From: G965261475 sp965261475 [NCBI: bacterium]
GTDB taxonomy: Bacteria > SAR324 > XYD2-FULL-50-16
NCBI GenBank assembly: GCA_965261475.1
Contig: OZ253454.1
Location: forward strand, 310,001-374,000
Direction of reading: 5' to 3'
Length of the DNA: 64,000 nt
Positions 1 to 64,000 of the stretch are shown here, piece after piece. Position numbers and translations under genes: made by a program. The notes under the pieces were generated by a model that saw only the letters and a list, made by a program, of their open reading frames with translations, had not been told where the DNA came from and made no database searches. Within the stretch, counting starts at the first letter, position 1. Each line of letters opens with the position of its first letter.

Positions 1-1398
1 AGTGAGCTAGACTATGTAGAGCAAACCTCGTGGGTCTTGTTTCTAAAATATCTAGACGACCTAGAAAAGGACAAAAACGCAGAAGCCGAGCTTAGTGGTA
101 AAGCCCATATTCAGATTATTGCAGCAGAGTACCAGTGGAGCATATGGGCAGCGCCGAGGCTAGAAAATGGAAAAATAGACCATAACGCCTTAAGCGGAGA
201 TGACCTCTGTAATTTTGTAGATAGGAAACTTTTTCCCTACTTCAAAAAATTTAAGGTAGACGCTGCTAGTGCCGATAGCATCGAATATAAAATTGGCGAG
301 ATTTTTAGCGAGTTAAAAAACAAAATACAAAGTGGCTACAACTTACGCGAAGTGCTCAATTTAATTGACGAATTGCGTTTCCGCACACATGAAGAAAAGC
401 ACGAAATGAGCCATTTGTATGAGAGTAAGATTCAAAACATGGGCAACGCGGGTCGTAACGGTGGCGAATACTACACCCCGAGACCGCTGATTAAAACCAT
501 CGTCAAAGTCGTAGCACCAAAAATAGGCAATAGCATTTATGATGGCGCGGCGGGCTCCGCTGGTTTCTTGTGTGAAGCCTTCGAGTACTTAAATACAAGC
601 AAAGAGCGATCAACAAGCGATGTTGACACCTTACAAACAAAAACTTTTTACGGCAAAGAGAAAAAATCGCTTGCCTATATTATTGGTATTATGAATATGA
701 TTTTACACGGAGTCGAAGCTCCCAATATTATACATACCAACACCCTATCCGAAAACCTGACCGATATCCAAGACAAAGACCGTTTTGATGTAGTGCTGGC
801 AAACCCGCCCTTTGGTGGCAAAGAGCGCGCCGAAGTACAGCAAAACTTCCCTATAAAAACTGGTGAAACTGCCAGTCTTTTCTTGCAACATTTTATCAAA
901 ATACTTAAGCGCGGTGGTAGGGCAGGCATGGTCATCAAAAATACTTTTTTAAGCAACACCGACAGCGCTACTATCACCCTGCGTCAAGAATTATTAACCA
1001 CTTGCAATCTGCATACGGTGCTAGACCTACCCGGTGGTACCTTTAGCGGTGCGGGCGTTAAAACCATTGTATTGTTTTTTGATAAGGGTAGCGCAACTAA
1101 AAAAATATGGTTTTACCAGCTCAAGCTAGAGCGAAATCTAGGTAAAACTAACCCTCTCAATGAAAAGGATCTAGCCGATTTTATTGCCTTGCAAAAAACT
1201 AGAAAAAGTAGCCCAAACTCATGGACGCTAGAGCTCACAGCTATAGACCAAAAAACTTTTGATTTGTCTGTCAAAAATCCCAATACGCCGCAACAAGCTC
1301 CCTTGCGACAACCAGCAGAGCTACTCAAAGAAATGGCGGAATTAGACCAGGCGAGTAGTTTGATAATTGATAGCTTAAAATTAAAAATTAAAAATTGA
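1..1398 (+). CDS. hsdM: Type I restriction-modification DNA methyltransferase subunit HsdM (5' end outside window)
   Basis: This is the N6-adenine methyltransferase subunit of a type I restriction enzyme. With HsdS it methylates the bipartite target and protects host DNA. The reading frame is open from base 1 and reads like an internal HsdM N-terminus (LDYVEQTSWVLFLKYLDDLE), so the true start lies upstream and the TTG at 37 is not the start. The SAM-binding region (DGAAGSAG, window residues about 181-188) and the catalytic NPPF motif (about 268-271) are intact. The last codons (SLKLKIKN) lie in AT-rich 7-bp repeat DNA, and the stop codon is inside the first unit of the tandem repeat that follows. 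It is the first gene of the hsd operon. Confidence 0.95.
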   Translation, partial: SELDYVEQTSWVLFLKYLDDLEKDKNAEAELSGKAHIQIIAAEYQWSIWAAPRLENGKIDHNALSGDDLCNFVDRKLFPYFKKFKVDAASADSIEYKIGEIFSELKNKIQSGYNLREVLNLIDELRFRTHEEKHEMSHLYESKIQNMGNAGRNGGEYYTPRPLIKTIVKVVAPKIGNSIYDGAAGSAGFLCEAFEYLNTSKERSTSDVDTLQTKTFYGKEKKSLAYIIGIMNMILHGVEAPNIIHTNTLSENLTDIQDKDRFDVVLANPPFGGKERAEVQQNFPIKTGETASLFLQHFIKILKRGGRAGMVIKNTFLSNTDSATITLRQELLTTCNLHTVLDLPGGTFSGAGVKTIVLFFDKGSATKKIWFYQLKLERNLGKTNPLNEKDLADFIALQKTRKSSPNSWTLELTAIDQKTFDLSVKNPNTPQQAPLRQPAELLKEMAELDQASSLIIDSLKLKIKN

Positions 1399-1515
1399 GA
1401 ATTGAAAATTGAAAATTGAGAATGGAGAATTGAGAATTGAGAATTGAAAATGGAGAATGGAGAATGGAGAATTGAGAATTGAGAATTGAGAATTGAGAAT
1501 TGAAAATGGAGAATG
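1397..1515 (+). repeat. Tandem heptanucleotide repeat GARAATK, 17 units
   Basis: Seventeen uninterrupted 7-bp units (GAGAATT, GAAAATT, GAGAATG and similar) fill the space between hsdM and the next gene. The first unit overlaps the hsdM stop codon and the last contains the ATG of the next gene. The units also supply its GGAGA ribosome-binding-like sequence. Because the period is 7, changes in copy number would alter the hsdM tail or the spacing to the next gene. The downstream side of the next gene carries the reverse-complement motif. Confidence 0.95.
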
Positions 1516-1872
1516 AAAGAAAATATCATTGCTTCTAAATCTTATGCTTTTGCACTGCGAATAATAAAGCTGTATAAGTTTCTTGTTTCAGAGAAAAAAG
1601 AATATGTACTCTCTAAACAAATTTTAAGAAGTGGAACAAGTGTTGGCGCATTGGTAAAAGAAGCAGAGCATGCCCAATCAAAAGCTGACTTTGTTCACAA
1701 GATGAATATCGCATTAAAAGAAGCTAATGAAACAGAATATTGGCTTATGTTACTAAAAGACAGTGATTATATTGATAAAAACAGTTTTAATTCCATCCAC
1801 CCAGAAAACATTGAACTCATCAAATTATTGGTAAGCATAGTTAAAACGTCAAGATTAAATAATAAAAAATAA
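1513..1872 (+). CDS. Four-helix bundle protein (23S rRNA intervening-sequence protein family)
   Basis: This 119-residue, largely helical protein fits the four-helix-bundle family first seen inside 23S rRNA intervening sequences. Recognisable parts are YAFALRIIKLYKFL, LSKQILRSGTSVGALVKEAEHAQSKADFVHKMNIALKEANET and YWLMLLKDSDYI. The molecular function of the family is not established. The ATG is the end of the last 7-bp repeat unit, with GGAGA just upstream. The gene sits between two repeat blocks of opposite orientation inside a restriction operon, so it looks like a passenger or the core of a small element and not an hsd subunit. The family call is confident; the role is unknown. Confidence 0.85.
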   Translation: MKENIIASKSYAFALRIIKLYKFLVSEKKEYVLSKQILRSGTSVGALVKEAEHAQSKADFVHKMNIALKEANETEYWLMLLKDSDYIDKNSFNSIHPENIELIKLLVSIVKTSRLNNKK

Positions 1873-2281
1873 TTTTCAATTCTCAATTCTCAATTTTCAA
1901 TTAACAAATAATTTTCAATTCTCAATTCTCAATTTTCAATTAACAAATAATTTTCAATTTTCAATTCTCAATTCTCAATTAACAAATAATTTTCAATTCT
2001 CAATTCTCAATTTTCAATTAACAAAATGAAAAATAATTTTCAATTCTCAATTTTCAATTCTCAATTAACAAAATGAAAAATAATTTTCAATTCTCAATTT
2101 TCAATTCTCAATTAACAACTATCAATTAACAAAATGAAAAATAATTTTCAATTCTCAATTTTCAATTCTCAATTAACAACTATCAATTAACAAAATGAAA
2201 AATAATTTTCAATTTTCAATTCTCAATTCTCAATTAACAAATAATTTTCAATTTTCAATTCTCAATTTTCAATTAACAACA
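1872..2281. repeat. Inverted counterpart of the heptad repeat, about nine higher-order units
   Basis: About 400 bp are built from 7-mers TTTTCAA and TTCTCAA, the reverse complement of the upstream GARAATK block. They are grouped into about nine units, each ending AATTAACAA, some with an inserted ATGAAAAAT or CTATC segment. The block separates the four-helix-bundle gene from the next gene. Together with 1397-1515 it could pair into a very long hairpin in RNA or single-stranded DNA. Confidence 0.9.
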
Positions 2282-2318
2282 GGTAACAGCGCAAAAAAAC
2301 TTTTACAGGATTCCAACA

Positions 2319-2573
2319 ATGACTGAACCCAACAAGGCATCCCGCACCGTCGCGGAGTTAATCAAAGAATTACAACAATTTCCGCCAGATATGCGGGTTG
2401 TGGTGAGTGGCTATGAAGAGGGCTATGAAAATATGCTTACCCCGAAAATAGAAAAACTGGAACAGAACCCAGAAAATCCCTATTGGGAGGGTGAGTTTCA
2501 AGCGCCAGGGCAATTGGAGGGTGGACAACTGATAGAGGCGGTTGTTATGCAGAGGGTGTTAAGAGATGTGTAG
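2319..2573 (+). CDS. Small hypothetical protein in the hsd operon
   Basis: This 84-residue acidic protein has a compact N-terminus (TVAELIKELQQFPPDMRVVVSGYEEGYE) and a C-terminus with VVMQRVLRDV. I recognise no catalytic motif, membrane segment or signal peptide. The ATG follows a CAGGATTCC leader. The stop codon overlaps the start of hsdS by 8 bases, which implies translational coupling and expression with hsdS. A small regulator or folding partner of the S subunit is possible, but that is only inference from position. Confidence 0.7.
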   Translation: MTEPNKASRTVAELIKELQQFPPDMRVVVSGYEEGYENMLTPKIEKLEQNPENPYWEGEFQAPGQLEGGQLIEAVVMQRVLRDV

Positions 2574-3747
2574 TTTGCCGCAGGGGTGGGAGGTTAAGAA
2601 GCTGGGGGAGGTTTGTGAGATAAAAACAGGAAAATCTAATGCAAATCAAGCAATACCAAATGGGCAGTATATGTTTTTTGATAGGTCTAAAAAAACAAAA
2701 AAGAGCAATCGTTATCTTTTTGATTGTGACGCTTTAATAATTCCTGGAGAAGGCTCGACTTTTTTGCCTAAACATTATTCTGGAAAATTTGATTTACATC
2801 AAAGAGCATATGCAATTTTTAATTTTGAAAAATATATCAACATAAATTTCGTAGAAAATTATTTGAATTTCAATCATAAATATTTTGAAAGAGTAGCTGT
2901 TGGAGCCACAGTAAAATCATTGCGACTTAGACATTTTCAAGAACTACAAATCCCGCTCCCACCACTCCCCGAGCAAAAACGCATTGTAGCCATCTTAGAG
3001 AAAGCCTTTACTGCCATAGACCAAGCCAAAGCCAATACCGAAAAAAACCTGAAAAACGCCCGCGAGCTTTTCCAATCAAAATTACAGGAAACTTTTGCTA
3101 ATGGAAAATTGAAAATTGACAGTGGAGAATGGGAGGAAAAGAAACTGGGGGATGTTATTTCAATAACCCATGGATACGCATTTAAAAGTCAAGATTTTGA
3201 AACAAATTACGAAGGAGTTAACCCTATAGTTCTTACTCCGGGTAATTTCTCTGAAGATTCTAAACTACATTTTACCCAGAAAAACACGAAAAGATGTGTT
3301 TCAAGACTCCCAATTGGATTTAATTTTAATAAAGGCGACCTTGTAATTGTAATGACTGACTTGTCTAGCAAAATGAAAATACTGGGAAAATCTGCTGTGA
3401 TAGAATCTGGAAATATATTACATAACCAGAGAATTGGTAGAGTGGTTTTGAATAAACATAATATTGAAACAGGCTTGCTTTACTATTTCTTTCAAACAAG
3501 TTCATATTTATCCAAAATAAAATTGACAGCGACAGGGACGATGGTTCGTCATACGGCTCCAAAAAGGATTTTGAAAAATAATATTCCATTCCCTAAATCG
3601 TTAAAAGAACAAAAACAGATAGTTAAAAACCTAGATGCCGTATCCACCGAAACGAAAAAACTGGAAACCATCTACCAGCGAAAAATAACTTGTTTAGATG
3701 AGCTAAAAAAGAGCATACTACAAAAAGCATTTAACGGAGAGCTATAA
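2566..3747 (+). CDS. hsdS: Type I restriction enzyme specificity subunit HsdS
   Basis: This 393-residue subunit sets the DNA target of the type I complex. It has two target-recognition domains, starting at LPQGWEVKKLGEVCEIKTG (about residue 4) and GEWEEKKLGDVISITHGYAF (about 186). Each is followed by a conserved helical spacer: PLPEQKRIVAILEKAFTAID in the middle and SLKEQKQIVKNLDAVSTET near the end. The C-terminus CLDELKKSILQKAFNGEL is duplicated as scars near 12.6 and 16.2 kb. At 3103-3131, between the first spacer helix and the second recognition domain, the DNA (GGAAAATTGAAAATTGAC) copies the 7-bp repeat found upstream of the four-helix gene. The start overlaps the previous gene, and the SIR2 gene begins 2 bases after the stop. 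Confidence 0.95.
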   Translation: MCSLPQGWEVKKLGEVCEIKTGKSNANQAIPNGQYMFFDRSKKTKKSNRYLFDCDALIIPGEGSTFLPKHYSGKFDLHQRAYAIFNFEKYININFVENYLNFNHKYFERVAVGATVKSLRLRHFQELQIPLPPLPEQKRIVAILEKAFTAIDQAKANTEKNLKNARELFQSKLQETFANGKLKIDSGEWEEKKLGDVISITHGYAFKSQDFETNYEGVNPIVLTPGNFSEDSKLHFTQKNTKRCVSRLPIGFNFNKGDLVIVMTDLSSKMKILGKSAVIESGNILHNQRIGRVVLNKHNIETGLLYYFFQTSSYLSKIKLTATGTMVRHTAPKRILKNNIPFPKSLKEQKQIVKNLDAVSTETKKLETIYQRKITCLDELKKSILQKAFNGEL

Positions 3748-3749
3748 TT

Positions 3750-4994
3750 ATGAGTGAAGAAAATAAAATAAATTTCTGGCAAGGACAAACTGATTTATTG
3801 TGTGATAAGGATCAGAATAATAAGAGCGCACAGAACAATAAAATAAAGCAGATAAAAGAAAAAATAGTAGAACTTTCGAATATTAAAAATATTAATTTTT
3901 TATTAGGTGCAGGAGCAAGCTTTGACGCAATACCTACCACGAAAGAAATGAAAAAAAGTCTAATAAAAGAAATGAAATTACAAAGCCTTGTTGACCCGGG
4001 TAAAGAATTTTTAAATAACGATAACAATGATGAAAAAGATAACTTAGAGCATTTGCTAAGCGTTATGTATGCTAAACAATATTATCTACAAAATACAAAT
4101 ACATCAGATGATACGCATCATATAGATAATTTAATAAAATATATAGAAAAACATATCTACAAAAAAATTAATATTGATCTAACTATTACTCCAGAAGAAT
4201 CAGAGCAAGCAAAGAAAATCAGAAATAAACTACAGTTATACAAAGATTTTTATCAAAAAATAGTGTTAAGAAATAAAGACCTTGCAAGAGTCAATATATT
4301 TACAACTAATAGTGATTTATTTAGTGAAAAAGCATTAGATGATTTAAATATAAATTACAACAACGGTTTTGGCGGAGGGCTTGAAAGAGTATTTAATCCC
4401 GCAAGGTTTCGTTATACTTTTTCGCAAAAAATTGATGCAAATTTAGAAAAATTTGAACCACTAGAAAATATGGTTTATTTATATAAGTTACATGGCTCAA
4501 TTAGCTGGATTGAAAAAGAAGGTAACTCATTATTTAATATTCAGGAAATTGCCGTCAAGGGCGGCGAAGAAAGACCAGAAAAATCTGTTTTGATTTATCC
4601 AACACCCCTAAAACAAGGGCAAAGTTTAGGCTTGCCTTACGCTGATTTGATTAGAGAATTTCAAACAAAGTTATGTCAGTCAAATTCTGTATTATTTGTT
4701 ATTGGCTATAGTTTTAGTGATGAGCATATAAACAACATTATTTACCAGTCATTGACCTCTAATGCTTCGCTTTCAATTGTTATATTTGGTGAATATGAAA
4801 AGTGCCCTCTGACAAAAATTGGCGATAGTAGAGTTTATAGAATATTTGGTGAAGATAACGAAGATCAAAAGAATAAGATACATTATTTTGAATATATTGT
4901 TAAAAATTTATTACCTGATTTAGATGAAAACAAAGAGAAAAATCTATTGGATACATTTGTCAAAAAGCTAAAAGAACAAAATGGAAAGAAATGA
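3750..4994 (+). CDS. SIR2-family NAD-binding protein (SIR2 of a SIR2-HerA defence pair)
   Basis: This 414-residue protein has a SIR2-like Rossmann fold: FLLGAGASFD (about 50-59), TTNSD (about 185-189), YKLHGSISW (about 245-253) and VIGYSFSDEHI near 318. The GAGAS and GYSFSDEH signatures match defence SIR2 domains, which hydrolyse NAD+ when phage is sensed. HerA is encoded immediately downstream with a 4-bp overlap, the arrangement known for SIR2-HerA (Nezha) anti-phage systems. It starts two bases after hsdS, so it is co-transcribed with the restriction genes. NADase activity is inferred from the family. Confidence 0.9.
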   Translation: MSEENKINFWQGQTDLLCDKDQNNKSAQNNKIKQIKEKIVELSNIKNINFLLGAGASFDAIPTTKEMKKSLIKEMKLQSLVDPGKEFLNNDNNDEKDNLEHLLSVMYAKQYYLQNTNTSDDTHHIDNLIKYIEKHIYKKINIDLTITPEESEQAKKIRNKLQLYKDFYQKIVLRNKDLARVNIFTTNSDLFSEKALDDLNINYNNGFGGGLERVFNPARFRYTFSQKIDANLEKFEPLENMVYLYKLHGSISWIEKEGNSLFNIQEIAVKGGEERPEKSVLIYPTPLKQGQSLGLPYADLIREFQTKLCQSNSVLFVIGYSFSDEHINNIIYQSLTSNASLSIVIFGEYEKCPLTKIGDSRVYRIFGEDNEDQKNKIHYFEYIVKNLLPDLDENKEKNLLDTFVKKLKEQNGKK

Positions 4995-7255
4995 AAATAG
5001 GAAAATTAATAAGTATTGATTACAGCCAACTCAAGGTTAAAATTTCTTCTGAGATACGAGGCAGTTCGGTAAATTTGCAAGGTAATGTTTATTATTTTGG
5101 AAATATCGGCAGTTATCTGAAAATTAACAATGCTGTGAGTGAAGTAATTATTTGCGAAATAATATCTATTTTTGACTCCGATACCTATAAAGAAAAATTA
5201 TCTTTTGATATTGAAAGTAATAGAGAGCTCTTGCTAAAGCCAATTGGCACTATAAGCAAGGATGATAAATTAAACAAGGATGATAAATTAAACAAGGATG
5301 ATAAATTAAACAAGGATGATAAATTAAACAAGGATGATAAATTAAACAAGGATGATAAATTAAACAAGGATGATAAATTAACCAAGGATGATAAATTAAC
5401 CAAGGATGATAAATTAACCAAGGATGATAAATTAACCAAGGATGATAAATTAACCAAGGATGATAAATTAACCAAGGATAAAAAATTTACATTAGGTGTT
5501 GGTATATTCCCTGCTCTTTATAGTGATGTCAGCATTGTTACTTACGATGATATGAAAATAATTTTAAACATACCAGAAGATGAAAATGGGAATGAGGGAA
5601 ATAAAATTCACGATTCATTTTCTTTAGGCATTAGCAAAAATCTAATAAATTATCAAATTAAGATAAATATAGATAATTTTTTTAATATTCATTCTGCTGT
5701 TTTAGGAAATTCTGGTAGTGGAAAATCAAACACCATAGCCCATATTATTCAAGAGATACACAAGAAGAGAGATTATTCTGCAATAGGTTCTAGAATTTTG
5801 GTTTTTGATGTTAATGGGGAGTATAAACAGGCTTTCGCAAGTGACAGTGATATTAGTGACAGTGATATTTCTGTTAAATATTACAAGCCAAACATTGAAA
5901 AAGATACAGATGGTTATAAAGTATTTTATTTACCACATTTTTTATTGTCATTGGATGAATGGAGTGCTTTTTTATTAGCAACCGATGCAACACAAAGACC
6001 CTTCTGGCATAAGGTATTACAAGAAAGTTATAGGTTTTATAAGATCGGCAACTCTGATGAGGAAGAAAAAAAGAAATTTGTGCACTACCTGAGATATAAA
6101 ATATGTACTTTGGTTTATAGTGCATTAAGACAAGCTGATAGCGATACGGCAAGAATAACTACAGCAGCGAGTATGATGGGTACCATATTAGATATTATTA
6201 GTAACAATATAAAGAAACCTGCCCAAGATTTAATTAAAGATATTGAAAAACTACAGGGTGCTTGCACTCTTTCATATGGGCAAAATAGCAACGAATTAGA
6301 AAAAATTACTGAGGAAGTGGCAAAAAAAATTGAACAAAACCAAGTTCAAGAAGTAATAAATTTTAAAATTAAAGATGGCGAATTTTTTGATTATCGCTTC
6401 TTGAAAATAGCCTGTGATTTGGTTTTATTAGAAGAAGAAGCCCGAGGAAATAGACAAGTTAGAGGTTTCGTAGCAACAATGCTAACAAGGCTTGATTATT
6501 TTTTAGAAAATCCAGATTGTCAATTTATGAGACAATCAAAAAATGACAACGACACTGCTAAAAAATACAGAGAAAATTTTTGGGGTAAAAATGACACAAA
6601 AACTCAATTAGTTATTATTGACACCAGCGAGTTAAGCCCTGATATTTTAGAAACACTTACAAGCGTTGTCTCAAGACTTCTTTTTGATGAGAGAAGAACA
6701 TTATTTGGTGATGAGAGGAGGAAAAAACCAATCCATTTAATTTTAGATGAGGCTCACAGATATATAAAAAAAGATTACAAATATATTTTAAAAGAAAATA
6801 TTTTTGAAAAAATTGCAAGAGAAGGTCGAAAGTTTGCTTTTTATTTGCTTGTATCTTCTCAAAGACCATCAGAATTATCAGAAACAGTGCTTTCACAATG
6901 TGCTAATTTTATAATTCATAGAATCCAAAATCAAAATGATATGCGTTATATTCAAGCTATACTTCCATATTTTTCAGAAGATTTTGCAGAAAAAATTAAA
7001 CAGTCCATACCGGGCGAGGCGTTAGTCTTTGGTAATTGTGTTTCAATGCCTTTGCACTTAAAAGTTCATAAATCAGACCCTGAGCCAAATAGCGAAAATT
7101 GTGAAGTTTCAAAAGAGTGGTTCAAAAATAAAGAAACAACGCCAACCATGAGTAATAAAAACACAAAAATCGAAACCAGAGCAGAGCTCATTAGTGCCTT
7201 GACAAAGAAAGATATAAACCAAAGTTTACTTACATCTTTAACCGAAGAAACATAA
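4991..7255 (+). CDS. herA: HerA-type ATPase (DUF87) of a SIR2-HerA defence pair, with internal 18-bp repeats
   Basis: This 754-residue HerA/FtsK-type ATPase has an N-terminal beta-barrel-like region (1-85), a repeat insert (about 90-167), a Walker A motif GNSGSGKSN (about 239-247), FDVNGEY, a Walker B LILDEAH (about 584-590) and SSQRPSELSETVLSQCANF (about 622-640). HerA forms hexameric rings and assembles with SIR2 in the known defence complexes. The start overlaps the SIR2 stop by 4 bases. The odd feature is a run of twelve KDDKLN/KDDKLT hexapeptides between the barrel and the ATPase core, a charged linker unlikely to be part of the fold. The gene is closely followed by hsdR. Confidence 0.9.
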   Translation: MKIGKLISIDYSQLKVKISSEIRGSSVNLQGNVYYFGNIGSYLKINNAVSEVIICEIISIFDSDTYKEKLSFDIESNRELLLKPIGTISKDDKLNKDDKLNKDDKLNKDDKLNKDDKLNKDDKLNKDDKLTKDDKLTKDDKLTKDDKLTKDDKLTKDDKLTKDKKFTLGVGIFPALYSDVSIVTYDDMKIILNIPEDENGNEGNKIHDSFSLGISKNLINYQIKINIDNFFNIHSAVLGNSGSGKSNTIAHIIQEIHKKRDYSAIGSRILVFDVNGEYKQAFASDSDISDSDISVKYYKPNIEKDTDGYKVFYLPHFLLSLDEWSAFLLATDATQRPFWHKVLQESYRFYKIGNSDEEEKKKFVHYLRYKICTLVYSALRQADSDTARITTAASMMGTILDIISNNIKKPAQDLIKDIEKLQGACTLSYGQNSNELEKITEEVAKKIEQNQVQEVINFKIKDGEFFDYRFLKIACDLVLLEEEARGNRQVRGFVATMLTRLDYFLENPDCQFMRQSKNDNDTAKKYRENFWGKNDTKTQLVIIDTSELSPDILETLTSVVSRLLFDERRTLFGDERRKKPIHLILDEAHRYIKKDYKYILKENIFEKIAREGRKFAFYLLVSSQRPSELSETVLSQCANFIIHRIQNQNDMRYIQAILPYFSEDFAEKIKQSIPGEALVFGNCVSMPLHLKVHKSDPEPNSENCEVSKEWFKNKETTPTMSNKNTKIETRAELISALTKKDINQSLLTSLTEET
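5258..5491 (+). repeat. 18-bp tandem repeat inside herA (12 perfect units plus one degenerate)
   Basis: Units of 18 bp encode KDDKLN six times (5258-5365), then KDDKLT six times (5366-5473), then a degenerate KDKKFT (5474-5491). The units differ only at one base, which separates the N and T blocks. An 18-bp unit keeps the frame, so copy-number change would vary linker length without inactivating the ATPase. Confidence 0.97.
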
Positions 7256-7263
7256 AAAATAGT

Positions 7264-9729
7264 ATGATGAACGAAGCCCAAACCAGAGCAGAATTGATTG
7301 AGCCCAGGCTCAAAGCTAGCGGTTGGGGCGTTGTTGCTGGTGCTAAGATTCTGCGTGAGCATAACATTACCGCTGGTAGAATACAGATAGGTGGTAGTAG
7401 AGGCAAGGCACTAAAAGCAGATTATGTACTAGTGTATAAGGCTATCAAACTAGCAGTAGTGGAAGCGAAAAGGGTGAGCTTAGCAGTGAGTGAGGGCATA
7501 CAACAAGCAAAAAACTATGCCAAAAGATTAAATGCAGTGATTGCCTACGCTACCAACGGTAGTGAGATTTATAGTATCTGTATGCAAACAGGTGTGGAGG
7601 CTCTAGTGGAGGGTTTTCTAAGTCCAGATGAAATGTGGCACAAGGCATATTCTCAAGACATCCTAAGCAAGCAAGCCGAGTATTGGCAAGACAAATTTAC
7701 AGCAGTACCTTTTGAGAATAAACGAGGTACCTGGCAACCGCGATACTACCAGGAGGTTGCTATTAGAAATACTCTACAAGCTATAGCACAAGGCAAAAAG
7801 CGTATCTTGCTAACCCTTGCCACTGGAACCGGTAAAACAGCGATTGCTTTTCAAATTGCTTGGGTTTTGTTTCATACGCGCTGGAGTCTGTCAGCAATTG
7901 AAAATGGAAAATTGAAAATGGCAAATGAGGAGAGCAATTATCAGCCAAGACAACCTAGGATTTTGTTTTTAGCGGATCGTAATATTCTAGCAAACCAAGC
8001 ATTTAATGTTTTTTCTGCTTTTCCAGACGATGCAATGGTGCGTATAACTCCCAAAGAAATCAAAAAAGGCGGGAAAGTACCAACTGGCGGTAGTATCTTT
8101 TTTACTATTTTCCAATCATTTATGTCTGGTAAAGATAAAACTGGCAATCCCACTCCCTATTTTGGTGAGTATCCACCCGATTATTTTGATTTTATTATTA
8201 TTGACGAGTGCCATAGAGGTGGCGCGAACGACGAGGGGAATTGGCACGGCATTTTAAATTACTTCTCACCTGCTGTGCAGTTGGGCTTAACCGCGACGCC
8301 AAAGCGTGCTGATAATGTAGATACTTATCACTATTTTGGCGAGCCAGTTTATACCTACGCGCTCAAAGAAGGAATTAACGATGGTTTTCTTACCCCCTTT
8401 AAGGTGCATCGTATCAAGACCGATAAAGATAAATATATTTACGAGAGTGATGATGATGTGATTGACGGGGAGATAGAACCAGGCAAAGAATACACCGAAA
8501 AGGATTTTAATAGAATTATTGTGATGAAAGAGCGCGAAAATAAACTTGTTAAAATCTTTATGGAAGCTGCCTATGAAAACGAAAAAACCATTATTTTTTG
8601 TGCTAATCAAGAGCACGCTGCACTGATTCGTGATTTGGTAAATCAAAACAAAAAAAGCACTGAGCCTAATTACTGTGTCCGTGTTACTGCTAATGATGGC
8701 GAACTAGGAGAGCAGTTTTTACGCGAATTTCAAGACAACGAAAAATCGGTACCTATCGTGCTGACGACCTCGCAAAAACTCTCAACCGGTGTGGATGCGC
8801 GCAACATTCGTAACATTGTTTTGCTGCGTTCAGTAAAGCAGATGATTGAATTTAAGCAGATTATTGGTCGGGGCACACGGCTTTTTGACGGCAAATATTT
8901 TTTTACTATTTATGATTTTGTTGGTGCCTCTCAACGCTTCGCGGACCCAGAATGGGACGGAGAGCCACTTATACAAACTATTTGTGAAGTTTGCACTCAA
9001 ACTCCATGTATTTGTGCGGTAGAGCCACTGCAACCTTGTGCTAGATGTGGTAAAATGCCTTGTATTTGCATTATCGTAGCGCCCCTGCTCTGTGAGAAAT
9101 GCGGACAAACTCCCTGCGTCTGCAACAATAAAATCAAAATAAAAATAAAACTAGCAGATGGCAAGGAGCGTAGGATACGCCATAATATGACAACCTCGTT
9201 CCTAAATGCTGACGGCAAACTCATGTCAGTAGAGCAGTTTTTAGCTCATCTGTTTGGCGAATTGCATAACTCTATCAAAAGTGAAGCAGAATTACGCCGT
9301 CTTTGGAGCACGCCGAAAACAAGAGAAATATTGCTTGAGCAATTAACTCAAAACGGCTTTGATAAAACAGCATTGCTAACCTTGCAAAAACTGATTTACG
9401 CAGAAAAAAGCGATTTATTTGATGTGCTGGGATATGTCTTTGACAGTGCTTTACGCCCAATCACTAGAAAAGCACGCGTTGTTACCGCCCAAAATACGAT
9501 TTATACCTCTTGCGATGCACAACAAAAAGAATTTATAGATTTTGTGTTGCGTAAATATATCCAAAGCGGTGTGGGCGAATTAGCCCTAGATAAGTTGCCC
9601 ACTCTGCTAGCAATCAAATACAAAACAATCGCAGATGCCGAGCAAATACTAGGAAAATTAAAAAATATCAGCTCATTGTTTATAGGGTTTCAGCGATACC
9701 TATACCTCAAACCAGTAACAATCTCATAG
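7264..9729 (+). CDS. hsdR: Type I restriction enzyme endonuclease/translocase subunit HsdR (EcoEI-type)
   Basis: This 821-residue subunit combines a nuclease and a DNA translocase. The N-terminal nuclease site is D53 with E67-A-K69 (ADYVLV to VVEAKR). The helicase motifs are ATGTGKTAIAF (about 187), DECHRGG (about 314), LTATPKR (about 342) and IGRGTRLF (about 534). Three Cys-rich repeats of the form CxxCGxxPCIC lie at about 574-620, a zinc-ribbon-like feature also known from this HsdR branch. At 7900-7927 four 7-bp units (GAAAATG, GAAAATT, GAAAATG, GCAAATG) lie inside the coding sequence between helicase motifs and encode ENGKLKMAN. The last about 55 residues are duplicated in the scar at 16375-16530. 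Confidence 0.95.
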   Translation: MMNEAQTRAELIEPRLKASGWGVVAGAKILREHNITAGRIQIGGSRGKALKADYVLVYKAIKLAVVEAKRVSLAVSEGIQQAKNYAKRLNAVIAYATNGSEIYSICMQTGVEALVEGFLSPDEMWHKAYSQDILSKQAEYWQDKFTAVPFENKRGTWQPRYYQEVAIRNTLQAIAQGKKRILLTLATGTGKTAIAFQIAWVLFHTRWSLSAIENGKLKMANEESNYQPRQPRILFLADRNILANQAFNVFSAFPDDAMVRITPKEIKKGGKVPTGGSIFFTIFQSFMSGKDKTGNPTPYFGEYPPDYFDFIIIDECHRGGANDEGNWHGILNYFSPAVQLGLTATPKRADNVDTYHYFGEPVYTYALKEGINDGFLTPFKVHRIKTDKDKYIYESDDDVIDGEIEPGKEYTEKDFNRIIVMKERENKLVKIFMEAAYENEKTIIFCANQEHAALIRDLVNQNKKSTEPNYCVRVTANDGELGEQFLREFQDNEKSVPIVLTTSQKLSTGVDARNIRNIVLLRSVKQMIEFKQIIGRGTRLFDGKYFFTIYDFVGASQRFADPEWDGEPLIQTICEVCTQTPCICAVEPLQPCARCGKMPCICIIVAPLLCEKCGQTPCVCNNKIKIKIKLADGKERRIRHNMTTSFLNADGKLMSVEQFLAHLFGELHNSIKSEAELRRLWSTPKTREILLEQLTQNGFDKTALLTLQKLIYAEKSDLFDVLGYVFDSALRPITRKARVVTAQNTIYTSCDAQQKEFIDFVLRKYIQSGVGELALDKLPTLLAIKYKTIADAEQILGKLKNISSLFIGFQRYLYLKPVTIS

Positions 9730-9783
9730 GTTATTGCTAAAATACAAACCAACAACAGTTAAATTTTCTACTTTGGTGAAGGT

Positions 9784-10139
9784 ATGAGTTTTAGCTTACA
9801 ACAAGCGACAATTCATATCATCGCTGGTATTGATTTTGATGAAAGTTACAAGGAATTACAAAAACGCATCCATAACCTATACAACGAGGGGCGTGTAAAA
9901 GAACCAAAACTATTTACAGATGATATACGCTTAAGTCCCGAAAAACTGTGTAGCATAGTAAGTTACTTGGAAAGCATCCATTTAGGAAAAACCGACCTTG
10001 ATAGCAAGGGCAGGGCTTTTGAAGCCTTTATGGGCTCATATTTCGCGGGGACTTTGGGCAATACTTCACCCCTCGCCCGATTGTGAAGTTTATTGTTGAT
10101 ACTCTACTGCTTCATCGACTTGCAAACAACATCTTTTAG
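9784..10139 (+). pseudogene. N-terminal remnant of a SAM-dependent DNA methylase, frameshifted and truncated
   Basis: The first 89 or so residues match the start of a type I/IIG-like DNA methylase (KELQKRIHNLYNEGR, then LDSKGRAFEAFMGSYFAG). After a GGGG run near 10047-10050 the family sequence continues in the next frame as DFGQYFTPRPIVKFIV and stops at 10137-10139. The gene is therefore frameshifted and has also lost the rest of the methylase domain (no NPPY/NPPF). A GGTGAAGG sequence precedes the ATG. This looks like a dead module left after island turnover. Confidence 0.8.
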
Positions 10140-10182
10140 CTTCTCTAATTTGTTATTGGATAATCTCTTTGATTGTACGATT

Positions 10183-11265
10183 TTATTTCCCCGATTTTGT
10201 TCTATTACAATTTTTACATAACATTTGACAATTTTCTTCCATCGTCTTTCCTCCTTTGTGCCACGGTGTTATGTGGTCAGCCTCCATTTCTGATATTTCA
10301 AAATGCTTTTTACAAAATTTACAAAACCCCTTTTGCTTTTCATAAACTTTTTGTTTCATAGCATCAGTAAAGGCACGAACCGAAAGATATTTTTCATCGC
10401 GAGTTAGGATATATGGATAAATACCGCTCTTTTTTGTCACATCATCATCAAGTATCAGTTTTGCTGTTTCTGCTTCAATTTTTTTCGCATCGTATATTTC
10501 ATCTTTATATTCATTATAAAGCACACCCCAATCAACACCTTTCATAAACTTCCTTTTTTTGGTAAAAGTAGTCCCTACCCATGTAATCACAGATTGAAAA
10601 TATATCCATAAATCAATGCCATCCTGCTCATGCTGATGCTGTGACATATAATCTTCTATCTTTTCGTCAGAAATCCACTTGATAGCGGTTTCTAAATACT
10701 CTTGTCTGATTGGTGAACCCTTTAAATAATTACTACCTATACCATAGGCTGGGCATCCGTTTTTACTAAAATATCTTTTTACATCTGAAACCCACGAACC
10801 AGAATAAACTGCATTGCGTAATTCTTGGTCTGTTAGTTTTGCTCCAGCAATGTTAATTATTTTAAACCATGCTAGTTTTTCGCTATCTTCCCCATCACAC
10901 AAATACACCATCAATTTATAATTCAAAATCTTATCTTTTTCGTCTTGTTGCAGATTATGAAAAGCCAGTTTATTTACTGAAAAATCACCTTCTACATACT
11001 GACAAACTGATATTGTTCTTTGTTGCCCGTCTATAACTTCAAAATCCCCATCTTTTATTACTGCCCAGTACATTACATTGAGAGGGAAGCCCTTTGTTAT
11101 CGTGTCAATAACGGCATCGCGTTGCTCGTCCTTGTAGATAAACTCTCGCTGGTATGGTGGGCGTATATCTAATTTACCACCATAGCCAATCACGCCTTGC
11201 TCGTCATTGTCTTGGTAACCTTTGGTTAGTTCTCGTACTGTAATTTCTTCGAGTTTTATTTTCAT
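10183..11265 (-). CDS. DUF262-HNH endonuclease, probable restriction partner of the EcoRI-type methylase
   Basis: This 360-residue protein has an N-terminal DUF262 (ParB/GmrS-like) domain with DGQQR at about 79-83. Its C-terminal HNH nuclease has paired CxxC zinc ligands (CKFCKKHF and CKNCNRTK) around EADHITPWHKGG (about 330-342). Such proteins are nucleotide-dependent or modification-sensing nucleases. Its start overlaps the stop of the upstream adenine methylase by 4 bases, so the two form one operon on the minus strand and probably a type II restriction-modification pair. The nuclease assignment is strong; the DNA target is unknown. Confidence 0.85.
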   Translation of the reverse strand: MKIKLEEITVRELTKGYQDNDEQGVIGYGGKLDIRPPYQREFIYKDEQRDAVIDTITKGFPLNVMYWAVIKDGDFEVIDGQQRTISVCQYVEGDFSVNKLAFHNLQQDEKDKILNYKLMVYLCDGEDSEKLAWFKIINIAGAKLTDQELRNAVYSGSWVSDVKRYFSKNGCPAYGIGSNYLKGSPIRQEYLETAIKWISDEKIEDYMSQHQHEQDGIDLWIYFQSVITWVGTTFTKKRKFMKGVDWGVLYNEYKDEIYDAKKIEAETAKLILDDDVTKKSGIYPYILTRDEKYLSVRAFTDAMKQKVYEKQKGFCKFCKKHFEISEMEADHITPWHKGGKTMEENCQMLCKNCNRTKSGK

Positions 11266-12272
11266 AGCTTTTTGTTTCTAATTAAAATTCTTTTATATAG
11301 TCCTTTTCCATTAACAACAGGGGCATCGTATCTAGCATGTGGTAATTTAATCTGTTCCAACATTCCGTCTCCACCCCTATCTGTGGTCCATATTATCTCA
11401 AATTGTTTGGGGTTGTATTTGTCCATAAAAGTAATAGGCACGCCCATCACCCCTTTATAATCCATTGGAATATTTTTTGTTATATCAATATTTATAGCAT
11501 CATAGTTGTCATATTGTGGATATTCATCGGGAGCATACTTTTTGTAGAGGATTAAATATTCGTGACGTTTGGTTGTATCTATGTTCGTGTACCAAGTAAT
11601 GCTTCCTTTGCTAAAATACTTTACGCCGTTTTCTATTTTTTTCCTTGATTCTGTTTTTATGTCGTAATCATCTGGTACTTGAAACCATTTGGTACCCCCG
11701 TTATCGTATCCTAGCCATACCTTGTTCTGTTTAACTAATTTAAATATTTCTTTATAAGTTATAGCATTTTGATCCCCTATGATTAAAAACTTTTTGTCAT
11801 ACTCAATCAGTTGAGCGATATACTCTCTGAACAAAGAAAAAGGCGGATTGGTTACTACAATGTCAACTTGTTTCAAAAGATCAACACACTCTTCGCTTCT
11901 AAAATCCCCATCACCTTTCAAATGAATAATACCTATTTCTTCGGTATCAGGAACTCTATTTCCATTTTTGTCGCCCTCGTATTCAAGGTAAATCGCGTGT
12001 TCGCAGTCATGTTGGCTAAACAAATCTCTATTTTGGTTTTTATAGCAGGTTGTAATTAATTTTCTAAGCCCTAACTTTTCAAAATTGTATGAAAAATAAT
12101 GAAAGAAGTTACTTATTCTTGGGTCATCGCAATTACAATAAACAATTTTGTCTTTAAAGTATTTTTTGTAATTTTTTAGCTCTCTTTCAATGTCGGAAAG
12201 TTGAGTATAAAACTCATCATTCTTTGAGTTTTTTGCCTTATGTAAATTACTATTGAGCGAGGTTGAAGCCAT
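11262..12272 (-). CDS. EcoRI-family adenine-specific DNA methyltransferase
   Basis: This 336-residue protein has NDEFYTQLSDIERELKNY (about 18-35), YCNCDDPRISNFFHYF (about 45-60) and the catalytic NPPF at about 142-145. These are hallmarks of the M.EcoRI family, which methylates adenine in a short palindrome. It is the first gene of a two-gene minus-strand operon with the DUF262-HNH nuclease. The ATG lies after a non-coding gap of about 350 bp that holds no intact gene. The partner nuclease is not an EcoRI-type endonuclease, so the recognition site cannot be inferred from EcoRI. Confidence 0.88.
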   Translation of the reverse strand: MASTSLNSNLHKAKNSKNDEFYTQLSDIERELKNYKKYFKDKIVYCNCDDPRISNFFHYFSYNFEKLGLRKLITTCYKNQNRDLFSQHDCEHAIYLEYEGDKNGNRVPDTEEIGIIHLKGDGDFRSEECVDLLKQVDIVVTNPPFSLFREYIAQLIEYDKKFLIIGDQNAITYKEIFKLVKQNKVWLGYDNGGTKWFQVPDDYDIKTESRKKIENGVKYFSKGSITWYTNIDTTKRHEYLILYKKYAPDEYPQYDNYDAINIDITKNIPMDYKGVMGVPITFMDKYNPKQFEIIWTTDRGGDGMLEQIKLPHARYDAPVVNGKGLYKRILIRNKKL

Positions 12273-12622
12273 TAGTTTATCAGTTCATTATTAAGTCAGT
12301 GTTTTACCAAACAAGTCACAAGTCAAAAACTGCATCCTATCTAGCGTATGTCTGCTTACATTTAATCTTAGTATAAATTCATTAACAGTTAAGTACAACG
12401 CTTAACTTATGTCAGCTCAAGAAGTACGCTCGTACTCTTTTGAACTGATTCGAAAAAGAAGTAAAACATGAACAGATTACTCGCTTTTACCAAACACAAA
12501 AACTACCATATTGACTTTATAAATGCAACATTGTATACAGAAAAAAATCTCTAAAACCATTGGAGAAGTAAGTCAAGCGTCAGTTGTAAAATTAAACGCA
12601 ATATAAGAACTAAGGATATAAA
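12273..12622. other. Intergenic region without an intact gene
   Basis: About 350 bp lie between the divergent EcoRI-type methylase and the hsdS scar. Reading frames are short; the longest sensible one starts at 12468 (MNRLLAFTKHKNYHID) and ends after 28 residues. I see no clear promoter or hairpin. It is best read as decayed DNA. Confidence 0.5.
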
Positions 12623-12739
12623 CTAGATAGTGTCTCTGCTGAAGCCAAAAAACTAGCAACAATCTACCAGCGAAAAATATCTTGCTTGGACGAGCTAAAA
12701 AAGAGCATACTACAAAAAGCATTTAACGTAGAGTTATGA
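12623..12739 (+). pseudogene. hsdS 3'-end scar A
   Basis: Thirty-eight codons reproduce the C-terminus of the intact hsdS: LDSVSAEAKKLATIYQRKIS, then LDELKKSILQKAFNVEL and a stop. The stop codon overlaps an ATG (TTATGA) that opens a short frame MNKEKKIVTGF. Nothing of the recognition domains remains. It marks where another hsdS-ended operon once lay and may serve as homology for recombination. The remaining 300 bp up to 13041 hold no other recognisable gene. Confidence 0.9.
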
Positions 12740-13041
12740 ACAAGGAAAAGAAAATTGTAACAGGTTTTTTGCAATGGGTCAAGTCGCAGAGATTTTAGTA
12801 GCCAGACCAAGTGCCTTGTTTAGCTTCAATATTAATTTAATTGAGCCGTCCAAACGACAGATTGATTACCTTAAAAAAACTCTGCTATCTTTTTAGCTTG
12901 CCTTGCTCTGAGCTATAAAATCTGCTCTCAAAGCCAAGAATAACTAGACAATTTGTTTGGTATAAATTACTACTATTGGTAGTATATTATCTATTGATAA
13001 TCTAAAATTGTGATTCTAATCAAAAAATTAAAATAAACATT

Positions 13042-16000
13042 ATGAGCGTTGAACAAGAGCATTTATTGAAATTAACAGAAAAAAGACGCAAGCATCTTCA
13101 GTCTTGTCATGAAAACGAGGATAAATCACATAAACTAGTTACCAATTTATATTCAGATAAATCCAACTTTATCTACGAGCTTTTGCAAAATGCCGATGAT
13201 GTTCAAGCATCAGAGATTAGCTTTACTCTAAGACCTGAAGCCCTTGAAATAAGGCACAACGGGAAGTTATTTGACTATAATGACGTTTGCTCTATAACAA
13301 CCATAGGCTCATCAACAAAAGCAGAAGATATTAATTTGATTGGTAAATTCGGCGCTGGATTTAAGTCTGTTTTTGCAGTAACAAATACACCCTATATTCA
13401 CTCAGGAGCTTACCATTTTAAGATTGTCGATTATATTGTTCCAGAACAAGTGGAGCCTTTAGATATTGAAGGGCAATATACAAGCATAAAACTGCCATTC
13501 AATCACGATGAGATCTCTCCAGACAAATCTTACGCGGGAATAGCAAAGATACTAGAAAAAGAATTAAAGTCAGAATCATTATTGTTTCTGAGAAAAATAG
13601 AAAAGATTATTTGGCAGACAGCATCAAATACTGGTGACTACTCTTCTAAAATTAACGGAGCTAGGGCAAGCCTGATTGCGAGGCTTAACCAACAGGAGCA
13701 CGTGACGAATTATCTGCTGTTTGAAAAGGGCATCAAAATAGCTGACGAGAAGCTGAAAATCGTGATTGCTTACCAAATTTTTAAAGGTGCTATCACTCCA
13801 ACAGTTGATGATAAATTATTTGTATTTTTTCCTACAAAAGAAACAATAGGATTAAATTTTTTAGTTCATGCCCCCTATAAGATGACTGCAAGCCGAGAGA
13901 CTATTGATTTCATAGACGAACAAAATCAGACTATTACGGAGGCATTGTCAACACTCATAGCCGAGAGCATACAAGCAACTAAAGAAGCAGGCTTCTTAAG
14001 CGTTGATTTTTTGAATTTATTACCGATAAATTCGTCAACCAAGAATCCTTTGTATGCCTCGGCGTTCAAAAAAGTTAAATTAGCCTTAACAACCAATGAA
14101 CTATTGCCAACAGCAGATGGAGGCTATGTGAATGCGGAAAAGGCTTTGCTAGCGCGCGGGAAAAGTCTAACTACCTTATTGAAGCGGTCGGATTGTGCTG
14201 CATTATTTGAAAAAGAAGCTTGGCTCAGCACAGCAATAACGTTTGATAGAACAAGAGAATTAAGAAGTTATTTGACGAAAACATTAGAAATTCCTGAAGT
14301 TAATATGGAAAAATTTTGTACTAAAATTACGGGAGATTTTATGGCAACCAAAGCAGATGAATGGGTTGTAGAATTTTATTCAAGTCTCTTGTTGAACAAT
14401 GAAAATTTATACCACATCCATAGAGGAATTCTATACAACTGCCCAATTATTCGATTAGAGGACGGCTCGCATATTAACCCGAAAGAAAATGATAAAGACG
14501 AAGGGTTGCAAGTATATCTACCGTACAAGGAGGAGGAGATGGAGTCTGAATTCAAAACGGTTAAAAAAATCTTTGTTGAGAATAAAAAATCACTTGAGTT
14601 TCTGAAAGGTTTAGGTCTGATAATACCAGATCAGATAGCCGAGATTAAAGAATTTATTGTACCAAAATATGAAGGCAGTGATATTGATATTGCTATAGAC
14701 AAGTATCAAAAAGATTTTGAAAAAGTACGAGGAATTTGGCAAGACTCCGATGAGTCAGATAGTAAAAAGATTATAGAGCTGTTGAAAGAACTATATTTTG
14801 TACGATGTATAAACCAATGTGGGGACAGCTCTTATCAAAAACCCGCTGATGTATATTTTCGCACAAAGAAATTATTGGCTTGGTATGAAGGCAATCACAA
14901 GGACAATATCTATTTCCTCGAAGAAGATACTTATTCCCTTGAAGCGGAGCCACCATTAACAGCCAGTAATAAAGCAAGTAACAAGGAGTTTCTGCGTAGC
15001 TTAGGTGTCCGAGATGAGTTAAAAATGACTAATACTGAACGTTTTACGAAGGATAGTCATGGACGACATGAGCGAGGAGTTAATGGGTTTAATCCAGAAT
15101 TTAACATAGATGGATTGGAGTATGCTATTGACAATATGACGCCTAAGAAATCTGTGTTTTTGTGGTCAATCATGCTTAGATATACCAACAGGTTAAAGGG
15201 GTGCATAGAAACAAGAACGAATGAAAATCATCAATACGAGAAAGGCAAAGAGCAATCATCACAGACGATGACGACGTTAAGCGGTGAGTCATGGCTCTAT
15301 GATAAAAGCAACAGGTTATGGCTCTATAACAAAGCTGGAGAATTGATAGTTTCGCAGATAGCAGACATTAAGCTTGATGCTTTGCATGATGATTACAAAA
15401 CAACAGATGAAAACAGCGAAAAACTCGCCAAGATACTTGGAATGAAGCTGGATAAAGCGGCAAAGTTTATACAAGAAAATCCTGACAAAACAGTGCTCTC
15501 AAAAGAACGCCTTGAAGAACTTGAAGCCAAGGCAAAACTTTTGAAGCAGTATCAGGAGAAAGAACGTAGAGAAGTGCTGTCAAAAGAACGCAGAGAAAAT
15601 GAATCCGATGCTACAAGTACTACAGCACAGTGGCAACCAGTAGTAAGCCCAGAAGATGCTAATATCACTGAGGTCGAATTTCCTCTTAGGCAGCATGAAT
15701 CAAAGGATTTATCTAATCAAAGCCCATCAGGAAACACGGGTAAACATATCCACTCCTATCTTGCTACTGAAAAAGGAGAAAGCTCAAGCCCTGCATCCAG
15801 CTCCGCAGGCAATAAAGCAATAGGTGATTGGGGGGAGCAATATGCCCTAAAGTGCTTGAAGAAAACATACCCGCAAAACGAAGTGATCTTGCTTAATAAA
15901 GGAGGGAGTGAAGCGGAAGGCTATGATATTGTAATGAAAGAAAAGGGCGAAGAGATTGCCTACTTTGAGGTAAAATCTACAACAGAAAGTAGCCGAACAC

Positions 16001-16209
16001 AATTTCAAATGACCAGAACACAATGGGGCTGGGCAAGGGATTTGTACCACAAAGGCAAAGGCGATATGTATGTGATCCTAGTGGTTTTCAATACTGGCAA
16101 AAAGGATACGAAAATCATACCGATAAAAAACCCCTTTGAGCGTTGGCTATTGGGTGAATTACAGGCGAACCCGGTGAATATTATGATTGTGAGACCTTTG
16201 CATAATTAA
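13042..16209 (+). CDS. Large GHKL/sacsin-like ATPase with C-terminal DUF3883 domain
   Basis: This 1055-residue protein begins with an HSP90-like ATPase domain. The N-box is FIYELLQNADD (about 43-53) and the G-box is LIGKFGAGFKSVFAV (about 99-113). The C-terminus (about 925-1040) is a DUF3883 domain, AIGDWGEQYALKCLKK followed by GYDIVMKEKGEEIAYFEVKST. That domain resembles the PD-(D/E)XK nuclease fold (D, E-x-K pattern). A Glu/Lys/Arg-rich coiled-coil-like linker precedes it (about 820-860). This architecture recurs in defence islands, but no biochemical role is settled. It stands alone between hsdS scars A and B, so it was probably acquired as a unit. A defence role is inferred. Confidence 0.8.
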   Translation: MSVEQEHLLKLTEKRRKHLQSCHENEDKSHKLVTNLYSDKSNFIYELLQNADDVQASEISFTLRPEALEIRHNGKLFDYNDVCSITTIGSSTKAEDINLIGKFGAGFKSVFAVTNTPYIHSGAYHFKIVDYIVPEQVEPLDIEGQYTSIKLPFNHDEISPDKSYAGIAKILEKELKSESLLFLRKIEKIIWQTASNTGDYSSKINGARASLIARLNQQEHVTNYLLFEKGIKIADEKLKIVIAYQIFKGAITPTVDDKLFVFFPTKETIGLNFLVHAPYKMTASRETIDFIDEQNQTITEALSTLIAESIQATKEAGFLSVDFLNLLPINSSTKNPLYASAFKKVKLALTTNELLPTADGGYVNAEKALLARGKSLTTLLKRSDCAALFEKEAWLSTAITFDRTRELRSYLTKTLEIPEVNMEKFCTKITGDFMATKADEWVVEFYSSLLLNNENLYHIHRGILYNCPIIRLEDGSHINPKENDKDEGLQVYLPYKEEEMESEFKTVKKIFVENKKSLEFLKGLGLIIPDQIAEIKEFIVPKYEGSDIDIAIDKYQKDFEKVRGIWQDSDESDSKKIIELLKELYFVRCINQCGDSSYQKPADVYFRTKKLLAWYEGNHKDNIYFLEEDTYSLEAEPPLTASNKASNKEFLRSLGVRDELKMTNTERFTKDSHGRHERGVNGFNPEFNIDGLEYAIDNMTPKKSVFLWSIMLRYTNRLKGCIETRTNENHQYEKGKEQSSQTMTTLSGESWLYDKSNRLWLYNKAGELIVSQIADIKLDALHDDYKTTDENSEKLAKILGMKLDKAAKFIQENPDKTVLSKERLEELEAKAKLLKQYQEKERREVLSKERRENESDATSTTAQWQPVVSPEDANITEVEFPLRQHESKDLSNQSPSGNTGKHIHSYLATEKGESSSPASSSAGNKAIGDWGEQYALKCLKKTYPQNEVILLNKGGSEAEGYDIVMKEKGEEIAYFEVKSTTESSRTQFQMTRTQWGWARDLYHKGKGDMYVILVVFNTGKKDTKIIPIKNPFERWLLGELQANPVNIMIVRPLHN

Positions 16210-16222
16210 AAATCTGGGTTAT

Positions 16223-16330
16223 ATCTCCACTGAAGCCAACAAACCAGCAACAATCTACCAGCAAAAAATAAATTGTTTCAATGAACTAAAAAAGAGCATA
16301 CTACAAAAAGCATTTAACGTAGAGTTATGA
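16223..16330 (+). pseudogene. hsdS 3'-end scar B
   Basis: This is a second copy of the hsdS tail: ISTEANKPATIYQQKINC, then FNELKKSILQKAFNVEL and a stop. It is more diverged than scar A. It ends with the same TTATGA overlap into an ATG. Scars A and B bracket the GHKL-ATPase gene as direct repeats of about 100 bp. Confidence 0.9.
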
Positions 16331-16530
16331 ACAAGGAAAACAAAATTGAAGCAATTGATTTGTTCTGTGGTATTGGCGAATTAGCCCTAGGGAAGTTACC
16401 TACTCTGCTAGCAATCAAATACAAAACAATCAAAGATGCCGAGCAAATACTAGGCAAATTAAAAAATATCAGCTCATTGTTTATAGGGTTTCAGCGATAC
16501 CTATACCTCAAACCAGTAACAATCTCATAG
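16327..16530 (+). pseudogene. Chimeric scar: cytosine-C5 methylase start joined to hsdR 3' end
   Basis: The 67-residue frame starts MNKENKIEAIDLFCGIG, the canonical first motif of a C5-cytosine methylase. It then switches without a break to ELALGKLPTLLAIKYKTIKD and the remaining C-terminus of HsdR, nearly identical to the intact hsdR end. The switch lies near 16375 in a short shared stretch (GGCGAATTAGCC). The homology continues past the stop (GGTTATTGCTAAAAT). It is a recombination product, not a functional enzyme. Confidence 0.88.
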
Positions 16531-16811
16531 GTTATTGCTAAAATAAAATAGCAGCGTCCATTCTGAGCCTACGAATTGGTTAAACCGTTATTTTGATGCC
16601 AATTTTGGAGTTCTACATCGGGTAAAAAAATCGTATTTCTTACTTATCCCATAAATTCCAGTAAATAACGCCCTGCCTGATACATCATTAAATGTTTTTT
16701 ATCATATAATGTGTATATCTTTTGATGTTTGGTTTTAATTATTGCTAAAGAACTTACTTTTAGATTCAACACAATAAACTGTATTTCTTTTATAGGTTGT
16801 TGAGACTAATT

Positions 16812-19160
16812 TTAATTAAAGAAATGGTCATAAATTATTTTTAAAAAATCAACCTCTTTTTTGTTTATCCCTTCATTTTTGGATCCCTCGTGTGCTAATT
16901 GATTTCTGTGTGAATTAAAAAGCGAAATCCATTTTAAAACTTCCTTTTTGTTTTTTCCTTCTCCTATGTCAATTGCAAAAATTTTATCAAATGCAACAAA
17001 ATCATCTTTCACTGGCTCTGGTTTTTTTGACCAATACTTTTCAATGATAGTTTTGTAATCTGTAATATTGAACATTTCAGTCCACTCTACTTTTCCTAGT
17101 GTTTCTAGTATTCCTTCTTTATATTTTTTTGTATTTTCATCATTAGCTCTATTTTGACAATCAGTTTTTATTTTATTTATTTCTAATTCCCAATTATCTT
17201 TAAATAAAACTTTAAGATTTTTGAGGATTGTTTCTTTCATAAACTTTTCAACTTTTTTGATGTATTTTCTTCCATCACTTTGATATACCTCATTTTGACG
17301 CTCTTTCCAATCTATCAATTCTGGTGGATTATAATTTGAGTGTTTAGAATTTATGATGGTTTGAAAAAAACGCAACCATTTAGTTTCCACTCCAGCACCA
17401 AGCAAAGTTGTCTGTTTAGATTCTTCTTCTTTCGATAAATTATTTAAACCATCAAATAAACTTTTTAAATATTTTTTAATTTGCGTGAGCCTGTCGTCTG
17501 AACTGGATTGTTTATTTAAATTATTATTCTCTGTAGCAAATTTGTTTAATTTCCCAATTATTGAAATAAAAGGGAAAGTACCTCTATTTGACATTATAAA
17601 GGATGTATTTTTGTATACTTCAGAGTAATTTGATTCTGCATAATCGTAGCATATAATGATGAAATCGACAATTTTCTTTTTTGCCTTCTCCATTTCATCA
17701 TTATGATTTTGATTATTTGTATCATACAAGGATCCTATTACAGACTCCTCAATATATTTGTTTCCTTTCGCAACTGGTAAAAGCGTAGATTTTGATAAAG
17801 CATCTATAAAAGGTTTAAACTTAAGTTCGGCTTTATCTTCTGCAACGGTAATTTTGTTATATAAAGGGCTAGATTGATAGTTCCCTAATTTTTTTGTAAT
17901 TGAAGATCTTAATGCTTTTAATCTTAAATCCGCTCTGTCAGAATCCCAATACAAATCCTCTTCTAGATCCAATCTCAAGTTTGGACTAACAGCTTTTTGA
18001 TTTTGGTTGATATCCATAAATATTTCAAGTTGCTCAATAGAATTAAGATCATTAAAGGCGACCACTGGTATTGTGTTGTTTTCTACATATTCAGAATTGG
18101 CATAGCCATATACTCTATGCTGACCATCAATTATATATGCAATTCCGTAAGCGTTTGGAATCTTTAATGTTCCTGTCCTTGAATTTGAACTACTATCTTT
18201 TGAATGAGATTCAAATATAATATTATTCTTTTTTGTATTGAAGCTTATAATTATTGAATTAGGAAAATAACCTCCATCATCAATAAATTTTGTAATCCCT
18301 TTCAGACGACTTGGGACTAATAAACGTTGATATGTTGGAGATTCAGATTCATTTGCTCTTGCTCTATGCAGGATAAATCCTATTTTCAATAGCAAAGACG
18401 GTTCTATTGAAAATATATAATAATCTTTTTTCCCCATTTTCCCGCTAACTGCAGGGATTGTAATCTTGTTTCGATTAATGGTTTGATTTTTAAATACTAA
18501 ACCTAAAAACTGATAAAAAGATGCTTTTTTGTAGTTTCTTATTAGATTATTAACATATTCGTAAGTATTATCGTTATAATAAAAATAGTTAATATTTTTA
18601 AGTCTTTTTAAGTCTTCACTATCTCGGTTGAGTCTTAAATTTCTTGTCGCAAAAATGAATTTAATTTTTTTATCATTTCCAAAAATTTGTTTTAATGCTT
18701 TTATAAAGCCTGCCATTCTATGACCTAAAGCATCAAATTCATCTTTAAAAGATGGTGCTTTTTTTAATTTATCACTTGATTTACACTCTACCAATAAAAT
18801 GGTTTCATCATTTATAGCAATAATATCAACTTGTTTTTTATCCCCTTCGCTTTTTGAAAACGGTAAAACGAAATTTTCGTCATTGTTTAGTGTTCTATAT
18901 CCTAAGTTGTAGAATTGACACCAAATATCATCTTCAAACTTTTTAGAATGGATTTTTGGTTTTTTAATTTTAGTTTTAGTTTTTAAAGTTTTTCCTTCCG
19001 TTTCCCAACCTTCTTTTAAATAATCATCAACCAATGAATGTTCTACGCTTAAATGTTGATATTCACTTTTTTTTGCCTTGTGTAATTTTCCTAGCATAGA
19101 AAGATCACTCACAAGTTGATCTTTTATTTCCTTAACTTGGAATTTTTCTAAAAATGTCAT
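16812..19160 (-). CDS. Nuclease-DGQHR fusion protein paired with a Dam methylase
   Basis: This 782-residue protein has an N-terminal PD-(D/E)XK-like region (QVDIIAIND then LLVECKSSD, about 112-130). It is followed by a DGQHR domain (IIDGQHRVYGY, about 341-351) with FMDINQNQKAVSP, as in DndB/ParB-like proteins. The C-terminal about 250 residues are helical and unassigned. It lies 3 bases downstream of a Dam-type methylase on the same strand, which suggests a restriction or modification-dependent nuclease whose host protection comes from that methylase. Nuclease activity is inferred from the D/E-C-K pattern. Confidence 0.75.
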   Translation of the reverse strand: MTFLEKFQVKEIKDQLVSDLSMLGKLHKAKKSEYQHLSVEHSLVDDYLKEGWETEGKTLKTKTKIKKPKIHSKKFEDDIWCQFYNLGYRTLNNDENFVLPFSKSEGDKKQVDIIAINDETILLVECKSSDKLKKAPSFKDEFDALGHRMAGFIKALKQIFGNDKKIKFIFATRNLRLNRDSEDLKRLKNINYFYYNDNTYEYVNNLIRNYKKASFYQFLGLVFKNQTINRNKITIPAVSGKMGKKDYYIFSIEPSLLLKIGFILHRARANESESPTYQRLLVPSRLKGITKFIDDGGYFPNSIIISFNTKKNNIIFESHSKDSSSNSRTGTLKIPNAYGIAYIIDGQHRVYGYANSEYVENNTIPVVAFNDLNSIEQLEIFMDINQNQKAVSPNLRLDLEEDLYWDSDRADLRLKALRSSITKKLGNYQSSPLYNKITVAEDKAELKFKPFIDALSKSTLLPVAKGNKYIEESVIGSLYDTNNQNHNDEMEKAKKKIVDFIIICYDYAESNYSEVYKNTSFIMSNRGTFPFISIIGKLNKFATENNNLNKQSSSDDRLTQIKKYLKSLFDGLNNLSKEEESKQTTLLGAGVETKWLRFFQTIINSKHSNYNPPELIDWKERQNEVYQSDGRKYIKKVEKFMKETILKNLKVLFKDNWELEINKIKTDCQNRANDENTKKYKEGILETLGKVEWTEMFNITDYKTIIEKYWSKKPEPVKDDFVAFDKIFAIDIGEGKNKKEVLKWISLFNSHRNQLAHEGSKNEGINKKEVDFLKIIYDHFFN

Positions 19161-19163
19161 AAA

Positions 19164-20060
19164 TTAAATAATATTTTTTATTAATAGCTCTGTCAATTTT
19201 CCTCTTTTATTAGGGTTTGCGTTAATACTTCTACGGGCATTTACTCTTAAAATCTTAAAAGATGAATATAAATCGTCAAAAAAGTTATTGTTTGGGTTTT
19301 TGCCTTTAACATCTGAATTACTTACAATCCACTGATGATTTTGTTTATTTAGTATATCGCAGAATTCTTTAAATCTAACTTGTTCGGCGTCATCAAAATC
19401 ATATTTTGAGTAAGAATTGAAAGCGGAAGTTTCGCTCAATGGTTTGTAAGGCGGATCGAAATAAAAAAATGTATTTTTACTTGAGTATTGCAGTGCCTCA
19501 GAATAATCTTTATTCAGTATTTTTACCCTTTGCAAGGCTTTCGAAACTGCTAATAAATTTTGTTCGTTACAGATTTGAGGTTTTTTATAACTTCCAACTG
19601 GCACGTTAAATTCATTTTTTTTATTCACTCTAAAAAGTCCATTAAAACAGGTTCTATTTAAAAAAATAAATAATGCACTTTGTATAGTTTGATTAGATTT
19701 TCTGTTATTAAAGGCTGTTCTTTTTTTGTAGTAATATTCTTTTTTTAGTTCTTTGTTATCCGCCAAATTATGATATTCAATTTCCCATTCTTTAAGAATT
19801 TCTATCAAGTTTTGTACCTTATTTTTAATTGTCAAATATGAGTTTGTTAAATCGGTGTTTATGTCATTGATTACCGCTTGTGATAAATTTGGAAATTGGT
19901 TTAACATCCAGAATAAAACTGCCCCACTGCCAACAAAAGGCTCAATGTAAGTGAATGGTTTTCTTGAGATACTTGCAGGTAACTGCTTTTTAATTTGCTG
20001 GATTAATTGAGTTTTCCCTCCTGCCCATTTTAAAAAAGGTTTTGCTATCATTAGATTCAT
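19164..20060 (-). CDS. Dam/DpnII-family adenine-N6 DNA methyltransferase
   Basis: This 298-residue D12-class methylase has PFLKWAGGKTQLIQQI (about 8-23), the SAM-binding YIEPFVGSGAVLFWML (about 38-53), a central FLNRTCFNGLFRVN and the catalytic DPPY (near 202). The family methylates adenine, often in GATC. It is first in an operon with the nuclease-DGQHR gene and so probably belongs to a restriction pair, not to housekeeping Dam methylation. The start is taken at MNLMIAKPF; MIAKPF three residues later is possible. Confidence 0.92.
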   Translation of the reverse strand: MNLMIAKPFLKWAGGKTQLIQQIKKQLPASISRKPFTYIEPFVGSGAVLFWMLNQFPNLSQAVINDINTDLTNSYLTIKNKVQNLIEILKEWEIEYHNLADNKELKKEYYYKKRTAFNNRKSNQTIQSALFIFLNRTCFNGLFRVNKKNEFNVPVGSYKKPQICNEQNLLAVSKALQRVKILNKDYSEALQYSSKNTFFYFDPPYKPLSETSAFNSYSKYDFDDAEQVRFKEFCDILNKQNHQWIVSNSDVKGKNPNNNFFDDLYSSFKILRVNARRSINANPNKRGKLTELLIKNII

Positions 20061-20245
20061 ACTCTACTTTATCAAGTCTTATCCCACAAGGGTATAAAAT
20101 TCAATTTATTTATATGACATTGTGAATTTTGCAAATACATCAAAACAATAATGCTGGTTGTTTGTCTTTGCTAGATGCAATATCTCCTTCTTTTGTTTGC
20201 AAAAATTTAGTTATTATTCTGTTTTAATTTTCCTGATGCCAGCAC

Positions 20246-20869
20246 TCAAAACGAAGAGCCCGGCTGCTTCAGGAAAGCGAGTTCTTCCTCGGTTGAGGCT
20301 CGTCCTAGAACTAAGTTACGATGTGGGAAACGCCCGAAGCGCTTGATGATCTCGTAATGTTTGTAGGCAAACTTGAGATAAGTGTTAAATAATTCGGCTT
20401 CATTTGGAGCTGCGTTTTTTACTAGCATCTGATACAAGGCAACCGAGCGTTGTTGCTCACCTAGGTCTTCGCTGTGTTCAAACGGCAAGTAGGCAAATAC
20501 CTGCTCGATAGGTTTTAGATGCCGCGTTGTACCACTATTTACACCTTGTTTAGCATAAGTCAGCGCCACAGTATCGTAGGCAAATGCTTGCTCTGTATTG
20601 CGGTGCATATTGCGCGGAAACTGGTCGGTGCATATAATCAGCGCAAGCAGTCCCCTCGGAGATTCGCTCCAAAGAGTGAATTCGCCGTTGGCAGCAGCTG
20701 CGCTAGTGAGAGCAAAACGATTTATGATAGCGCGATCAATTTGGTCGTTTTTAGACCACCAAAAGGCACTCTTTTCAGCAGAAACCTCACTAGCAGTTTG
20801 AGCCTTCCCAAACCAAAAATCGAGAATTTCGTCAATGCTTGCAGATGAGCTATTTTCAGGTACTATCAT
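20246..20869 (-). CDS. DUF924 family protein
   Basis: About 207 residues match DUF924, a helical TPR-like family of unknown function common in proteobacteria: ILDFWFGKAQ, FWWSKNDQID, RGLLALIICTDQFPRNMHR, LKPIEQVFAYLPFEHSEDL and HYEIIKRFGRFPHRN. I prefer the ATG at 20867-20869 (MIVPENSSS) over the GTG at 20887, since the family starts near there. No Shine-Dalgarno sequence is evident. Its base composition is less AT-rich than the flanking defence genes, so it probably marks the return to the core chromosome. Confidence 0.85.
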   Translation of the reverse strand: MIVPENSSSASIDEILDFWFGKAQTASEVSAEKSAFWWSKNDQIDRAIINRFALTSAAAANGEFTLWSESPRGLLALIICTDQFPRNMHRNTEQAFAYDTVALTYAKQGVNSGTTRHLKPIEQVFAYLPFEHSEDLGEQQRSVALYQMLVKNAAPNEAELFNTYLKFAYKHYEIIKRFGRFPHRNLVLGRASTEEELAFLKQPGSSF

Positions 20870-20948
20870 AATGTTTAGTATTTGCACAAATTAACCTAGT
20901 TGTAAAATTTTTTGATTTTGCAAAACTCTAACAAAACACTAAAATATA

Positions 20949-20977
20949 TTGACTTTGATTTAAAAAACAAAGATTAT
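20949..20977 (+). promoter_or_regulatory. Putative promoter upstream of the GT14 cluster
   Basis: TTGACT is followed after 17 bases by GATTAT, about 45 bases before the first GT14 start. The same block (TTGACTTTGATTTAAAAAAC) recurs upstream of the fourth GT14 copy (23843) and upstream of alkaline phosphatase (24872). Confidence 0.5.
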
Positions 20978-21019
20978 TTAGATAAAAAAGCAACTAAATA
21001 CTAAACAATAATTACGACA

Positions 21020-21898
21020 ATGAAGATTGCTTATCTTATTCTAGCTCACAATAATCCTAAACACTTACAAAGACTAATTACCTCATTGTCTTCTAGTGCA
21101 TCTAGTTTTTTTATACACCTAGATCAAAAATCTGATTGTGCTGATTTTTCTAGCATCAAAGGAGACAATATTTATTTTATTAAAAAAAACATAGCTGTTT
21201 TTTGGGGTGATTTTTCTATAGTTGAGGCTACACTAATTTTGCTAAGAACAGCATTGTTAGCTCAACACAACTTTGAGCGTTTTGTATTGTTAAGCGGAGC
21301 TGATTATCCAATACGCTCTACAGCACATATAGAATCATTCTTTGAGGCTAGAAAAACAGAAGAATTTATAGATTTGCAATCTAGTGGTAAGTGGTACAAA
21401 GAAACTGTATGTGTTAGACTTGCAAACTACTACATACGTCTAACATATTACAATGCTATAGCAGTAAACATGATAAACAAAATCATAAAACTATCTAGGA
21501 TTTATCGGAGAGATTACAAAATGCATCTTGGAACTCTTCTTCCTTACGGTGGCTCTGCTTGGTGGGCGCTTTCACGCGAGGCTTGTGATTTTATCTTAAA
21601 TTTTGTCAAAAATAACACAAAAATAGTAAATTTTTTTAAAAATACCTTGATTCCTGATGAGTCATTTTTTCAAATTATACTTGGTAATTCCAGCTTCAAG
21701 TCCAAAATAGTGAGCTCTGTGACCTATGTAGATTGGACTAACCCTAGTAAACCAGCGTGTATCACAAACAAACATCTTGCGTTGTTTAACAAAGCATCGT
21801 CATTTACTAAAGATGGATTTTTTGGCGGTGAGAAACTCTTTGCTAGAAAATTTCCAGCTAACTCATCGGACTTAATAGCAAAACTGCTACGAGTTTAG
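21020..21898 (+). CDS. GT14-type glycosyltransferase, tandem copy 1
   Basis: This 292-residue core-2/I-branching-type enzyme (GT14, beta-1,6-N-acetylglucosaminyl- or xylosyl-transferase-like) probably decorates a surface glycan. Motifs are IAYLILAHNNPKHLQRLI (2-19), FFIHLDQKSD, NIAVFWGDFSIVEATLILLR, FVLLSGADYPIRS and YGGSAWWALSREA. The first about 115 residues and the last about 45 are almost the same in the four copies. The middle (about 120-165) differs, so acceptor choice may differ between copies. No membrane segment is visible. A promoter-like block lies just upstream. Confidence 0.85.
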   Translation: MKIAYLILAHNNPKHLQRLITSLSSSASSFFIHLDQKSDCADFSSIKGDNIYFIKKNIAVFWGDFSIVEATLILLRTALLAQHNFERFVLLSGADYPIRSTAHIESFFEARKTEEFIDLQSSGKWYKETVCVRLANYYIRLTYYNAIAVNMINKIIKLSRIYRRDYKMHLGTLLPYGGSAWWALSREACDFILNFVKNNTKIVNFFKNTLIPDESFFQIILGNSSFKSKIVSSVTYVDWTNPSKPACITNKHLALFNKASSFTKDGFFGGEKLFARKFPANSSDLIAKLLRV

Positions 21899-21959
21899 AT
21901 TGTTAATAAAAAATAAAATACAAAATAGCTTATCAATTTTTAAAAATACTAAAAATATA

Positions 21960-22853
21960 ATGAAGATTGCTTATCTTATTCTAGCTCACAATAACCCCAA
22001 ACACTTACAAAGACTAATTACCTCATTGTCTTCTAGTGCATCTAGTTTTTTTATACACCTAGATCAAAAATCTGATTGTGCTGATTTTTCTAGCATCAAA
22101 GGAGACAATATTTATTTTATTAAAAAAAACATAGCTGTTTTTTGGGGTGATTTTTCTATAGTTGAGGCTACACTAATTTTGCTAAGAACAGCATTGTTAG
22201 CTCAACACAACTTTGAGCGTTTTGTATTGTTAAGCGGAGCTGATTATCCAATACGCTCTACAGCACATATAGAATCATTCTTTGAGGCTAGAAAAACAGA
22301 AGAATTTATAGATTTGCAATCTAGTGGTAAGTGGTACAAAGAAGAAGTATGTGTTAGACTTGCAAGCTACCGTATACGTCCAAAACATAGCAATGTTGTG
22401 GTAATGAAAGTTATAAAGAAAATAAACAAAATCATAAAGACATCTAAGTTTCAAAGAGATTACAAAATATATCTTGGAGCTCTTCTTCCTTACGGTGGCT
22501 CTGATTGGTGGGCACTTTCACGCGAGGCTTGTGCTTTTGTCTTAAATTTTGTCAAAAATAACACAAAAATAGTAAATTTTTTTAAAAATACCGTGGTTCC
22601 TAGCGAGTCATTTTTTCACATTATTCTTGGTAATTCTAATTTTAAATCAAAAATAGCTAGACCTCTGACCTATGCAGATTGGACTAACCACAATAAACCC
22701 GATCATCCGGCATATATCACAAACAAACATCTTGTGTTGTTTAACAAAGCATCGTCATTTACTAAAGATGGATTTTTTGGCGGTGAGAGACTCTTTGCTA
22801 GAAAATTTCCAGCTAACTCATCGGACTTAATAGCAAAACTGCTACGAGTTTAG
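21960..22853 (+). CDS. GT14-type glycosyltransferase, tandem copy 2
   Basis: This 297-residue paralogue of copy 1 has the same N-terminal block to about residue 125, then a different middle (CVRLASYRIRPKHSNVVVMK) and YGGSDWWALSREACAF. I chose the ATG at 21960 because it matches the copy 1 start; a frame is open upstream to 21900, but that sequence is intergenic in copy 1. The spacer between copies 1 and 2 recurs between 2 and 3, so these units duplicated together with their upstream DNA. Confidence 0.85.
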   Translation: MKIAYLILAHNNPKHLQRLITSLSSSASSFFIHLDQKSDCADFSSIKGDNIYFIKKNIAVFWGDFSIVEATLILLRTALLAQHNFERFVLLSGADYPIRSTAHIESFFEARKTEEFIDLQSSGKWYKEEVCVRLASYRIRPKHSNVVVMKVIKKINKIIKTSKFQRDYKIYLGALLPYGGSDWWALSREACAFVLNFVKNNTKIVNFFKNTVVPSESFFHIILGNSNFKSKIARPLTYADWTNHNKPDHPAYITNKHLVLFNKASSFTKDGFFGGERLFARKFPANSSDLIAKLLRV

Positions 22854-22914
22854 ATTGTTAATAAAAAATAAAATACAAAATAGCTTATCAATTTTTAAAA
22901 ATACTAAAAATATA

Positions 22915-23781
22915 ATGAAGATTGCTTATCTTATTCTAGCTCACAATAACCCTAAACACTTACAAAGACTAATTACTTCATTGTCTTCTAGTGCATCTAG
23001 TTTTTTTATACACCTAGATCAAAAATCTGATTGTGCTGATTTTTCTAGCATCAAAGGAGAAAATATTTATTTTATTAAAAAAAACATAGCTGTTTTTTGG
23101 GGTGATTTTTCTATAGTTGAGGCTACACTAATTTTGCTAAGAGCAGCATTGTTAGCTCAACACAACTTTGAGCGTTTTGTATTGTTAAGCGGAGCTGATT
23201 ATCCAATATGCTCTACAGCACATATAGAATCATTCTTTGAGGCTAGAAAAACCGAAGAATTTATAGCTTTAAAAACTCCATCTAACTTAACTTATAGACT
23301 TGCAAGCTACCGTATATGTCCAAAACATAGCAATGTTGTGGTAATGAAAGTTATAAACAAAATAAATAAAATCATAGAGCCATATAAGTTTCGCAGAGAT
23401 TACAAAATATATCTTGGCGCTCTTCTTCCTTACGGTGGCTCTGCTTGGTGGGCGCTGTCACGCGAGGCTTGTGATTTTATCTTAAATTTTGTCAAAAACA
23501 ACAAAAAAATAGTAAATTTTTTTAAAAATACCTTGGTTCCTGATGAATCATTTTTTCAAATTATTCTTGGTAATTCTAATTTTAAATCAAAAATAGCTAG
23601 ACCTCTGACCTATGTAGATTGGTATAACCACAAACCAGTATGTATCACAGATAAACATATTGCGTTGTTTAACAAAGCTTCATCATTTACTAAAGATGGA
23701 TTTTTTGGCGATGAGAAGCTCTTTGCTAGAAAATTTCCAGCCAACTCATCGGACTTAATAGCAAAATTGCTACGAGTTTAG
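22915..23781 (+). CDS. GT14-type glycosyltransferase, tandem copy 3
   Basis: This 288-residue paralogue carries ALKTPSNLTYRLASYRICPK in place of the SSGKWYK segment of copies 1 and 2, making the middle region shorter. It has YGGSAWWALSREACDF, as in copy 1. The start (ATG 22915) follows the spacer seen before copy 2. It looks like a mosaic: its middle is closest to copy 4, its upstream DNA to copy 2. Confidence 0.85.
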   Translation: MKIAYLILAHNNPKHLQRLITSLSSSASSFFIHLDQKSDCADFSSIKGENIYFIKKNIAVFWGDFSIVEATLILLRAALLAQHNFERFVLLSGADYPICSTAHIESFFEARKTEEFIALKTPSNLTYRLASYRICPKHSNVVVMKVINKINKIIEPYKFRRDYKIYLGALLPYGGSAWWALSREACDFILNFVKNNKKIVNFFKNTLVPDESFFQIILGNSNFKSKIARPLTYVDWYNHKPVCITDKHIALFNKASSFTKDGFFGDEKLFARKFPANSSDLIAKLLRV

Positions 23782-23842
23782 ATTTTTATAAAAAATAAAA
23801 TACAAAATAGCTTATAGATTTTTAACAAAACACGAAAATATA

Positions 23843-23871
23843 TTGACTTTGATTTAAAAAACAAAGATTTT
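23843..23871 (+). promoter_or_regulatory. Putative promoter upstream of GT14 copy 4
   Basis: TTGACT, a 17-base spacer and GATTTT repeat the element found before GT14 copy 1. An AAAGGAG tract follows at about 23877. Only copies 1 and 4 have this block directly upstream, which suggests two transcription units. Confidence 0.4.
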
Positions 23872-23943
23872 AGATAAAGGAGTAATATGTTTTAAATTTA
23901 CTAATTACAGCTAAATACTAAACAATAACCAATAACTACGACA

Positions 23944-24810
23944 ATGAAGATTGCTTATCTTATTCTAGCTCACAATAATCCTAAACACTTACAAAGACTA
24001 ATTACCTCATTGTCTTCTAGTGCGTCTAGTTTTTTTATACACCTAGATCAAAAATCTAATGTTGCTGATTTTTCTAGCATCAAAGGAGAAAATATTTATT
24101 TTATTAAAAACAACATAGCTGTTTTTTGGGGTGATTTTTCTATAGTTGAGGCTACACTAATTTTGCTAAGAACAGCATTGTTAGCTCAACACAACTTTGA
24201 GCGTTTTGTATTGTTAAGCGGCACTGATTATCCAATACGCTCTACAGCACATATAGAATCATTCTTTGAGGCTAGAAAAACAGAAGAATTTATAGCTTTA
24301 AAAACTCCATCTAACTTAACTTATAGACTTACAAGCTACCATATACGTCCAACACATAAAAATGTTGTAGTAATGAAAGTTATAAACAAAATAAATAAAA
24401 TCATAGAGCAATATAAGTTTCGCAGAGATTACAAAACATATCTTGGCGCTCTTCTTCCTTACGGCGGCTCTGATTGGTGGGCGCTTTCACGCGAGGCTTG
24501 TGATTTTGTCTTAAATTTTGTCAAAAACAACAAAAAAATAGTAAATTTTTTTAAAAATACCTCGATTCCTAGCGAGGCATTTTTTCATATCATTCTTGGT
24601 AATTCTAATTTTAAATCAAAAATAGCTAGACCTCTGACCTATGTAGATTGGCATAACTGCAAACCAGTATGTATCACAGATAAACATATTGCTTTGTTTA
24701 ATAAATCATCGTCATTTACTAAAGATGGATTTTTTGGCGGTGAGAGACTCTTTGCTAGAAAATTTCCAGCTAACTCATCGGACTTAATAGCAAAACTGCT
24801 ACGAGTTTAG
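23944..24810 (+). CDS. GT14-type glycosyltransferase, tandem copy 4
   Basis: This 288-residue paralogue is nearest to copy 3 in the middle (ALKTPSNLTYRLTSYHIRP) but has YGGSDWWALSREACDF, as in copy 2. It has its own promoter-like block and a leader ending CTAAACAATAACCAATAACTACGACAATG, similar to the leader of copy 1. Function is as for copy 1; the acceptor is unknown. Confidence 0.85.
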   Translation: MKIAYLILAHNNPKHLQRLITSLSSSASSFFIHLDQKSNVADFSSIKGENIYFIKNNIAVFWGDFSIVEATLILLRTALLAQHNFERFVLLSGTDYPIRSTAHIESFFEARKTEEFIALKTPSNLTYRLTSYHIRPTHKNVVVMKVINKINKIIEQYKFRRDYKTYLGALLPYGGSDWWALSREACDFVLNFVKNNKKIVNFFKNTSIPSEAFFHIILGNSNFKSKIARPLTYVDWHNCKPVCITDKHIALFNKSSSFTKDGFFGGERLFARKFPANSSDLIAKLLRV

Positions 24811-24871
24811 ATTGTTAATAAAAAATAAAATACAAAATAGCTTATAAATTTTTAAAAATACTAAAAATATA

Positions 24872-24900
24872 TTGACTTTGATTTAAAAAACAAATACATA
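24872..24900 (+). promoter_or_regulatory. Putative promoter region of alkaline phosphatase
   Basis: This is a third copy of the TTGACTTTGATT block, followed after 17 bases by TACATA. It lies about 85 bases before the phosphatase start. No clear Pho box was identified. Confidence 0.35.
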
Positions 24901-24982
24901 TCTAATGATGTTGATGGTAGGAAGGAATTGGTTGTTTTTACCATCAAACTTGTTGATAAAAATAACCTAAATTTAATCTAAA

Positions 24983-26725
24983 ATGCAAAACACTACAAAA
25001 TCTAGTATATTTGATACTCATAGTTCTAGTCAACAAACCAACAAGTTTGTTGCTAACACTAAACAATTTGCCAAAGACATAAAGTTGACCCAGAGTAAAT
25101 GGTTATTTTTATTAGCTATAATAGCTGCTCTTGCCATCTTCCTTTTTAGCTTTCAAACAGAAGCTCAAGCTGGAGAAAAAACCAAAAAATCAAAAATCAA
25201 AAATGTTATTGTCTTGATTGGTGATGGAATGGGAGTTCAGCAAATGGGGCTGTTAAGAGCCTACGCTAAAAATGCTGCTAATTCTATATATCTTGGCAGA
25301 AAAACAGGAATTACCAAATTGATGGAAGCAGGAGTAATAGGTTTATCTATGCATAACCCAGCAGGGCATATTGTTGTTGATTCTGCTGCCTCTGCTACTC
25401 AACTTTCTACAGCAAAAAGCTCAGGCTCTGAAATGATTGGTGTAGATGCCGATGGTAATTCAGCAGAAACTATTTTAGAAAAAGCAGCTAAAATGGGAAA
25501 ATCAACAGGGTTAGTATCTGATACTAGGATTACTCATGCTACTCCTGCAGCCTTTGCTGCGCACCAACCTCATCGCTCTTTAGAAAATGAAATTGCAGTA
25601 GACTTGCTAAATAACGATGTAGATGTGATGTTGTCTGGCGGTCTGCGTTATTGGATACCTAAATCAGCTAATAATAAAGATGGAGCTGTCTATCAAAAAT
25701 TAGTCAAAATGAGCGAGGGCAATGTGCGGATTAAATCCAAAAGAAAAGATGAGCGTAACTTACTAAACGAAGCACAAAAAAAGGGTTACAAATTGGCTTT
25801 TAATAAAAAGCAAATGAAAAAAGCTAAAAATGGCAAACTCCTAGGTTTATTTGCTTACTCTGGAATGCCAGATGGAATTATAAATACTCAAACCAAAAAC
25901 GACCCTAACCGTACCTCACCAACTCTAACTGAAATGACTAAAAAAGCAGTAGAGCTTTTGAGTAAGAATAAAAAAGGATTCTTTCTAATGGTTGAAGGAG
26001 GACAAATTGATTGGGCAGGTCACGATAACGATACTGGAACTATGTTGCACGAGATGATCAAGTTTGATAACGCAGTAAAATACATTTATAACTGGGCAAA
26101 AGACAGAGAAGATACTTTGGTTATCCTAACAGCTGACCACGAAACAGGCTCTTTTGGGTTTAGTTATTCTATTCGTAACCTTCCAAAAGGTAAAACTTTA
26201 GCAGGTAACGCTTTCAAAAACCGCGAATTTAAACCTAATTATAACTTTGGAAGCAATGATATTTTAGATAAAATTTACGCTCAAAAAGCAAGTTTTGTTT
26301 CAATATTTGGCGAATTTGATAGTTTGCCTAAAACAGAGCAAACTGCAAAAAGCTTGATGATAATTGTTAATAAAAATAATGAGTTTAAAATCACACAAAA
26401 GGACGCTGAGCGAGTTTTAGAAACAGGTGAAAACGAGTATTATGTGAAAGGACACGCTTACCTTGATAGCAAGGTTTTACCTAAAGTATATGATTTTAAA
26501 GCATTTTATGCGTATGGAAGCTACATTCGTCATAGCAATCTAGGTCGTGTGCTAGCTAAACATCAAAACACTGTTTGGGGAACTGGCACTCATACTAATG
26601 CACCTGTGGTTGTAGTTGCTATGGGTCCGTCTTATATTACTTCTCAATTTAGCGGTTTTATTCACCACACTAAATTGGCGAAATATGCTATCAGGGCTCT
26701 CAGCAACAAAAGAGTGCAACGCTAG
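24983..26725 (+). CDS. Alkaline phosphatase (PhoA superfamily)
   Basis: This 580-residue phosphomonoesterase is probably exported. A cytoplasmic N-terminus of about 40 residues is followed by a membrane or signal segment (WLFLLAIIAALAIFLFSF) and AQA. Catalytic features are LIGDGMG (metal site, about 76-82), VDSAASATQLSTA with nucleophile Ser134, RITHATPAAFAAH, MVEGGQIDWAGHDND and LTADHETGSFG, and a His-bearing segment GTHTNAPVVVVAMG. The long N-terminus may keep it as a membrane-anchored enzyme. A strong terminator hairpin lies 80 bases downstream. It would release phosphate from organic esters outside the cytoplasm. Confidence 0.9.
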   Translation: MQNTTKSSIFDTHSSSQQTNKFVANTKQFAKDIKLTQSKWLFLLAIIAALAIFLFSFQTEAQAGEKTKKSKIKNVIVLIGDGMGVQQMGLLRAYAKNAANSIYLGRKTGITKLMEAGVIGLSMHNPAGHIVVDSAASATQLSTAKSSGSEMIGVDADGNSAETILEKAAKMGKSTGLVSDTRITHATPAAFAAHQPHRSLENEIAVDLLNNDVDVMLSGGLRYWIPKSANNKDGAVYQKLVKMSEGNVRIKSKRKDERNLLNEAQKKGYKLAFNKKQMKKAKNGKLLGLFAYSGMPDGIINTQTKNDPNRTSPTLTEMTKKAVELLSKNKKGFFLMVEGGQIDWAGHDNDTGTMLHEMIKFDNAVKYIYNWAKDREDTLVILTADHETGSFGFSYSIRNLPKGKTLAGNAFKNREFKPNYNFGSNDILDKIYAQKASFVSIFGEFDSLPKTEQTAKSLMIIVNKNNEFKITQKDAERVLETGENEYYVKGHAYLDSKVLPKVYDFKAFYAYGSYIRHSNLGRVLAKHQNTVWGTGTHTNAPVVVVAMGPSYITSQFSGFIHHTKLAKYAIRALSNKRVQR

Positions 26726-26807
26726 TATAAGCAATAGTTAGTATTAAATTTGTGTTGTATATTTTGAGATTGATAACAAAATCATAAAATGCAGGCAAAT
26801 AATTCAC

Positions 26808-26845
26808 AAACGAGCAATGATAAGTTTTCTACATTGCTCGTTTTT
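26808..26845 (+). terminator. Intrinsic terminator after alkaline phosphatase
   Basis: A perfect 12-bp stem (AAACGAGCAATG with CATTGCTCGTTT) encloses a 12-base loop and ends in a T run. It separates the phosphatase from the cytochrome gene. Confidence 0.85.
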
Positions 26846-26867
26846 GTATTTTAATTGTTGAGCATCA

Positions 26868-27266
26868 ATGAAAAACAAAATACTAATAGCAATCTTAAGC
26901 ACAGTGCTAAGTGGCTGTGTGAGCAACAACCAACCTACAGACAAAATCGTTAGTACCAATAAACTAGGTCAAATAACCTTTGAAAGGAATTGTGCTGTAT
27001 GCCATGGACAAAAAGCTCAAGGTCTCACTGAGAACTGGAAAATCAAGGTCAATGGCAAGTATCCGGCGCCACCGCTGAATGGTACAGCGCATACTTGGCA
27101 CCACTCACCCGCGGTATTACTTCGTATTATTAACGAAGGAGGCACTACTATGGTAGGTTTTAAAAACCAATTAAGCACCAAGCAAAAACAAGCAGTTTTG
27201 GAATATCTACATAGTTTGTGGCCCCTAAAAATTCAAAAAGCATACAATAAAAGGTTTAACCTATGA
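26868..27266 (+). CDS. c-type cytochrome lipoprotein
   Basis: This 132-residue protein has a lipoprotein signal (ILIAILSTVLSGC, lipidated Cys17), one haem-binding CAVCH (42-46) and a likely axial Met in GTTMVGFKNQL (about 94). It is a small mono-haem class I cytochrome anchored to a membrane on the periplasmic side, probably an electron carrier to or from a respiratory complex. It stands alone between a terminator and the convergent malate synthase gene. Confidence 0.88.
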   Translation: MKNKILIAILSTVLSGCVSNNQPTDKIVSTNKLGQITFERNCAVCHGQKAQGLTENWKIKVNGKYPAPPLNGTAHTWHHSPAVLLRIINEGGTTMVGFKNQLSTKQKQAVLEYLHSLWPLKIQKAYNKRFNL

Positions 27267-27340
27267 TACTAGTTTTGTGCTCTATAGTTAGCATTTGACT
27301 TGTATGCTTGTCTGAGACTTACACACAATGATGATAGCAA

Positions 27341-29509
27341 TTATTGTCTGAGAGCTTTGATTTGCCTACGATTTGCGTGCAAGATTTGCTCGGTATAGCC
27401 ATTGAGACTTTTGCGTCCCTCAAACACAAGCTCTAGTGCCGTTTGAAAGGCTATACTAGTCTTAAAATCATCGCTCATCGCTTGATAGCTAGGTTCACTC
27501 GAGTTTTGTCTGTCAACCACGCCAGCCATTTTTTCAAAGACCTTGCGTACTTGTTGTGCCGTAGTCAATCCATGATGCAACCAATTAGCAATATGTTGAC
27601 TAGATATTCTCAGTGTAGCCCTATCTTCCATGAGTGCTACATCGTTTAAATTAGCAACTTTAGAGCAACCAATACCATAGTTAATCCATTTCACTACATA
27701 ACCTAGTATTCCTTGTGCATTATTTTCTAATTCTCTAACCAATTCGCTATGATGGAGCTTGCGAGAGCCAAGCAGTGGAATTGTCAAAATATCATAGATA
27801 TTTGCATGCACGCACGCTTGAAGCTCGCTTTGGCGCATAGTGACACTGACCTGGTGGTAATGCATCGCATGCAATGTTGCCGCCGTAGGCGATGGTACCC
27901 ACGCAGTATTTGCACCTGCTCTAGGGTGAGCGATTTTTTGCTCCATCATTGTCATCATGTTATCTGGTGCTGCCCACATGCCCTTGCCAATTTGTCCATG
28001 TCCTGGAATACCAACATCTAACCCTACATCTACATTCCAATCTTCGTAAGCTAGCAACCAGGGCGCTAACTTCATATCATTTTTTGGAATAACTGCTCCG
28101 GCTTCCATACAACTATGAATTTCATCACCTGTTCTATCTAAAAATCCAGTGTTGATAAATACCACGCGCTCGCTTGCAACACGGATACATTCTTTTAAAT
28201 TAATTGTTGTTCTGCGTTCTTCGTCCATAATACCAATTTTGATCGTATTTCTTTTAAGACCAAGTACATCCTCTACCAGTGAGAATAATTCTACAGCAGC
28301 AGCACTTTCAGCTGGTCCATGCATCTTGGGTTTGACAACATAAATACTACCTGCGCGGCTATTACGGCACCTACCTTGAGCGCGTAAATCAAGCATAGCA
28401 GCGGTAACAGTAACCATAGCGTCTAAAAATGTTTCAGGAATTTCTTCCTCCTTATAAGTAACAATATCAGTATACATATGAGTGCCAACATGACGAATAA
28501 ACATTACACTGCGTCCGTGCAGTACAAGTGGTTTGCCATCGGGAGCTAGATACTCCTTATCTAACTCTAATTTCCGTTCTAAAACCTCTCCAGCTTTTTT
28601 AATCTTGGCTTTTAGATTGCCACGCATTAGCCCAGCCCAATTTCTATAAACACGCACCTTATCTTCTGCATCTACGGCGGCAACAGAATCTTCACAATCC
28701 ATAATACTAGTCAATGCCGATTCAATTCTCACATCGTAAACACTAGCAAGGTCGCCCCGCCCAATAAAAAACCCCTCACCAATACAAATATCAATATGCA
28801 AATTATTATGCTTTAATAAAATATTAGTTGGTGATTGCTGAGTGCCACGATACCCAACAAAACGCTCTTTCCAACCCAATCCAGCCTCACTGCCGTCTCC
28901 CATTACTACAACTAAATTTCCAGATTTAACCTTATATTTTACAGCATAGGCATGGCTACCTACAGACAAAGGCACAGCTCTATCTAAAAACTCCCGTACA
29001 TAACGAATAACTTGAGCACCACGAACTGGATTATATTTTGTAGTTTTTTTACAACCTGCTACTTCTAAAATAATATCAGTGCCGTACAGCGCGTCATACA
29101 AACTACCCCATCTTGCGTTTGCTGCATTCAAGGCATATCTTGCATTATCAACTGGGACTACTAATTGTGGCGCAGCAATAGTGGATATTTCTTCATCTAC
29201 ATTCTCACTCACAACTTTAAATGGAGCCCCAACTGGTAACAAATATCCAATATCTCTAAGAAAAGTTTCGTATTCTTTGATATTCATAGATTGTTTGTGA
29301 TTTTTGTGCCACTGATCTAATTTTTGTTGAAACTCATTGCGTTTTTCGAGCAGCATTTTGTTCTTGCTACCTAATTGCTCTATGATTTTTGCGAGTCCAC
29401 CCCAAAACTTTTCGCTGTCAACCCCAGTATCTGGTAGAATATCTGTGGCTATTAACTCGTAAAGCGATGTATCTATGCTTAAATTATTTATTTTGATTCT
29501 CTTTGTCAT
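27341..29509 (-). CDS. glcB: Malate synthase G
   Basis: This 722-residue protein has the usual length for malate synthase G. It condenses glyoxylate and acetyl-CoA to malate in the glyoxylate pathway. Recognisable blocks are VPVDNARYALNAANARWGSLYDALYGTD, the catalytic region IMDCEDSVAAVDAEDKV, NSRAGSIYVVKPKMHGP, GIMDEERRTTINLKECI and INTGFLDRTGDEIHS. It lies alone on the minus strand; no isocitrate lyase gene is in the window. The ATG start gives a typical N-terminus. Confidence 0.97.
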   Translation of the reverse strand: MTKRIKINNLSIDTSLYELIATDILPDTGVDSEKFWGGLAKIIEQLGSKNKMLLEKRNEFQQKLDQWHKNHKQSMNIKEYETFLRDIGYLLPVGAPFKVVSENVDEEISTIAAPQLVVPVDNARYALNAANARWGSLYDALYGTDIILEVAGCKKTTKYNPVRGAQVIRYVREFLDRAVPLSVGSHAYAVKYKVKSGNLVVVMGDGSEAGLGWKERFVGYRGTQQSPTNILLKHNNLHIDICIGEGFFIGRGDLASVYDVRIESALTSIMDCEDSVAAVDAEDKVRVYRNWAGLMRGNLKAKIKKAGEVLERKLELDKEYLAPDGKPLVLHGRSVMFIRHVGTHMYTDIVTYKEEEIPETFLDAMVTVTAAMLDLRAQGRCRNSRAGSIYVVKPKMHGPAESAAAVELFSLVEDVLGLKRNTIKIGIMDEERRTTINLKECIRVASERVVFINTGFLDRTGDEIHSCMEAGAVIPKNDMKLAPWLLAYEDWNVDVGLDVGIPGHGQIGKGMWAAPDNMMTMMEQKIAHPRAGANTAWVPSPTAATLHAMHYHQVSVTMRQSELQACVHANIYDILTIPLLGSRKLHHSELVRELENNAQGILGYVVKWINYGIGCSKVANLNDVALMEDRATLRISSQHIANWLHHGLTTAQQVRKVFEKMAGVVDRQNSSEPSYQAMSDDFKTSIAFQTALELVFEGRKSLNGYTEQILHANRRQIKALRQ

Positions 29510-29947
29510 ATTTATATTTAATCTTCGTATTAGTTCTCATAAACTCTAGTGTAGCATTGCAATTATAAATCTAGTATACACAAACCCCTATAGTTTTAAA
29601 ATGATGATAATCTTGTTTTTTACAAGTAGTATACTCATAACATTTTACTACCTACAACCCTTTTGTCTTTGTTAAAATATTTTAAATCTAGCCGTTAAAT
29701 AATCACTAGTAGTGCAAGGCTAGGGGGTAGGGAGTAAGGATTATATTTTTTACTCTTATAGCTAAAAAACTGCAATTTTTATCAAAAATATAAAAAAAAT
29801 CCAAATAATTTTTATTTTTCTTGCTTGGTTTTTTGTTTACCTGTAAAATGCGGACTTATCATATTTTTTTTTGCTTTTAGTAAAAGACTTGTGATAAATC
29901 AAAGCCCTAGTGCTTTGTTTTTTTTTAATTTAATTTTAATAAAATAT
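29510..29947. other. Intergenic region upstream of the barrel gene, with a terminator-like hairpin
   Basis: About 440 bp of very AT-rich DNA lie between the divergent malate synthase and barrel genes. A small hairpin (CAAAGC at 29900-29905 with GCTTTG at 29912-29917) followed by nine T sits 22 bases before the barrel ATG. It could act as an attenuator or as a terminator for upstream transcription. No gene is visible. Confidence 0.5.
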
Positions 29948-30671
29948 ATGAAAACTACAAATATTGGTTGTTTGTTTACTGCAATTACCCCCCCCCCCTA
30001 CCTTTTTACACTTTCACTCGTATAAGCTCAAGGCTCTCTTTGTAGGCTTATTACTCTTTGCTAGTGGGAGCTCCTTATGTTTGGCACAGGAGAATTCTAC
30101 TAGGACTAAAACACTCTCTGTTGTTCTTGGCAATGCCAAGTTATCGCCTGCTGCTGTATTTGATGGAACAAATACTCAAAGTACTAGCGGTTTGATGTTT
30201 GATATTGCACTCAGTGATAATCCACTCAGGCTAGCGCTAGGTTATTTCTCAGGTAAGTCAGATCATATGACTAAGGAAACTATTCCAATTTTTACTGGTG
30301 GTGTAGTCGTTAAGAATGAAACTATTGTAACAGTTAGCGAGACAACATTAGGTGCTCGTTACTATTTTGAGGATCTATCGCCAGCTGTAGATTTTTATGC
30401 AGGCGCAGGTTTGGTTTCAGTGAATTTCAAATTTACGAACAAATCATTAACTGAGACAGGATTTTCGTCTACTTCAGTTTCAACTTCAACTTCAGGATCT
30501 GGTAGCGGCACCTATTTAGGTCTCGGTGCTAGGCGCATTTTTGAGAATGGTTTCACCCTAGGGCTAGACTACCACAATGCTAATGCTGAGGAGATTAAAG
30601 TGTTTGATGGTGGTGTTAAATTGAATTACGGTCTTACCAGAACAAGCCTCACACTCGGCTATAGCTGGTAG
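29948..30671 (+). CDS. Outer-membrane beta-barrel protein with poly-C tract near the start (phase-variable candidate)
   Basis: The mature region (AQENSTRTKTLSVVLGN to a C-terminal LTLGYSW ending in Trp) alternates hydrophobic and polar residues like an eight-strand-type barrel. It is preceded by a signal peptide LKALFVGLLLFASGSSLCLAQ. The only ATG in place (29948, MKTTNIGCLFTAIT) reads into a run of 11 C (29988-29998). With 11 C it shifts out of the barrel frame and stops at 30023-30025. With 10 or 13 C it would read straight into the signal peptide. In the present state only a weak TTG at 29964 opens the barrel frame, so expression is probably low or off. Confidence 0.75.
29988..29998 (+). 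repeat. Poly-C tract (11 C)
   Basis: The homopolymer lies inside the predicted 5' coding part of the barrel gene. Slipped-strand mispairing here would switch the frame. Confidence 0.95.
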
Positions 30672-30690
30672 TCACAACCAAGTTACTAGA

Positions 30691-30719
30691 GCGTACTACC
30701 TACTAGCGAGGCAGTACGC
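30691..30719. terminator. Hairpin after the barrel gene
   Basis: GCGTACTACCT pairs with AGGCAGTACGC with one mismatch around a short loop, 20 bases after the barrel stop. No T run follows, so termination is uncertain. Confidence 0.4.
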
Positions 30720-30793
30720 TTCAGCAATCCGTAAAAGTTATTATTGATAACAAAACAAACATTAACAATTACAATACTAATCTCTTAAAAAAT

Positions 30794-33616
30794 ATGAAAG
30801 CAATTAAAGTTTTAGCTATTTTCCTCATAACAATTTTATTTTTAGCTTGCGCTGCTGATAGTGGCAGTGGTGGTAGTAGTCATAACTTGGATAACTTACA
30901 AATTGTTACTTTAGCTTCCAAAGATGCTACAAGTACCCCGATTATAGCAGCAAAAGATAAAGACAATTCTGATATGCTAGTAGTTCTCGGTGATACTAAT
31001 GCCAGTGGAGATGTTACAAATGTTAACGGGGTTATGTTTAGTGATGCTAATGGTAATTCTATGAGAATCTCTATAGATAATACTGGTTTGCCTACCAAAG
31101 TAGAACTAAGAAATGGTTTTTATTATACTTTGAACAACTATCAGGGCAATACAGCTTTGATGAGTGTTTATGATGCCTCTGATAATGCGCTCTTTAGTGA
31201 TAGAATTACTTTTGCTAATGGAGAGATTGCTCAACTACAATCTTTTTTTACTCCTTCTGGTCAGAATACACAAAATTTAAATTCACCGCAAAATTTCCAA
31301 TTACCATCAATTAAACGATTTTCTGATCCCGCTTTTTTATTAAGTTTGGGTAGTACTGTTACAAATATACTAGCTTGTAGCGTATCAATAAAAATTGCGT
31401 TAGCATCTGCAGCCGTTACCGCAGGAAGCGCCAGTCCTTTGTCTATTGCTGTGGCTATTTTGGGTTGTGGTTCGTATTTAGCTTCTTTATTGTCAACACT
31501 AGATCCAGATAGTGTAACGCTGAATGTTATTTCTACTACATTAGATGGCATTGGATGTGCTACTGTTTTATTAACCAAGAATATTCAAGATTTAATATCT
31601 TGTGTTGCCTTAGCTTTAGATCTAGGAGCTTTCTTAGTAAGAAAATTCAATAATAACCCAGATTTACAAGTATTTGCGATAAGACAACTTGACGGAAGAG
31701 CAAGAGTTTTTTCAGGAGATGAGATTACCTTGCTTACTTCAACTAGAAATATAGATTCTGGAGCTAGTGAGCCTACAACTTTGGGACTGTATTTATCTGA
31801 AGATGGTAATATTAATGGAGATGATATCTATTTAGAAGATATTGTTACTATTAGAGCGCTAGCAGGGCAAGGCTTTGATAACAATGAAATTGCAGGACAA
31901 AATCAAAGACATAGCTTTAGTGCTCCTTCTACTCCAGGGGTCTATTACTATGGAGTTTGCGTTATTCCTGTACCAGGAGAAAAAGAAACAGAAAATAACT
32001 GCTCTGATAGAATTCGTATAGAAGTCAACAATGATCCAGATTTAGTAGTCTCTGCTTTTACTAGTGGTAATGATTTTGTTACTGATTATGCTTTTTCTTT
32101 ATCAACAGTAATTGGCAATATAGGTACAAGTAGTAGCGCAGCAAGTAATGTGCGTTTTTATGGGTCTCACGATCGAAATATTAGCCCCCGAGATACTCAA
32201 ATTGGAGAAGCACAACCTCTAGATTCTTTGGCTGGTGGTGGTGTATTAGAAAATAATGCTCAGCTTGTTATTACTCCCAATACACCAGGAACCTACTACT
32301 ACGGAGCTTGTGTGGATAGAGTTGCCAGTGAGTACTCCACTAGCAACAATTGCTCTTTAGGAGTAGCAGTAAGAGTACGCGCTAGTAGTGGTGGTGGGAA
32401 TAATAACCCACCAGATTTAATTATCTCCTCTTTTACAGCTAGTCCAACCACTATAAGTGCCAACCAAGATATTACTTTGCGTGCAGTAGTAGAAAATTCT
32501 GGTGGGCAGCGATCTAGTCGCACTAATTTGCGCTATTACCTCTCTAGCAATAGCAAAATCAGTCCTAGCGATAGCGAAATCACAAATTTAATTACCCATA
32601 TTCCTAACCTTGATCCAAACGAACGCAGCAATGAAAGCGCACAAACACAAGGGCATAGCTCTGGTACAGCCTATTATGGGGTATGTGTAGATAGCATTAG
32701 CGGAGAACCTAATACAAGTAACAATTGCTCTCGTGGAGTAGCAATTACCGTTACTAACTCGGTAGCTGGAGCAAGTTGGACGCAGACGCAGACAACGACA
32801 ACTTGGTCTGCTCGTAGTAATCATAGCTCCGTAGTTTTTGATGACAAGCTCTGGGTACTAGGTGGTAACGACAAAAACGATGTCTGGTACAGTGAAGACG
32901 GAAGTACTTGGACTCAGGCGACTAGCTCTGCGGCTTGGTCTGCTCGCAATGAACATACCTCCGTAGTTTTTGATGACAAGCTCTGGGTGCTAGGTGGTGG
33001 TTTTTATTTGAGAGAAAAAAACGATGTCTGGTTCAGTACAGACGGAGTAACTTGGACCCAAGCGACCAGCAATGCTGATTGGTCTGTTAGAAGGTGGCAT
33101 AGCTCCGTAGTTTTTGATGACAAGCTCTGGGTGCTAGGTGGTGATGATGGTGGTAGCAGAAAAAACGATGTCTGGTTCAGCGAAAACGGAGCAACTTGGA
33201 CCCAGGCTACTAGCTCTGCTGCTTGGTCTGTTAGAGGGGCACACACCTCCGTAGTTTTTGATAACAAGCTCTGGGTGCTAGGTGGTTATGATGGTGGTAG
33301 CTACAAAAATGATGTCTGGTTCAGCGAGGACGGGATCACCTGGACGCAAACAACTAGCTCTGCTGCTTGGTCTGCTCGTGATGTTCATACATCCGTAGTT
33401 TTTGATGACAAGCTCTGGGTGCTAGGTGGTAAGGACACTGGTGGCAGAAAAAACGATGTCTGGTTCAGCGAGGACGGGATTACTTGGACCCAGGAGACTA
33501 GCTCTGCTGCTTGGTCTGCTAGGTGGGGGCATAGCTCCGTAGTTTTTGATAACAAAATCTGGATACTAGGTGGCAATGATGGTAGCAACAAAAACGATGT
33601 CTGGTATCTAGATTAA
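30794..33616 (+). CDS. Lipoprotein with CARDB-like domains and kelch-type repeats
   Basis: This 940-residue surface lipoprotein has the signal MKAIKVLAIFLITILFLAC (lipidated Cys19). An N-terminal beta-rich region (about 30-160) and a hydrophobic stretch (about 185-280) precede three CARDB/adhesion-like domains. Each of these ends in a motif like TPGTYYYGACVDRV with NNCS, which probably forms disulfides. The C-terminal third has six kelch-like repeats of about 47 residues (WSARxxHSSVVFDDKLWVLGG then NDVWFSEDG). It is probably exposed on the cell surface and involved in binding. The DNA of the repeats is nearly identical to that of the next gene. Confidence 0.75.
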   Translation: MKAIKVLAIFLITILFLACAADSGSGGSSHNLDNLQIVTLASKDATSTPIIAAKDKDNSDMLVVLGDTNASGDVTNVNGVMFSDANGNSMRISIDNTGLPTKVELRNGFYYTLNNYQGNTALMSVYDASDNALFSDRITFANGEIAQLQSFFTPSGQNTQNLNSPQNFQLPSIKRFSDPAFLLSLGSTVTNILACSVSIKIALASAAVTAGSASPLSIAVAILGCGSYLASLLSTLDPDSVTLNVISTTLDGIGCATVLLTKNIQDLISCVALALDLGAFLVRKFNNNPDLQVFAIRQLDGRARVFSGDEITLLTSTRNIDSGASEPTTLGLYLSEDGNINGDDIYLEDIVTIRALAGQGFDNNEIAGQNQRHSFSAPSTPGVYYYGVCVIPVPGEKETENNCSDRIRIEVNNDPDLVVSAFTSGNDFVTDYAFSLSTVIGNIGTSSSAASNVRFYGSHDRNISPRDTQIGEAQPLDSLAGGGVLENNAQLVITPNTPGTYYYGACVDRVASEYSTSNNCSLGVAVRVRASSGGGNNNPPDLIISSFTASPTTISANQDITLRAVVENSGGQRSSRTNLRYYLSSNSKISPSDSEITNLITHIPNLDPNERSNESAQTQGHSSGTAYYGVCVDSISGEPNTSNNCSRGVAITVTNSVAGASWTQTQTTTTWSARSNHSSVVFDDKLWVLGGNDKNDVWYSEDGSTWTQATSSAAWSARNEHTSVVFDDKLWVLGGGFYLREKNDVWFSTDGVTWTQATSNADWSVRRWHSSVVFDDKLWVLGGDDGGSRKNDVWFSENGATWTQATSSAAWSVRGAHTSVVFDNKLWVLGGYDGGSYKNDVWFSEDGITWTQTTSSAAWSARDVHTSVVFDDKLWVLGGKDTGGRKNDVWFSEDGITWTQETSSAAWSARWGHSSVVFDNKIWILGGNDGSNKNDVWYLD

Positions 33617-33698
33617 CTTTTTTTATAAATACCCACTCCGCTAGCAGATTGATAATAAAATAAACATCAGTAATTAAAATACTAATCTAATAAAAAAT

Positions 33699-34730
33699 AT
33701 GAAAGCAATTAAAATTTTAGCTATTTTCCTCATAACAATTTTATTTTTAGCTTGCGCTACTGATAGTAGTGATAACTCGGTAGCTGGAGCGACTTGGACC
33801 CAGGCGACTAGCTCTGCGGCTTGGTCTGCTCGTTATTATCATAGCTCCGTAGTTTATGATGACAAAATCTGGGTGCTAGGTGGTATTAATGATAAAGATG
33901 TTGATGATGATGGTAGTAATATTGACACCAAAAACGATGTCTGGTTCAGCGCAGACGGGATTACTTGGACTCTGGCGACTAGCGATGCGGCTTGGTCTGC
34001 TAGGTGGGGGCATAGCTCCGTAGTTTTTGATCATAAGATGTGGGTGTTAGGTGGTATTGATGATAGCACTAAAAACGATGTCTGGTTCAGCGAGGACGGA
34101 AGTACTTGGACTCAAGCTACGAGCTCTGCTGCTTGGTCTGCTCGAATTTGGTACAGCTCCGTAGTTTTTGATAACAAAATCTGGATACTAGGTGGTGTTT
34201 TTGATGATGATGATGATGGTAATATTAGTGACACCAAAAACGATGTCTGGTTCAGCGAAGACGGAAGTACTTGGACGCAGGCTACTAGCTCTGCAGCTTG
34301 GTCTGTTAGAGGGGCACACACCTCCGTAGTTTTTGATAACAAAATCTGGGTGCTAGGTGGTGTTGACGATGATGATGATGATGATAATCTTAGTGACACC
34401 AAAAACGATGTCTGGTTCAGCGAAGACGGAAGTACTTGGACGCAGGCTACTAGCTCTGCAGCTTGGTCTGCTCGCGCTTTGCATAGCTCCGTAGTTTTTG
34501 ATAACAAAATCTGGGTGCTAGGTGGTTTTGACGATGATGATAATAATCCTAGTAGTAGTAGAAAAAACGATGTCTGGTACAGTGAAGACGGAGCAACTTG
34601 GACCCAGGAGACTAGCTCTGCGGCTTGGTCTGCTCGCGGTGGACATAGCTCCGTAGTTTTTGATAACAAAATCTGGGTGCTAGGTGGCAATGATGGTAGC
34701 GACAAAAACGATGTCTGGTATCTAGATTAA
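33699..34730 (+). CDS. Kelch-repeat lipoprotein
   Basis: This 343-residue protein shares the signal peptide (MKAIKILAIFLITILFLAC) and upstream DNA of the previous gene but keeps only kelch-like repeats, about six, which would form one beta-propeller. Loops between blades carry Asp runs (DDDDDDD) encoded by GAT triplets, for example at 34367-34385. These may bind divalent cations. Blades have the pattern TWTQATSSAAWSAR, HSSVVFDNKIWVLGG, KNDVWFSEDGS. It is a paralogue made by duplication and domain loss. Confidence 0.8.
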   Translation: MKAIKILAIFLITILFLACATDSSDNSVAGATWTQATSSAAWSARYYHSSVVYDDKIWVLGGINDKDVDDDGSNIDTKNDVWFSADGITWTLATSDAAWSARWGHSSVVFDHKMWVLGGIDDSTKNDVWFSEDGSTWTQATSSAAWSARIWYSSVVFDNKIWILGGVFDDDDDGNISDTKNDVWFSEDGSTWTQATSSAAWSVRGAHTSVVFDNKIWVLGGVDDDDDDDNLSDTKNDVWFSEDGSTWTQATSSAAWSARALHSSVVFDNKIWVLGGFDDDDNNPSSSRKNDVWYSEDGATWTQETSSAAWSARGGHSSVVFDNKIWVLGGNDGSDKNDVWYLD

Positions 34731-35108
34731 CTTTCTTTCTAAACGCCTCACTTTGTTAGCAGCGGGAATTTTGATAAGCGAAGCTAAGCGAGTAAAAAAC
34801 CGAGCGTAGCAAAGCAATAAAATATCGCTTAAGAGCTATTAGCTCTCTCATTACCAGAATAACGAGTTTCTCACAGGTTCTAGCTGCTAGCTGAGAGATT
34901 TTATCATTCTCATCCCTTTATTTTTAAGGAATTTTAGAGATTTTTTTAATTTATAGCTAAAATCATACTTTTTTCTCGGATTAGTATAATGCTAACTACT
35001 GGTGCTTTGTGGCACTCAAATAAACAATAACTTCACACTTTTGCTAGTTACTTATGTTAAGTATATAAGTATAATACGAGTTGTAATACAAAAGAAAACT
35101 TAAAAAAA
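34731..35108. other. Intergenic region
   Basis: About 380 bp without a gene. It contains short imperfect inverted repeats (AAGCGAAGCTAAGCGAG region, and GAGCTATTAGCTC at about 34839). The last 60 bases before the methylase are strongly AT-rich and could hold its promoter, but no clear -35/-10 pair stands out. Confidence 0.45.
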
Positions 35109-36686
35109 ATGCAAAGCTTAATGAGCATCAAGGAAGCTAGTGTTTGGGCAAGTAAATACCTAGGTAAAAATGTAACCGCATCAAATATATCTTATTTAAT
35201 TCAATACGGCAGAATCCCTAAGCAGGGCAATAATGGCAGCGTTGTCGTTGATAAATTGGACTTGGAGACCTACTACAAAGCACACCATAAAACACAAGCA
35301 GACAGCTGGAGGCAACAACTAGGCAATGAGCTCAACTGGGATTTATCATTTTCTCGGTATAAGGAATCAGAGACCACAAAACATGTCCATCGGCTACACC
35401 CCTATAAGGGTAAATTTATTCCGCAGTTGGTCGAATATTTTTTAGATTGCCATACCGATAGCTTTAAGGAAAAATCTTTTTTTAAAAAAGGAGATATTAT
35501 TTTAGACCCTTTTTGTGGCAGTGGCACGATGCTGGTGCAAGCCAATGAGCTGGGATTAAATGCTGTAGGTATTGATATTTCAGCGTTTAACTCCTTTATA
35601 AGCAATGTAAAAATTGGATGCTATCAGGTTGATGATGTTAGAGACACAACACTTCGTATTACCAGCAGGCTGAAAGATTTTCAAAAGGGAAAAAATAATA
35701 TCGATTTTGAAAAAAGATTATTGGGTGAGCTGAAAACATTTAATAAAGAGTTTTTCCCATCTCCAGAATTCAAATCTAAGCTTAGGCAAGAGCAAATTAA
35801 CGAAACACAATACAGCAAGCAAAAAGTTGACGAGTTTCTTGGTGTCTATAATCACCTTATTGATGAGTATAAAATTGAGTTAGAGCAAAATACAACAGGC
35901 TCGTTTATCGATTACTGGTTTTTAGGGGTGGTTAGAGCTGAGATAGACTTTGTTTTGAATGAGGTGAAACGCATCAAAAATCCAGCAACAAAAAAACTGC
36001 TATTTTTAATCTTAAGCCGCACAATTCGCTCATGTCGGGCGACTACGCACGCTGATTTGGGGACGCTAAAAAAACCGGTTAGCACGATTTATTACTGTAA
36101 AAAACACGGCAAAATATGCAAGCCATTGTTTTCTATTTTAAGTTGGTGGCAAAGATACGCACAAGACACAATGAAAAGAATAGAGCAGTTTAATATGCTG
36201 AGGTCTAACACCTATCAAATATGCTTAAGCGGAGATAGCAGAAAAATAAATATGATTGATATGCTAGCAGAAAAAGCACCTCAATTATCGTGTTTGGTTA
36301 AAAATCAAAAAATAGCTGGAATTTTTTCAAGCCCGCCTTATGTGGGATTGATCGACTACCACGAGCAACATGCCTATGCTTATGATTTATTTGATTTTGC
36401 AAGAAACGATGAGCTGGAAATAGGTCCACTTTGCAAAGGGCAGGGCTTGCAAGCACAAAAAGCCTATACGCAAGGCGTAGCCGATGTTTTAAGTAATTGT
36501 AAAGCATATTTGCAAGCAGATTTTGATATATTCTTGGTCGCCAATGACAAGTATGGACTGTATCCACACATTGCTGAGCGGTCAAATATGAAAATTGTTA
36601 ATCGCTATCACAGACCGGTTTTGAATCGTGTTGAAAAAGGTAGCTCGGCGTATTCTGAAACCATTTTTCATTTGCAAGGAAAATAG
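35109..36686 (+). CDS. Type II DNA methyltransferase (N4-cytosine/N6-adenine class) with N-terminal HTH domain
   Basis: In this 525-residue protein the N-terminus (MSIKEASVWASKYLGKNVTASNISYLIQYGRIP) resembles a MerR/excisionase helix-turn-helix, which may bind DNA or regulate its own operon. The SAM site is ILDPFCGSGTMLVQANELG (about 135-153) and the catalytic motif is SSPPYVGLIDY (about 405-415). The order, SAM site before catalytic motif, fits a split DNA methylase of the N4/N6 amino class. A type II endonuclease gene starts 3 bases downstream, so this enzyme protects its site. Confidence 0.88.
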   Translation: MQSLMSIKEASVWASKYLGKNVTASNISYLIQYGRIPKQGNNGSVVVDKLDLETYYKAHHKTQADSWRQQLGNELNWDLSFSRYKESETTKHVHRLHPYKGKFIPQLVEYFLDCHTDSFKEKSFFKKGDIILDPFCGSGTMLVQANELGLNAVGIDISAFNSFISNVKIGCYQVDDVRDTTLRITSRLKDFQKGKNNIDFEKRLLGELKTFNKEFFPSPEFKSKLRQEQINETQYSKQKVDEFLGVYNHLIDEYKIELEQNTTGSFIDYWFLGVVRAEIDFVLNEVKRIKNPATKKLLFLILSRTIRSCRATTHADLGTLKKPVSTIYYCKKHGKICKPLFSILSWWQRYAQDTMKRIEQFNMLRSNTYQICLSGDSRKINMIDMLAEKAPQLSCLVKNQKIAGIFSSPPYVGLIDYHEQHAYAYDLFDFARNDELEIGPLCKGQGLQAQKAYTQGVADVLSNCKAYLQADFDIFLVANDKYGLYPHIAERSNMKIVNRYHRPVLNRVEKGSSAYSETIFHLQGK

Positions 36687-36688
36687 CA

Positions 36689-37471
36689 ATGGCATTGTCT
36701 CAAGAGCAACTCGAAGCGATTAAGCAGACGATTAAAAGTCGCCTGCAAGATAAATTTAACGCTTATAATCCAGAGCCGGCAGTGATGCCATTTCATACTC
36801 GATTGCTCGGCAAAGACCGACTAGCACTTTATTCTTTCATACATTCCTTGAATACTAATTTTGGCACAAGCATTTTTGAACCGGTTGCGGTGCTATTAGC
36901 TACGAATAGGTTTCAGGTTGTAAAGTCGCAAGCAAAATCTGGTACACAAATTAGCATTGATGCTCAAGCTGAAATCCAGAAAATAATGGATGGCTTGACG
37001 AGTGCAACTCAAACCCCTGATAAAACAGCAGAAATAGAAAGTATTAGACAAGTTTGTCAAGCAGGAGAGATTAGAACAGTTAGCCCAACCAGAGTCGATG
37101 TCTATCTTGAAAGCAATGCCGGAGAAACATACCTCATTGATCTAAAAACTGCCAAACCAAACAAAGGTGGGTTTAAAGAATATAAGCGGACACTTTTAGA
37201 ATGGGTCGCAACTGCTTTGTTTCAAAATCCAGCAGCAAAAATTCATACCCTGATTGCCATACCATACAATCCCTATGCACCAAAACCATATAGTCGCTGG
37301 ACTATGGCTGGCATGCTTGATTTGAATAATGAATTAAAAGTTGCCGACGAGTTTTGGGATTTTCTCGGTGGCAACGGAGCTTATAATGACTTGTTAGCTT
37401 GTTTTGAGTGTGTTGGGATTGAGCTGCGCACTGAAATTGATGCCTATTTTAAACGATTTAATTATATTTAA
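36689..37471 (+). CDS. Type II restriction endonuclease, TdeIII-like
   Basis: This 260-residue protein is encoded 3 bases after its methylase. It has a PD-(D/E)XK-like core: TRVDVYLESNAGETYLIDLKTAKPNKGGFKEYKR (about 145-178), with acidic residues before D-L-K. The N-terminus (IKSRLQDKFNAYNPEPAVMPFHTRLLGKDRLALYSFIHSLNTNFGTSIFEPVA) and the ending resemble TdeIII-family enzymes. The family name is from memory and its cleavage site should not be assumed here. Location and length strongly support the endonuclease role. Confidence 0.8.
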   Translation: MALSQEQLEAIKQTIKSRLQDKFNAYNPEPAVMPFHTRLLGKDRLALYSFIHSLNTNFGTSIFEPVAVLLATNRFQVVKSQAKSGTQISIDAQAEIQKIMDGLTSATQTPDKTAEIESIRQVCQAGEIRTVSPTRVDVYLESNAGETYLIDLKTAKPNKGGFKEYKRTLLEWVATALFQNPAAKIHTLIAIPYNPYAPKPYSRWTMAGMLDLNNELKVADEFWDFLGGNGAYNDLLACFECVGIELRTEIDAYFKRFNYI

Positions 37472-37695
37472 AGAGATTGCCTTATGCAAATTGTTAGCAT
37501 TAGAAATGATTTTTTATATTTTGTACTTTTTGTAGCTTATTGACAGAGTGCTTAAAAAATAATGTAAAAAATAGCTCTTCTTTTTTTGCTTTGATAAATT
37601 TACCCTGCATCACATTATATTTTACGCTATTTGGACTCTGTTATGCTAGAATAGACTGAGTATAATATACAAGGCTTAAGTAGTAAAAATATAAA

Positions 37696-38514
37696 ATGAT
37701 AATTTACACTTATTTAATGGGTGGTTTAGGAAATCAAATGTTTCAAGCAGCCGCTGGACTCTCTTACGCTATTGATCATTGCAGCAAAGCTTATTTTTTA
37801 ACAAAAGATTTACCAGCTTGCAAAGACTACAAAACAACAATATTTAAGTACTTGCCTAGATGTAAGAAACCATTGTTTTATTATCTGTACAATGAACCAG
37901 AGTGTTCTTACATTAAAATTCCATATGCTCCAAAAATAAAGATATACGGATATTTCCAATCAGAGAAGTATTTCATAAATAATAAAGATGCTATTATTAA
38001 ATTTTTTAAAACATGCTCACTAAGAGCCGATACTCAAAAAAAGATCTCTGATAATTTAGCAAAAATTAACCATACTAAAACAATTTCAATTCATGTTCGT
38101 CGTGGTGATTATTTGCATTTACAAGATCATCACCCAGTTCAAAATGAGCAATATTATGATCTTGCCCTAACTACCATTGCTCATAAATTAGGTTTTACTT
38201 CTACTAATGCCAAAATAATACTCAACTCCAAATACAAATTTGTTATTTATTCAGATGATATTGACTGGTGTCGTAACAGTAAATTTTTTGCTAGTTTTAA
38301 TTGTCATTTTATGGAAGGTAATGAGGATTATATAGATATGTATGTAATGTCAATGTGTACTCACCATATTATTGCTAATAGCTCTTTTAGTTGGTGGGGT
38401 GCGTACTTAAATGAAAAAAGCGATAAATTAGTTGTGGCTCCTAAAATTTGGTTTGGACCAAGTGTATCTGCTATATGGGAGGATCTTTATTGTGATAATT
38501 GGCTCAGAGTTTAA
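37696..38514 (+). CDS. Alpha-1,2-fucosyltransferase-like glycosyltransferase (GT11)
   Basis: This 272-residue enzyme begins MGGLGNQMFQAAAGL (8-22), contains SIHVRRGDYL (about 131-140), the GDP-fucose binding motif, and ends with ANSSFSWWGAYLN, all typical of GT11. It would transfer fucose from GDP-fucose to a surface glycan. The genes for GDP-fucose synthesis (gmd, fcl) follow directly, which supports the substrate. No membrane segment is visible. Confidence 0.92.
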   Translation: MIIYTYLMGGLGNQMFQAAAGLSYAIDHCSKAYFLTKDLPACKDYKTTIFKYLPRCKKPLFYYLYNEPECSYIKIPYAPKIKIYGYFQSEKYFINNKDAIIKFFKTCSLRADTQKKISDNLAKINHTKTISIHVRRGDYLHLQDHHPVQNEQYYDLALTTIAHKLGFTSTNAKIILNSKYKFVIYSDDIDWCRNSKFFASFNCHFMEGNEDYIDMYVMSMCTHHIIANSSFSWWGAYLNEKSDKLVVAPKIWFGPSVSAIWEDLYCDNWLRV

Positions 38515-38692
38515 CTATTATAAACTATTTATGAAACACTAAATATTTGATATGTGTAATAGTTACAATAAAAATAATTCTCACTGTTGTCAAGTTGATA
38601 ATATTTGTAGAATTATGTAGAATAAATTTTGTAAATTGTTAGTGTTAATTAGAATATAGCTAGCATAACGAGTTAGTAGTAACAACGCAGAT

Positions 38693-39811
38693 ATGAAGAA
38701 AGCACTCATCACTGGTATTACCGGGCAAGATGGCTCTTACGCGGCTGAATTTCTCCTTGCTAAAGGCTACGAAGTGCATGGTATTAAACGCCGTTCGTCG
38801 TCTCTAAACACCCAACGCATTGACCATATCTACGAAGATCCACTGTTTAACAAAACGAATTTTCATCTTCATTATGGTGATCTATCCGATTCCTCAAACA
38901 TCACTCGTATTGTGAGTGAGGTACAACCCGATGAAATTTATAATTTAGCAGCTCAATCTCATGTTGCGGTATCTTTTGAGTCTCCAGAATATACAGCAGA
39001 TATTGATGGTTTAGGAGCTTTGCGTATTTTAGAAGCAATTCGCTTTTTAGGTTTGGAACAAAAGACGCGTTTTTATCAAGCATCAACCTCTGAGCTATAC
39101 GGGTTGGTACGAGCAATACCACAATCCGAAACAACAGCTTTTTATCCACGCTCTCCCTACGCCGTTGCCAAGCTCTACGCCTATTGGATTACCATCAATT
39201 ATCGCGAATCTTATGACATGTATGCCTGCAATGGTATTTTGTTTAACCACGAATCCAGCCGTCGTGGTGAGACTTTTGTAACGCGCAAAATTACCCGCGG
39301 TCTAGCACATATTGCTCAGGGGCTAGAGCCATGTTTGTATTTAGGTAATATGGATGCACTGCGCGACTGGGGTCATGCTAAAGATTATGTACAGATGCAG
39401 TGGCTGATGTTGCAACAAGATACACCGAAAGATTTTGTGATTGCTACAGGAAAGCAGCTATCAGTGCGTGATTTCTTGCGTTTAGCAGCACTAGAGATTG
39501 GTATTGAACTTATCTTTGAGGGCAAAGGAGCAGGTGAGTTTGCTCGTGTTAGTGCAATAACTAGCGATAAGGCACCAGCCCTTAGTGTAGATGATATTAT
39601 AGTGCGCGTTAACCCGTGCTATTTTCGCCCCGCAGAAGTTGATACACTACTAGGAGACGCGAGTAAAGCTAGGCAATTATTAGGCTGGAGACCCCAAGTA
39701 AGTGTACAGCAAATGTGTGCTGAGATGGTTGCCTACGATCTCGATCAAGCATGTCAAAAGTCATTATTAAGACAGCACGGTTATAGTGTACCAGTTTCAC
39801 GTGAGCACTGA
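38693..39811 (+). CDS. gmd: GDP-mannose 4,6-dehydratase
   Basis: This 372-residue short-chain-dehydrogenase-type enzyme has the NAD(P) site [17 protein letters not shown] (6-22), [15 protein letters not shown], the catalytic region STSELYGLV and [12 protein letters not shown], and [15 protein letters not shown]. It makes GDP-4-keto-6-deoxymannose, the precursor of GDP-fucose. The next gene starts 3 bases after its stop. It is of normal length and intact. Confidence 0.97.
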
Positions 39812-39813
39812 TA

Positions 39814-40782
39814 ATGACAAGTGGATATGTATTTATTGCCGGTCATAAAGGCATGGTAGGCTCTGCCCTTATGCGTCTGTTACAAACCAATTCCAAAGTT
39901 AAACTATTGCTAGCGTCCCGAGATGAATTGGATTTATTTGACGCAGTAGCAGTATCACGGTTTTTTGCTAAGTATAAACCCGAGCAAGTCTATCTAGCTG
40001 CTGCCAAAGTCGGTGGTATTTATGCCAACAACACCTATCCAGCAGAGTTTATTAGTGAGAATATTCAGATTCAATGCAATGTCATTAACGCCGCACATCA
40101 AAACAATGTACGAAAACTGTTGTTTTTAGGTAGCTCCTGTATTTATCCCAAACTAGCTACTCAGCCCATCGTTGAAACAGCTCTGATGAGCGGTATGCTT
40201 GAAGCTACCAATGAGCCTTATGCGGTTGCTAAGATTGCTGGCATCAAAATGTGCGAGTCGTTTAACCGTCAACATGGACACGATTACCGCTCTGTTATGC
40301 CAACCAATTTGTATGGTGTCGGCGATCACTTTCATCAGCACAATGCTCATGTTATACCAGCTATGATGCAACGCTTTCACCAAGCGGTTAAAAGTGGCGC
40401 AAAAGAAGTCATTATTTGGGGTAGCGGCAAACAAATGCGTGAATTTTTGCATGTTGACGACATGGCGTCGGCTTGCGTGCATATCATGAATTTGAATCAG
40501 GATAAATTCCTAGCCGCAGTAGCTAACCCTATGTGCTCACATATTAACATTGGCACTGGAATTGACCTAAGTATTGCTTCACTAGCACAAATGATAGCTA
40601 AAATAGTTGGTTTTACCGGTCGTTTGGTATTTGATACAAGCAAACCAGATGGCGCACCTCGTAAGCTCTTAGATGTTTCGCGCTTACAACTACTAGGTTG
40701 GGTTTGTAGCATTGGCTTACAACAAGGTCTAACAAGCACTTATGAGTGGTTTTTGACGCATCAAAATAGCCTGCGCAAATAA
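39814..40782 (+). CDS. fcl: GDP-L-fucose synthase
   Basis: This 322-residue epimerase/reductase completes GDP-fucose synthesis after Gmd. It shows [17 protein letters not shown] (7-23), [45 protein letters not shown] and [12 protein letters not shown]. The last about 70 codons and the downstream non-coding DNA are duplicated, in decayed form, at 42846-43065. Confidence 0.96.
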
Positions 40783-40908
40783 AAAAATAGTGTTAGTTGA
40801 TAGTATATTTTGCTAACGAGATACAAGGGGATTACAATTTTTAACTTGTAATTGATAGCGCTTGCTGGTAGCATTTATTTTGATAGAGACTTATTGATGA
40901 TGTAGATA

Positions 40909-41079
40909 ATGTATCAAAAAATAATAAACCTATTGAGATATCTGCAGTATTTAAAAGGATTTAAGATTTTGAAAGCTACTTATGGACAAAGATTTTCTGT
41001 TAAAAATAGTGCCATCAAAGAACAATTTGAATATACAAAAATATGGATGTGGTTGTTTTTATTTAAGAAAAAAGGGTAA
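40909..41079 (+). pseudogene. Internally deleted copy of the DUF268 gene
   Basis: The frame MYQKIINLLRYLQYLKGFKI, then KATYGQRFSVKN, matches the start of the intact gene at 43183. It jumps at about 41011 to AIKEQFEYTKIWMWLFLFKKKG, the end of the same gene. About 180 internal codons are missing, yet the frame is kept for 56 residues. It and the fcl tail are parts of one duplicated block. Confidence 0.88.
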
Positions 41080-41108
41080 ATCATGTGCGCGAATTTAAGA
41101 GGAAAAAA

Positions 41109-41231
41109 ATGAAGACTCTACTAAAAAAATACTACCATAAATTATTATCTAATATTAAGGAAATATTAACTCTTAGAGAATGGAAAAAGCGCGGATATCT
41201 CAAGACGGAAATAATGAACAAAAAACTATGA
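41109..41231 (+). CDS. Small ORF of unknown function
   Basis: This 40-residue basic peptide (MKTLLKKYYHKLLSNIKEIL, then TLREWKKRGYLKTEIMNKKL) follows a good AGAGGAAA ribosome-binding site. It may be the truncated start of a glycosyltransferase-cluster gene or the upstream part of the gene at 41248. No family was recognised. Confidence 0.35.
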   Translation: MKTLLKKYYHKLLSNIKEILTLREWKKRGYLKTEIMNKKL

Positions 41232-41247
41232 TGCAAAGATATCGAAA

Positions 41248-42573
41248 ATGATTATCGAATACAAACCTACCTGGGTTAAACTACCAGCTGGACTTAAAAG
41301 AGAATTTATTATTAGAATTAATAACCAGAATAAGCTGATTCCAAAAGCAGAAGTTCCAAATTATGATGATTATTCTCTGTTTTACGATGTTTTCTTTAGC
41401 CTTGATAAAAAATACATTTGGACTGTAGGTCCTCAGCTACTTTCTGTGAAGGAAAAACTTTTGCCTATCAAAATCCTTTATAAAGGGACGCCTCTTAAAT
41501 ACGAATATTGTGATTACGTTGGAGCATCGCCAACTTCTTCTTCTTCGTGTTTTAAGATTACAGCTACGAGTATCAAAGAAAAAACCCCAACCTTAACTTT
41601 TAGAGGCAAGGATTGGAAAATAGATATTAAAGTCAATAGTTTTCCTTCTGTTAATAATCATGAATACGAGCTTGTCCTTTCTACTTTGCAAAAAAATTAT
41701 GCTACCAGCCATGTTATAGATTGGATATTATGGCACCACCGTTTGCACCATTTTGAGCGATTTTTATTTTATGATAACGGCTCTGATAATGTGATTGAGG
41801 TCAAAACAGCGTTGCAAAACTTAAATATCCCAAACCTAAAAATAGTTTTTATCGATTGGAGTTACTACTACGGTGGGGTTAATTCTGGTTATGATCTTCA
41901 TTCTGGTCATGATCTTCTTGCTCAAAATACCCAATTTAATCACACTTTGAGATTGTATGGTGATCAAAAGTATTTTATAGCTAGTTGGGATTTAGATGAA
42001 TTTCTAATCAATACTAATTCTATGACTCTACAGCATTCAATGAAAAAAAAGCCTTATCAAATATTTGAACGCTATGATGTTGTAGATATAGCAAAAGAGC
42101 CTTTAAGTAGCATTGCAGAATGTAGAGTAATAAAAAAGAAACCTTGTATTTGTGGCAAATATCTGTATCGTAGTGACATTGTTGAATATCTTTGTAACCC
42201 CCACAGTATTTTGGATAGGTGCTCTCGTTTTGTGCACCGATTTCTTTTTGCCTTTATCAAAATTTTTGGAAACCGTTGTAGTAACATTTTCCTTTCTATC
42301 CTCCATCAAATTATTAGAAAAAATTTTATCAAGCATTCTCGTATGCACCAAGTTCTTATTGCCTTTACCAATATTCTGAGAAGTAAGAGGATCGGAATTA
42401 TAAATCAAGATTTTTACCTTGTCCACACTACCCCCATTAAAGTTGTTTGGAAAAAACACGACTTTGATAAGGGTGAGCGTCCATTTAAGAAGGTTTTTGA
42501 TCCACGCATCCACATCAAGGACGATAATATTCAAAAAAATCTCAAAAAAGCAAAACTCAGATGTTCAAGTTGA
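41248..42573 (+). CDS. Glycosyltransferase, GT92/DUF23-like
   Basis: In this 441-residue protein the core HVIDWILWHHRLHHFERFLFYDNGSDN (about 152-178) and FIASWDLDEFLI (about 244-255, with a D-x-D-type motif) match the DUF23/GT92 group. The N-terminal about 120 residues are unassigned. The C-terminus is rich in Lys and Phe and may touch the membrane. It sits inside the fucose glycan cluster and so probably adds a sugar to that glycan. The donor is unknown. Confidence 0.7.
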   Translation: MIIEYKPTWVKLPAGLKREFIIRINNQNKLIPKAEVPNYDDYSLFYDVFFSLDKKYIWTVGPQLLSVKEKLLPIKILYKGTPLKYEYCDYVGASPTSSSSCFKITATSIKEKTPTLTFRGKDWKIDIKVNSFPSVNNHEYELVLSTLQKNYATSHVIDWILWHHRLHHFERFLFYDNGSDNVIEVKTALQNLNIPNLKIVFIDWSYYYGGVNSGYDLHSGHDLLAQNTQFNHTLRLYGDQKYFIASWDLDEFLINTNSMTLQHSMKKKPYQIFERYDVVDIAKEPLSSIAECRVIKKKPCICGKYLYRSDIVEYLCNPHSILDRCSRFVHRFLFAFIKIFGNRCSNIFLSILHQIIRKNFIKHSRMHQVLIAFTNILRSKRIGIINQDFYLVHTTPIKVVWKKHDFDKGERPFKKVFDPRIHIKDDNIQKNLKKAKLRCSS

Positions 42574-42845
42574 ATGTAAATGCTTTTCGAAAATACCTTT
42601 GACAAAGATATGCACTTGAGTGATTTAATATTGATGCTGAATTAGCCCTGTACAAGAAGTTGCTAAATACAAAAGGACAAGATTACTTTAAAAACTAATG
42701 AGAATAAGGTATGTACTGTCATATTGATATTATGAAGAACCGCATTTTCATTTTGATGAAAACGCATTGAACATTAAGGGAAACGTTTATTTTTAAGGTT
42801 ATTGGCAGAGTAAAAAATATTTCAAAGCGTATAGGCAAAAGAACC

Positions 42846-43065
42846 ATTGCTTCGCTAGCACAAATAATAGCTAAAATAGTCGGTTTTACCGGTCGTTTGG
42901 TATTTGATACAAGCAAACCAGATGGCACACTTCGTAAGCTCTTAGATGTTTTGTGCTTAATAACGACTAGGTTGGGCATATAGTATTGGCTTACAACAAG
43001 GTCTGACAAGCACTTATGAGTGGTTTTGACGCATCAAAATAGCTTACGCAAATAAAAAATAGTGT
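42846..43065 (+). pseudogene. Duplicated 3' fragment of fcl
   Basis: The DNA repeats the end of fcl ([20 protein letters not shown], then DTSKPDGTLRKLLDV) and then frameshifts. The non-coding sequence after the stop also matches that after the intact fcl. The remaining DNA of 42574-42845 shows no gene. Confidence 0.9.
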
Positions 43066-43182
43066 TAGTTGATAGTATATTTTCTAACAATATAAAGACG
43101 ATTTACAATTTTTAACTTGTAGTTGATAGTGCATATATGATACTACTTATTTTTGTTAAAACCTTATACGACGATTTAGATA

Positions 43183-43902
43183 ATGTATCAAAAGATAATG
43201 GATAAGTTGAGATATCTCCAGTATTTAAAAGAATTTAAGATTTTTAAAGCTACTCATGGACAAAGATTTTCTGTTAAAAATAAAGATAAATATATTTGTT
43301 TGAATGATAAAGGACAGACTACAAGTTTTGACCCACATTATGTATATCATACAGCATGGGCTGCAAGAAAACTAAAGCAAATATTGCCAAAAGAGCATGT
43401 CGATATATCTTCCTTAACTTATTTTTCAACATTGATTTCTGCATTTATACCAATAAAATTTTATGAATATAATCCCGCAAAAATTGACCTTGATAACTTT
43501 GAGCACAAGCACATAGATGTAACACATTTGTTTTTTGATGATAATTCTATAGAATCATTATCTTGTATGCATGTAATTGAACATATAGGGCTTGGTAGAT
43601 ATGGAGATCCACTTGATGTAGATGGTGATTTAAAAGCAATATCAGAATTAAAGCGAGTAGTCGTTATTGGCGGTTACTTGTTGTTTGTGGTACCTATTGG
43701 TGGCGTAGCAAAAGTTATGTTTAATGCCCATAGAATCTACAACTATGAGCAGATAAGATCTTATTTTCAAGGTTTTGAATTGCTAGAATTTTCATTGATT
43801 CCAGACCAATCAAACGAAGGTATTATTATAAATGCCACCAAAGAACAATCTGATATCCAAATATATGGCTGTGGTTGTTTTTTATTTAAGAAAAAAGAAT
43901 AA
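43183..43902 (+). CDS. DUF268 family protein in the glycan cluster
   Basis: This 239-residue protein fits the methyltransferase-like DUF268 family. Its core is HVIEHIGLGRYGDPLDVDGD (about 142-161) followed by LKAISELKRVVVIGGYLLFVVPIGG, which resembles the second half of a SAM-dependent methylase. The N-terminal SAM loop is not obvious. It is found between glycosyltransferases and might methylate or otherwise modify a sugar. A deleted copy lies at 40909. Confidence 0.7.
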   Translation: MYQKIMDKLRYLQYLKEFKIFKATHGQRFSVKNKDKYICLNDKGQTTSFDPHYVYHTAWAARKLKQILPKEHVDISSLTYFSTLISAFIPIKFYEYNPAKIDLDNFEHKHIDVTHLFFDDNSIESLSCMHVIEHIGLGRYGDPLDVDGDLKAISELKRVVVIGGYLLFVVPIGGVAKVMFNAHRIYNYEQIRSYFQGFELLEFSLIPDQSNEGIIINATKEQSDIQIYGCGCFLFKKKE

Positions 43903-44018
43903 GTCGTATTTTATAGATATTATAAAACGATATTTTTGAAAAATAAAATTTTCAATAGAATCATTTTAATAATGTATGAATTGATACACAAACTTTATTC
44001 CAAACACTTAGTTTATTT

Positions 44019-44978
44019 ATGAGCAATCCACTCATATCTGTGTTGATGTCTGCTTATAATGCAGAAAAATTTGTTGCAAGAGCTATTCAATCAATCCTCA
44101 ATCAATCCTACACCAATTTTGAATTTATCATTATCAATGATGGTTCTACGGATAAAACAAGTAAAATTATTAAAAGTTTTACTGATAACAGAATTATTTT
44201 TATAGATAAACAACAAAATTCGGGGCTTATTCCTGCTCTAAATCATGGTTTGAAGATTGCAAAAGGAGAATATATTACTAGAATGGATGCCGATGATGAA
44301 AGTTTAGAAAGGTTTAAAGTACAGATTGATTTTATGCAGAAGCATCAAGATATTGATGTATTAGGCACAGCGATGTTTCTTGTTAATGGCGTCAAGAGCA
44401 GCATAATAACCTATCCAGAAAAACATTATCAGTGTTTAGATGAATTAGTTATAGGTCCGTGTGTCTCACACCCTACTGTAATGATAAAAAAATTTATTTT
44501 AATTGGTATGAAGTATAATAAAAATTATCCACACGCTGAAGATTATAAATTGTGGGTAGACTTAGCAAAGAATGGAGCAAAATTTGCTAATTTACAAACA
44601 CCATTACTGAAGTACTATTGGCACGGAGATAATATGTCAATTGTAGAAAATGACACTCAAAGAAAGTCTGCTTTGATGGTACAAAGAGAGTATCTAACAT
44701 ATTTTTTAGGTGATAGCATCACAAACTCTTTGCAAAAAACATTAGAGTTATTATGTAATACGAATAACACAGCATCTCTAGGAGAGTTAAGTAGATTTTA
44801 CACTTGCCTAGACCAGAGTAAAAAACACGCAATATTAAGATGGTTTAGAAAATACATAAAACAAAATGTCAGTGCAATTGATTATAAGTTTAATCACCGC
44901 GTCAATATTGCTTTGTTTGCCTACTATTTAAAATATAAAATTAAAAAACATCTTAGAAAAGATAAGAATCTAGTTTGA
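44019..44978 (+). CDS. Family 2 glycosyltransferase
   Basis: This 319-residue protein has a GT-A fold. SVLMSAYNAEKFVARAIQSILNQ (7-29), IINDGSTDKT (37-46) and the metal site RMDADDES (about 90-97) are classic GT2. It adds a sugar from a nucleotide donor to the surface glycan. The C-terminus is basic and lacks a clear membrane helix. Confidence 0.9.
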   Translation: MSNPLISVLMSAYNAEKFVARAIQSILNQSYTNFEFIIINDGSTDKTSKIIKSFTDNRIIFIDKQQNSGLIPALNHGLKIAKGEYITRMDADDESLERFKVQIDFMQKHQDIDVLGTAMFLVNGVKSSIITYPEKHYQCLDELVIGPCVSHPTVMIKKFILIGMKYNKNYPHAEDYKLWVDLAKNGAKFANLQTPLLKYYWHGDNMSIVENDTQRKSALMVQREYLTYFLGDSITNSLQKTLELLCNTNNTASLGELSRFYTCLDQSKKHAILRWFRKYIKQNVSAIDYKFNHRVNIALFAYYLKYKIKKHLRKDKNLV

Positions 44979-45112
44979 TATATTGCAAATATCTTAACTG
45001 GACGCCTTTGACTTGGTAATTATTAGAATAAATAATCAATTACAAATACAAAAAATAATTGTGGTAATTTTGATGAGAGCCGATACTATAAACTTAAATA
45101 TTATCTTAAATA

Positions 45113-45904
45113 ATGAGTAATATTATTCAAGCACTTTGGATTGGTAAAGAGTTATCGAAGATAGAACAACTTTGTATAGCTTCTTTTATTTACCATGGCT
45201 GTGAATTGCATCTCTATACTTATGAGAAAGTAGCTAATGTCCCAGCTGGGGTTGTACTAATGGATGCCAATGAGATTATTCCTAAAAAAAATATTTTTAC
45301 TGCTCATAATGGCTATGCTATTTTTGCAGATTGGTTTCGTTGGAGCTTGTTGTACGAAAAAGGCAACTTTTGGGTTGATCTGGATGTGATTTGTCTCAAA
45401 CCATTTGTCTTTAGTGAAGATTTTGTATATGGTTTTGAAGATAATAAATTTGTTGCAGTAAGTGTTCTTAAGTTTCCGCCTCGGCATAAATTGTGTAAAC
45501 TATTAATGTCTGTTTGCAAGAGCCCTAATAAATTACTTCCCTATGACAGTGCTAGGCGTAAAATTGAGAAAGTTAAAAGAAAGATTAAGGCTAAGATCAA
45601 AATGTGCGATGAGCGTAAATTCCACACTGGGTGGGGAGAAGCCGGTGGTCCAAAAGGGTTTACTAGAGCGCTTAAATATTTTCAACTTATCGATTTAGCC
45701 AAACCACCAGTTGATTTTTATCCCGTTAAATGTAGAGATTGGTTATTAATATTTGATGGCACACTAGTTAAATATGACGAATTATTGCGTAATTCCTACA
45801 CGATTCATCTATGGAATGCACTTGGAAGATGTGTTGAATTTGATAAAAATGCTTCTTTTCCAAAAAATTCACTCATTGAGCGCTTGAAGACAAAGTATCT
45901 CTAG
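45113..45904 (+). CDS. GT32-like (OCH1/capsule) glycosyltransferase
   Basis: This 263-residue protein starts IIQALWIGKELSKIEQLCIASF and carries FADWFRWSLLYEKGNFWVDLDVICLKP (about 69-95), where DLD is the metal-binding DxD. It resembles the DxD glycosyltransferases of capsule and O-antigen loci. It is the last intact gene of the fucose glycan cluster. Confidence 0.8.
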   Translation: MSNIIQALWIGKELSKIEQLCIASFIYHGCELHLYTYEKVANVPAGVVLMDANEIIPKKNIFTAHNGYAIFADWFRWSLLYEKGNFWVDLDVICLKPFVFSEDFVYGFEDNKFVAVSVLKFPPRHKLCKLLMSVCKSPNKLLPYDSARRKIEKVKRKIKAKIKMCDERKFHTGWGEAGGPKGFTRALKYFQLIDLAKPPVDFYPVKCRDWLLIFDGTLVKYDELLRNSYTIHLWNALGRCVEFDKNASFPKNSLIERLKTKYL

Positions 45905-46887
45905 TAACGATTTTATTGACAAGCTAACATATCAAAACAAATATGATACTGTGAATAAACAGTGCTGCAAGATCTAGCAGATGACAATCTCAATTATGAA
46001 ACCCTAATTACGATTTCACTGTCCTTAAAATTTATTTTTTTTTGCCTTTTTGCTTGTTTACTAGTAGCTTGTGCTAGTTCTATTTCAAGCATACCAACAA
46101 GCATAACTGGTTAGAGCTGATAAAGAGCATAAGGAGATGATTACAAAGGAACATGATGTAGTCAATATATCCTACAAATATTCTAGAAGGTGAGTGGAAA
46201 GACGACAAAAAAATCAACTGCGCCTACACCGCTCAAGGTAAAAAACAAGCGAGTTTGTTTTTTTACCAAGCCGTTTCTATAAATGCGCCTTCTACACAGG
46301 CACTTAGAAATATCTGTTAACATAATTGTTGTTGGAGTTTTGCGATTGGTAAAAGACCTACTAGTTGCTAGTCTGTTTCTAGTAATTTTTAGCTAGAATG
46401 AATACGCAGATAAACAACATTGATAAACCAGCACTGTTCAGGCGTAGATTTGAGCATTTTTCAGCTATTGAGGCTTCATTTATACGATACTTTGAAGCTA
46501 GGGCACGCTACCTAGTATGCAAATAGAAATTTTATTTTATTATTTATTATAAAATTGAAGATAGTATATCGTTAATAATTCATACTTTAGCAAATATTGC
46601 GGTAGCTATTACTGGAGTTATGTATAGTCAAAAATGTTTAATTGATATTTTGATTGACATTATTTTTTAACTCAATTACAACTAAATCAGTATCTAATTA
46701 CTAAGGCAAGTCACTATTAAGATATTGATTTTGTCTTGACCAACTACTCAAACTGGTATTGTTTCAAATACCTAATTTAAGGATATTATTTATGGGCTCT
46801 GTGAGCTCTTCGTGGAGGCTTAGCAAGACTTTTTTTGTTTTATTTTACCTCTACTTTTTTAAAGAAAAATTATAAAAAAAATAAATT
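45905..46887. other. Decayed intergenic DNA
   Basis: Nearly 1 kb without an intact gene. Short frames with coding character remain: around 46165-46319 (LEGEWKDDKKINCAYTAQGK) and 46398-46526 (MNTQINNIDKPALFRRRFEH, 42 residues). Neither could be assigned. A copy of a short intergenic motif (GCATACTAGGTAGC, minus strand) lies at 46507-46520. Confidence 0.5.
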
Positions 46888-47187
46888 ATGAAAAAATCAA
46901 TCATTATACTAACTATTTTAATATGTTTTACCGCAGTAACTACAGTTGTTTTAGCTGTATCCAATACTAGTGTTGAGGTGCCTGGTATCTCAAATATCGC
47001 AGATAAAATAAATACTATCACAACAGCTTTATCATCAACCCTAGCGCGTGTGGTCACAAGCATTACCACAGTTGTTTGTTTTAGTCTAGGCTTTATCGGG
47101 TATATTAGTTGGAAACGAGCAATTACGATTTCTGTTTTAGCTATACTTTTAAATGTCGTAGGAACTTTGGTTGAGTTTATTTACTAA
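46888..47187 (+). CDS. VirB2/TrbC-like pilin precursor
   Basis: This 99-residue protein has a signal peptide (MKKSIIILTILICFTAVTTVVLAV), a short polar part, then two hydrophobic segments (ARVVTSITTVVCFSLGFIGYI and AITISVLAILLNVVGTLVEFI) separated by SWKR. Size and layout fit VirB2/TrbC pilins of type IV secretion systems. No other secretion gene lies nearby, so it is an orphan or the remnant of a conjugation locus. Confidence 0.6.
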   Translation: MKKSIIILTILICFTAVTTVVLAVSNTSVEVPGISNIADKINTITTALSSTLARVVTSITTVVCFSLGFIGYISWKRAITISVLAILLNVVGTLVEFIY

Positions 47188-47781
47188 GGCTAAAATTATA
47201 ATAATGAATAGCAAAATTTAAATGGAATTAGAATAGCAGCAATTTTAGCGGTAGAAAATCAAATATACCAACCAGTCGCACAGGTTACAATTTACAATTA
47301 TCTTGTTGTCAAATCCATCCACAAACATTTAGTTTTGATTTAGTAAGCTACGAAGAGGATGAACAGCAACAAAAAGAGTGGTAAGATATTATTATAGAGT
47401 ATAAAACAGTCAATTCACTGGTTTTAGCAGAGAGAATTTACTGCGAGAGTATATGATTACCAGAGTGTTATAAACTAAAATAGTATCAGAGTTAGTCAAC
47501 ACATATTTTCAGCTTCTGGAAATAATATTTTAATCCCAATGGGGCTCCTCGGATTGCTACAATATCAACAAAATGGGGTTGCTAAACAAAGCCGACTGGC
47601 TATGGAAATAGTTAGAATTACGATGCCTAATAAGCTTACAATAGTTTTTTTCGTAAATAATACTGCTAATATTTTAAGCTCTCAAGCCATCCAAGAAATT
47701 TTTGGTACTTCTAACGAAACAGATATAGCAGATGCCATAGGTAATTTTTAGATAGTGTCGAAGATCAAAAGATGTTTTTTG
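47188..47781. other. Decayed region with one short frame
   Basis: A 70-residue frame (47539-47751, MGLLGLLQYQQNGVAKQSRL) has no recognised family. The preceding 350 bases contain only broken frames. Both are probably relics of the element that carried the pilin gene. Confidence 0.45.
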
Positions 47782-47817
47782 GTTGTGATTTGAGGACAAA
47801 GCTTGTAGATTGTTAGT
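47782..47817 (+). CRISPR. Orphan CRISPR repeat 1
   Basis: A 36-bp match to the repeat of the main array, with one change (AAAGCTTG in place of AAATCTTG). It stands 14 kb from cas9 and has no regular spacer. A fadD fragment begins immediately after its last base. Confidence 0.95.
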
Positions 47818-48062
47818 TGGATGTTGATGCCGATGATAAAAAGAGCCTAGAAGACCCGCAGGTTAAGTAATTTATGCTCGATAAAATTGCCCAACAACTA
47901 ACCTAATTCCCGGGTTACGCATTCATCAGACAGGTTACTCTGAGTAATGATGTGTGGAGCGTGAGTGATGGTGCTATTACCCTGACCCTAAAACTCAAAC
48001 GAGCGGTACTGATGCAACGATTTGACACCGACATTGAGCAGATGTACAACGAATATGGATAG
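47818..48062 (+). pseudogene. 3' fragment of a long-chain fatty-acid-CoA ligase (fadD-like)
   Basis: Directly after the orphan repeat, one frame reads DADDKKSLEDPQVK, then MLDKIAQQLT, FPGYAFIRQVTLSNDVW, LTLKLKRAVLMQRFDTDIEQ and MYNEYG. That is the conserved C-terminus of AMP-forming acyl-CoA ligases. Two stop codons interrupt it. The 5' part is absent: the homology starts exactly at the repeat border. Confidence 0.85.
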
Positions 48063-48264
48063 ATCGTATCGGAAGTATGTCTTGAAAGTAGAGAAACTGA
48101 AACAACATGAATTCACCTCCTTCACTTATACATAGCATGATAAAGACGCTAAAAACTTTCTTAAAAACTTTCTGGATATATCGTTTTTTCAAAAAATATT
48201 GTTTTTACATTATTACCTATCCCCGACGTGCAGACAACCTGGTTTGTCTCATCGGTATTGAATT

Positions 48265-48300
48265 GTTGTGATATGAGGACAAATCTTGTAGATTGTTAGT
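48265..48300 (+). CRISPR. Orphan CRISPR repeat 2
   Basis: A 36-bp match to the array repeat with one change (GATATGAGG in place of GATTTGAGG). It lies 447 bp after orphan repeat 1. On its other side a sieB-like gene on the minus strand is cut off at its C-terminus. Confidence 0.95.
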
Positions 48301-48708
48301 TTGTTTCCATACCTTGATCCAAGATATACAATATTCTTAGAATAAAGACATCTTATTATAACATCTTCTTTTTGATGTATTGTACCGTTTTTTTCTTGTA
48401 TAATATAGGGAAGTAAATATTTTTGCTCTTCTGGAGTCAGTAAGTGGAGTATTTTATTTCTATTTTTTATATTTTTTACAAAGAAAATTGAAATAATGTG
48501 TAAGTATTACTGTTACAAAGAATATAAATAATATTAATATATAAACTTTATACTCATCTAATAATAAATTGAGCCTAAGTATCTCTTTAAAACTCAATAA
48601 TATTAAAATTATTCCAAAGAAAATAGAAAAAAAGATGCTAATTAAAAAACAATCCTTTTTGAGTAAAGAATATATTTTTTCAAATAATTGAATAAAAATA
48701 ATACTCAT
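48301..48708 (-). pseudogene. SieB-family superinfection exclusion protein, frameshifted and cut by a CRISPR repeat
   Basis: The 82-residue N-terminal part has two membrane helices (FLISIFFSIFFGIILILLSF and VYILILFIFFVTVILTHYF). After an A run near 48460 the family continues in another frame: ILHLLTPEEQKYLLPYIIQ, then VIIRCLYSKNIVYLGSRYGN. It stops at the edge of orphan repeat 2. SieB-type proteins block superinfecting phage from the membrane. The usual ending with an AWEYL-type motif is missing. It is probably of prophage origin and now inactive, unless the A run varies; even then the tail is lost. Confidence 0.78.
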
Positions 48709-48730
48709 TAATTTATTTAATTTTGCAATT

Positions 48731-48750
48731 ACCCTGTATTCTAGGTAGTT
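48731..48750 (+). repeat. Short intergenic repeat (ACCCTGYATACTAGGTAGY type)
   Basis: A 20-bp motif occurs here, at 49746-49764 and at 49812-49830, always between genes. A shorter reverse-strand copy is at 46507-46520. The copies differ at one or two bases. The role is unknown. Confidence 0.7.
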
Positions 48751-48859
48751 ATTATGATTTTTTATATTATAATTGCTTATTATAACTTTTACCTACGAGA
48801 TGAGAATCTTTTTTGTCTTTGATCTTCTACTCGAGGCATTTACCAGAAGGAAAAATAAT

Positions 48860-49147
48860 CTATTTAAAAAAATCAATAGCACTATTGATTTTATCCCTAT
48901 CTTTTTTAAGATGATTAAATAAACCTGATAAAACCATATCTCTAATTGGAAGAGGTACTACAAGAGGAGCTAGGTTTGTATATAATGGAAATTTAGAATC
49001 ACTACCATTGTCAAAATAAAAACCTAATTCTTTCTTACCTTTTCCTGTTTTATCAAGATTTTTATGATTATACCAACCATAAATAATTTTAAAATTACCA
49101 TCATCATAAATTGTCTTTGTTTCTTGCCAAGCTTGAATAAATGTCAT
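48860..49147 (-). CDS. Hypothetical protein
   Basis: This is a 95-residue soluble-looking protein (MTFIQAWQETKTIYDDGNFK, then YGWYNHKNLDKTGKGKKELG). No signal peptide, membrane helix or known motif is visible. The composition and clean start suggest a real gene. It stands alone. Confidence 0.55.
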   Translation of the reverse strand: MTFIQAWQETKTIYDDGNFKIIYGWYNHKNLDKTGKGKKELGFYFDNGSDSKFPLYTNLAPLVVPLPIRDMVLSGLFNHLKKDRDKINSAIDFFK

Positions 49148-49352
49148 AATTTAATATTTGTTATTTTTGTAATATAATAAAAAACTATTTTTAGCAAGTT
49201 TTTATATTACTTGAATTACCATGCAAAAAATATAAATATTTTTTACTTGACAATAAAAAATAATATACTATAACATGTTATATGACATATTATGGGTATG
49301 TGTAAACCGATTGCATAGATCGGTATATTAAAAGTATGAAACAATAAGGATT

Positions 49353-49439
49353 ATGAGACAAAAAATGATAGGGGTAATTCCTATAATTTTAGTGCTAATT
49401 CTATTTGGTTTTATGATTTTCTATCCTTTAGGAAAATAG
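49353..49439 (+). CDS. 28-residue single-helix membrane peptide
   Basis: The frame MRQKMIGVIPIILVLILFGF, then MIFYPLGK, follows a clear AAGGA ribosome-binding site. It consists of one hydrophobic helix with a basic N-terminus. It may be a toxin-like or regulatory small membrane protein; the call rests on the start signal and composition only. Confidence 0.45.
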   Translation: MRQKMIGVIPIILVLILFGFMIFYPLGK

Positions 49440-49536
49440 TAAACCAATTTTTAATTAAATATAGCTAGCGATATCCTAAAATTGCTTGCTAAATTTAAAT
49501 GATATTGATGTTAATATTTATATTTTTAATAATAAG

Positions 49537-49743
49537 ATGGATAAAATAGAAGCGTTATTGTCGGTTTATGAGCTAATTTTGGGTTTTCTCATAATTGCTA
49601 TATTTGGTATAGCTAGTTTGATATATAAAAATTATTCAGATTCTAAGAAAATAGTAGTAATTGAAGTCATTGCTTTTTTGATTTTGACTGCCTTTGTTGT
49701 TGCAGTTTTCTTCAAAATTCACAATCTGATCCTTGGCTTGTGA
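49537..49743 (+). CDS. Small two-helix membrane protein
   Basis: From the ATG at 49537 the product has 68 residues: MDKIEALLSVYELILGFLII, then AIFGIASLIYKNY, SKKIVVIEVIAFLILTAF and VVAVFFKIHNLILGL. There are two hydrophobic helices joined by a Lys-containing loop. The frame is open from 49486, but only from a TTG without support. Function is unknown. An intergenic motif starts right after the stop. Confidence 0.5.
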   Translation: MDKIEALLSVYELILGFLIIAIFGIASLIYKNYSDSKKIVVIEVIAFLILTAFVVAVFFKIHNLILGL

Positions 49744-49745
49744 TT

Positions 49746-49830
49746 ACCCTGCATACTAGGTAGCTTGCTAGCCGAATCGCCGTAGGCTCGTTGCCAATTA
49801 TCCTTGTGATTACCCTGTATACTAGGTAGT
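49746..49830 (+). repeat. Two copies of the short intergenic repeat
   Basis: ACCCTGCATACTAGGTAGC (49746-49764) and ACCCTGTATACTAGGTAGT (49812-49830) are near-identical direct repeats between convergent genes. Confidence 0.75.
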
Positions 49831-49855
49831 CAGCCACCGTATTGTTTTTTTATTT

Positions 49856-50913
49856 TTATCTTTCTTGGGTCCAGTCGGATTGGGAGTTATCCCAGCTCCA
49901 GATGTCGTTCAAAAGGGTAAGATTTGCAATAGTTATGTTATTAAATAAATTACCATCGTAGTAGCCTCCGCCTAGTAGCCAGATTTTATTGTCAAAAACT
50001 ACTGATGCTTGACCATAACGCTGATGCCAGTTGGGTGTGAAGGTCTGAGTATCGCTAGTATTATCAGGGCTAAAACTGATGAGTTCCCTATTGTAATTAT
50101 TACCGGGCGGGATCCGCCCACCTAGGAGCCAGATTTTGTTTTGAAAAGCTACAACAGAAAAAAAATTTCGAGTATTGAGATGAGATTTGGTGTAGTTGAT
50201 ACCATCGCTAGAATACCAAACATAAGCATTCAATCTATTACCGCTTTCATCTGTCAGAATATTACCACTTTCATCTGTGTAATTTTGTTCGAAAACCCAA
50301 ACTTTTTTTCAAAAACAACAGCCTCACTGCCACCTTCAAAAGATTTGTTGCTTCTGCCCTCTAGATACCAATCTTTGCCATTGCCACTACTAAAAATATC
50401 TCCATCAATATTTCCTAGACCAATTATCCACATTTTACTTTTAAAAACAAAGGGATTAGATCCTGCGTATTCCCAAGGAGTATCACTAGTAACAAGATTC
50501 CAGTCTCTACCGTTGGTAGAATCCCAGACATCATTAAGAAAAGTATAATCATCACCATCGGAAGTAACACCACCTAGTAGCCACATTTTATCGTTAAAAA
50601 CAACAGTGCCAAAAGCAGTTCTAGGTTTCCAGCTAGCATCAGAAGTAGCCTGCTGCCAAGCTCTGCCATCATCGCTAAACCAAACATCGTTGAGATTCAC
50701 GCCAGTAGCATCTTTAACAATAACTCCTCCGATAACCCAGATCTTATCGTCAAAACTGAGTGTTTGATGAGCAAATCTAGGTGTAAAGATTTCGTTAGTA
50801 GCAGGAGCAGGCAAGGGTGGCTGATTATCACTAGGACTACTAGGACTACTACTAGGGCTAGCACAAGCTACTAGCAAAACTAAAACAAGAAAAAAAAATA
50901 CTGATTGTTTCAT
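49856..50913 (-). pseudogene. Kelch-type lipoprotein broken by a homopolymer frameshift
   Basis: The N-terminal part has a lipoprotein signal (MKQSVFFFLVLVLLVAC) and kelch-like blades (HQTLSFDDKIWVIGGV, FGTVVFNDKMWLLGGV). At a run of seven T on the plus strand (50303-50309) the frame is lost. Adding one base would continue as KVWVFEQNYTDESGN into the second half (VVAFQNKIWLLGGR, ASVVFDNKIWLLGGG, ending WTQER). It is a third, diverged relative of the genes at 30.8 and 33.7 kb. The run could be phase-variable or an assembly error. Confidence 0.8.
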
Positions 50914-50953
50914 ATACTTACCTAAAATTTTTTTAAGATCTTGAAAAAACATA

Positions 50954-53900
50954 TTAAATATCGATTAAGGTTTCATAATTTATATTATCGTGCGCTAGGT
51001 CTTTGCGGGCAGTTTCATCTGCTGTCTCGTATTCATCTATTTTGTAGTAGATTCTTCGATTATCTAGGCGTTGCCATTTTTCTAGCTCTATTATCATATG
51101 GTTAACAATTGTAGTAGCAGTATAATATTTTTTATATCTTCTTTTATAGGAGTGTCCTTGATAATAATTATCTCTGCAATTAACTGCAATCCCAAATTTA
51201 CGATCGCATCCCCTGCTCTGCCAATAAAAAGTTTGACTGCTTAAATCAATTTCAGTTTGTAAAGTCCAAACAAAAGTAGTAGTAGCGCCATCTCTATTGA
51301 TTTGTGTTGTTGCCGGCTCAGGAGGATTTGTCGAAAATGATGCAGGACCATTACCAACACCGCCCCACTCTCCATAAATCGCTTCATTGATGGTGCTAGC
51401 AGTGCCAGTGCCACCCCTTAATGCACTTTTATTATACTTTTTTGATGCTAAAAAGACATAGGGAATAGGAAAATTTTTTATTCTTTCAGTACCAATAGCA
51501 ACATCAATTTCTGCCGGCATTGTGCCTAGCTCATAGTTCAGCGCTTCAGGCTGTACGCCCGCTATACCTGTATTGATTTCGGTAGCTTTTTCAAACACTC
51601 GCTCCATATTTGCGGTAAAATGATCTTGATATTTCGCTTTTTGATGTTTGAGATTATCATAGAATTCATAGCCTGTAAAGCGTCCAGTAATTATAAAGGA
51701 GCCATACTCAATTCGCGGGCTACAAGATTCTCCTACCTGCCATTCCTGATTAGAATTTTTAAATATTTTTTTAGCATTTATCAAAGCGTAATTTTCTTCT
51801 GAGTACAGAGTAAAAAATAGATTATTTCTATCACCATTGGCGTTGATTTGCGGTTTACCACCTACAAGAATTATGCGGTCTAGGTCTCCATAGATACAAG
51901 TAAAATCGTCTATTAGGTTTGAGCTACCGGTAGCCTCAAGGCTACAACTAGAGAAAGGGTAAACTGTTTCATCGTTAAAAGTATATTTATATTGATAGTA
52001 GCGATGTACCTTGTCGTTAATAAATTTCTGATTTGGGTTACAATTTCCATATTCTTTGGTAAGCGTTATTTGCTCTTGCGTAGTAGCGCACCTATTAAAT
52101 ATTCGCTCGTCGCCATCCTCATCAATAAAATATATTTTTGCTCGTAGAGTCACGCTATTCGTAGCTATATCAACATTGGGCGCACAAGCAGCAAAATCTT
52201 TTAATAAATTTAAATTTTGCGCTGTATCAGGTCGGCAATTTTGCATCGTGTGGACTGGTCCATTTGGTATTTGTAATAGTTTTCTAAAATTTCTGGTACC
52301 AACGGTAAAATCAGCATTGACCGTTATAGAACAAAAGCTGTAGTCTTTCACAAAATAAGGAGTTAGCTCTCTGGTCTCGCCGTTAAATTCACATCCACCT
52401 ACATTGACACTCTCGCCGTTTAGATTTGTATAAAACTTTTGAGCATAGACTTTTAGTAGGTCCCTATCTGCATTTAAGCGCATCACACAGTTGGCAGTTT
52501 CTTCGTTTAGCACAAGAGTAGTTTGCCCGTTAACTTGCCTGCACTCACCCACGAAAAAGATATCATCTCCGTCGGAATAGGTAAATCTGATAGTAGGCGT
52601 GACTATTTTTTGTGTAAAATCTATATTTGCGGGGCAAGATTCTGATGTGGTAGTAAGCGGATAAAAGCTAGTTGATTGCTTACAATCTGAGACGGTAACA
52701 AAATTACCACCTATGGGATAGGTGTCTTTATACTGCGGGGTTACTCGCATATTGTGATAATCAATCATAGGTAGGCACCCACTAAAATCTTTTACTATTT
52801 TTGCTGGATCCTGTGCTAATTCTCTCTGGGTGGGGCTACAAGGAGCCACCACTACTATAGAATCGTTGCTATCTCTAAAATATGTCTGTTGTCTCTCAAA
52901 AATTCTCTGATTGATATAAACAGGGGTGCAAAAAAGTGTATCTGTGATGTGGGCGTAGCTGAGTGATTCATCGATAGCACATTGTGAAACAGAGATGGGG
53001 TTGCCACCTTCTTTTCTGTATGCCCAGCGAAAAAGCTTGTAGCTAATGTTATCTGTAGGGCGATGTTCGTAATTACAAGCTCCATATTCTTTAGTGACAG
53101 GGTAAAAATTATCTTCATCTACTATGACTTCGCTAGTATAGTGAAAATCACCGTCAATTAGAAAATATTTGCGGTAGGTTTGGTAGGCTTTTTTCTCAGA
53201 AAAATTTATTTTCTCGCCGCGCTGGGTTTCTCGCAACTCCTGTGAAAGTGGCAATACTCTGGGGTTCAAAGCTGAAATAAAACAATCAGTGATAAATCTA
53301 ATACTGCCTTCATTATTGATAAAAGTTTTTAGTTGCTGATATAGAGTTCTGGTCGATTCGTCAAAAAAAGAGCTACATTCAGCTTTGATATTGTGGTGTA
53401 AGTAAAAAATGCTGGTATCAGAGCAATTTTTGAGCGTATTTTTTTCGCCATCGTCGTCATAAAAAAAGAATTCTGCTTGTTTGTAGCTTTTTTTAGCGTG
53501 AAAGTCGTGCCTGATGGTGCATCTATCAAAATTTTTGACAATCGGGAATTGGCTGGTGGTGCTACAAGGTAGTATTTTTTTAGTGCCATCTGTGTAGCTA
53601 ATTTCAGTACGAGATTTTACTGTTACAGATAAGCTATTAAAATTAGGGCTAGTGGTGCAAGCGACTAATCTTTGTGATGCGATAATTTTTTCTTTTTCTA
53701 CTGGTTCTTCTGGTGGTGCGCCACCATTTCCACCATCACCGCTACCGGGGACGCTACCACCACCATTTCCACCACCACCGCTACTGGGATCACTTCCACC
53801 ACCACCATTGCCGGGACCGGGAGTAGGGGTAGTAGGAGTAGTATCAAATTCTTCGGAGCGAGAGGTAAAAGTAGCTATATCTGATGCAGCAGAATCAAAC

Positions 53901-54949
53901 GCTTGGGTACTAGTAGTATAAAATGTTGCTAGTCCGCTCTCGGCTAGGTAGGTTGCAGTTTCGGTTGTAATATAGATTTTTTCGCCATCAACTGCTATAT
54001 ATGGCTCACCATCTGGGTCATAATAAATAATAGCATCGCCGTTTAGGATTAAATCACTGATCTCTGGCGGAATGTGATAAGTGATACCTGCTGCGTCAAC
54101 TAGATATAATTCGCCATTGGTGTCGTAATAGACTCTATCGCCATTTGCTGCAATAACGAATTGTCTGCCGTCGCTATCGTAACGGATGATATCTCCATTT
54201 TCTGCAATGATAAATCCCCTATTTTCGGCGTTATAGTAAATTTTATCTCCGTTTTCTGAAAAAATAAATTGTCTGCCGTCGGCGTCGTAGTAAAAAACCT
54301 CAGCATCTTCGAAATCTAGGTCTTCCAGCGAGCCACTATATATAACAGCACTACCGGACGAGATAAGCTCCTCTGCTGCTACTTTTGGTATGTATATTTT
54401 TTCATTATCAATCAATAAAAAAGGTTCACCCTCAGAATCGTAGTAAATCGTAACAGGATCTTCTGGGTTAAATTCACCATTTTTACGCTCAATACGAGCG
54501 ATGATAGAGTCAGCAACTCCTGCTAATAAACCTTTTTGTTTCTTTTTAAAAGTTACAGCTTCTTGTTTTTGTTTATTTTCTTTTTCATTTTCTGCAGAGT
54601 TTGTCTTTGTTTTCTTGCTTTTATCTGCTTTTTTCTTTTTTTCAGCTACTAAATCCTGTAAAGGAATTAAATCAAAAATAGTCCCTTTAGCTATAAAACT
54701 ATCTGTTGTTGCTAGTTTTGAAACATAATCAATTCCGTTTATCTGATTCCATTTGATAAACTGTTTTGAAATTGTGCCGATGCGGCTTTGTGAGTTTTTT
54801 GTTTTTTCATTTAGGATTTTACCAATTACTATTTCACCAGAGATATTTTGTGTTTGGTATTGTGTTTTTATTTTTAAATTTTTAGCTAATAAAAAACTTG
54901 ATAAAATTAAACTAAAAATTAAAACCGAAGATACTAGATATTTTTTCAT
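50954..54949 (-). CDS. Large secreted protein with YD-type repeats, Gly/Pro linker and Cys-repeat domains
   Basis: This 1331-residue protein carries a signal peptide (MKKYLVSSVLIFSLILSSFLLA). Region about 95-135 is Lys-rich. Region about 160-340 has at least six repeats of about 22 residues with YYDxDGxxF and GDxIYY. Region about 375-420 is a Gly/Ser/Pro linker. From about 425 to 1080 about ten units of about 55-60 residues each carry two Cys, often after a segment like TKEYGAC and before a polar xxC, probably disulfide-stabilised. The C-terminal about 250 residues lack Cys repeats. I recognise no enzyme. It may be a surface adhesin or part of a secretion or conjugation machine. Confidence 0.65.
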   Translation of the reverse strand: MKKYLVSSVLIFSLILSSFLLAKNLKIKTQYQTQNISGEIVIGKILNEKTKNSQSRIGTISKQFIKWNQINGIDYVSKLATTDSFIAKGTIFDLIPLQDLVAEKKKKADKSKKTKTNSAENEKENKQKQEAVTFKKKQKGLLAGVADSIIARIERKNGEFNPEDPVTIYYDSEGEPFLLIDNEKIYIPKVAAEELISSGSAVIYSGSLEDLDFEDAEVFYYDADGRQFIFSENGDKIYYNAENRGFIIAENGDIIRYDSDGRQFVIAANGDRVYYDTNGELYLVDAAGITYHIPPEISDLILNGDAIIYYDPDGEPYIAVDGEKIYITTETATYLAESGLATFYTTSTQAFDSAASDIATFTSRSEEFDTTPTTPTPGPGNGGGGSDPSSGGGGNGGGSVPGSGDGGNGGAPPEEPVEKEKIIASQRLVACTTSPNFNSLSVTVKSRTEISYTDGTKKILPCSTTSQFPIVKNFDRCTIRHDFHAKKSYKQAEFFFYDDDGEKNTLKNCSDTSIFYLHHNIKAECSSFFDESTRTLYQQLKTFINNEGSIRFITDCFISALNPRVLPLSQELRETQRGEKINFSEKKAYQTYRKYFLIDGDFHYTSEVIVDEDNFYPVTKEYGACNYEHRPTDNISYKLFRWAYRKEGGNPISVSQCAIDESLSYAHITDTLFCTPVYINQRIFERQQTYFRDSNDSIVVVAPCSPTQRELAQDPAKIVKDFSGCLPMIDYHNMRVTPQYKDTYPIGGNFVTVSDCKQSTSFYPLTTTSESCPANIDFTQKIVTPTIRFTYSDGDDIFFVGECRQVNGQTTLVLNEETANCVMRLNADRDLLKVYAQKFYTNLNGESVNVGGCEFNGETRELTPYFVKDYSFCSITVNADFTVGTRNFRKLLQIPNGPVHTMQNCRPDTAQNLNLLKDFAACAPNVDIATNSVTLRAKIYFIDEDGDERIFNRCATTQEQITLTKEYGNCNPNQKFINDKVHRYYQYKYTFNDETVYPFSSCSLEATGSSNLIDDFTCIYGDLDRIILVGGKPQINANGDRNNLFFTLYSEENYALINAKKIFKNSNQEWQVGESCSPRIEYGSFIITGRFTGYEFYDNLKHQKAKYQDHFTANMERVFEKATEINTGIAGVQPEALNYELGTMPAEIDVAIGTERIKNFPIPYVFLASKKYNKSALRGGTGTASTINEAIYGEWGGVGNGPASFSTNPPEPATTQINRDGATTTFVWTLQTEIDLSSQTFYWQSRGCDRKFGIAVNCRDNYYQGHSYKRRYKKYYTATTIVNHMIIELEKWQRLDNRRIYYKIDEYETADETARKDLAHDNINYETLIDI

Positions 54950-55195
54950 AATTCATTTTAGGAATAAACAGAAGGGAAAAAATAAAACAAGTGTAGTTTC
55001 TACACTATTTTAGTTCTTCTCTTTTTTTTAATATCTGTAAATTAGGTATTTGAAACAATACCCGTTAAGTAGTTGGTAAGAGTAGAATCAATATTTTAAA
55101 TAGTGATCCTTGCTCTAAAAATTGGATACTATTTTTGTTTTACTAGAAGTAAAAAATAATGTCAAGAAGAAATATATCAATGAAATAGTTTTTAA

Positions 55196-55267
55196 TATAC
55201 TATGTATACTATGTATACTATGTATACTATGTATACTATGTATACTATGTATACTATGTATACTATG
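55196..55267 (+). repeat. 9-bp tandem repeat TATACTATG, eight copies
   Basis: Eight perfect units end 49 bases before the next start codon. Each unit contains TATACT, a good -10 hexamer, so the tract offers several overlapping promoter positions. Confidence 0.95.
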
Positions 55268-55316
55268 TATATCTATAGTATGACAATAGTGTGTAATTAA
55301 AAAAAATAAAATAACT

Positions 55317-55958
55317 ATGAATAATTTACTTTTTTTTCTCAGTCAATATGAAATCCCAATTTTTGTGATTTTTGTTATTTGGGCAACTTGGAAAGTGGGA
55401 CGGTTTTTTAAGGCTTTAGAAAATACAGAAAATAAACAAAGTGATGATATAAAAAATTTAGGAAAAATAACAGAAAAACAAAACACTGAGTTAAATAAAC
55501 AGAGTTATGATATAAAAAATTTAGACACTAAGTTAAATAAACAAGGTATTGAGTTAAATAAACATGGTAATGATATAATTGAAATCAAAACTAAACTGAA
55601 TTTAATTTTATCAAAATTAATATCTCATTCTATTCTTAAATCTACTAGTCCAATCAATTTAACAGATTCAGGTAAAAGAATTGCTAAAATGATGAAAGCA
55701 GATGATATTATCAATAAAAATTTAAAACAATTTAAAAAATTTATAGATAAAGATGATCCTAAAACACCCTACGATTTACAACAAACTTGTTTCTTTGTAG
55801 TTGATAAAAATATTAAAGATATACTAACCACACCTGAAATAAATATTGCAAAACAAGAATCAGTAAAAAATGGAATACCACTGGATCATACTTTATCGCT
55901 ATTTGCAATTCTATTAAGAGATAAATTACTAGCAGAAAAAGGCTGGAAAATTAAATAA
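55317..55958 (+). CDS. Membrane-anchored coiled-coil protein of unknown function
   Basis: This 213-residue protein has an N-terminal membrane helix (EIPIFVIFVIWATWKVGRFF) followed by a heptad-like coiled coil with repeated LNKQ/IKNL units (about 40-100). Its C-terminal domain starts at SPINLTDSGKRIAKMM and has TPYDLQQTCFFVVDKNIKDIL and LFAILLRDKLLAEKGW. The C-terminal part looks like a conserved module of unassigned function. An upstream 9-bp repeat tract may vary its expression. Confidence 0.6.
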   Translation: MNNLLFFLSQYEIPIFVIFVIWATWKVGRFFKALENTENKQSDDIKNLGKITEKQNTELNKQSYDIKNLDTKLNKQGIELNKHGNDIIEIKTKLNLILSKLISHSILKSTSPINLTDSGKRIAKMMKADDIINKNLKQFKKFIDKDDPKTPYDLQQTCFFVVDKNIKDILTTPEINIAKQESVKNGIPLDHTLSLFAILLRDKLLAEKGWKIK

Positions 55959-56427
55959 AAATCTTTATATTTTTTTTCCTTCTGTTTATTTTCTGCTGAG
56001 CCAATAGGCTCAGGTATGCAAGCTTTAGCTTGCTAATGCGATTGTTGAGCGAAGCGAAAACAATATATCTTTGTTTTAATTTCCTAATATTTTTATCTTT
56101 TTGATGATTTTTCTACTCACTAGTATCATTAGTTTCATTAGTATATAAGCAGTATCTATAGTAGATAATTTGTTTTAAGCATATAAAGCAAGGTAATTTT
56201 TGATATTATGGTGGAGTATCTGATAGGTTAAGTGGAGTAATATGATAGATAGAGTGGAGTAATCTGATAAGAAAATCTTTGATTTTGAGTTTTTAGCCTT
56301 TTTGCCCCTTACAGAGAGAATTACTTTTAGAGTAGATTGTCATAATTCTTAGATAACATAAGGTTTTAGTGGTGGAGTAATCTGATAGATAGATAATTTT
56401 AGTTAATTTTTGAAGGATGATTTAATG
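55959..56427. other. Intergenic region with four imperfect 20-bp repeats
   Basis: No gene is visible. The motif GTGGAGTAATCTGATAGATA, with small changes, occurs at about 56211, 56232, 56254 and 56372. The region ends directly at a CRISPR repeat. Confidence 0.6.
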
Positions 56428-56529
56428 GTTGTGATTTGAGGACAAATCTTGTAGCTTGTTAGTAATTACTGGATCTTTGACGCAGGAAAGGTGGTTGTGA
56501 TTTGAGGACAAATTTTGTAGCTTGTTAGT
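56428..56529 (+). CRISPR. Two-repeat CRISPR segment with variant repeats
   Basis: Repeats at 56428-56463 and 56494-56529 flank one 30-bp spacer. Both carry TAGCTTG where the main array has TAGATTG; the second also has AAATTTTG. The same AGCTTG variant occurs in the repeat at 57458. These degenerate repeats mark the old (trailer) side of the locus. Confidence 0.95.
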
Positions 56530-56610
56530 TGATGCTTTTGAGGAATTCCTTAATAGTAAACTCAAAAAAATATAAAGGTTGCATAATATTAAACATAAAT
56601 AATAAATAAT

Positions 56611-57096
56611 ATGGAATATACACATAACGATTATTTACTAGGCTACAGACCTACAGAGATGCTACAAATAAACGATTTAAGTTTAATAAATGAGGCAAAA
56701 CAAGCAGTAGAAGCTGAGGGCAAAGAGCTATATGTAGAAAATGAACTACTCAAAAAATATTGCAAGAGCGTTTTGAAAGTAGCACAGCAAAAAATAAATT
56801 CTTACCTTGTATATGGTCAGCATTGGTACGCTATGAAAAGAGTACTAGCAGAGCAAGGCTTCCTTGACCCAGACGAGGTACAAGAAACCGAATATACTAC
56901 ACTAGCTAATTTATTTACACGACAAAAACCTATAGCTACTATGATTGCTGGAATAAAATACGCAAACGAGGTAGGTAATAACTTCTTTTTAGGTGAGAGT
57001 ACTAGCAGAATTGTTGCTATAGAATTTACTAAAAGAGGCGATGATGAAGATACACGACATTTTGATTTTGTTGTTGAGGACTTACTAGAATTTTAA
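56611..57096 (+). CDS. Hypothetical protein in a long inter-repeat segment
   Basis: This is a 161-residue, acidic, largely helical protein (MEYTHNDYLLGYRPTEMLQI; INSYLVYGQHWYAMKRVLAE; LFTRQKPIATMIAGIKYANE). No signal or membrane segment is seen. It is complete and lies between CRISPR repeats, next to truncated phage- or plasmid-like genes. Function is unknown; a phage origin is likely from context. Confidence 0.55.
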   Translation: MEYTHNDYLLGYRPTEMLQINDLSLINEAKQAVEAEGKELYVENELLKKYCKSVLKVAQQKINSYLVYGQHWYAMKRVLAEQGFLDPDEVQETEYTTLANLFTRQKPIATMIAGIKYANEVGNNFFLGESTSRIVAIEFTKRGDDEDTRHFDFVVEDLLEF

Positions 57097-57114
57097 GTTT
57101 ATCTTTAGCTATCT

Positions 57115-57457
57115 ATGGCAACTACTACAGAAACTACAAATAATAAGATTACTACAGAGCAAAATATCTTTCAAAAAACACTAGATTTTTTAAGAAAGGC
57201 ACGGAGCAAAATAGTAATATTATAGATAACCTTGATAGTCATGACCCTCGCTCTCCTTACAATCTACATTACTTTGGCGGTCATACTAAACAACAACTAG
57301 TACAGTTTAATAGGTATTTAGCAGATAATGCTAGAATATTACCTGTTTCTAGGCGTTTTAGTATGTATGCGTTAGAGGCAATGTCTGTTGACCCGCTAAT
57401 TTATTCTGCAATGGCAATACATATTAACAATGTCTTAAATCCGAACGAGGAAGGCAA
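57115..57457 (+). pseudogene. Frameshifted gene fragment cut by a CRISPR repeat, possibly phage structural
   Basis: The ATG at 57115 opens MATTTETTNNKITTEQNIFQ. At a run of six T (57186-57191) the frame is lost. One extra T would continue as KGTEQNSNIIDNLDSHDPRS, then PYNLHYFGG, RRFSMYALEAMSVDPLIYSA and MAIHINNVLNPNEEG, up to the repeat at 57458. The segment around DPLIYSAMAIHI recalls phage portal proteins, but this is tentative. Confidence 0.55.
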
Positions 57458-57493
57458 GTTGTGATTTGAGGACAAATCTTGTAGCTTGTTAGT
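57458..57493 (+). CRISPR. Single CRISPR repeat between two long segments
   Basis: A 36-bp repeat of the AGCTTG variant. To its left are 928 bp and to its right 324 bp of gene-bearing DNA, where 30-bp spacers would be expected. Confidence 0.95.
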
Positions 57494-57536
57494 GCACCTT
57501 TATTTAACTATATTCAAAGCATACAGGAGACAAAAA

Positions 57537-57805
57537 ATGAACAAAGACGAACAAATGATATACGGAGGATGGGGGGGGGTAAGCCTATTAAACCACATAA
57601 TACGGGAATTTCCTCAAACTTACAAGTATCTCAAAACAAGCGGACAAACAGTAAAAGTGATGTTAATGATTTTGAAAGAACTAAATACAGTAGCCAACGG
57701 GATGGACATACAAGATCCTCGCAGACCAGAGATAATAAACAAATATATCCACATATCAGAAACAGATTTGAAAAAGTATATCAAGTATTAGAAGTTACAG
57801 GTTAA
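57537..57805 (+). pseudogene. Gene with a poly-G tract, two alternative frames
   Basis: An AGGAGA ribosome-binding site precedes the ATG at 57537 (MNKDEQMIYGGW). A run of nine G (57571-57579) follows. With nine G the frame gives VSLLNHIIREFPQTYKYLKT and so on to 57791. With ten or seven G it gives GGKPIKPHNTGISSNLQVSQ and so on to 57805. Either may be the native product, so the gene is phase-variable or decayed. No family was recognised. Confidence 0.5.
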
Positions 57806-57817
57806 ATACACGAAGGT

Positions 57818-57985
57818 GTTGTGATTTGAGGACAAATCTTGTAGATTGTTAGTTAATTTTTATTTTGTATCACTTGCCACTGGGTTGTGATTTGAGGACA
57901 AATCTTGTAGATTGTTAGTAGTAAAGCTAGTACTGACCCCATAATAATTGTTGTGATTTGAGGACAAATCTTGTAGATTGTTAGT
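57818..57985 (+). CRISPR. Three-repeat CRISPR segment
   Basis: Canonical repeats at 57818, 57884 and 57950 are separated by two 30-bp spacers, with the same 66-bp period as the main array. After the last repeat comes a 658-bp gene-bearing segment in place of a spacer. Confidence 0.97.
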
Positions 57986-58400
57986 TGTATACCTTGACAT
58001 AGATACAAATCACCAAATAGATAACCTAATGCAATATAGTGAAATTAAAGAACAAGTTGATTTTCAAGAAATTCTCGAGAAAATTCCAGAGTTTTTAAAA
58101 AGACTAAAAACAAGTATTAAAGAATTAACAAAATTATTCGAAGAGAGTATTTATGATGATACTAATGATGAGTTAGCAGAAGAACAAGAATTTAACGAAT
58201 CTAATGCAATAAATTGCGCCAATATGATTTTAGAGGAAATATATGCTGAAATTTTTGAGGGGCTTGATAGTTTTCAAGTTGATAAAAAATATCCAGAAAT
58301 TAAAAAAATAATAGAACCAATCTCTGCTATTTGTTTTGAGCTTAAAACTTGCATCACAAAATTACATGGTGTGCCTTGGACTTATGAAGAATGTTATTAG
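57986..58400 (+). CDS. Hypothetical helical protein, possibly truncated at its 5' end by a CRISPR repeat
   Basis: The frame is open right from the repeat border (VYLDIDTNHQIDNL) and then has an ATG at 58029 (MQYSEIKEQVDFQEILEKIP). It ends KTCITKLHGVPWTYEECY. It is an acidic helical protein of about 123 residues if it starts at 58029. It is followed by a ParA start, so it may belong to a plasmid maintenance region. No family was recognised. Confidence 0.5.
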
Positions 58401-58436
58401 CAGCATAAAAATTTTACAAATATCAAAATAAATATA

Positions 58437-58643
58437 ATGAAAGTAATTAGTTTTTATAATGAAAAAGGTGGTGTTGGTAAATCAACAATAATCATCAATA
58501 CTGCTATAGAGCTTGCCAAACATCAAAAAAAAGTGTTGTTGATAGATTGTGATCCACAAGCAAATACAACCGCTTTCTTTGTTAAAAGAAGCGGTAAAAA
58601 TTATGATGAATTAAAACCATTTTTAGAACAAGAAAGCGTTAAT
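58437..58643 (+). pseudogene. ParA ATPase, truncated by the CRISPR array
   Basis: The first 69 residues are a clear ParA/Soj start: VISFYNEKGGVGKSTIIINT with the deviant Walker A (10-17) and LLIDCDPQANTTAFF. The coding sequence runs straight into the first repeat of the main array at 58644 and stops within it. About three quarters of a ParA protein are missing. ParA partitions plasmids or chromosomes; this copy is a plasmid- or phage-like fragment. Confidence 0.9.
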
Positions 58644-61600
58644 GTTGTGATTTGAGGACAAATCTTGTAGATTGTTAGTGATAATAATTACCTCCTCATA
58701 AGCTACCTCGTTGTGATTTGAGGACAAATCTTGTAGATTGTTAGTGAGTAATGAATAGTAATATAGACACAGGTAGTTGTGATTTGAGGACAAATCTTGT
58801 AGATTGTTAGTAGACCAGTCTATAGCACTAGCAAAGTACCTGTTGTGATTTGAGGACAAATCTTGTAGATTGTTAGTAAATTCTTGTACTGCATCACTTG
58901 CTCTTTTGTTGTGATTTGAGGACAAATCTTGTAGATTGTTAGTCTATAAAAAATACAATTATGCTTAAAGTAAGTTGTGATTTGAGGACAAATCTTGTAG
59001 ATTGTTAGTTTTCATTTTTGTTTATGTTTGATTTTTAGTGTTGTGATTTGAGGACAAATCTTGTAGATTGTTAGTCACGAAGCAGAGGAGCTATACTACA
59101 AAGAAGTTGTGATTTGAGGACAAATCTTGTAGATTGTTAGTCACGAAGCAGAGGAGCTATACTACAAAGAAGTTGTGATTTGAGGACAAATCTTGTAGAT
59201 TGTTAGTCACGAAGCAGAGGAGCTATACTACAAAGAAGTTGTGATTTGAGGACAAATCTTGTAGATTGTTAGTAGGCTTAAAAAATAAAAGAATAACAAA
59301 TAGGTTGTGATTTGAGGACAAATCTTGTAGATTGTTAGTTATCTCTTTGAAATAGTATTTTTCTTTATTGTTGTGATTTGAGGACAAATCTTGTAGATTG
59401 TTAGTACATTTAATTTGTACGCCTTTAGTTTCAAAGTTGTGATTTGAGGACAAATCTTGTAGATTGTTAGTTGCGATTGCTTTTTATCGCTGGATAGATG
59501 GGTTGTGATTTGAGGACAAATCTTGTAGATTGTTAGTAGTTAAGCCACAAAGAGTAGCTGTTAGATAGTTGTGATTTGAGGACAAATCTTGTAGATTGTT
59601 AGTTAAAAATATTGCACCCCTTTATCGTTCCAAGTTGTGATTTGAGGACAAATCTTGTAGATTGTTAGTTAGCTCAAGATGCAATACCAGCAGTACCAGG
59701 TTGTGATTTGAGGACAAATCTTGTAGATTGTTAGTTTTGTTTGTTATCTATGTATTAGTATGGGTGTTGTGATTTGAGGACAAATCTTGTAGATTGTTAG
59801 TAGTTTCGTAACGAACAAGTAGTGTCTATTTGTTGTGATTTGAGGACAAATCTTGTAGATTGTTAGTTCTTATTTGTAGGGCAAGACATTGACGACAGTT
59901 GTGATTTGAGGACAAATCTTGTAGATTGTTAGTGCTCAGGAGCATAGGAGAGTACAAAGACGGGTTGTGATTTGAGGACAAATCTTGTAGATTGTTAGTC
60001 ATACTTTTAGCTATATTGATTTATCTAATGTTGTGATTTGAGGACAAATCTTGTAGATTGTTAGTCTTAAATATAAAATTAAGCTTGCTAAACTTGTTGT
60101 GATTTGAGGACAAATCTTGTAGATTGTTAGTCATACTTTTAGCTATATTGATTTATCTAATGTTGTGATTTGAGGACAAATCTTGTAGATTGTTAGTCTT
60201 AAATATAAAATTAAGCTTGCTAAACTTGTTGTGATTTGAGGACAAATCTTGTAGATTGTTAGTTATCAAAAAGATAGTATAGCGAGATTATCCGTTGTGA
60301 TTTGAGGACAAATCTTGTAGATTGTTAGTAAACATCATAAAACCTGATTCTAAACATCAGTTGTGATTTGAGGACAAATCTTGTAGATTGTTAGTTTTAT
60401 ATTTTTATTAGAGACGAATTTATAAGTTGTGATTTGAGGACAAATCTTGTAGATTGTTAGTGGTTTCTTCCCCCTTCCGTTGGAATAATTAGTTGTGATT
60501 TGAGGACAAATCTTGTAGATTGTTAGTTTTCTATTATATCATCAATAGTTATTTCTGGTTGTGATTTGAGGACAAATCTTGTAGATTGTTAGTTTGGTTG
60601 GAGTTTACCCGCTCTACCTTTGGGTTGTGATTTGAGGACAAATCTTGTAGATTGTTAGTTTAAAGGCTTTGGCGAGGATGTAACTTCTAGTTGTGATTTG
60701 AGGACAAATCTTGTAGATTGTTAGTTGCAGAGAGGTTCTCCAGTTTATTTTGATAGTTGTGATTTGAGGACAAATCTTGTAGATTGTTAGTAGAATTTTT
60801 ATACTTAAGATTGCAAGAGGCGTTGTGATTTGAGGACAAATCTTGTAGATTGTTAGTGACGGGAGAAAAGTATGTTAAGAACCCAGAGTTGTGATTTGAG
60901 GACAAATCTTGTAGATTGTTAGTCTACAACATTTGGAGTAATTGAAGGCTTTAGTTGTGATTTGAGGACAAATCTTGTAGATTGTTAGTTCTTATTCTCA
61001 TTTACTCTGTCGTCATTGTGTTGTGATTTGAGGACAAATCTTGTAGATTGTTAGTCTGCGACTTTTCATTACACAACCAAAAAGAGTTGTGATTTGAGGA
61101 CAAATCTTGTAGATTGTTAGTAAATTAAAATAGCACTCAAACCAGACCAACGTTGTGATTTGAGGACAAATCTTGTAGATTGTTAGTTTAAGGTTTTGAT
61201 TACAATATTGACACCTGGTTGTGATTTGAGGACAAATCTTGTAGATTGTTAGTGTTTGTTATTATCAGTAGGCGATGACTTTGGTTGTGATTTGAGGACA
61301 AATCTTGTAGATTGTTAGTAATTGATGAAAGTTATACTATACACCCTATGTTGTGATTTGAGGACAAATCTTGTAGATTGTTAGTTCTTGTATGCTCTTG
61401 AGCTTGCCGTTCTCAGTTGTGATTTGAGGACAAATCTTGTAGATTGTTAGTACTTCTAATAGCCATTTATGATCATTGTAAGTTGTGATTTGAGGACAAA
61501 TCTTGTAGATTGTTAGTTTGGCAGAGATAGAAGTGTTATAACTATAGGTTGTGATTTGAGGACAAATCTTGTAGATTGTTAGTTATAAGAAACAACTTGT

Positions 61601-61715
61601 CATTGTACTTGACGTTGTGATTTGAGGACAAATCTTGTAGATTGTTAGTGTGTGAAGGTGTGTTGTCTGGTATGTATATGTTGTGATTTGAGGACAAATC
61701 TTGTAGATTGTTAGT
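58644..61715 (+). CRISPR. Main type II-C CRISPR array: 47 repeats, 46 spacers
   Basis: Repeats are 36 bp (beginning GTTGTGATTTGAGGAC, ending GATTGTTAGT) with 30-bp spacers and a strict 66-bp period from 58644 to the last repeat at 61680. I saw no repeat variants inside this block in the lines I checked. Spacers 7, 8 and 9 (59076, 59142, 59208) are identical. Spacers 21-22 (60000, 60066) are repeated as 23-24 (60132, 60198). The GTTG start of the plus-strand repeat is typical of type II repeats, so crRNAs may be read on the plus strand, opposite to the cas genes. Degenerate repeats on the left suggest that new spacers enter at the right, beside cas2. Confidence 0.97.
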
Positions 61716-61765
61716 CTATATGTAAGAAAAAGCTGACACTCTATAGGGATTTAAAACTTTTTTTT
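61716..61765. promoter_or_regulatory. Putative leader between the array and cas2
   Basis: Only 50 bases separate the last repeat from the cas2 stop. They include an AT-rich part with TTTAAAACTTTTTTTT. If spacer entry is on this side, these bases hold the leader-anchoring sequence. Confidence 0.45.
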
Positions 61766-62107
61766 CTAAAAAAGGACAAGCTGTTGTGTGGGTTTTTCTG
61801 GTTTTTTTCTCATTTTTCCAAAAAAAACCAGCATTTTTGAAAATTGTTTATCTGTAAATTTGAGGATACGAATGTGTCCTTCTTCTGGTATGGCTCGTTT
61901 TATTCTTTGGATATGCACTTGTGCGTTTTCCTCGCTAGCTGTGTGACGAGCATAGACAGAAAACTGCATCATATCAAAACCATTTTGTAGTAAATTTTTT
62001 CTAAAATTAGTATATCTAATCTTAGCCTTTGGTGTATCTGTCGGCAAATCAAACATAACCATAATCCACATAGTTCTATAGCCTCCAAAAATTTTTGTTT
62101 GCTTCAT
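61766..62107 (-). CDS. cas2: CRISPR-associated endoribonuclease Cas2
   Basis: This 113-residue protein has the ferredoxin-like core MWIMVMFDLPTDT (from about residue 13), TNFRKNLLQNGFDMMQFSVYAR and GHIRILKFTDKQF. It is typical of type II-C Cas2 and bridges two Cas1 dimers during spacer integration. The start overlaps the cas1 stop by 4 bases. Confidence 0.95.
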   Translation of the reverse strand: MKQTKIFGGYRTMWIMVMFDLPTDTPKAKIRYTNFRKNLLQNGFDMMQFSVYARHTASEENAQVHIQRIKRAIPEEGHIRILKFTDKQFSKMLVFFGKMRKKPEKPTQQLVLF

Positions 62108-62994
62108 TTTGCAAGAAATTTTGGTATCAAAAAATCTTTGCTTTGTTTTAAAAGTCTCTTCTTAAAAGATGCTACATAAATTTGCACGCCTGTAAATAGT
62201 AGGTAGGAAGTTTCTGCTAATTGGCAGTAGTTAGTTAACAGCCCTAAAATCTTTTTTTTAATCTCTGGGGTGAGCTCGCTGGGAATTTCTTTGGAGCAAA
62301 TTTGAAAAACTTGGCGATCGACCATAGGTCGTAAGGGCTCCATCAAATCGTCTGCTAGGCAAAAAACATTATACTGATTGCTGTGGTGGATGCCTATTGC
62401 AGGGTGTAATCCTGTAGCAGCAATAGCACGAGCAACTAAACCTCGCATAATAGCGTAACCATAATTTAATAAAGAGTTGATTCCTATTTGTTGAAAATTT
62501 CTACAAAATGTTTTTCCAAAGAGTTTTTTCCAGTAGATTTTTGCTGCTTGCCCCTCCAAATTAGAAGTATCACCGCTGAGAATTCTTTGAGATATTTGTT
62601 GCAAACCAAAATTTTTGTGACAGCAGAGCTCTAGATTTTGAGCTTGCTCTTTGATTTTTGCTTGTATAATGGATTGCCATAGCCTTTTTTGTAATGCTTT
62701 GCTTGCGCTAAATTGCTGATGAATGATTTTGTGGTGTAGTGTATTGCTAGAGGTTGGGTAGAGAATAGCGTGTGGCAGGTGCTGATTATTACACAGAATG
62801 ACACAGGTATTGTTTGCTAAACACTGGTTTAGCAAGGACTGGCTATAGCTCAAAGCTGGGTTATCTAGCACTAAAACCCCGATGTCTTCTATAGGTATAG
62901 AGCTCCTTGCTCCTTGCTCTTTTTTGAAGTAAAGTTGACGATTTCTAGTAAAAAGATAGCCCGCAGAGCTAATCTCTACAATTCTTTTAATCAT
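62104..62994 (-). CDS. cas1: CRISPR-associated integrase Cas1 (type II)
   Basis: This 296-residue protein shows IVEISSAGYLFTRNRQLYF, IPIEDIGVLVLDNPALSYS, the metal-site region NLEGQAAKIYWKKLFG (with Glu) and ATGLHPAIGIHHSNQYNVFC followed by LADDLMEPLRP (His and Asp ligands). It is intact and of normal length. It integrates new spacers together with Cas2. Confidence 0.96.
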   Translation of the reverse strand: MIKRIVEISSAGYLFTRNRQLYFKKEQGARSSIPIEDIGVLVLDNPALSYSQSLLNQCLANNTCVILCNNQHLPHAILYPTSSNTLHHKIIHQQFSASKALQKRLWQSIIQAKIKEQAQNLELCCHKNFGLQQISQRILSGDTSNLEGQAAKIYWKKLFGKTFCRNFQQIGINSLLNYGYAIMRGLVARAIAATGLHPAIGIHHSNQYNVFCLADDLMEPLRPMVDRQVFQICSKEIPSELTPEIKKKILGLLTNYCQLAETSYLLFTGVQIYVASFKKRLLKQSKDFLIPKFLAK

Positions 62995-63032
62995 ATTTAA
63001 ACACTCCTAGTGCTTAAATAGCAATTTTTGTG

Positions 63033-64000
63033 CTAAACTTCAGAGTTTATAGCTTCTCCTAGAGAATTTAATTTTAGTTTTTGAGGCGAGTATTTAAGTA
63101 GACTAGTTTCTGTTAGCCGCAGTATACCTTTTGTACCCTCTCCTTGATCGCCTGTCTCTGCTCTGGTATGCTGCCTAAATGTAATTTTTGCAATTTTATC
63201 TTTTCCTTGAGAGAGTTTTTGCACTCTATAGTAATCATCTATGAGCTCACCCTTATCGGTTTTACCCTTCAAATAAAACATATCGTTAATCTTGAGGTGC
63301 AACAGGTACTTATATCCTGCTCTTTCTTTTTGAATAATGCTCTGTTTTTTTGCTTTTCTAGTAGCTGCTGTAAAAGTAGCTACCACTTGTGATTCTATTT
63401 TTTTGGTTTGAAGATTCTCAAAAATAATCAAATGGTGGTTGCTTCCTAGCTGGTAGTACTTATAAGGTACGCCTTGAGAGTTGCGAACTGGCATAACATT
63501 AGTCAATTGTTCTAAAACCCTGACCTTGCGAATAGCATTTTTATTTTGATGTATGAGACCTTGAGAGCATAATTCTTTCCGTTTTGTTTCAAACTTCTTA
63601 TTACCAGTAATTTTTGCTATTTGCTCTGTTATAAGCTCTCTGACATACTTATCGGTAATTTTTGCTAATTGAGCCTCGGTTAAATTTTCTAGGGCTACCC
63701 TATGAGTGTAGGAATACTCTTTATCTTTGATTTTTATAGGCTTTGGCATTTTACCGTAAGCAGTTTCTTTGTGTAGGGCACCTTTGAGATACTGATCTGG
63801 ACACTTGTAGTGGGATACTACAATTTTCGCTAGTTTTTCGTCTAATTGGTTTTTGCTAAAAGTATTTTTGATGTCCTCTGGGATTCTTAATCCCTTTTTT
63901 ATACCTATAATACTATTATTTTGATATTCCACAGAATCTTTGCTAATTTGCTGTACTAGTTTTATCTCTGTTAATCCTACCATAATAGCGTCTATGGCGT
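63033..64000 (-). CDS. cas9: Cas9 endonuclease, C-terminal part (type II-C; 5' end outside window)
   Basis: The minus-strand frame is open to the window edge and begins AIDAIMVGLTEI, the third RuvC motif (H-x-x-D-A type) of Cas9, so the gene continues beyond the window. The rest is the C-terminal and PAM-interacting region: DQYLKGALHKETAYGKMPKP, LEQLTNVMPVRNSQGVPYKY, GYKYLLHLKINDMFYLKG and DDYYRVQKL. It ends TSLLKYSPQKLKLNSLGEAI. The pattern fits compact type II-C Cas9 proteins. The PAM cannot be predicted from here. The tracrRNA is not visible in the window and may lie upstream of cas9. Confidence 0.95.
   Translation of the reverse strand, partial: AIDAIMVGLTEIKLVQQISKDSVEYQNNSIIGIKKGLRIPEDIKNTFSKNQLDEKLAKIVVSHYKCPDQYLKGALHKETAYGKMPKPIKIKDKEYSYTHRVALENLTEAQLAKITDKYVRELITEQIAKITGNKKFETKRKELCSQGLIHQNKNAIRKVRVLEQLTNVMPVRNSQGVPYKYYQLGSNHHLIIFENLQTKKIESQVVATFTAATRKAKKQSIIQKERAGYKYLLHLKINDMFYLKGKTDKGELIDDYYRVQKLSQGKDKIAKITFRQHTRAETGDQGEGTKGILRLTETSLLKYSPQKLKLNSLGEAINSEV

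What the first reader, a model, noticed from the sequence alone, without database searches (positions are those of the whole stretch)
56428..58679. CRISPR locus with three spacer positions filled by 324-928 bp gene-bearing segments
Reading left to right: repeats at 56428 and 56494, then 928 bp (56530-57457), a repeat at 57458, then 324 bp (57494-57817), repeats at 57818, 57884 and 57950, then 658 bp (57986-58643), then the regular array. The variant repeat (AGCTTG) is shared by 56428, 56494 and 57458, so this was one linear array. Each long segment carries foreign-looking genes, and several are cut exactly at the repeat border (parA at 58643, the portal-like fragment at 57457, the open frame at 57986). 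Two explanations: integration of very long pre-spacers, or homologous recombination between spacers and their protospacers on an invading plasmid or phage that replaced repeat-spacer units by the DNA between them. Either would be a little-described route for capturing foreign DNA.
Basis: partly seen in the sequence, partly recalled or inferred. Interest (0 to 1): 0.92.

Follow-up and report, generated by a model that had tools for sequence, protein, structure and literature searches.

The report
CRISPR array holding gene-length spacers
The oldest end of a bacterial immune-memory (CRISPR) array holds pieces of phage, plasmid and other genes of 324 to 8,127 bases where 30-base memory tags should sit, probably because the system sometimes stores untrimmed DNA.

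Summary
Two further repeats, one mismatch each, lie at 47782 and 48265. The array has 54 interspaces: 49 of 30 bp and five of 447, 8127, 928, 324 and 658 bp, all among the eight furthest from cas2 (P = 1.8e-5), the end expected to be oldest (PMC6008519, passages). The locus has cas9, cas1, cas2.

Genes are cut at repeat borders: portal, parA, FadD, and on weaker matches SieB and VirB10. No transposase was found in the ORFs tested; segment ends are not alike.

Among 97 arrays surveyed beside type II cas1 genes, two others have such an interspace at the cas-distal end (L116, 127 bp; L117, 953 bp); L257 is doubtful. It recurs but is rare.

Best reading: Cas1-Cas2 occasionally integrates untrimmed DNA, and the pieces survive at the stable distal end. 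Spacer-protospacer recombination is the main rival. No donor or PAM was found, so the mechanism is unproven.

The parts
47818..48264 (+). 447-bp interspace: C-terminal fragment of a FadD-type fatty acid-CoA ligase gene with two in-frame stops, cut at the left repeat border, then non-coding
   Evidence: NCBIfam NF038343 E 1.2e-5, residues 4-78 of 80, profile 509-583 of 585; no Pfam match at E<=1
48265..48300 (+).
48301..56427 (-). 8127-bp interspace: SieB-like fragment cut at its left border (minus strand), decayed genes, kelch-type ORFs (my reading), 1331-aa ORF, 213-aa ORF, 22-bp iteron-like repeats near its right end; perhaps composite
   Evidence: (SieB E 0.0027, below its gathering score)
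56428..56529 (+). repeat, 30-bp spacer, repeat (AGCTTG variant in both)
56530..57457 (+). 928-bp interspace: 161-aa ORF (phrog_1629, E 1e-9) and N-terminal portal fragment, frameshifted, cut at the right border
57458..57493 (+). CRISPR repeat (AGCTTG variant)
57494..57817 (+). 324-bp interspace: two overlapping short ORFs around a run of G, no convincing family match
57818..57985 (+). three consensus repeats and two 30-bp spacers
57986..58643 (+). 658-bp interspace: ORF open at the left border without relatives, then the N-terminal 69 codons of a ParA ATPase cut at the right border
58644..61715 (+). regular array: 47 consensus repeats, 46 spacers of 30 bp, some duplicated
61766..62107 (-). cas2
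   Evidence: TIGR01573 E 4.5e-22
62104..62994 (-). cas1, type II clade; E147, H204, E219 invariant in the six sequences aligned
   Evidence: TIGR03639 E 1e-84
63033..63998 (-). C-terminal 321 aa of cas9 (gene runs out of the window)
   Evidence: 33% identical to the C-terminus of a relative's 1018-aa protein that matches solved Cas9; no direct Pfam, NCBIfam or PDB hit
46888..47781 (+). left flank: VirB2/TrbC-like pilin ORF and decayed VirB10-like remnant next to the outermost repeat
   Evidence: PF04956 E 0.0013, below its gathering score; VirB10/ComB10 models E 0.0014-0.0022, far below their cut-offs

Best explanation
This is the cas-distal, oldest end of a type II-C-like CRISPR array in which the adaptation machinery stored DNA pieces far longer than 30 bp. 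Inferred steps: Cas1-Cas2 takes both ends of a foreign fragment that was not trimmed to 30 bp and joins them to the two sides of the first repeat; repair duplicates the repeat, so the piece ends up bounded by two full repeats and its genes are cut at the repeat edges. Later normal acquisitions push it away from cas2. In mid-array such pieces are lost by repeat-repeat recombination; at the outer end, where repeats have diverged, they persist. Shown: the anatomy, the cut genes, the position, the recurrence in two other arrays. Inferred: the integration event and the retention step. The 8127-bp interspace probably needs a second event, such as a later insertion, on top.
For: All ten segment borders are formed by full-length repeats with at most two mismatches. 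Family matches run almost to the border: portal to residue 88 of 90, FadD from residue 4 of 80, in L116 a RelE/ParE-type toxin gene over residues 3-40 of the 41 that its 127 bp encode; so there is no leftover 30-bp spacer at those borders. Segment ends share no long direct repeat. Lengths of 127 to 953 bp in three arrays with different repeats look like a continuum. Cas1 keeps E147, H204 and E219, presumably the E149, H206, E221 reported as active sites of a II-C Cas1 (PMC6008519, passages; I did not align that protein). In type II-A in vitro, Cas1-Cas2 without Cas9 and Csn2 integrated unprocessed substrates, and longer spacers did not impair immunity (PMC8034620, passages and section 19). New II-C spacers enter next to cas2 (PMC6008519); a review proposes that the terminal unit rarely takes part in rearrangements (PMC8047081, passages).
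Against: No donor element and no PAM were found. All five long interspaces are old, and the 46 newest are exactly 30 bp. Spacers acquired in the laboratory were 30-31 bp in type II-C (PMC6008519) and mostly 30-31 bp in type II-A in vivo (PMC8034620). I saw no report of kilobase integration by Cas1-Cas2; the substrate lengths in PMC8034620 were not read. 8127 bp is very long for a prespacer. The FadD piece is a chromosomal-type gene rather than a typical mobile one. Repeat variants run A, A, C, C, C, A from the outer end, which needs a back mutation or conversion if repeats are copied in order.
Confidence: 0.48

Rival explanations
1. Spacer-protospacer recombination: two neighbouring spacers from one invader recombined with their protospacers, replacing the repeat between them by the invader DNA that lies between.
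For: Explains exact borders, cut genes and any length, including 8127 bp. Recombination between spacers and phage targets is reported (Varble et al. 2019, cited in the review PMC8616872, passages; the paper itself is not held).
Against: Needs two spacers from one element on one strand, in order and close together, then exchange over 30 bp, five times here and again in L116 and L117. The 12 bases after the first 30 of each segment show no motif common to all five by eye, but the PAM is unknown, so this is weak.
Confidence: 0.22
2. Foreign DNA was captured at breaks in the array, for instance at repeat-edge nicks left by failed integration or Cas9 autoimmunity, and joined by end repair.
For: Arbitrary ends, mixed sources (phage, plasmid, FadD) and varied length fit.
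Against: Ten borders with full repeats on both sides are hard to get without the integrase's own cut sites.
Confidence: 0.12
3. Ordinary insertion of mobile elements into spacers or repeats.
For: The surveys have clear cases: a mutator-family transposase inside a repeat in L166 and a DDE transposase in L133. The kelch-type ORFs of the 8127-bp interspace were not scanned against a family library.
Against: No transposase match in the segment proteins that were scanned; no matching terminal repeats; gene homology reaches the repeat edge at the portal and FadD borders.
Confidence: 0.06
4. Recombination between array repeats and a solitary CRISPR repeat carried by a phage or plasmid.
For: Proposed for solitary repeat units (PMC8616872, passage); would give exact repeat borders.
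Against: A carried repeat is unlikely to sit inside portal, parA, FadD and SieB genes; the repeat core has no exact match in viral contigs or genome contigs.
Confidence: 0.04
5. Assembly chimera joined through the repeats.
For: No reads and no whole genome were available.
Against: Identical tandem spacer units are resolved, a repeat is only 36 bp, and the same architecture occurs in L116 and L117.
Confidence: 0.06

Closest known systems
Type II-C CRISPR-Cas locus (cas9-cas1-cas2, array after cas2; Neisseria and Riemerella type)
   Same: gene order, 36-bp repeats, 30-bp spacers, type II Cas1, divergent distal repeats
Phage-CRISPR spacer recombination in staphylococci (Varble et al. 2019; seen only as cited in PMC8616872)
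   Same: invader DNA joined to the array at spacers
   Different: as I recall it, that is integration or transduction by crossover at a spacer; here the two ends of each segment differ and four of five pieces are under 1 kb
Insertion sequences and prophages in CRISPR loci (PMC10359306, passages)
   Same: long DNA interrupts a CRISPR locus
   Different: no transposase in the ORFs tested, no terminal repeats, borders at repeat edges
Untrimmed prespacer integration in vitro (PMC8034620, section 19)
   Same: Cas1-Cas2 alone places unprocessed DNA between repeats
   Different: type II-A, in vitro; the lengths tested were not read by me

Membership tests
Type II-C CRISPR-Cas | type II cas1 and cas2 beside the array | tested here: met
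   TIGR03639 E 1e-84, TIGR01573 E 4.5e-22
Type II-C CRISPR-Cas | cas9 upstream of cas1 | tested here: met
   homology to the C-terminus of a protein that matches solved Cas9; direct searches empty
Type II-C CRISPR-Cas | no csn2 or cas4 | tested here: inconclusive
   only 50 bp lie between cas2 and the array; the far side of cas9 is outside the window
Type II-C CRISPR-Cas | tracrRNA | tested here: inconclusive
   outside the array no ungapped reverse complement of the repeat better than 12 mismatches of 36; the expected place lies outside the window
Long-prespacer integration | segment contiguous in a donor, PAM only beyond its right end | tested here: inconclusive
   no donor found
Long-prespacer integration | full repeats on both sides, DNA continuous to the repeat edge | tested here: met
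   repeats at all ten borders; continuity shown by homology at the portal and FadD borders, not at the others
Spacer-protospacer recombination | PAM directly after the first 30 bp of the segment | tested here: inconclusive
   sequences listed; PAM unknown
Spacer-protospacer recombination, single crossover | same 30-bp spacer at both ends | tested here: not met
Insertion sequence or prophage insertion | transposase or integrase, terminal repeats | tested here: not met
   kelch-type ORFs at 49856-50952 not scanned
Insertion sequence or prophage insertion | target duplication inside one spacer, empty site in a sister strain | not testable with these tools
   no sister strain held

The most novel reading that the evidence does not exclude
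Type II-C Cas1-Cas2 can integrate gene-length foreign DNA in nature, so CRISPR arrays of some bacteria act as an archive, and perhaps a route of capture, for pieces of phages, plasmids and other genomes hundreds of bases long, kept at the stable old end.
Probability: 0.42. Interest if true: 0.8.

Novelty: new variant of a known kind. Interest (0 to 1): 0.62.

Why it matters
How Cas1-Cas2 fixes spacer length, above all in type II-C systems that lack Csn2 and Cas4, is open. A natural array with five oversize interspaces, and two others with the same, gives concrete substrates for testing whether trimming can fail and whether gene-length integration follows. It would also mean that part of an array's oldest record is readable as genes, which points to past invaders better than 30 bp can. 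Ten full-text searches did not show a description of this in the listings and passages I saw (at most 20 papers listed per search); subscription papers and preprints are mostly not held.

Tried and rejected
Sources: tblastn in phages found nothing for the 161-aa ORF, the portal fragment and the L117 methyltransferase; tblastn in plasmids nothing for the 137-aa ORF, while ParA matches at least 5000 plasmids, up to residue 58 of 69 in the rows shown. The 324-bp ORFs were not searched this way. Viral contigs: no relative of the 161-aa ORF, the portal fragment, Cas1 or the L117 methyltransferase; no match to two spacer-derived peptide patterns. blastn of the array in phages: 134 records at E up to 10, each covering about 1% of the query or less in the rows seen (15, 60); best E 0.003 in the parA part, otherwise 0.1 to 6, including exact 22-23-bp matches at E 2-6; the other rows were not seen. 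In plasmids: 148 records, 40 rows seen, all over the parA part, best 75% identity, E 5e-13. blastn of the 928-bp segment in phages: two matches at E 1. No second copy of the L117 or L116 segments in their own genomes.

PAM: not obtainable. Spacers against the window found duplicated spacers and matches with 8-9 mismatches. Translated spacers against segment proteins: best score 30, equalled by 4 of 60 shuffled sets.

Rejected: Campbell integration at one spacer (segment ends differ); transposon insertion (no transposase in the ORFs tested, no terminal repeats); the outer repeat having been inserted into an intact FadD gene (what lies left of it matches VirB10, weakly, not FadD).

Survey rows. 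Scored stretches: 55 stretches, 46 arrays, 842 normal interspaces, 34 stretches (two of them, L221 and L222, extra flanks of loci in the first set), 25 arrays (one, the second in L200, of another repeat type), 566, 40 stretches, 26 arrays, 553. In all 129 stretches, 97 arrays, 1961 normal interspaces; five arrays with any interspace over 48 bp: L116, L117, L166 (transposase in a repeat), L257 (333 bp before an 8-mismatch repeat, no family match), L266 (irregular repeats). Dropped: of 23 strong places, 18 were fetched, 2 used as first found, 3 left out (one, L102, had shown no array); of 31, 1 left out; of 33, none; of 52, 34 fetched, 5 fetched before, 13 left out, 11 of these close to a contig end; of 10, 6 fetched, 2 fetched before, 2 left out. 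Many contigs end near the array, so distal ends are often missing and the rate is a lower bound. Thirty weak-hit loci, presumably other CRISPR types, gave 21 arrays and 611 normal interspaces, five arrays with long ones: L133 DDE transposase, L134 cas1 and other genes between repeats, L137 a small element with inverted ends, L181 poor repeats, L183 unexplained.
Full report
Observation. A scan of the whole window adds repeats at 47782 and 48265, each with one mismatch; chance would give about 3e-15 such hits. The array has 55 repeats and 54 interspaces, 49 of them 30 bp (45 distinct) and five long: numbers 1, 2, 4, 5 and 8 from the outer end. All five fall among the outer eight of 54, P = 1.8e-5.

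Setting. cas2 and a type II cas1 lie at the other end. The partial ORF beyond them is the C-terminus of Cas9, by homology to a relative's protein that matches solved Cas9 structures, though it has no direct family or PDB match.

What the segments are. 447 bp: end of a FadD-type ligase gene, homologous from residue 4 of 80. 8127 bp: begins with a SieB-like fragment, a weak match, and ends near 22-bp iteron-like repeats. 928 bp: a 161-aa ORF of a phage family and the start of a portal gene, matched to residue 88 of 90. 324 bp: short ORFs without convincing relatives. 658 bp: an ORF without relatives, then the first 69 codons of a ParA ATPase. Left of the outermost repeat lie a VirB2/TrbC-like pilin and a VirB10-like remnant, both weak matches. 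No transposase appeared among the ORFs scanned (the kelch-type ORFs were not scanned), and the outer 45 bases of each segment share no direct repeat over 6 bp or inverted repeat over 8 bp.

Is it unique? Five arrays have any interspace over 48 bp. L166 is a transposon inside a repeat and L266 has irregular repeats. L117 has 953 bp between two perfect repeats at the cas-distal end, with an ORF tail open at one border and a methyltransferase ORF running to the other. L116 has 127 bp at the distal end that is an internal fragment of a RelE/ParE-type toxin gene; its second, 433-bp, interspace rests on a 9-mismatch repeat. L257 is doubtful. So the phenomenon recurs, in roughly 2 to 3 of 97 arrays, and this window with five is by far the most extreme seen. 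In the comparison set of 21 arrays from weak cas1 hits, five have long interspaces: a transposase, cas genes between repeats, a small element with inverted ends, one with poor repeats, and one (L183) unexplained.

Mechanism. Gene homology reaches the repeat edge at the portal and FadD borders and across the L116 segment, so these do not sit inside older 30-bp spacers. The two ends of each segment differ, which excludes single-crossover integration at a spacer. Remaining are integration of untrimmed DNA by Cas1-Cas2, two-spacer recombination, and capture at breaks. The first is the simplest: one failed trimming step per event, with a precedent in vitro in type II-A, where Cas1-Cas2 alone integrated unprocessed substrates (PMC8034620, section 19); the same paper finds 30-31 bp for most spacers acquired in vivo. 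Distal clustering fits retention: a review proposes that terminal units rarely take part in rearrangement (PMC8047081, passages). Two-spacer recombination would handle 8127 bp more easily but needs improbable spacer pairs repeatedly. Without a donor or a PAM I cannot decide between them; the bases that would show an internal PAM are listed and show no motif shared by all five by eye.

Verdict. Real, recurrent and rare; a new variant of a known kind, CRISPR arrays, with an unproven route of origin.

Noticed in passing
window 48723, 49738, 49804: Three copies of a 26-bp sequence (TTGTGATTACCCTGYATACTAGGTAG, 0-3 mismatches, none expected by chance), two of them 66 bp apart: perhaps the remnant of a second CRISPR array with another repeat.
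   Followed up: partly
window 47782-57818: Repeat variants run A, A, C, C, C, A at the AGATTG/AGCTTG site from the outer end, which simple copying of the newest repeat does not give.
   Followed up: no
window 59076-60227: Spacer CACGAAGC... present three times in a row and a two-spacer block duplicated: recent array rearrangement.
   Followed up: no
window 57854 and 58878: Two different spacers share TGYATCACTTGC in the same register, as if aimed at one site in related phages (seen by eye).
   Followed up: no
window 56464-56493: Reverse translation of the outermost 30-bp spacer resembles the ParA peptide at the very end of the 658-bp segment (PFLRQRSSN / PFLEQESVN); equalled by 4 of 60 shuffled sets.
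   Followed up: partly
window 58427-58564: The parA piece of the 658-bp segment is about 75% identical in DNA to a gene region of a Spiroplasma plasmid, the best of 148 plasmid records (40 rows seen).
   Followed up: no
window 55196-55281: About nine copies of the 9-bp unit TATACTATG in tandem inside the 8127-bp interspace.
   Followed up: no
window 2566-19160: Defence-type genes: type I restriction subunits, SIR2-like and HerA-like proteins, a DndB-domain protein.
   Followed up: no
window 30794-34730 and 49856-50952: Kelch-type proteins inside the 8127-bp interspace (my reading) and elsewhere in the window, a hint that part of that interspace is host-like.
   Followed up: no
L183 7373-7960: 517-bp interspace between a 3-mismatch and a perfect repeat in a presumably non-type-II array, unexplained.
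   Followed up: no
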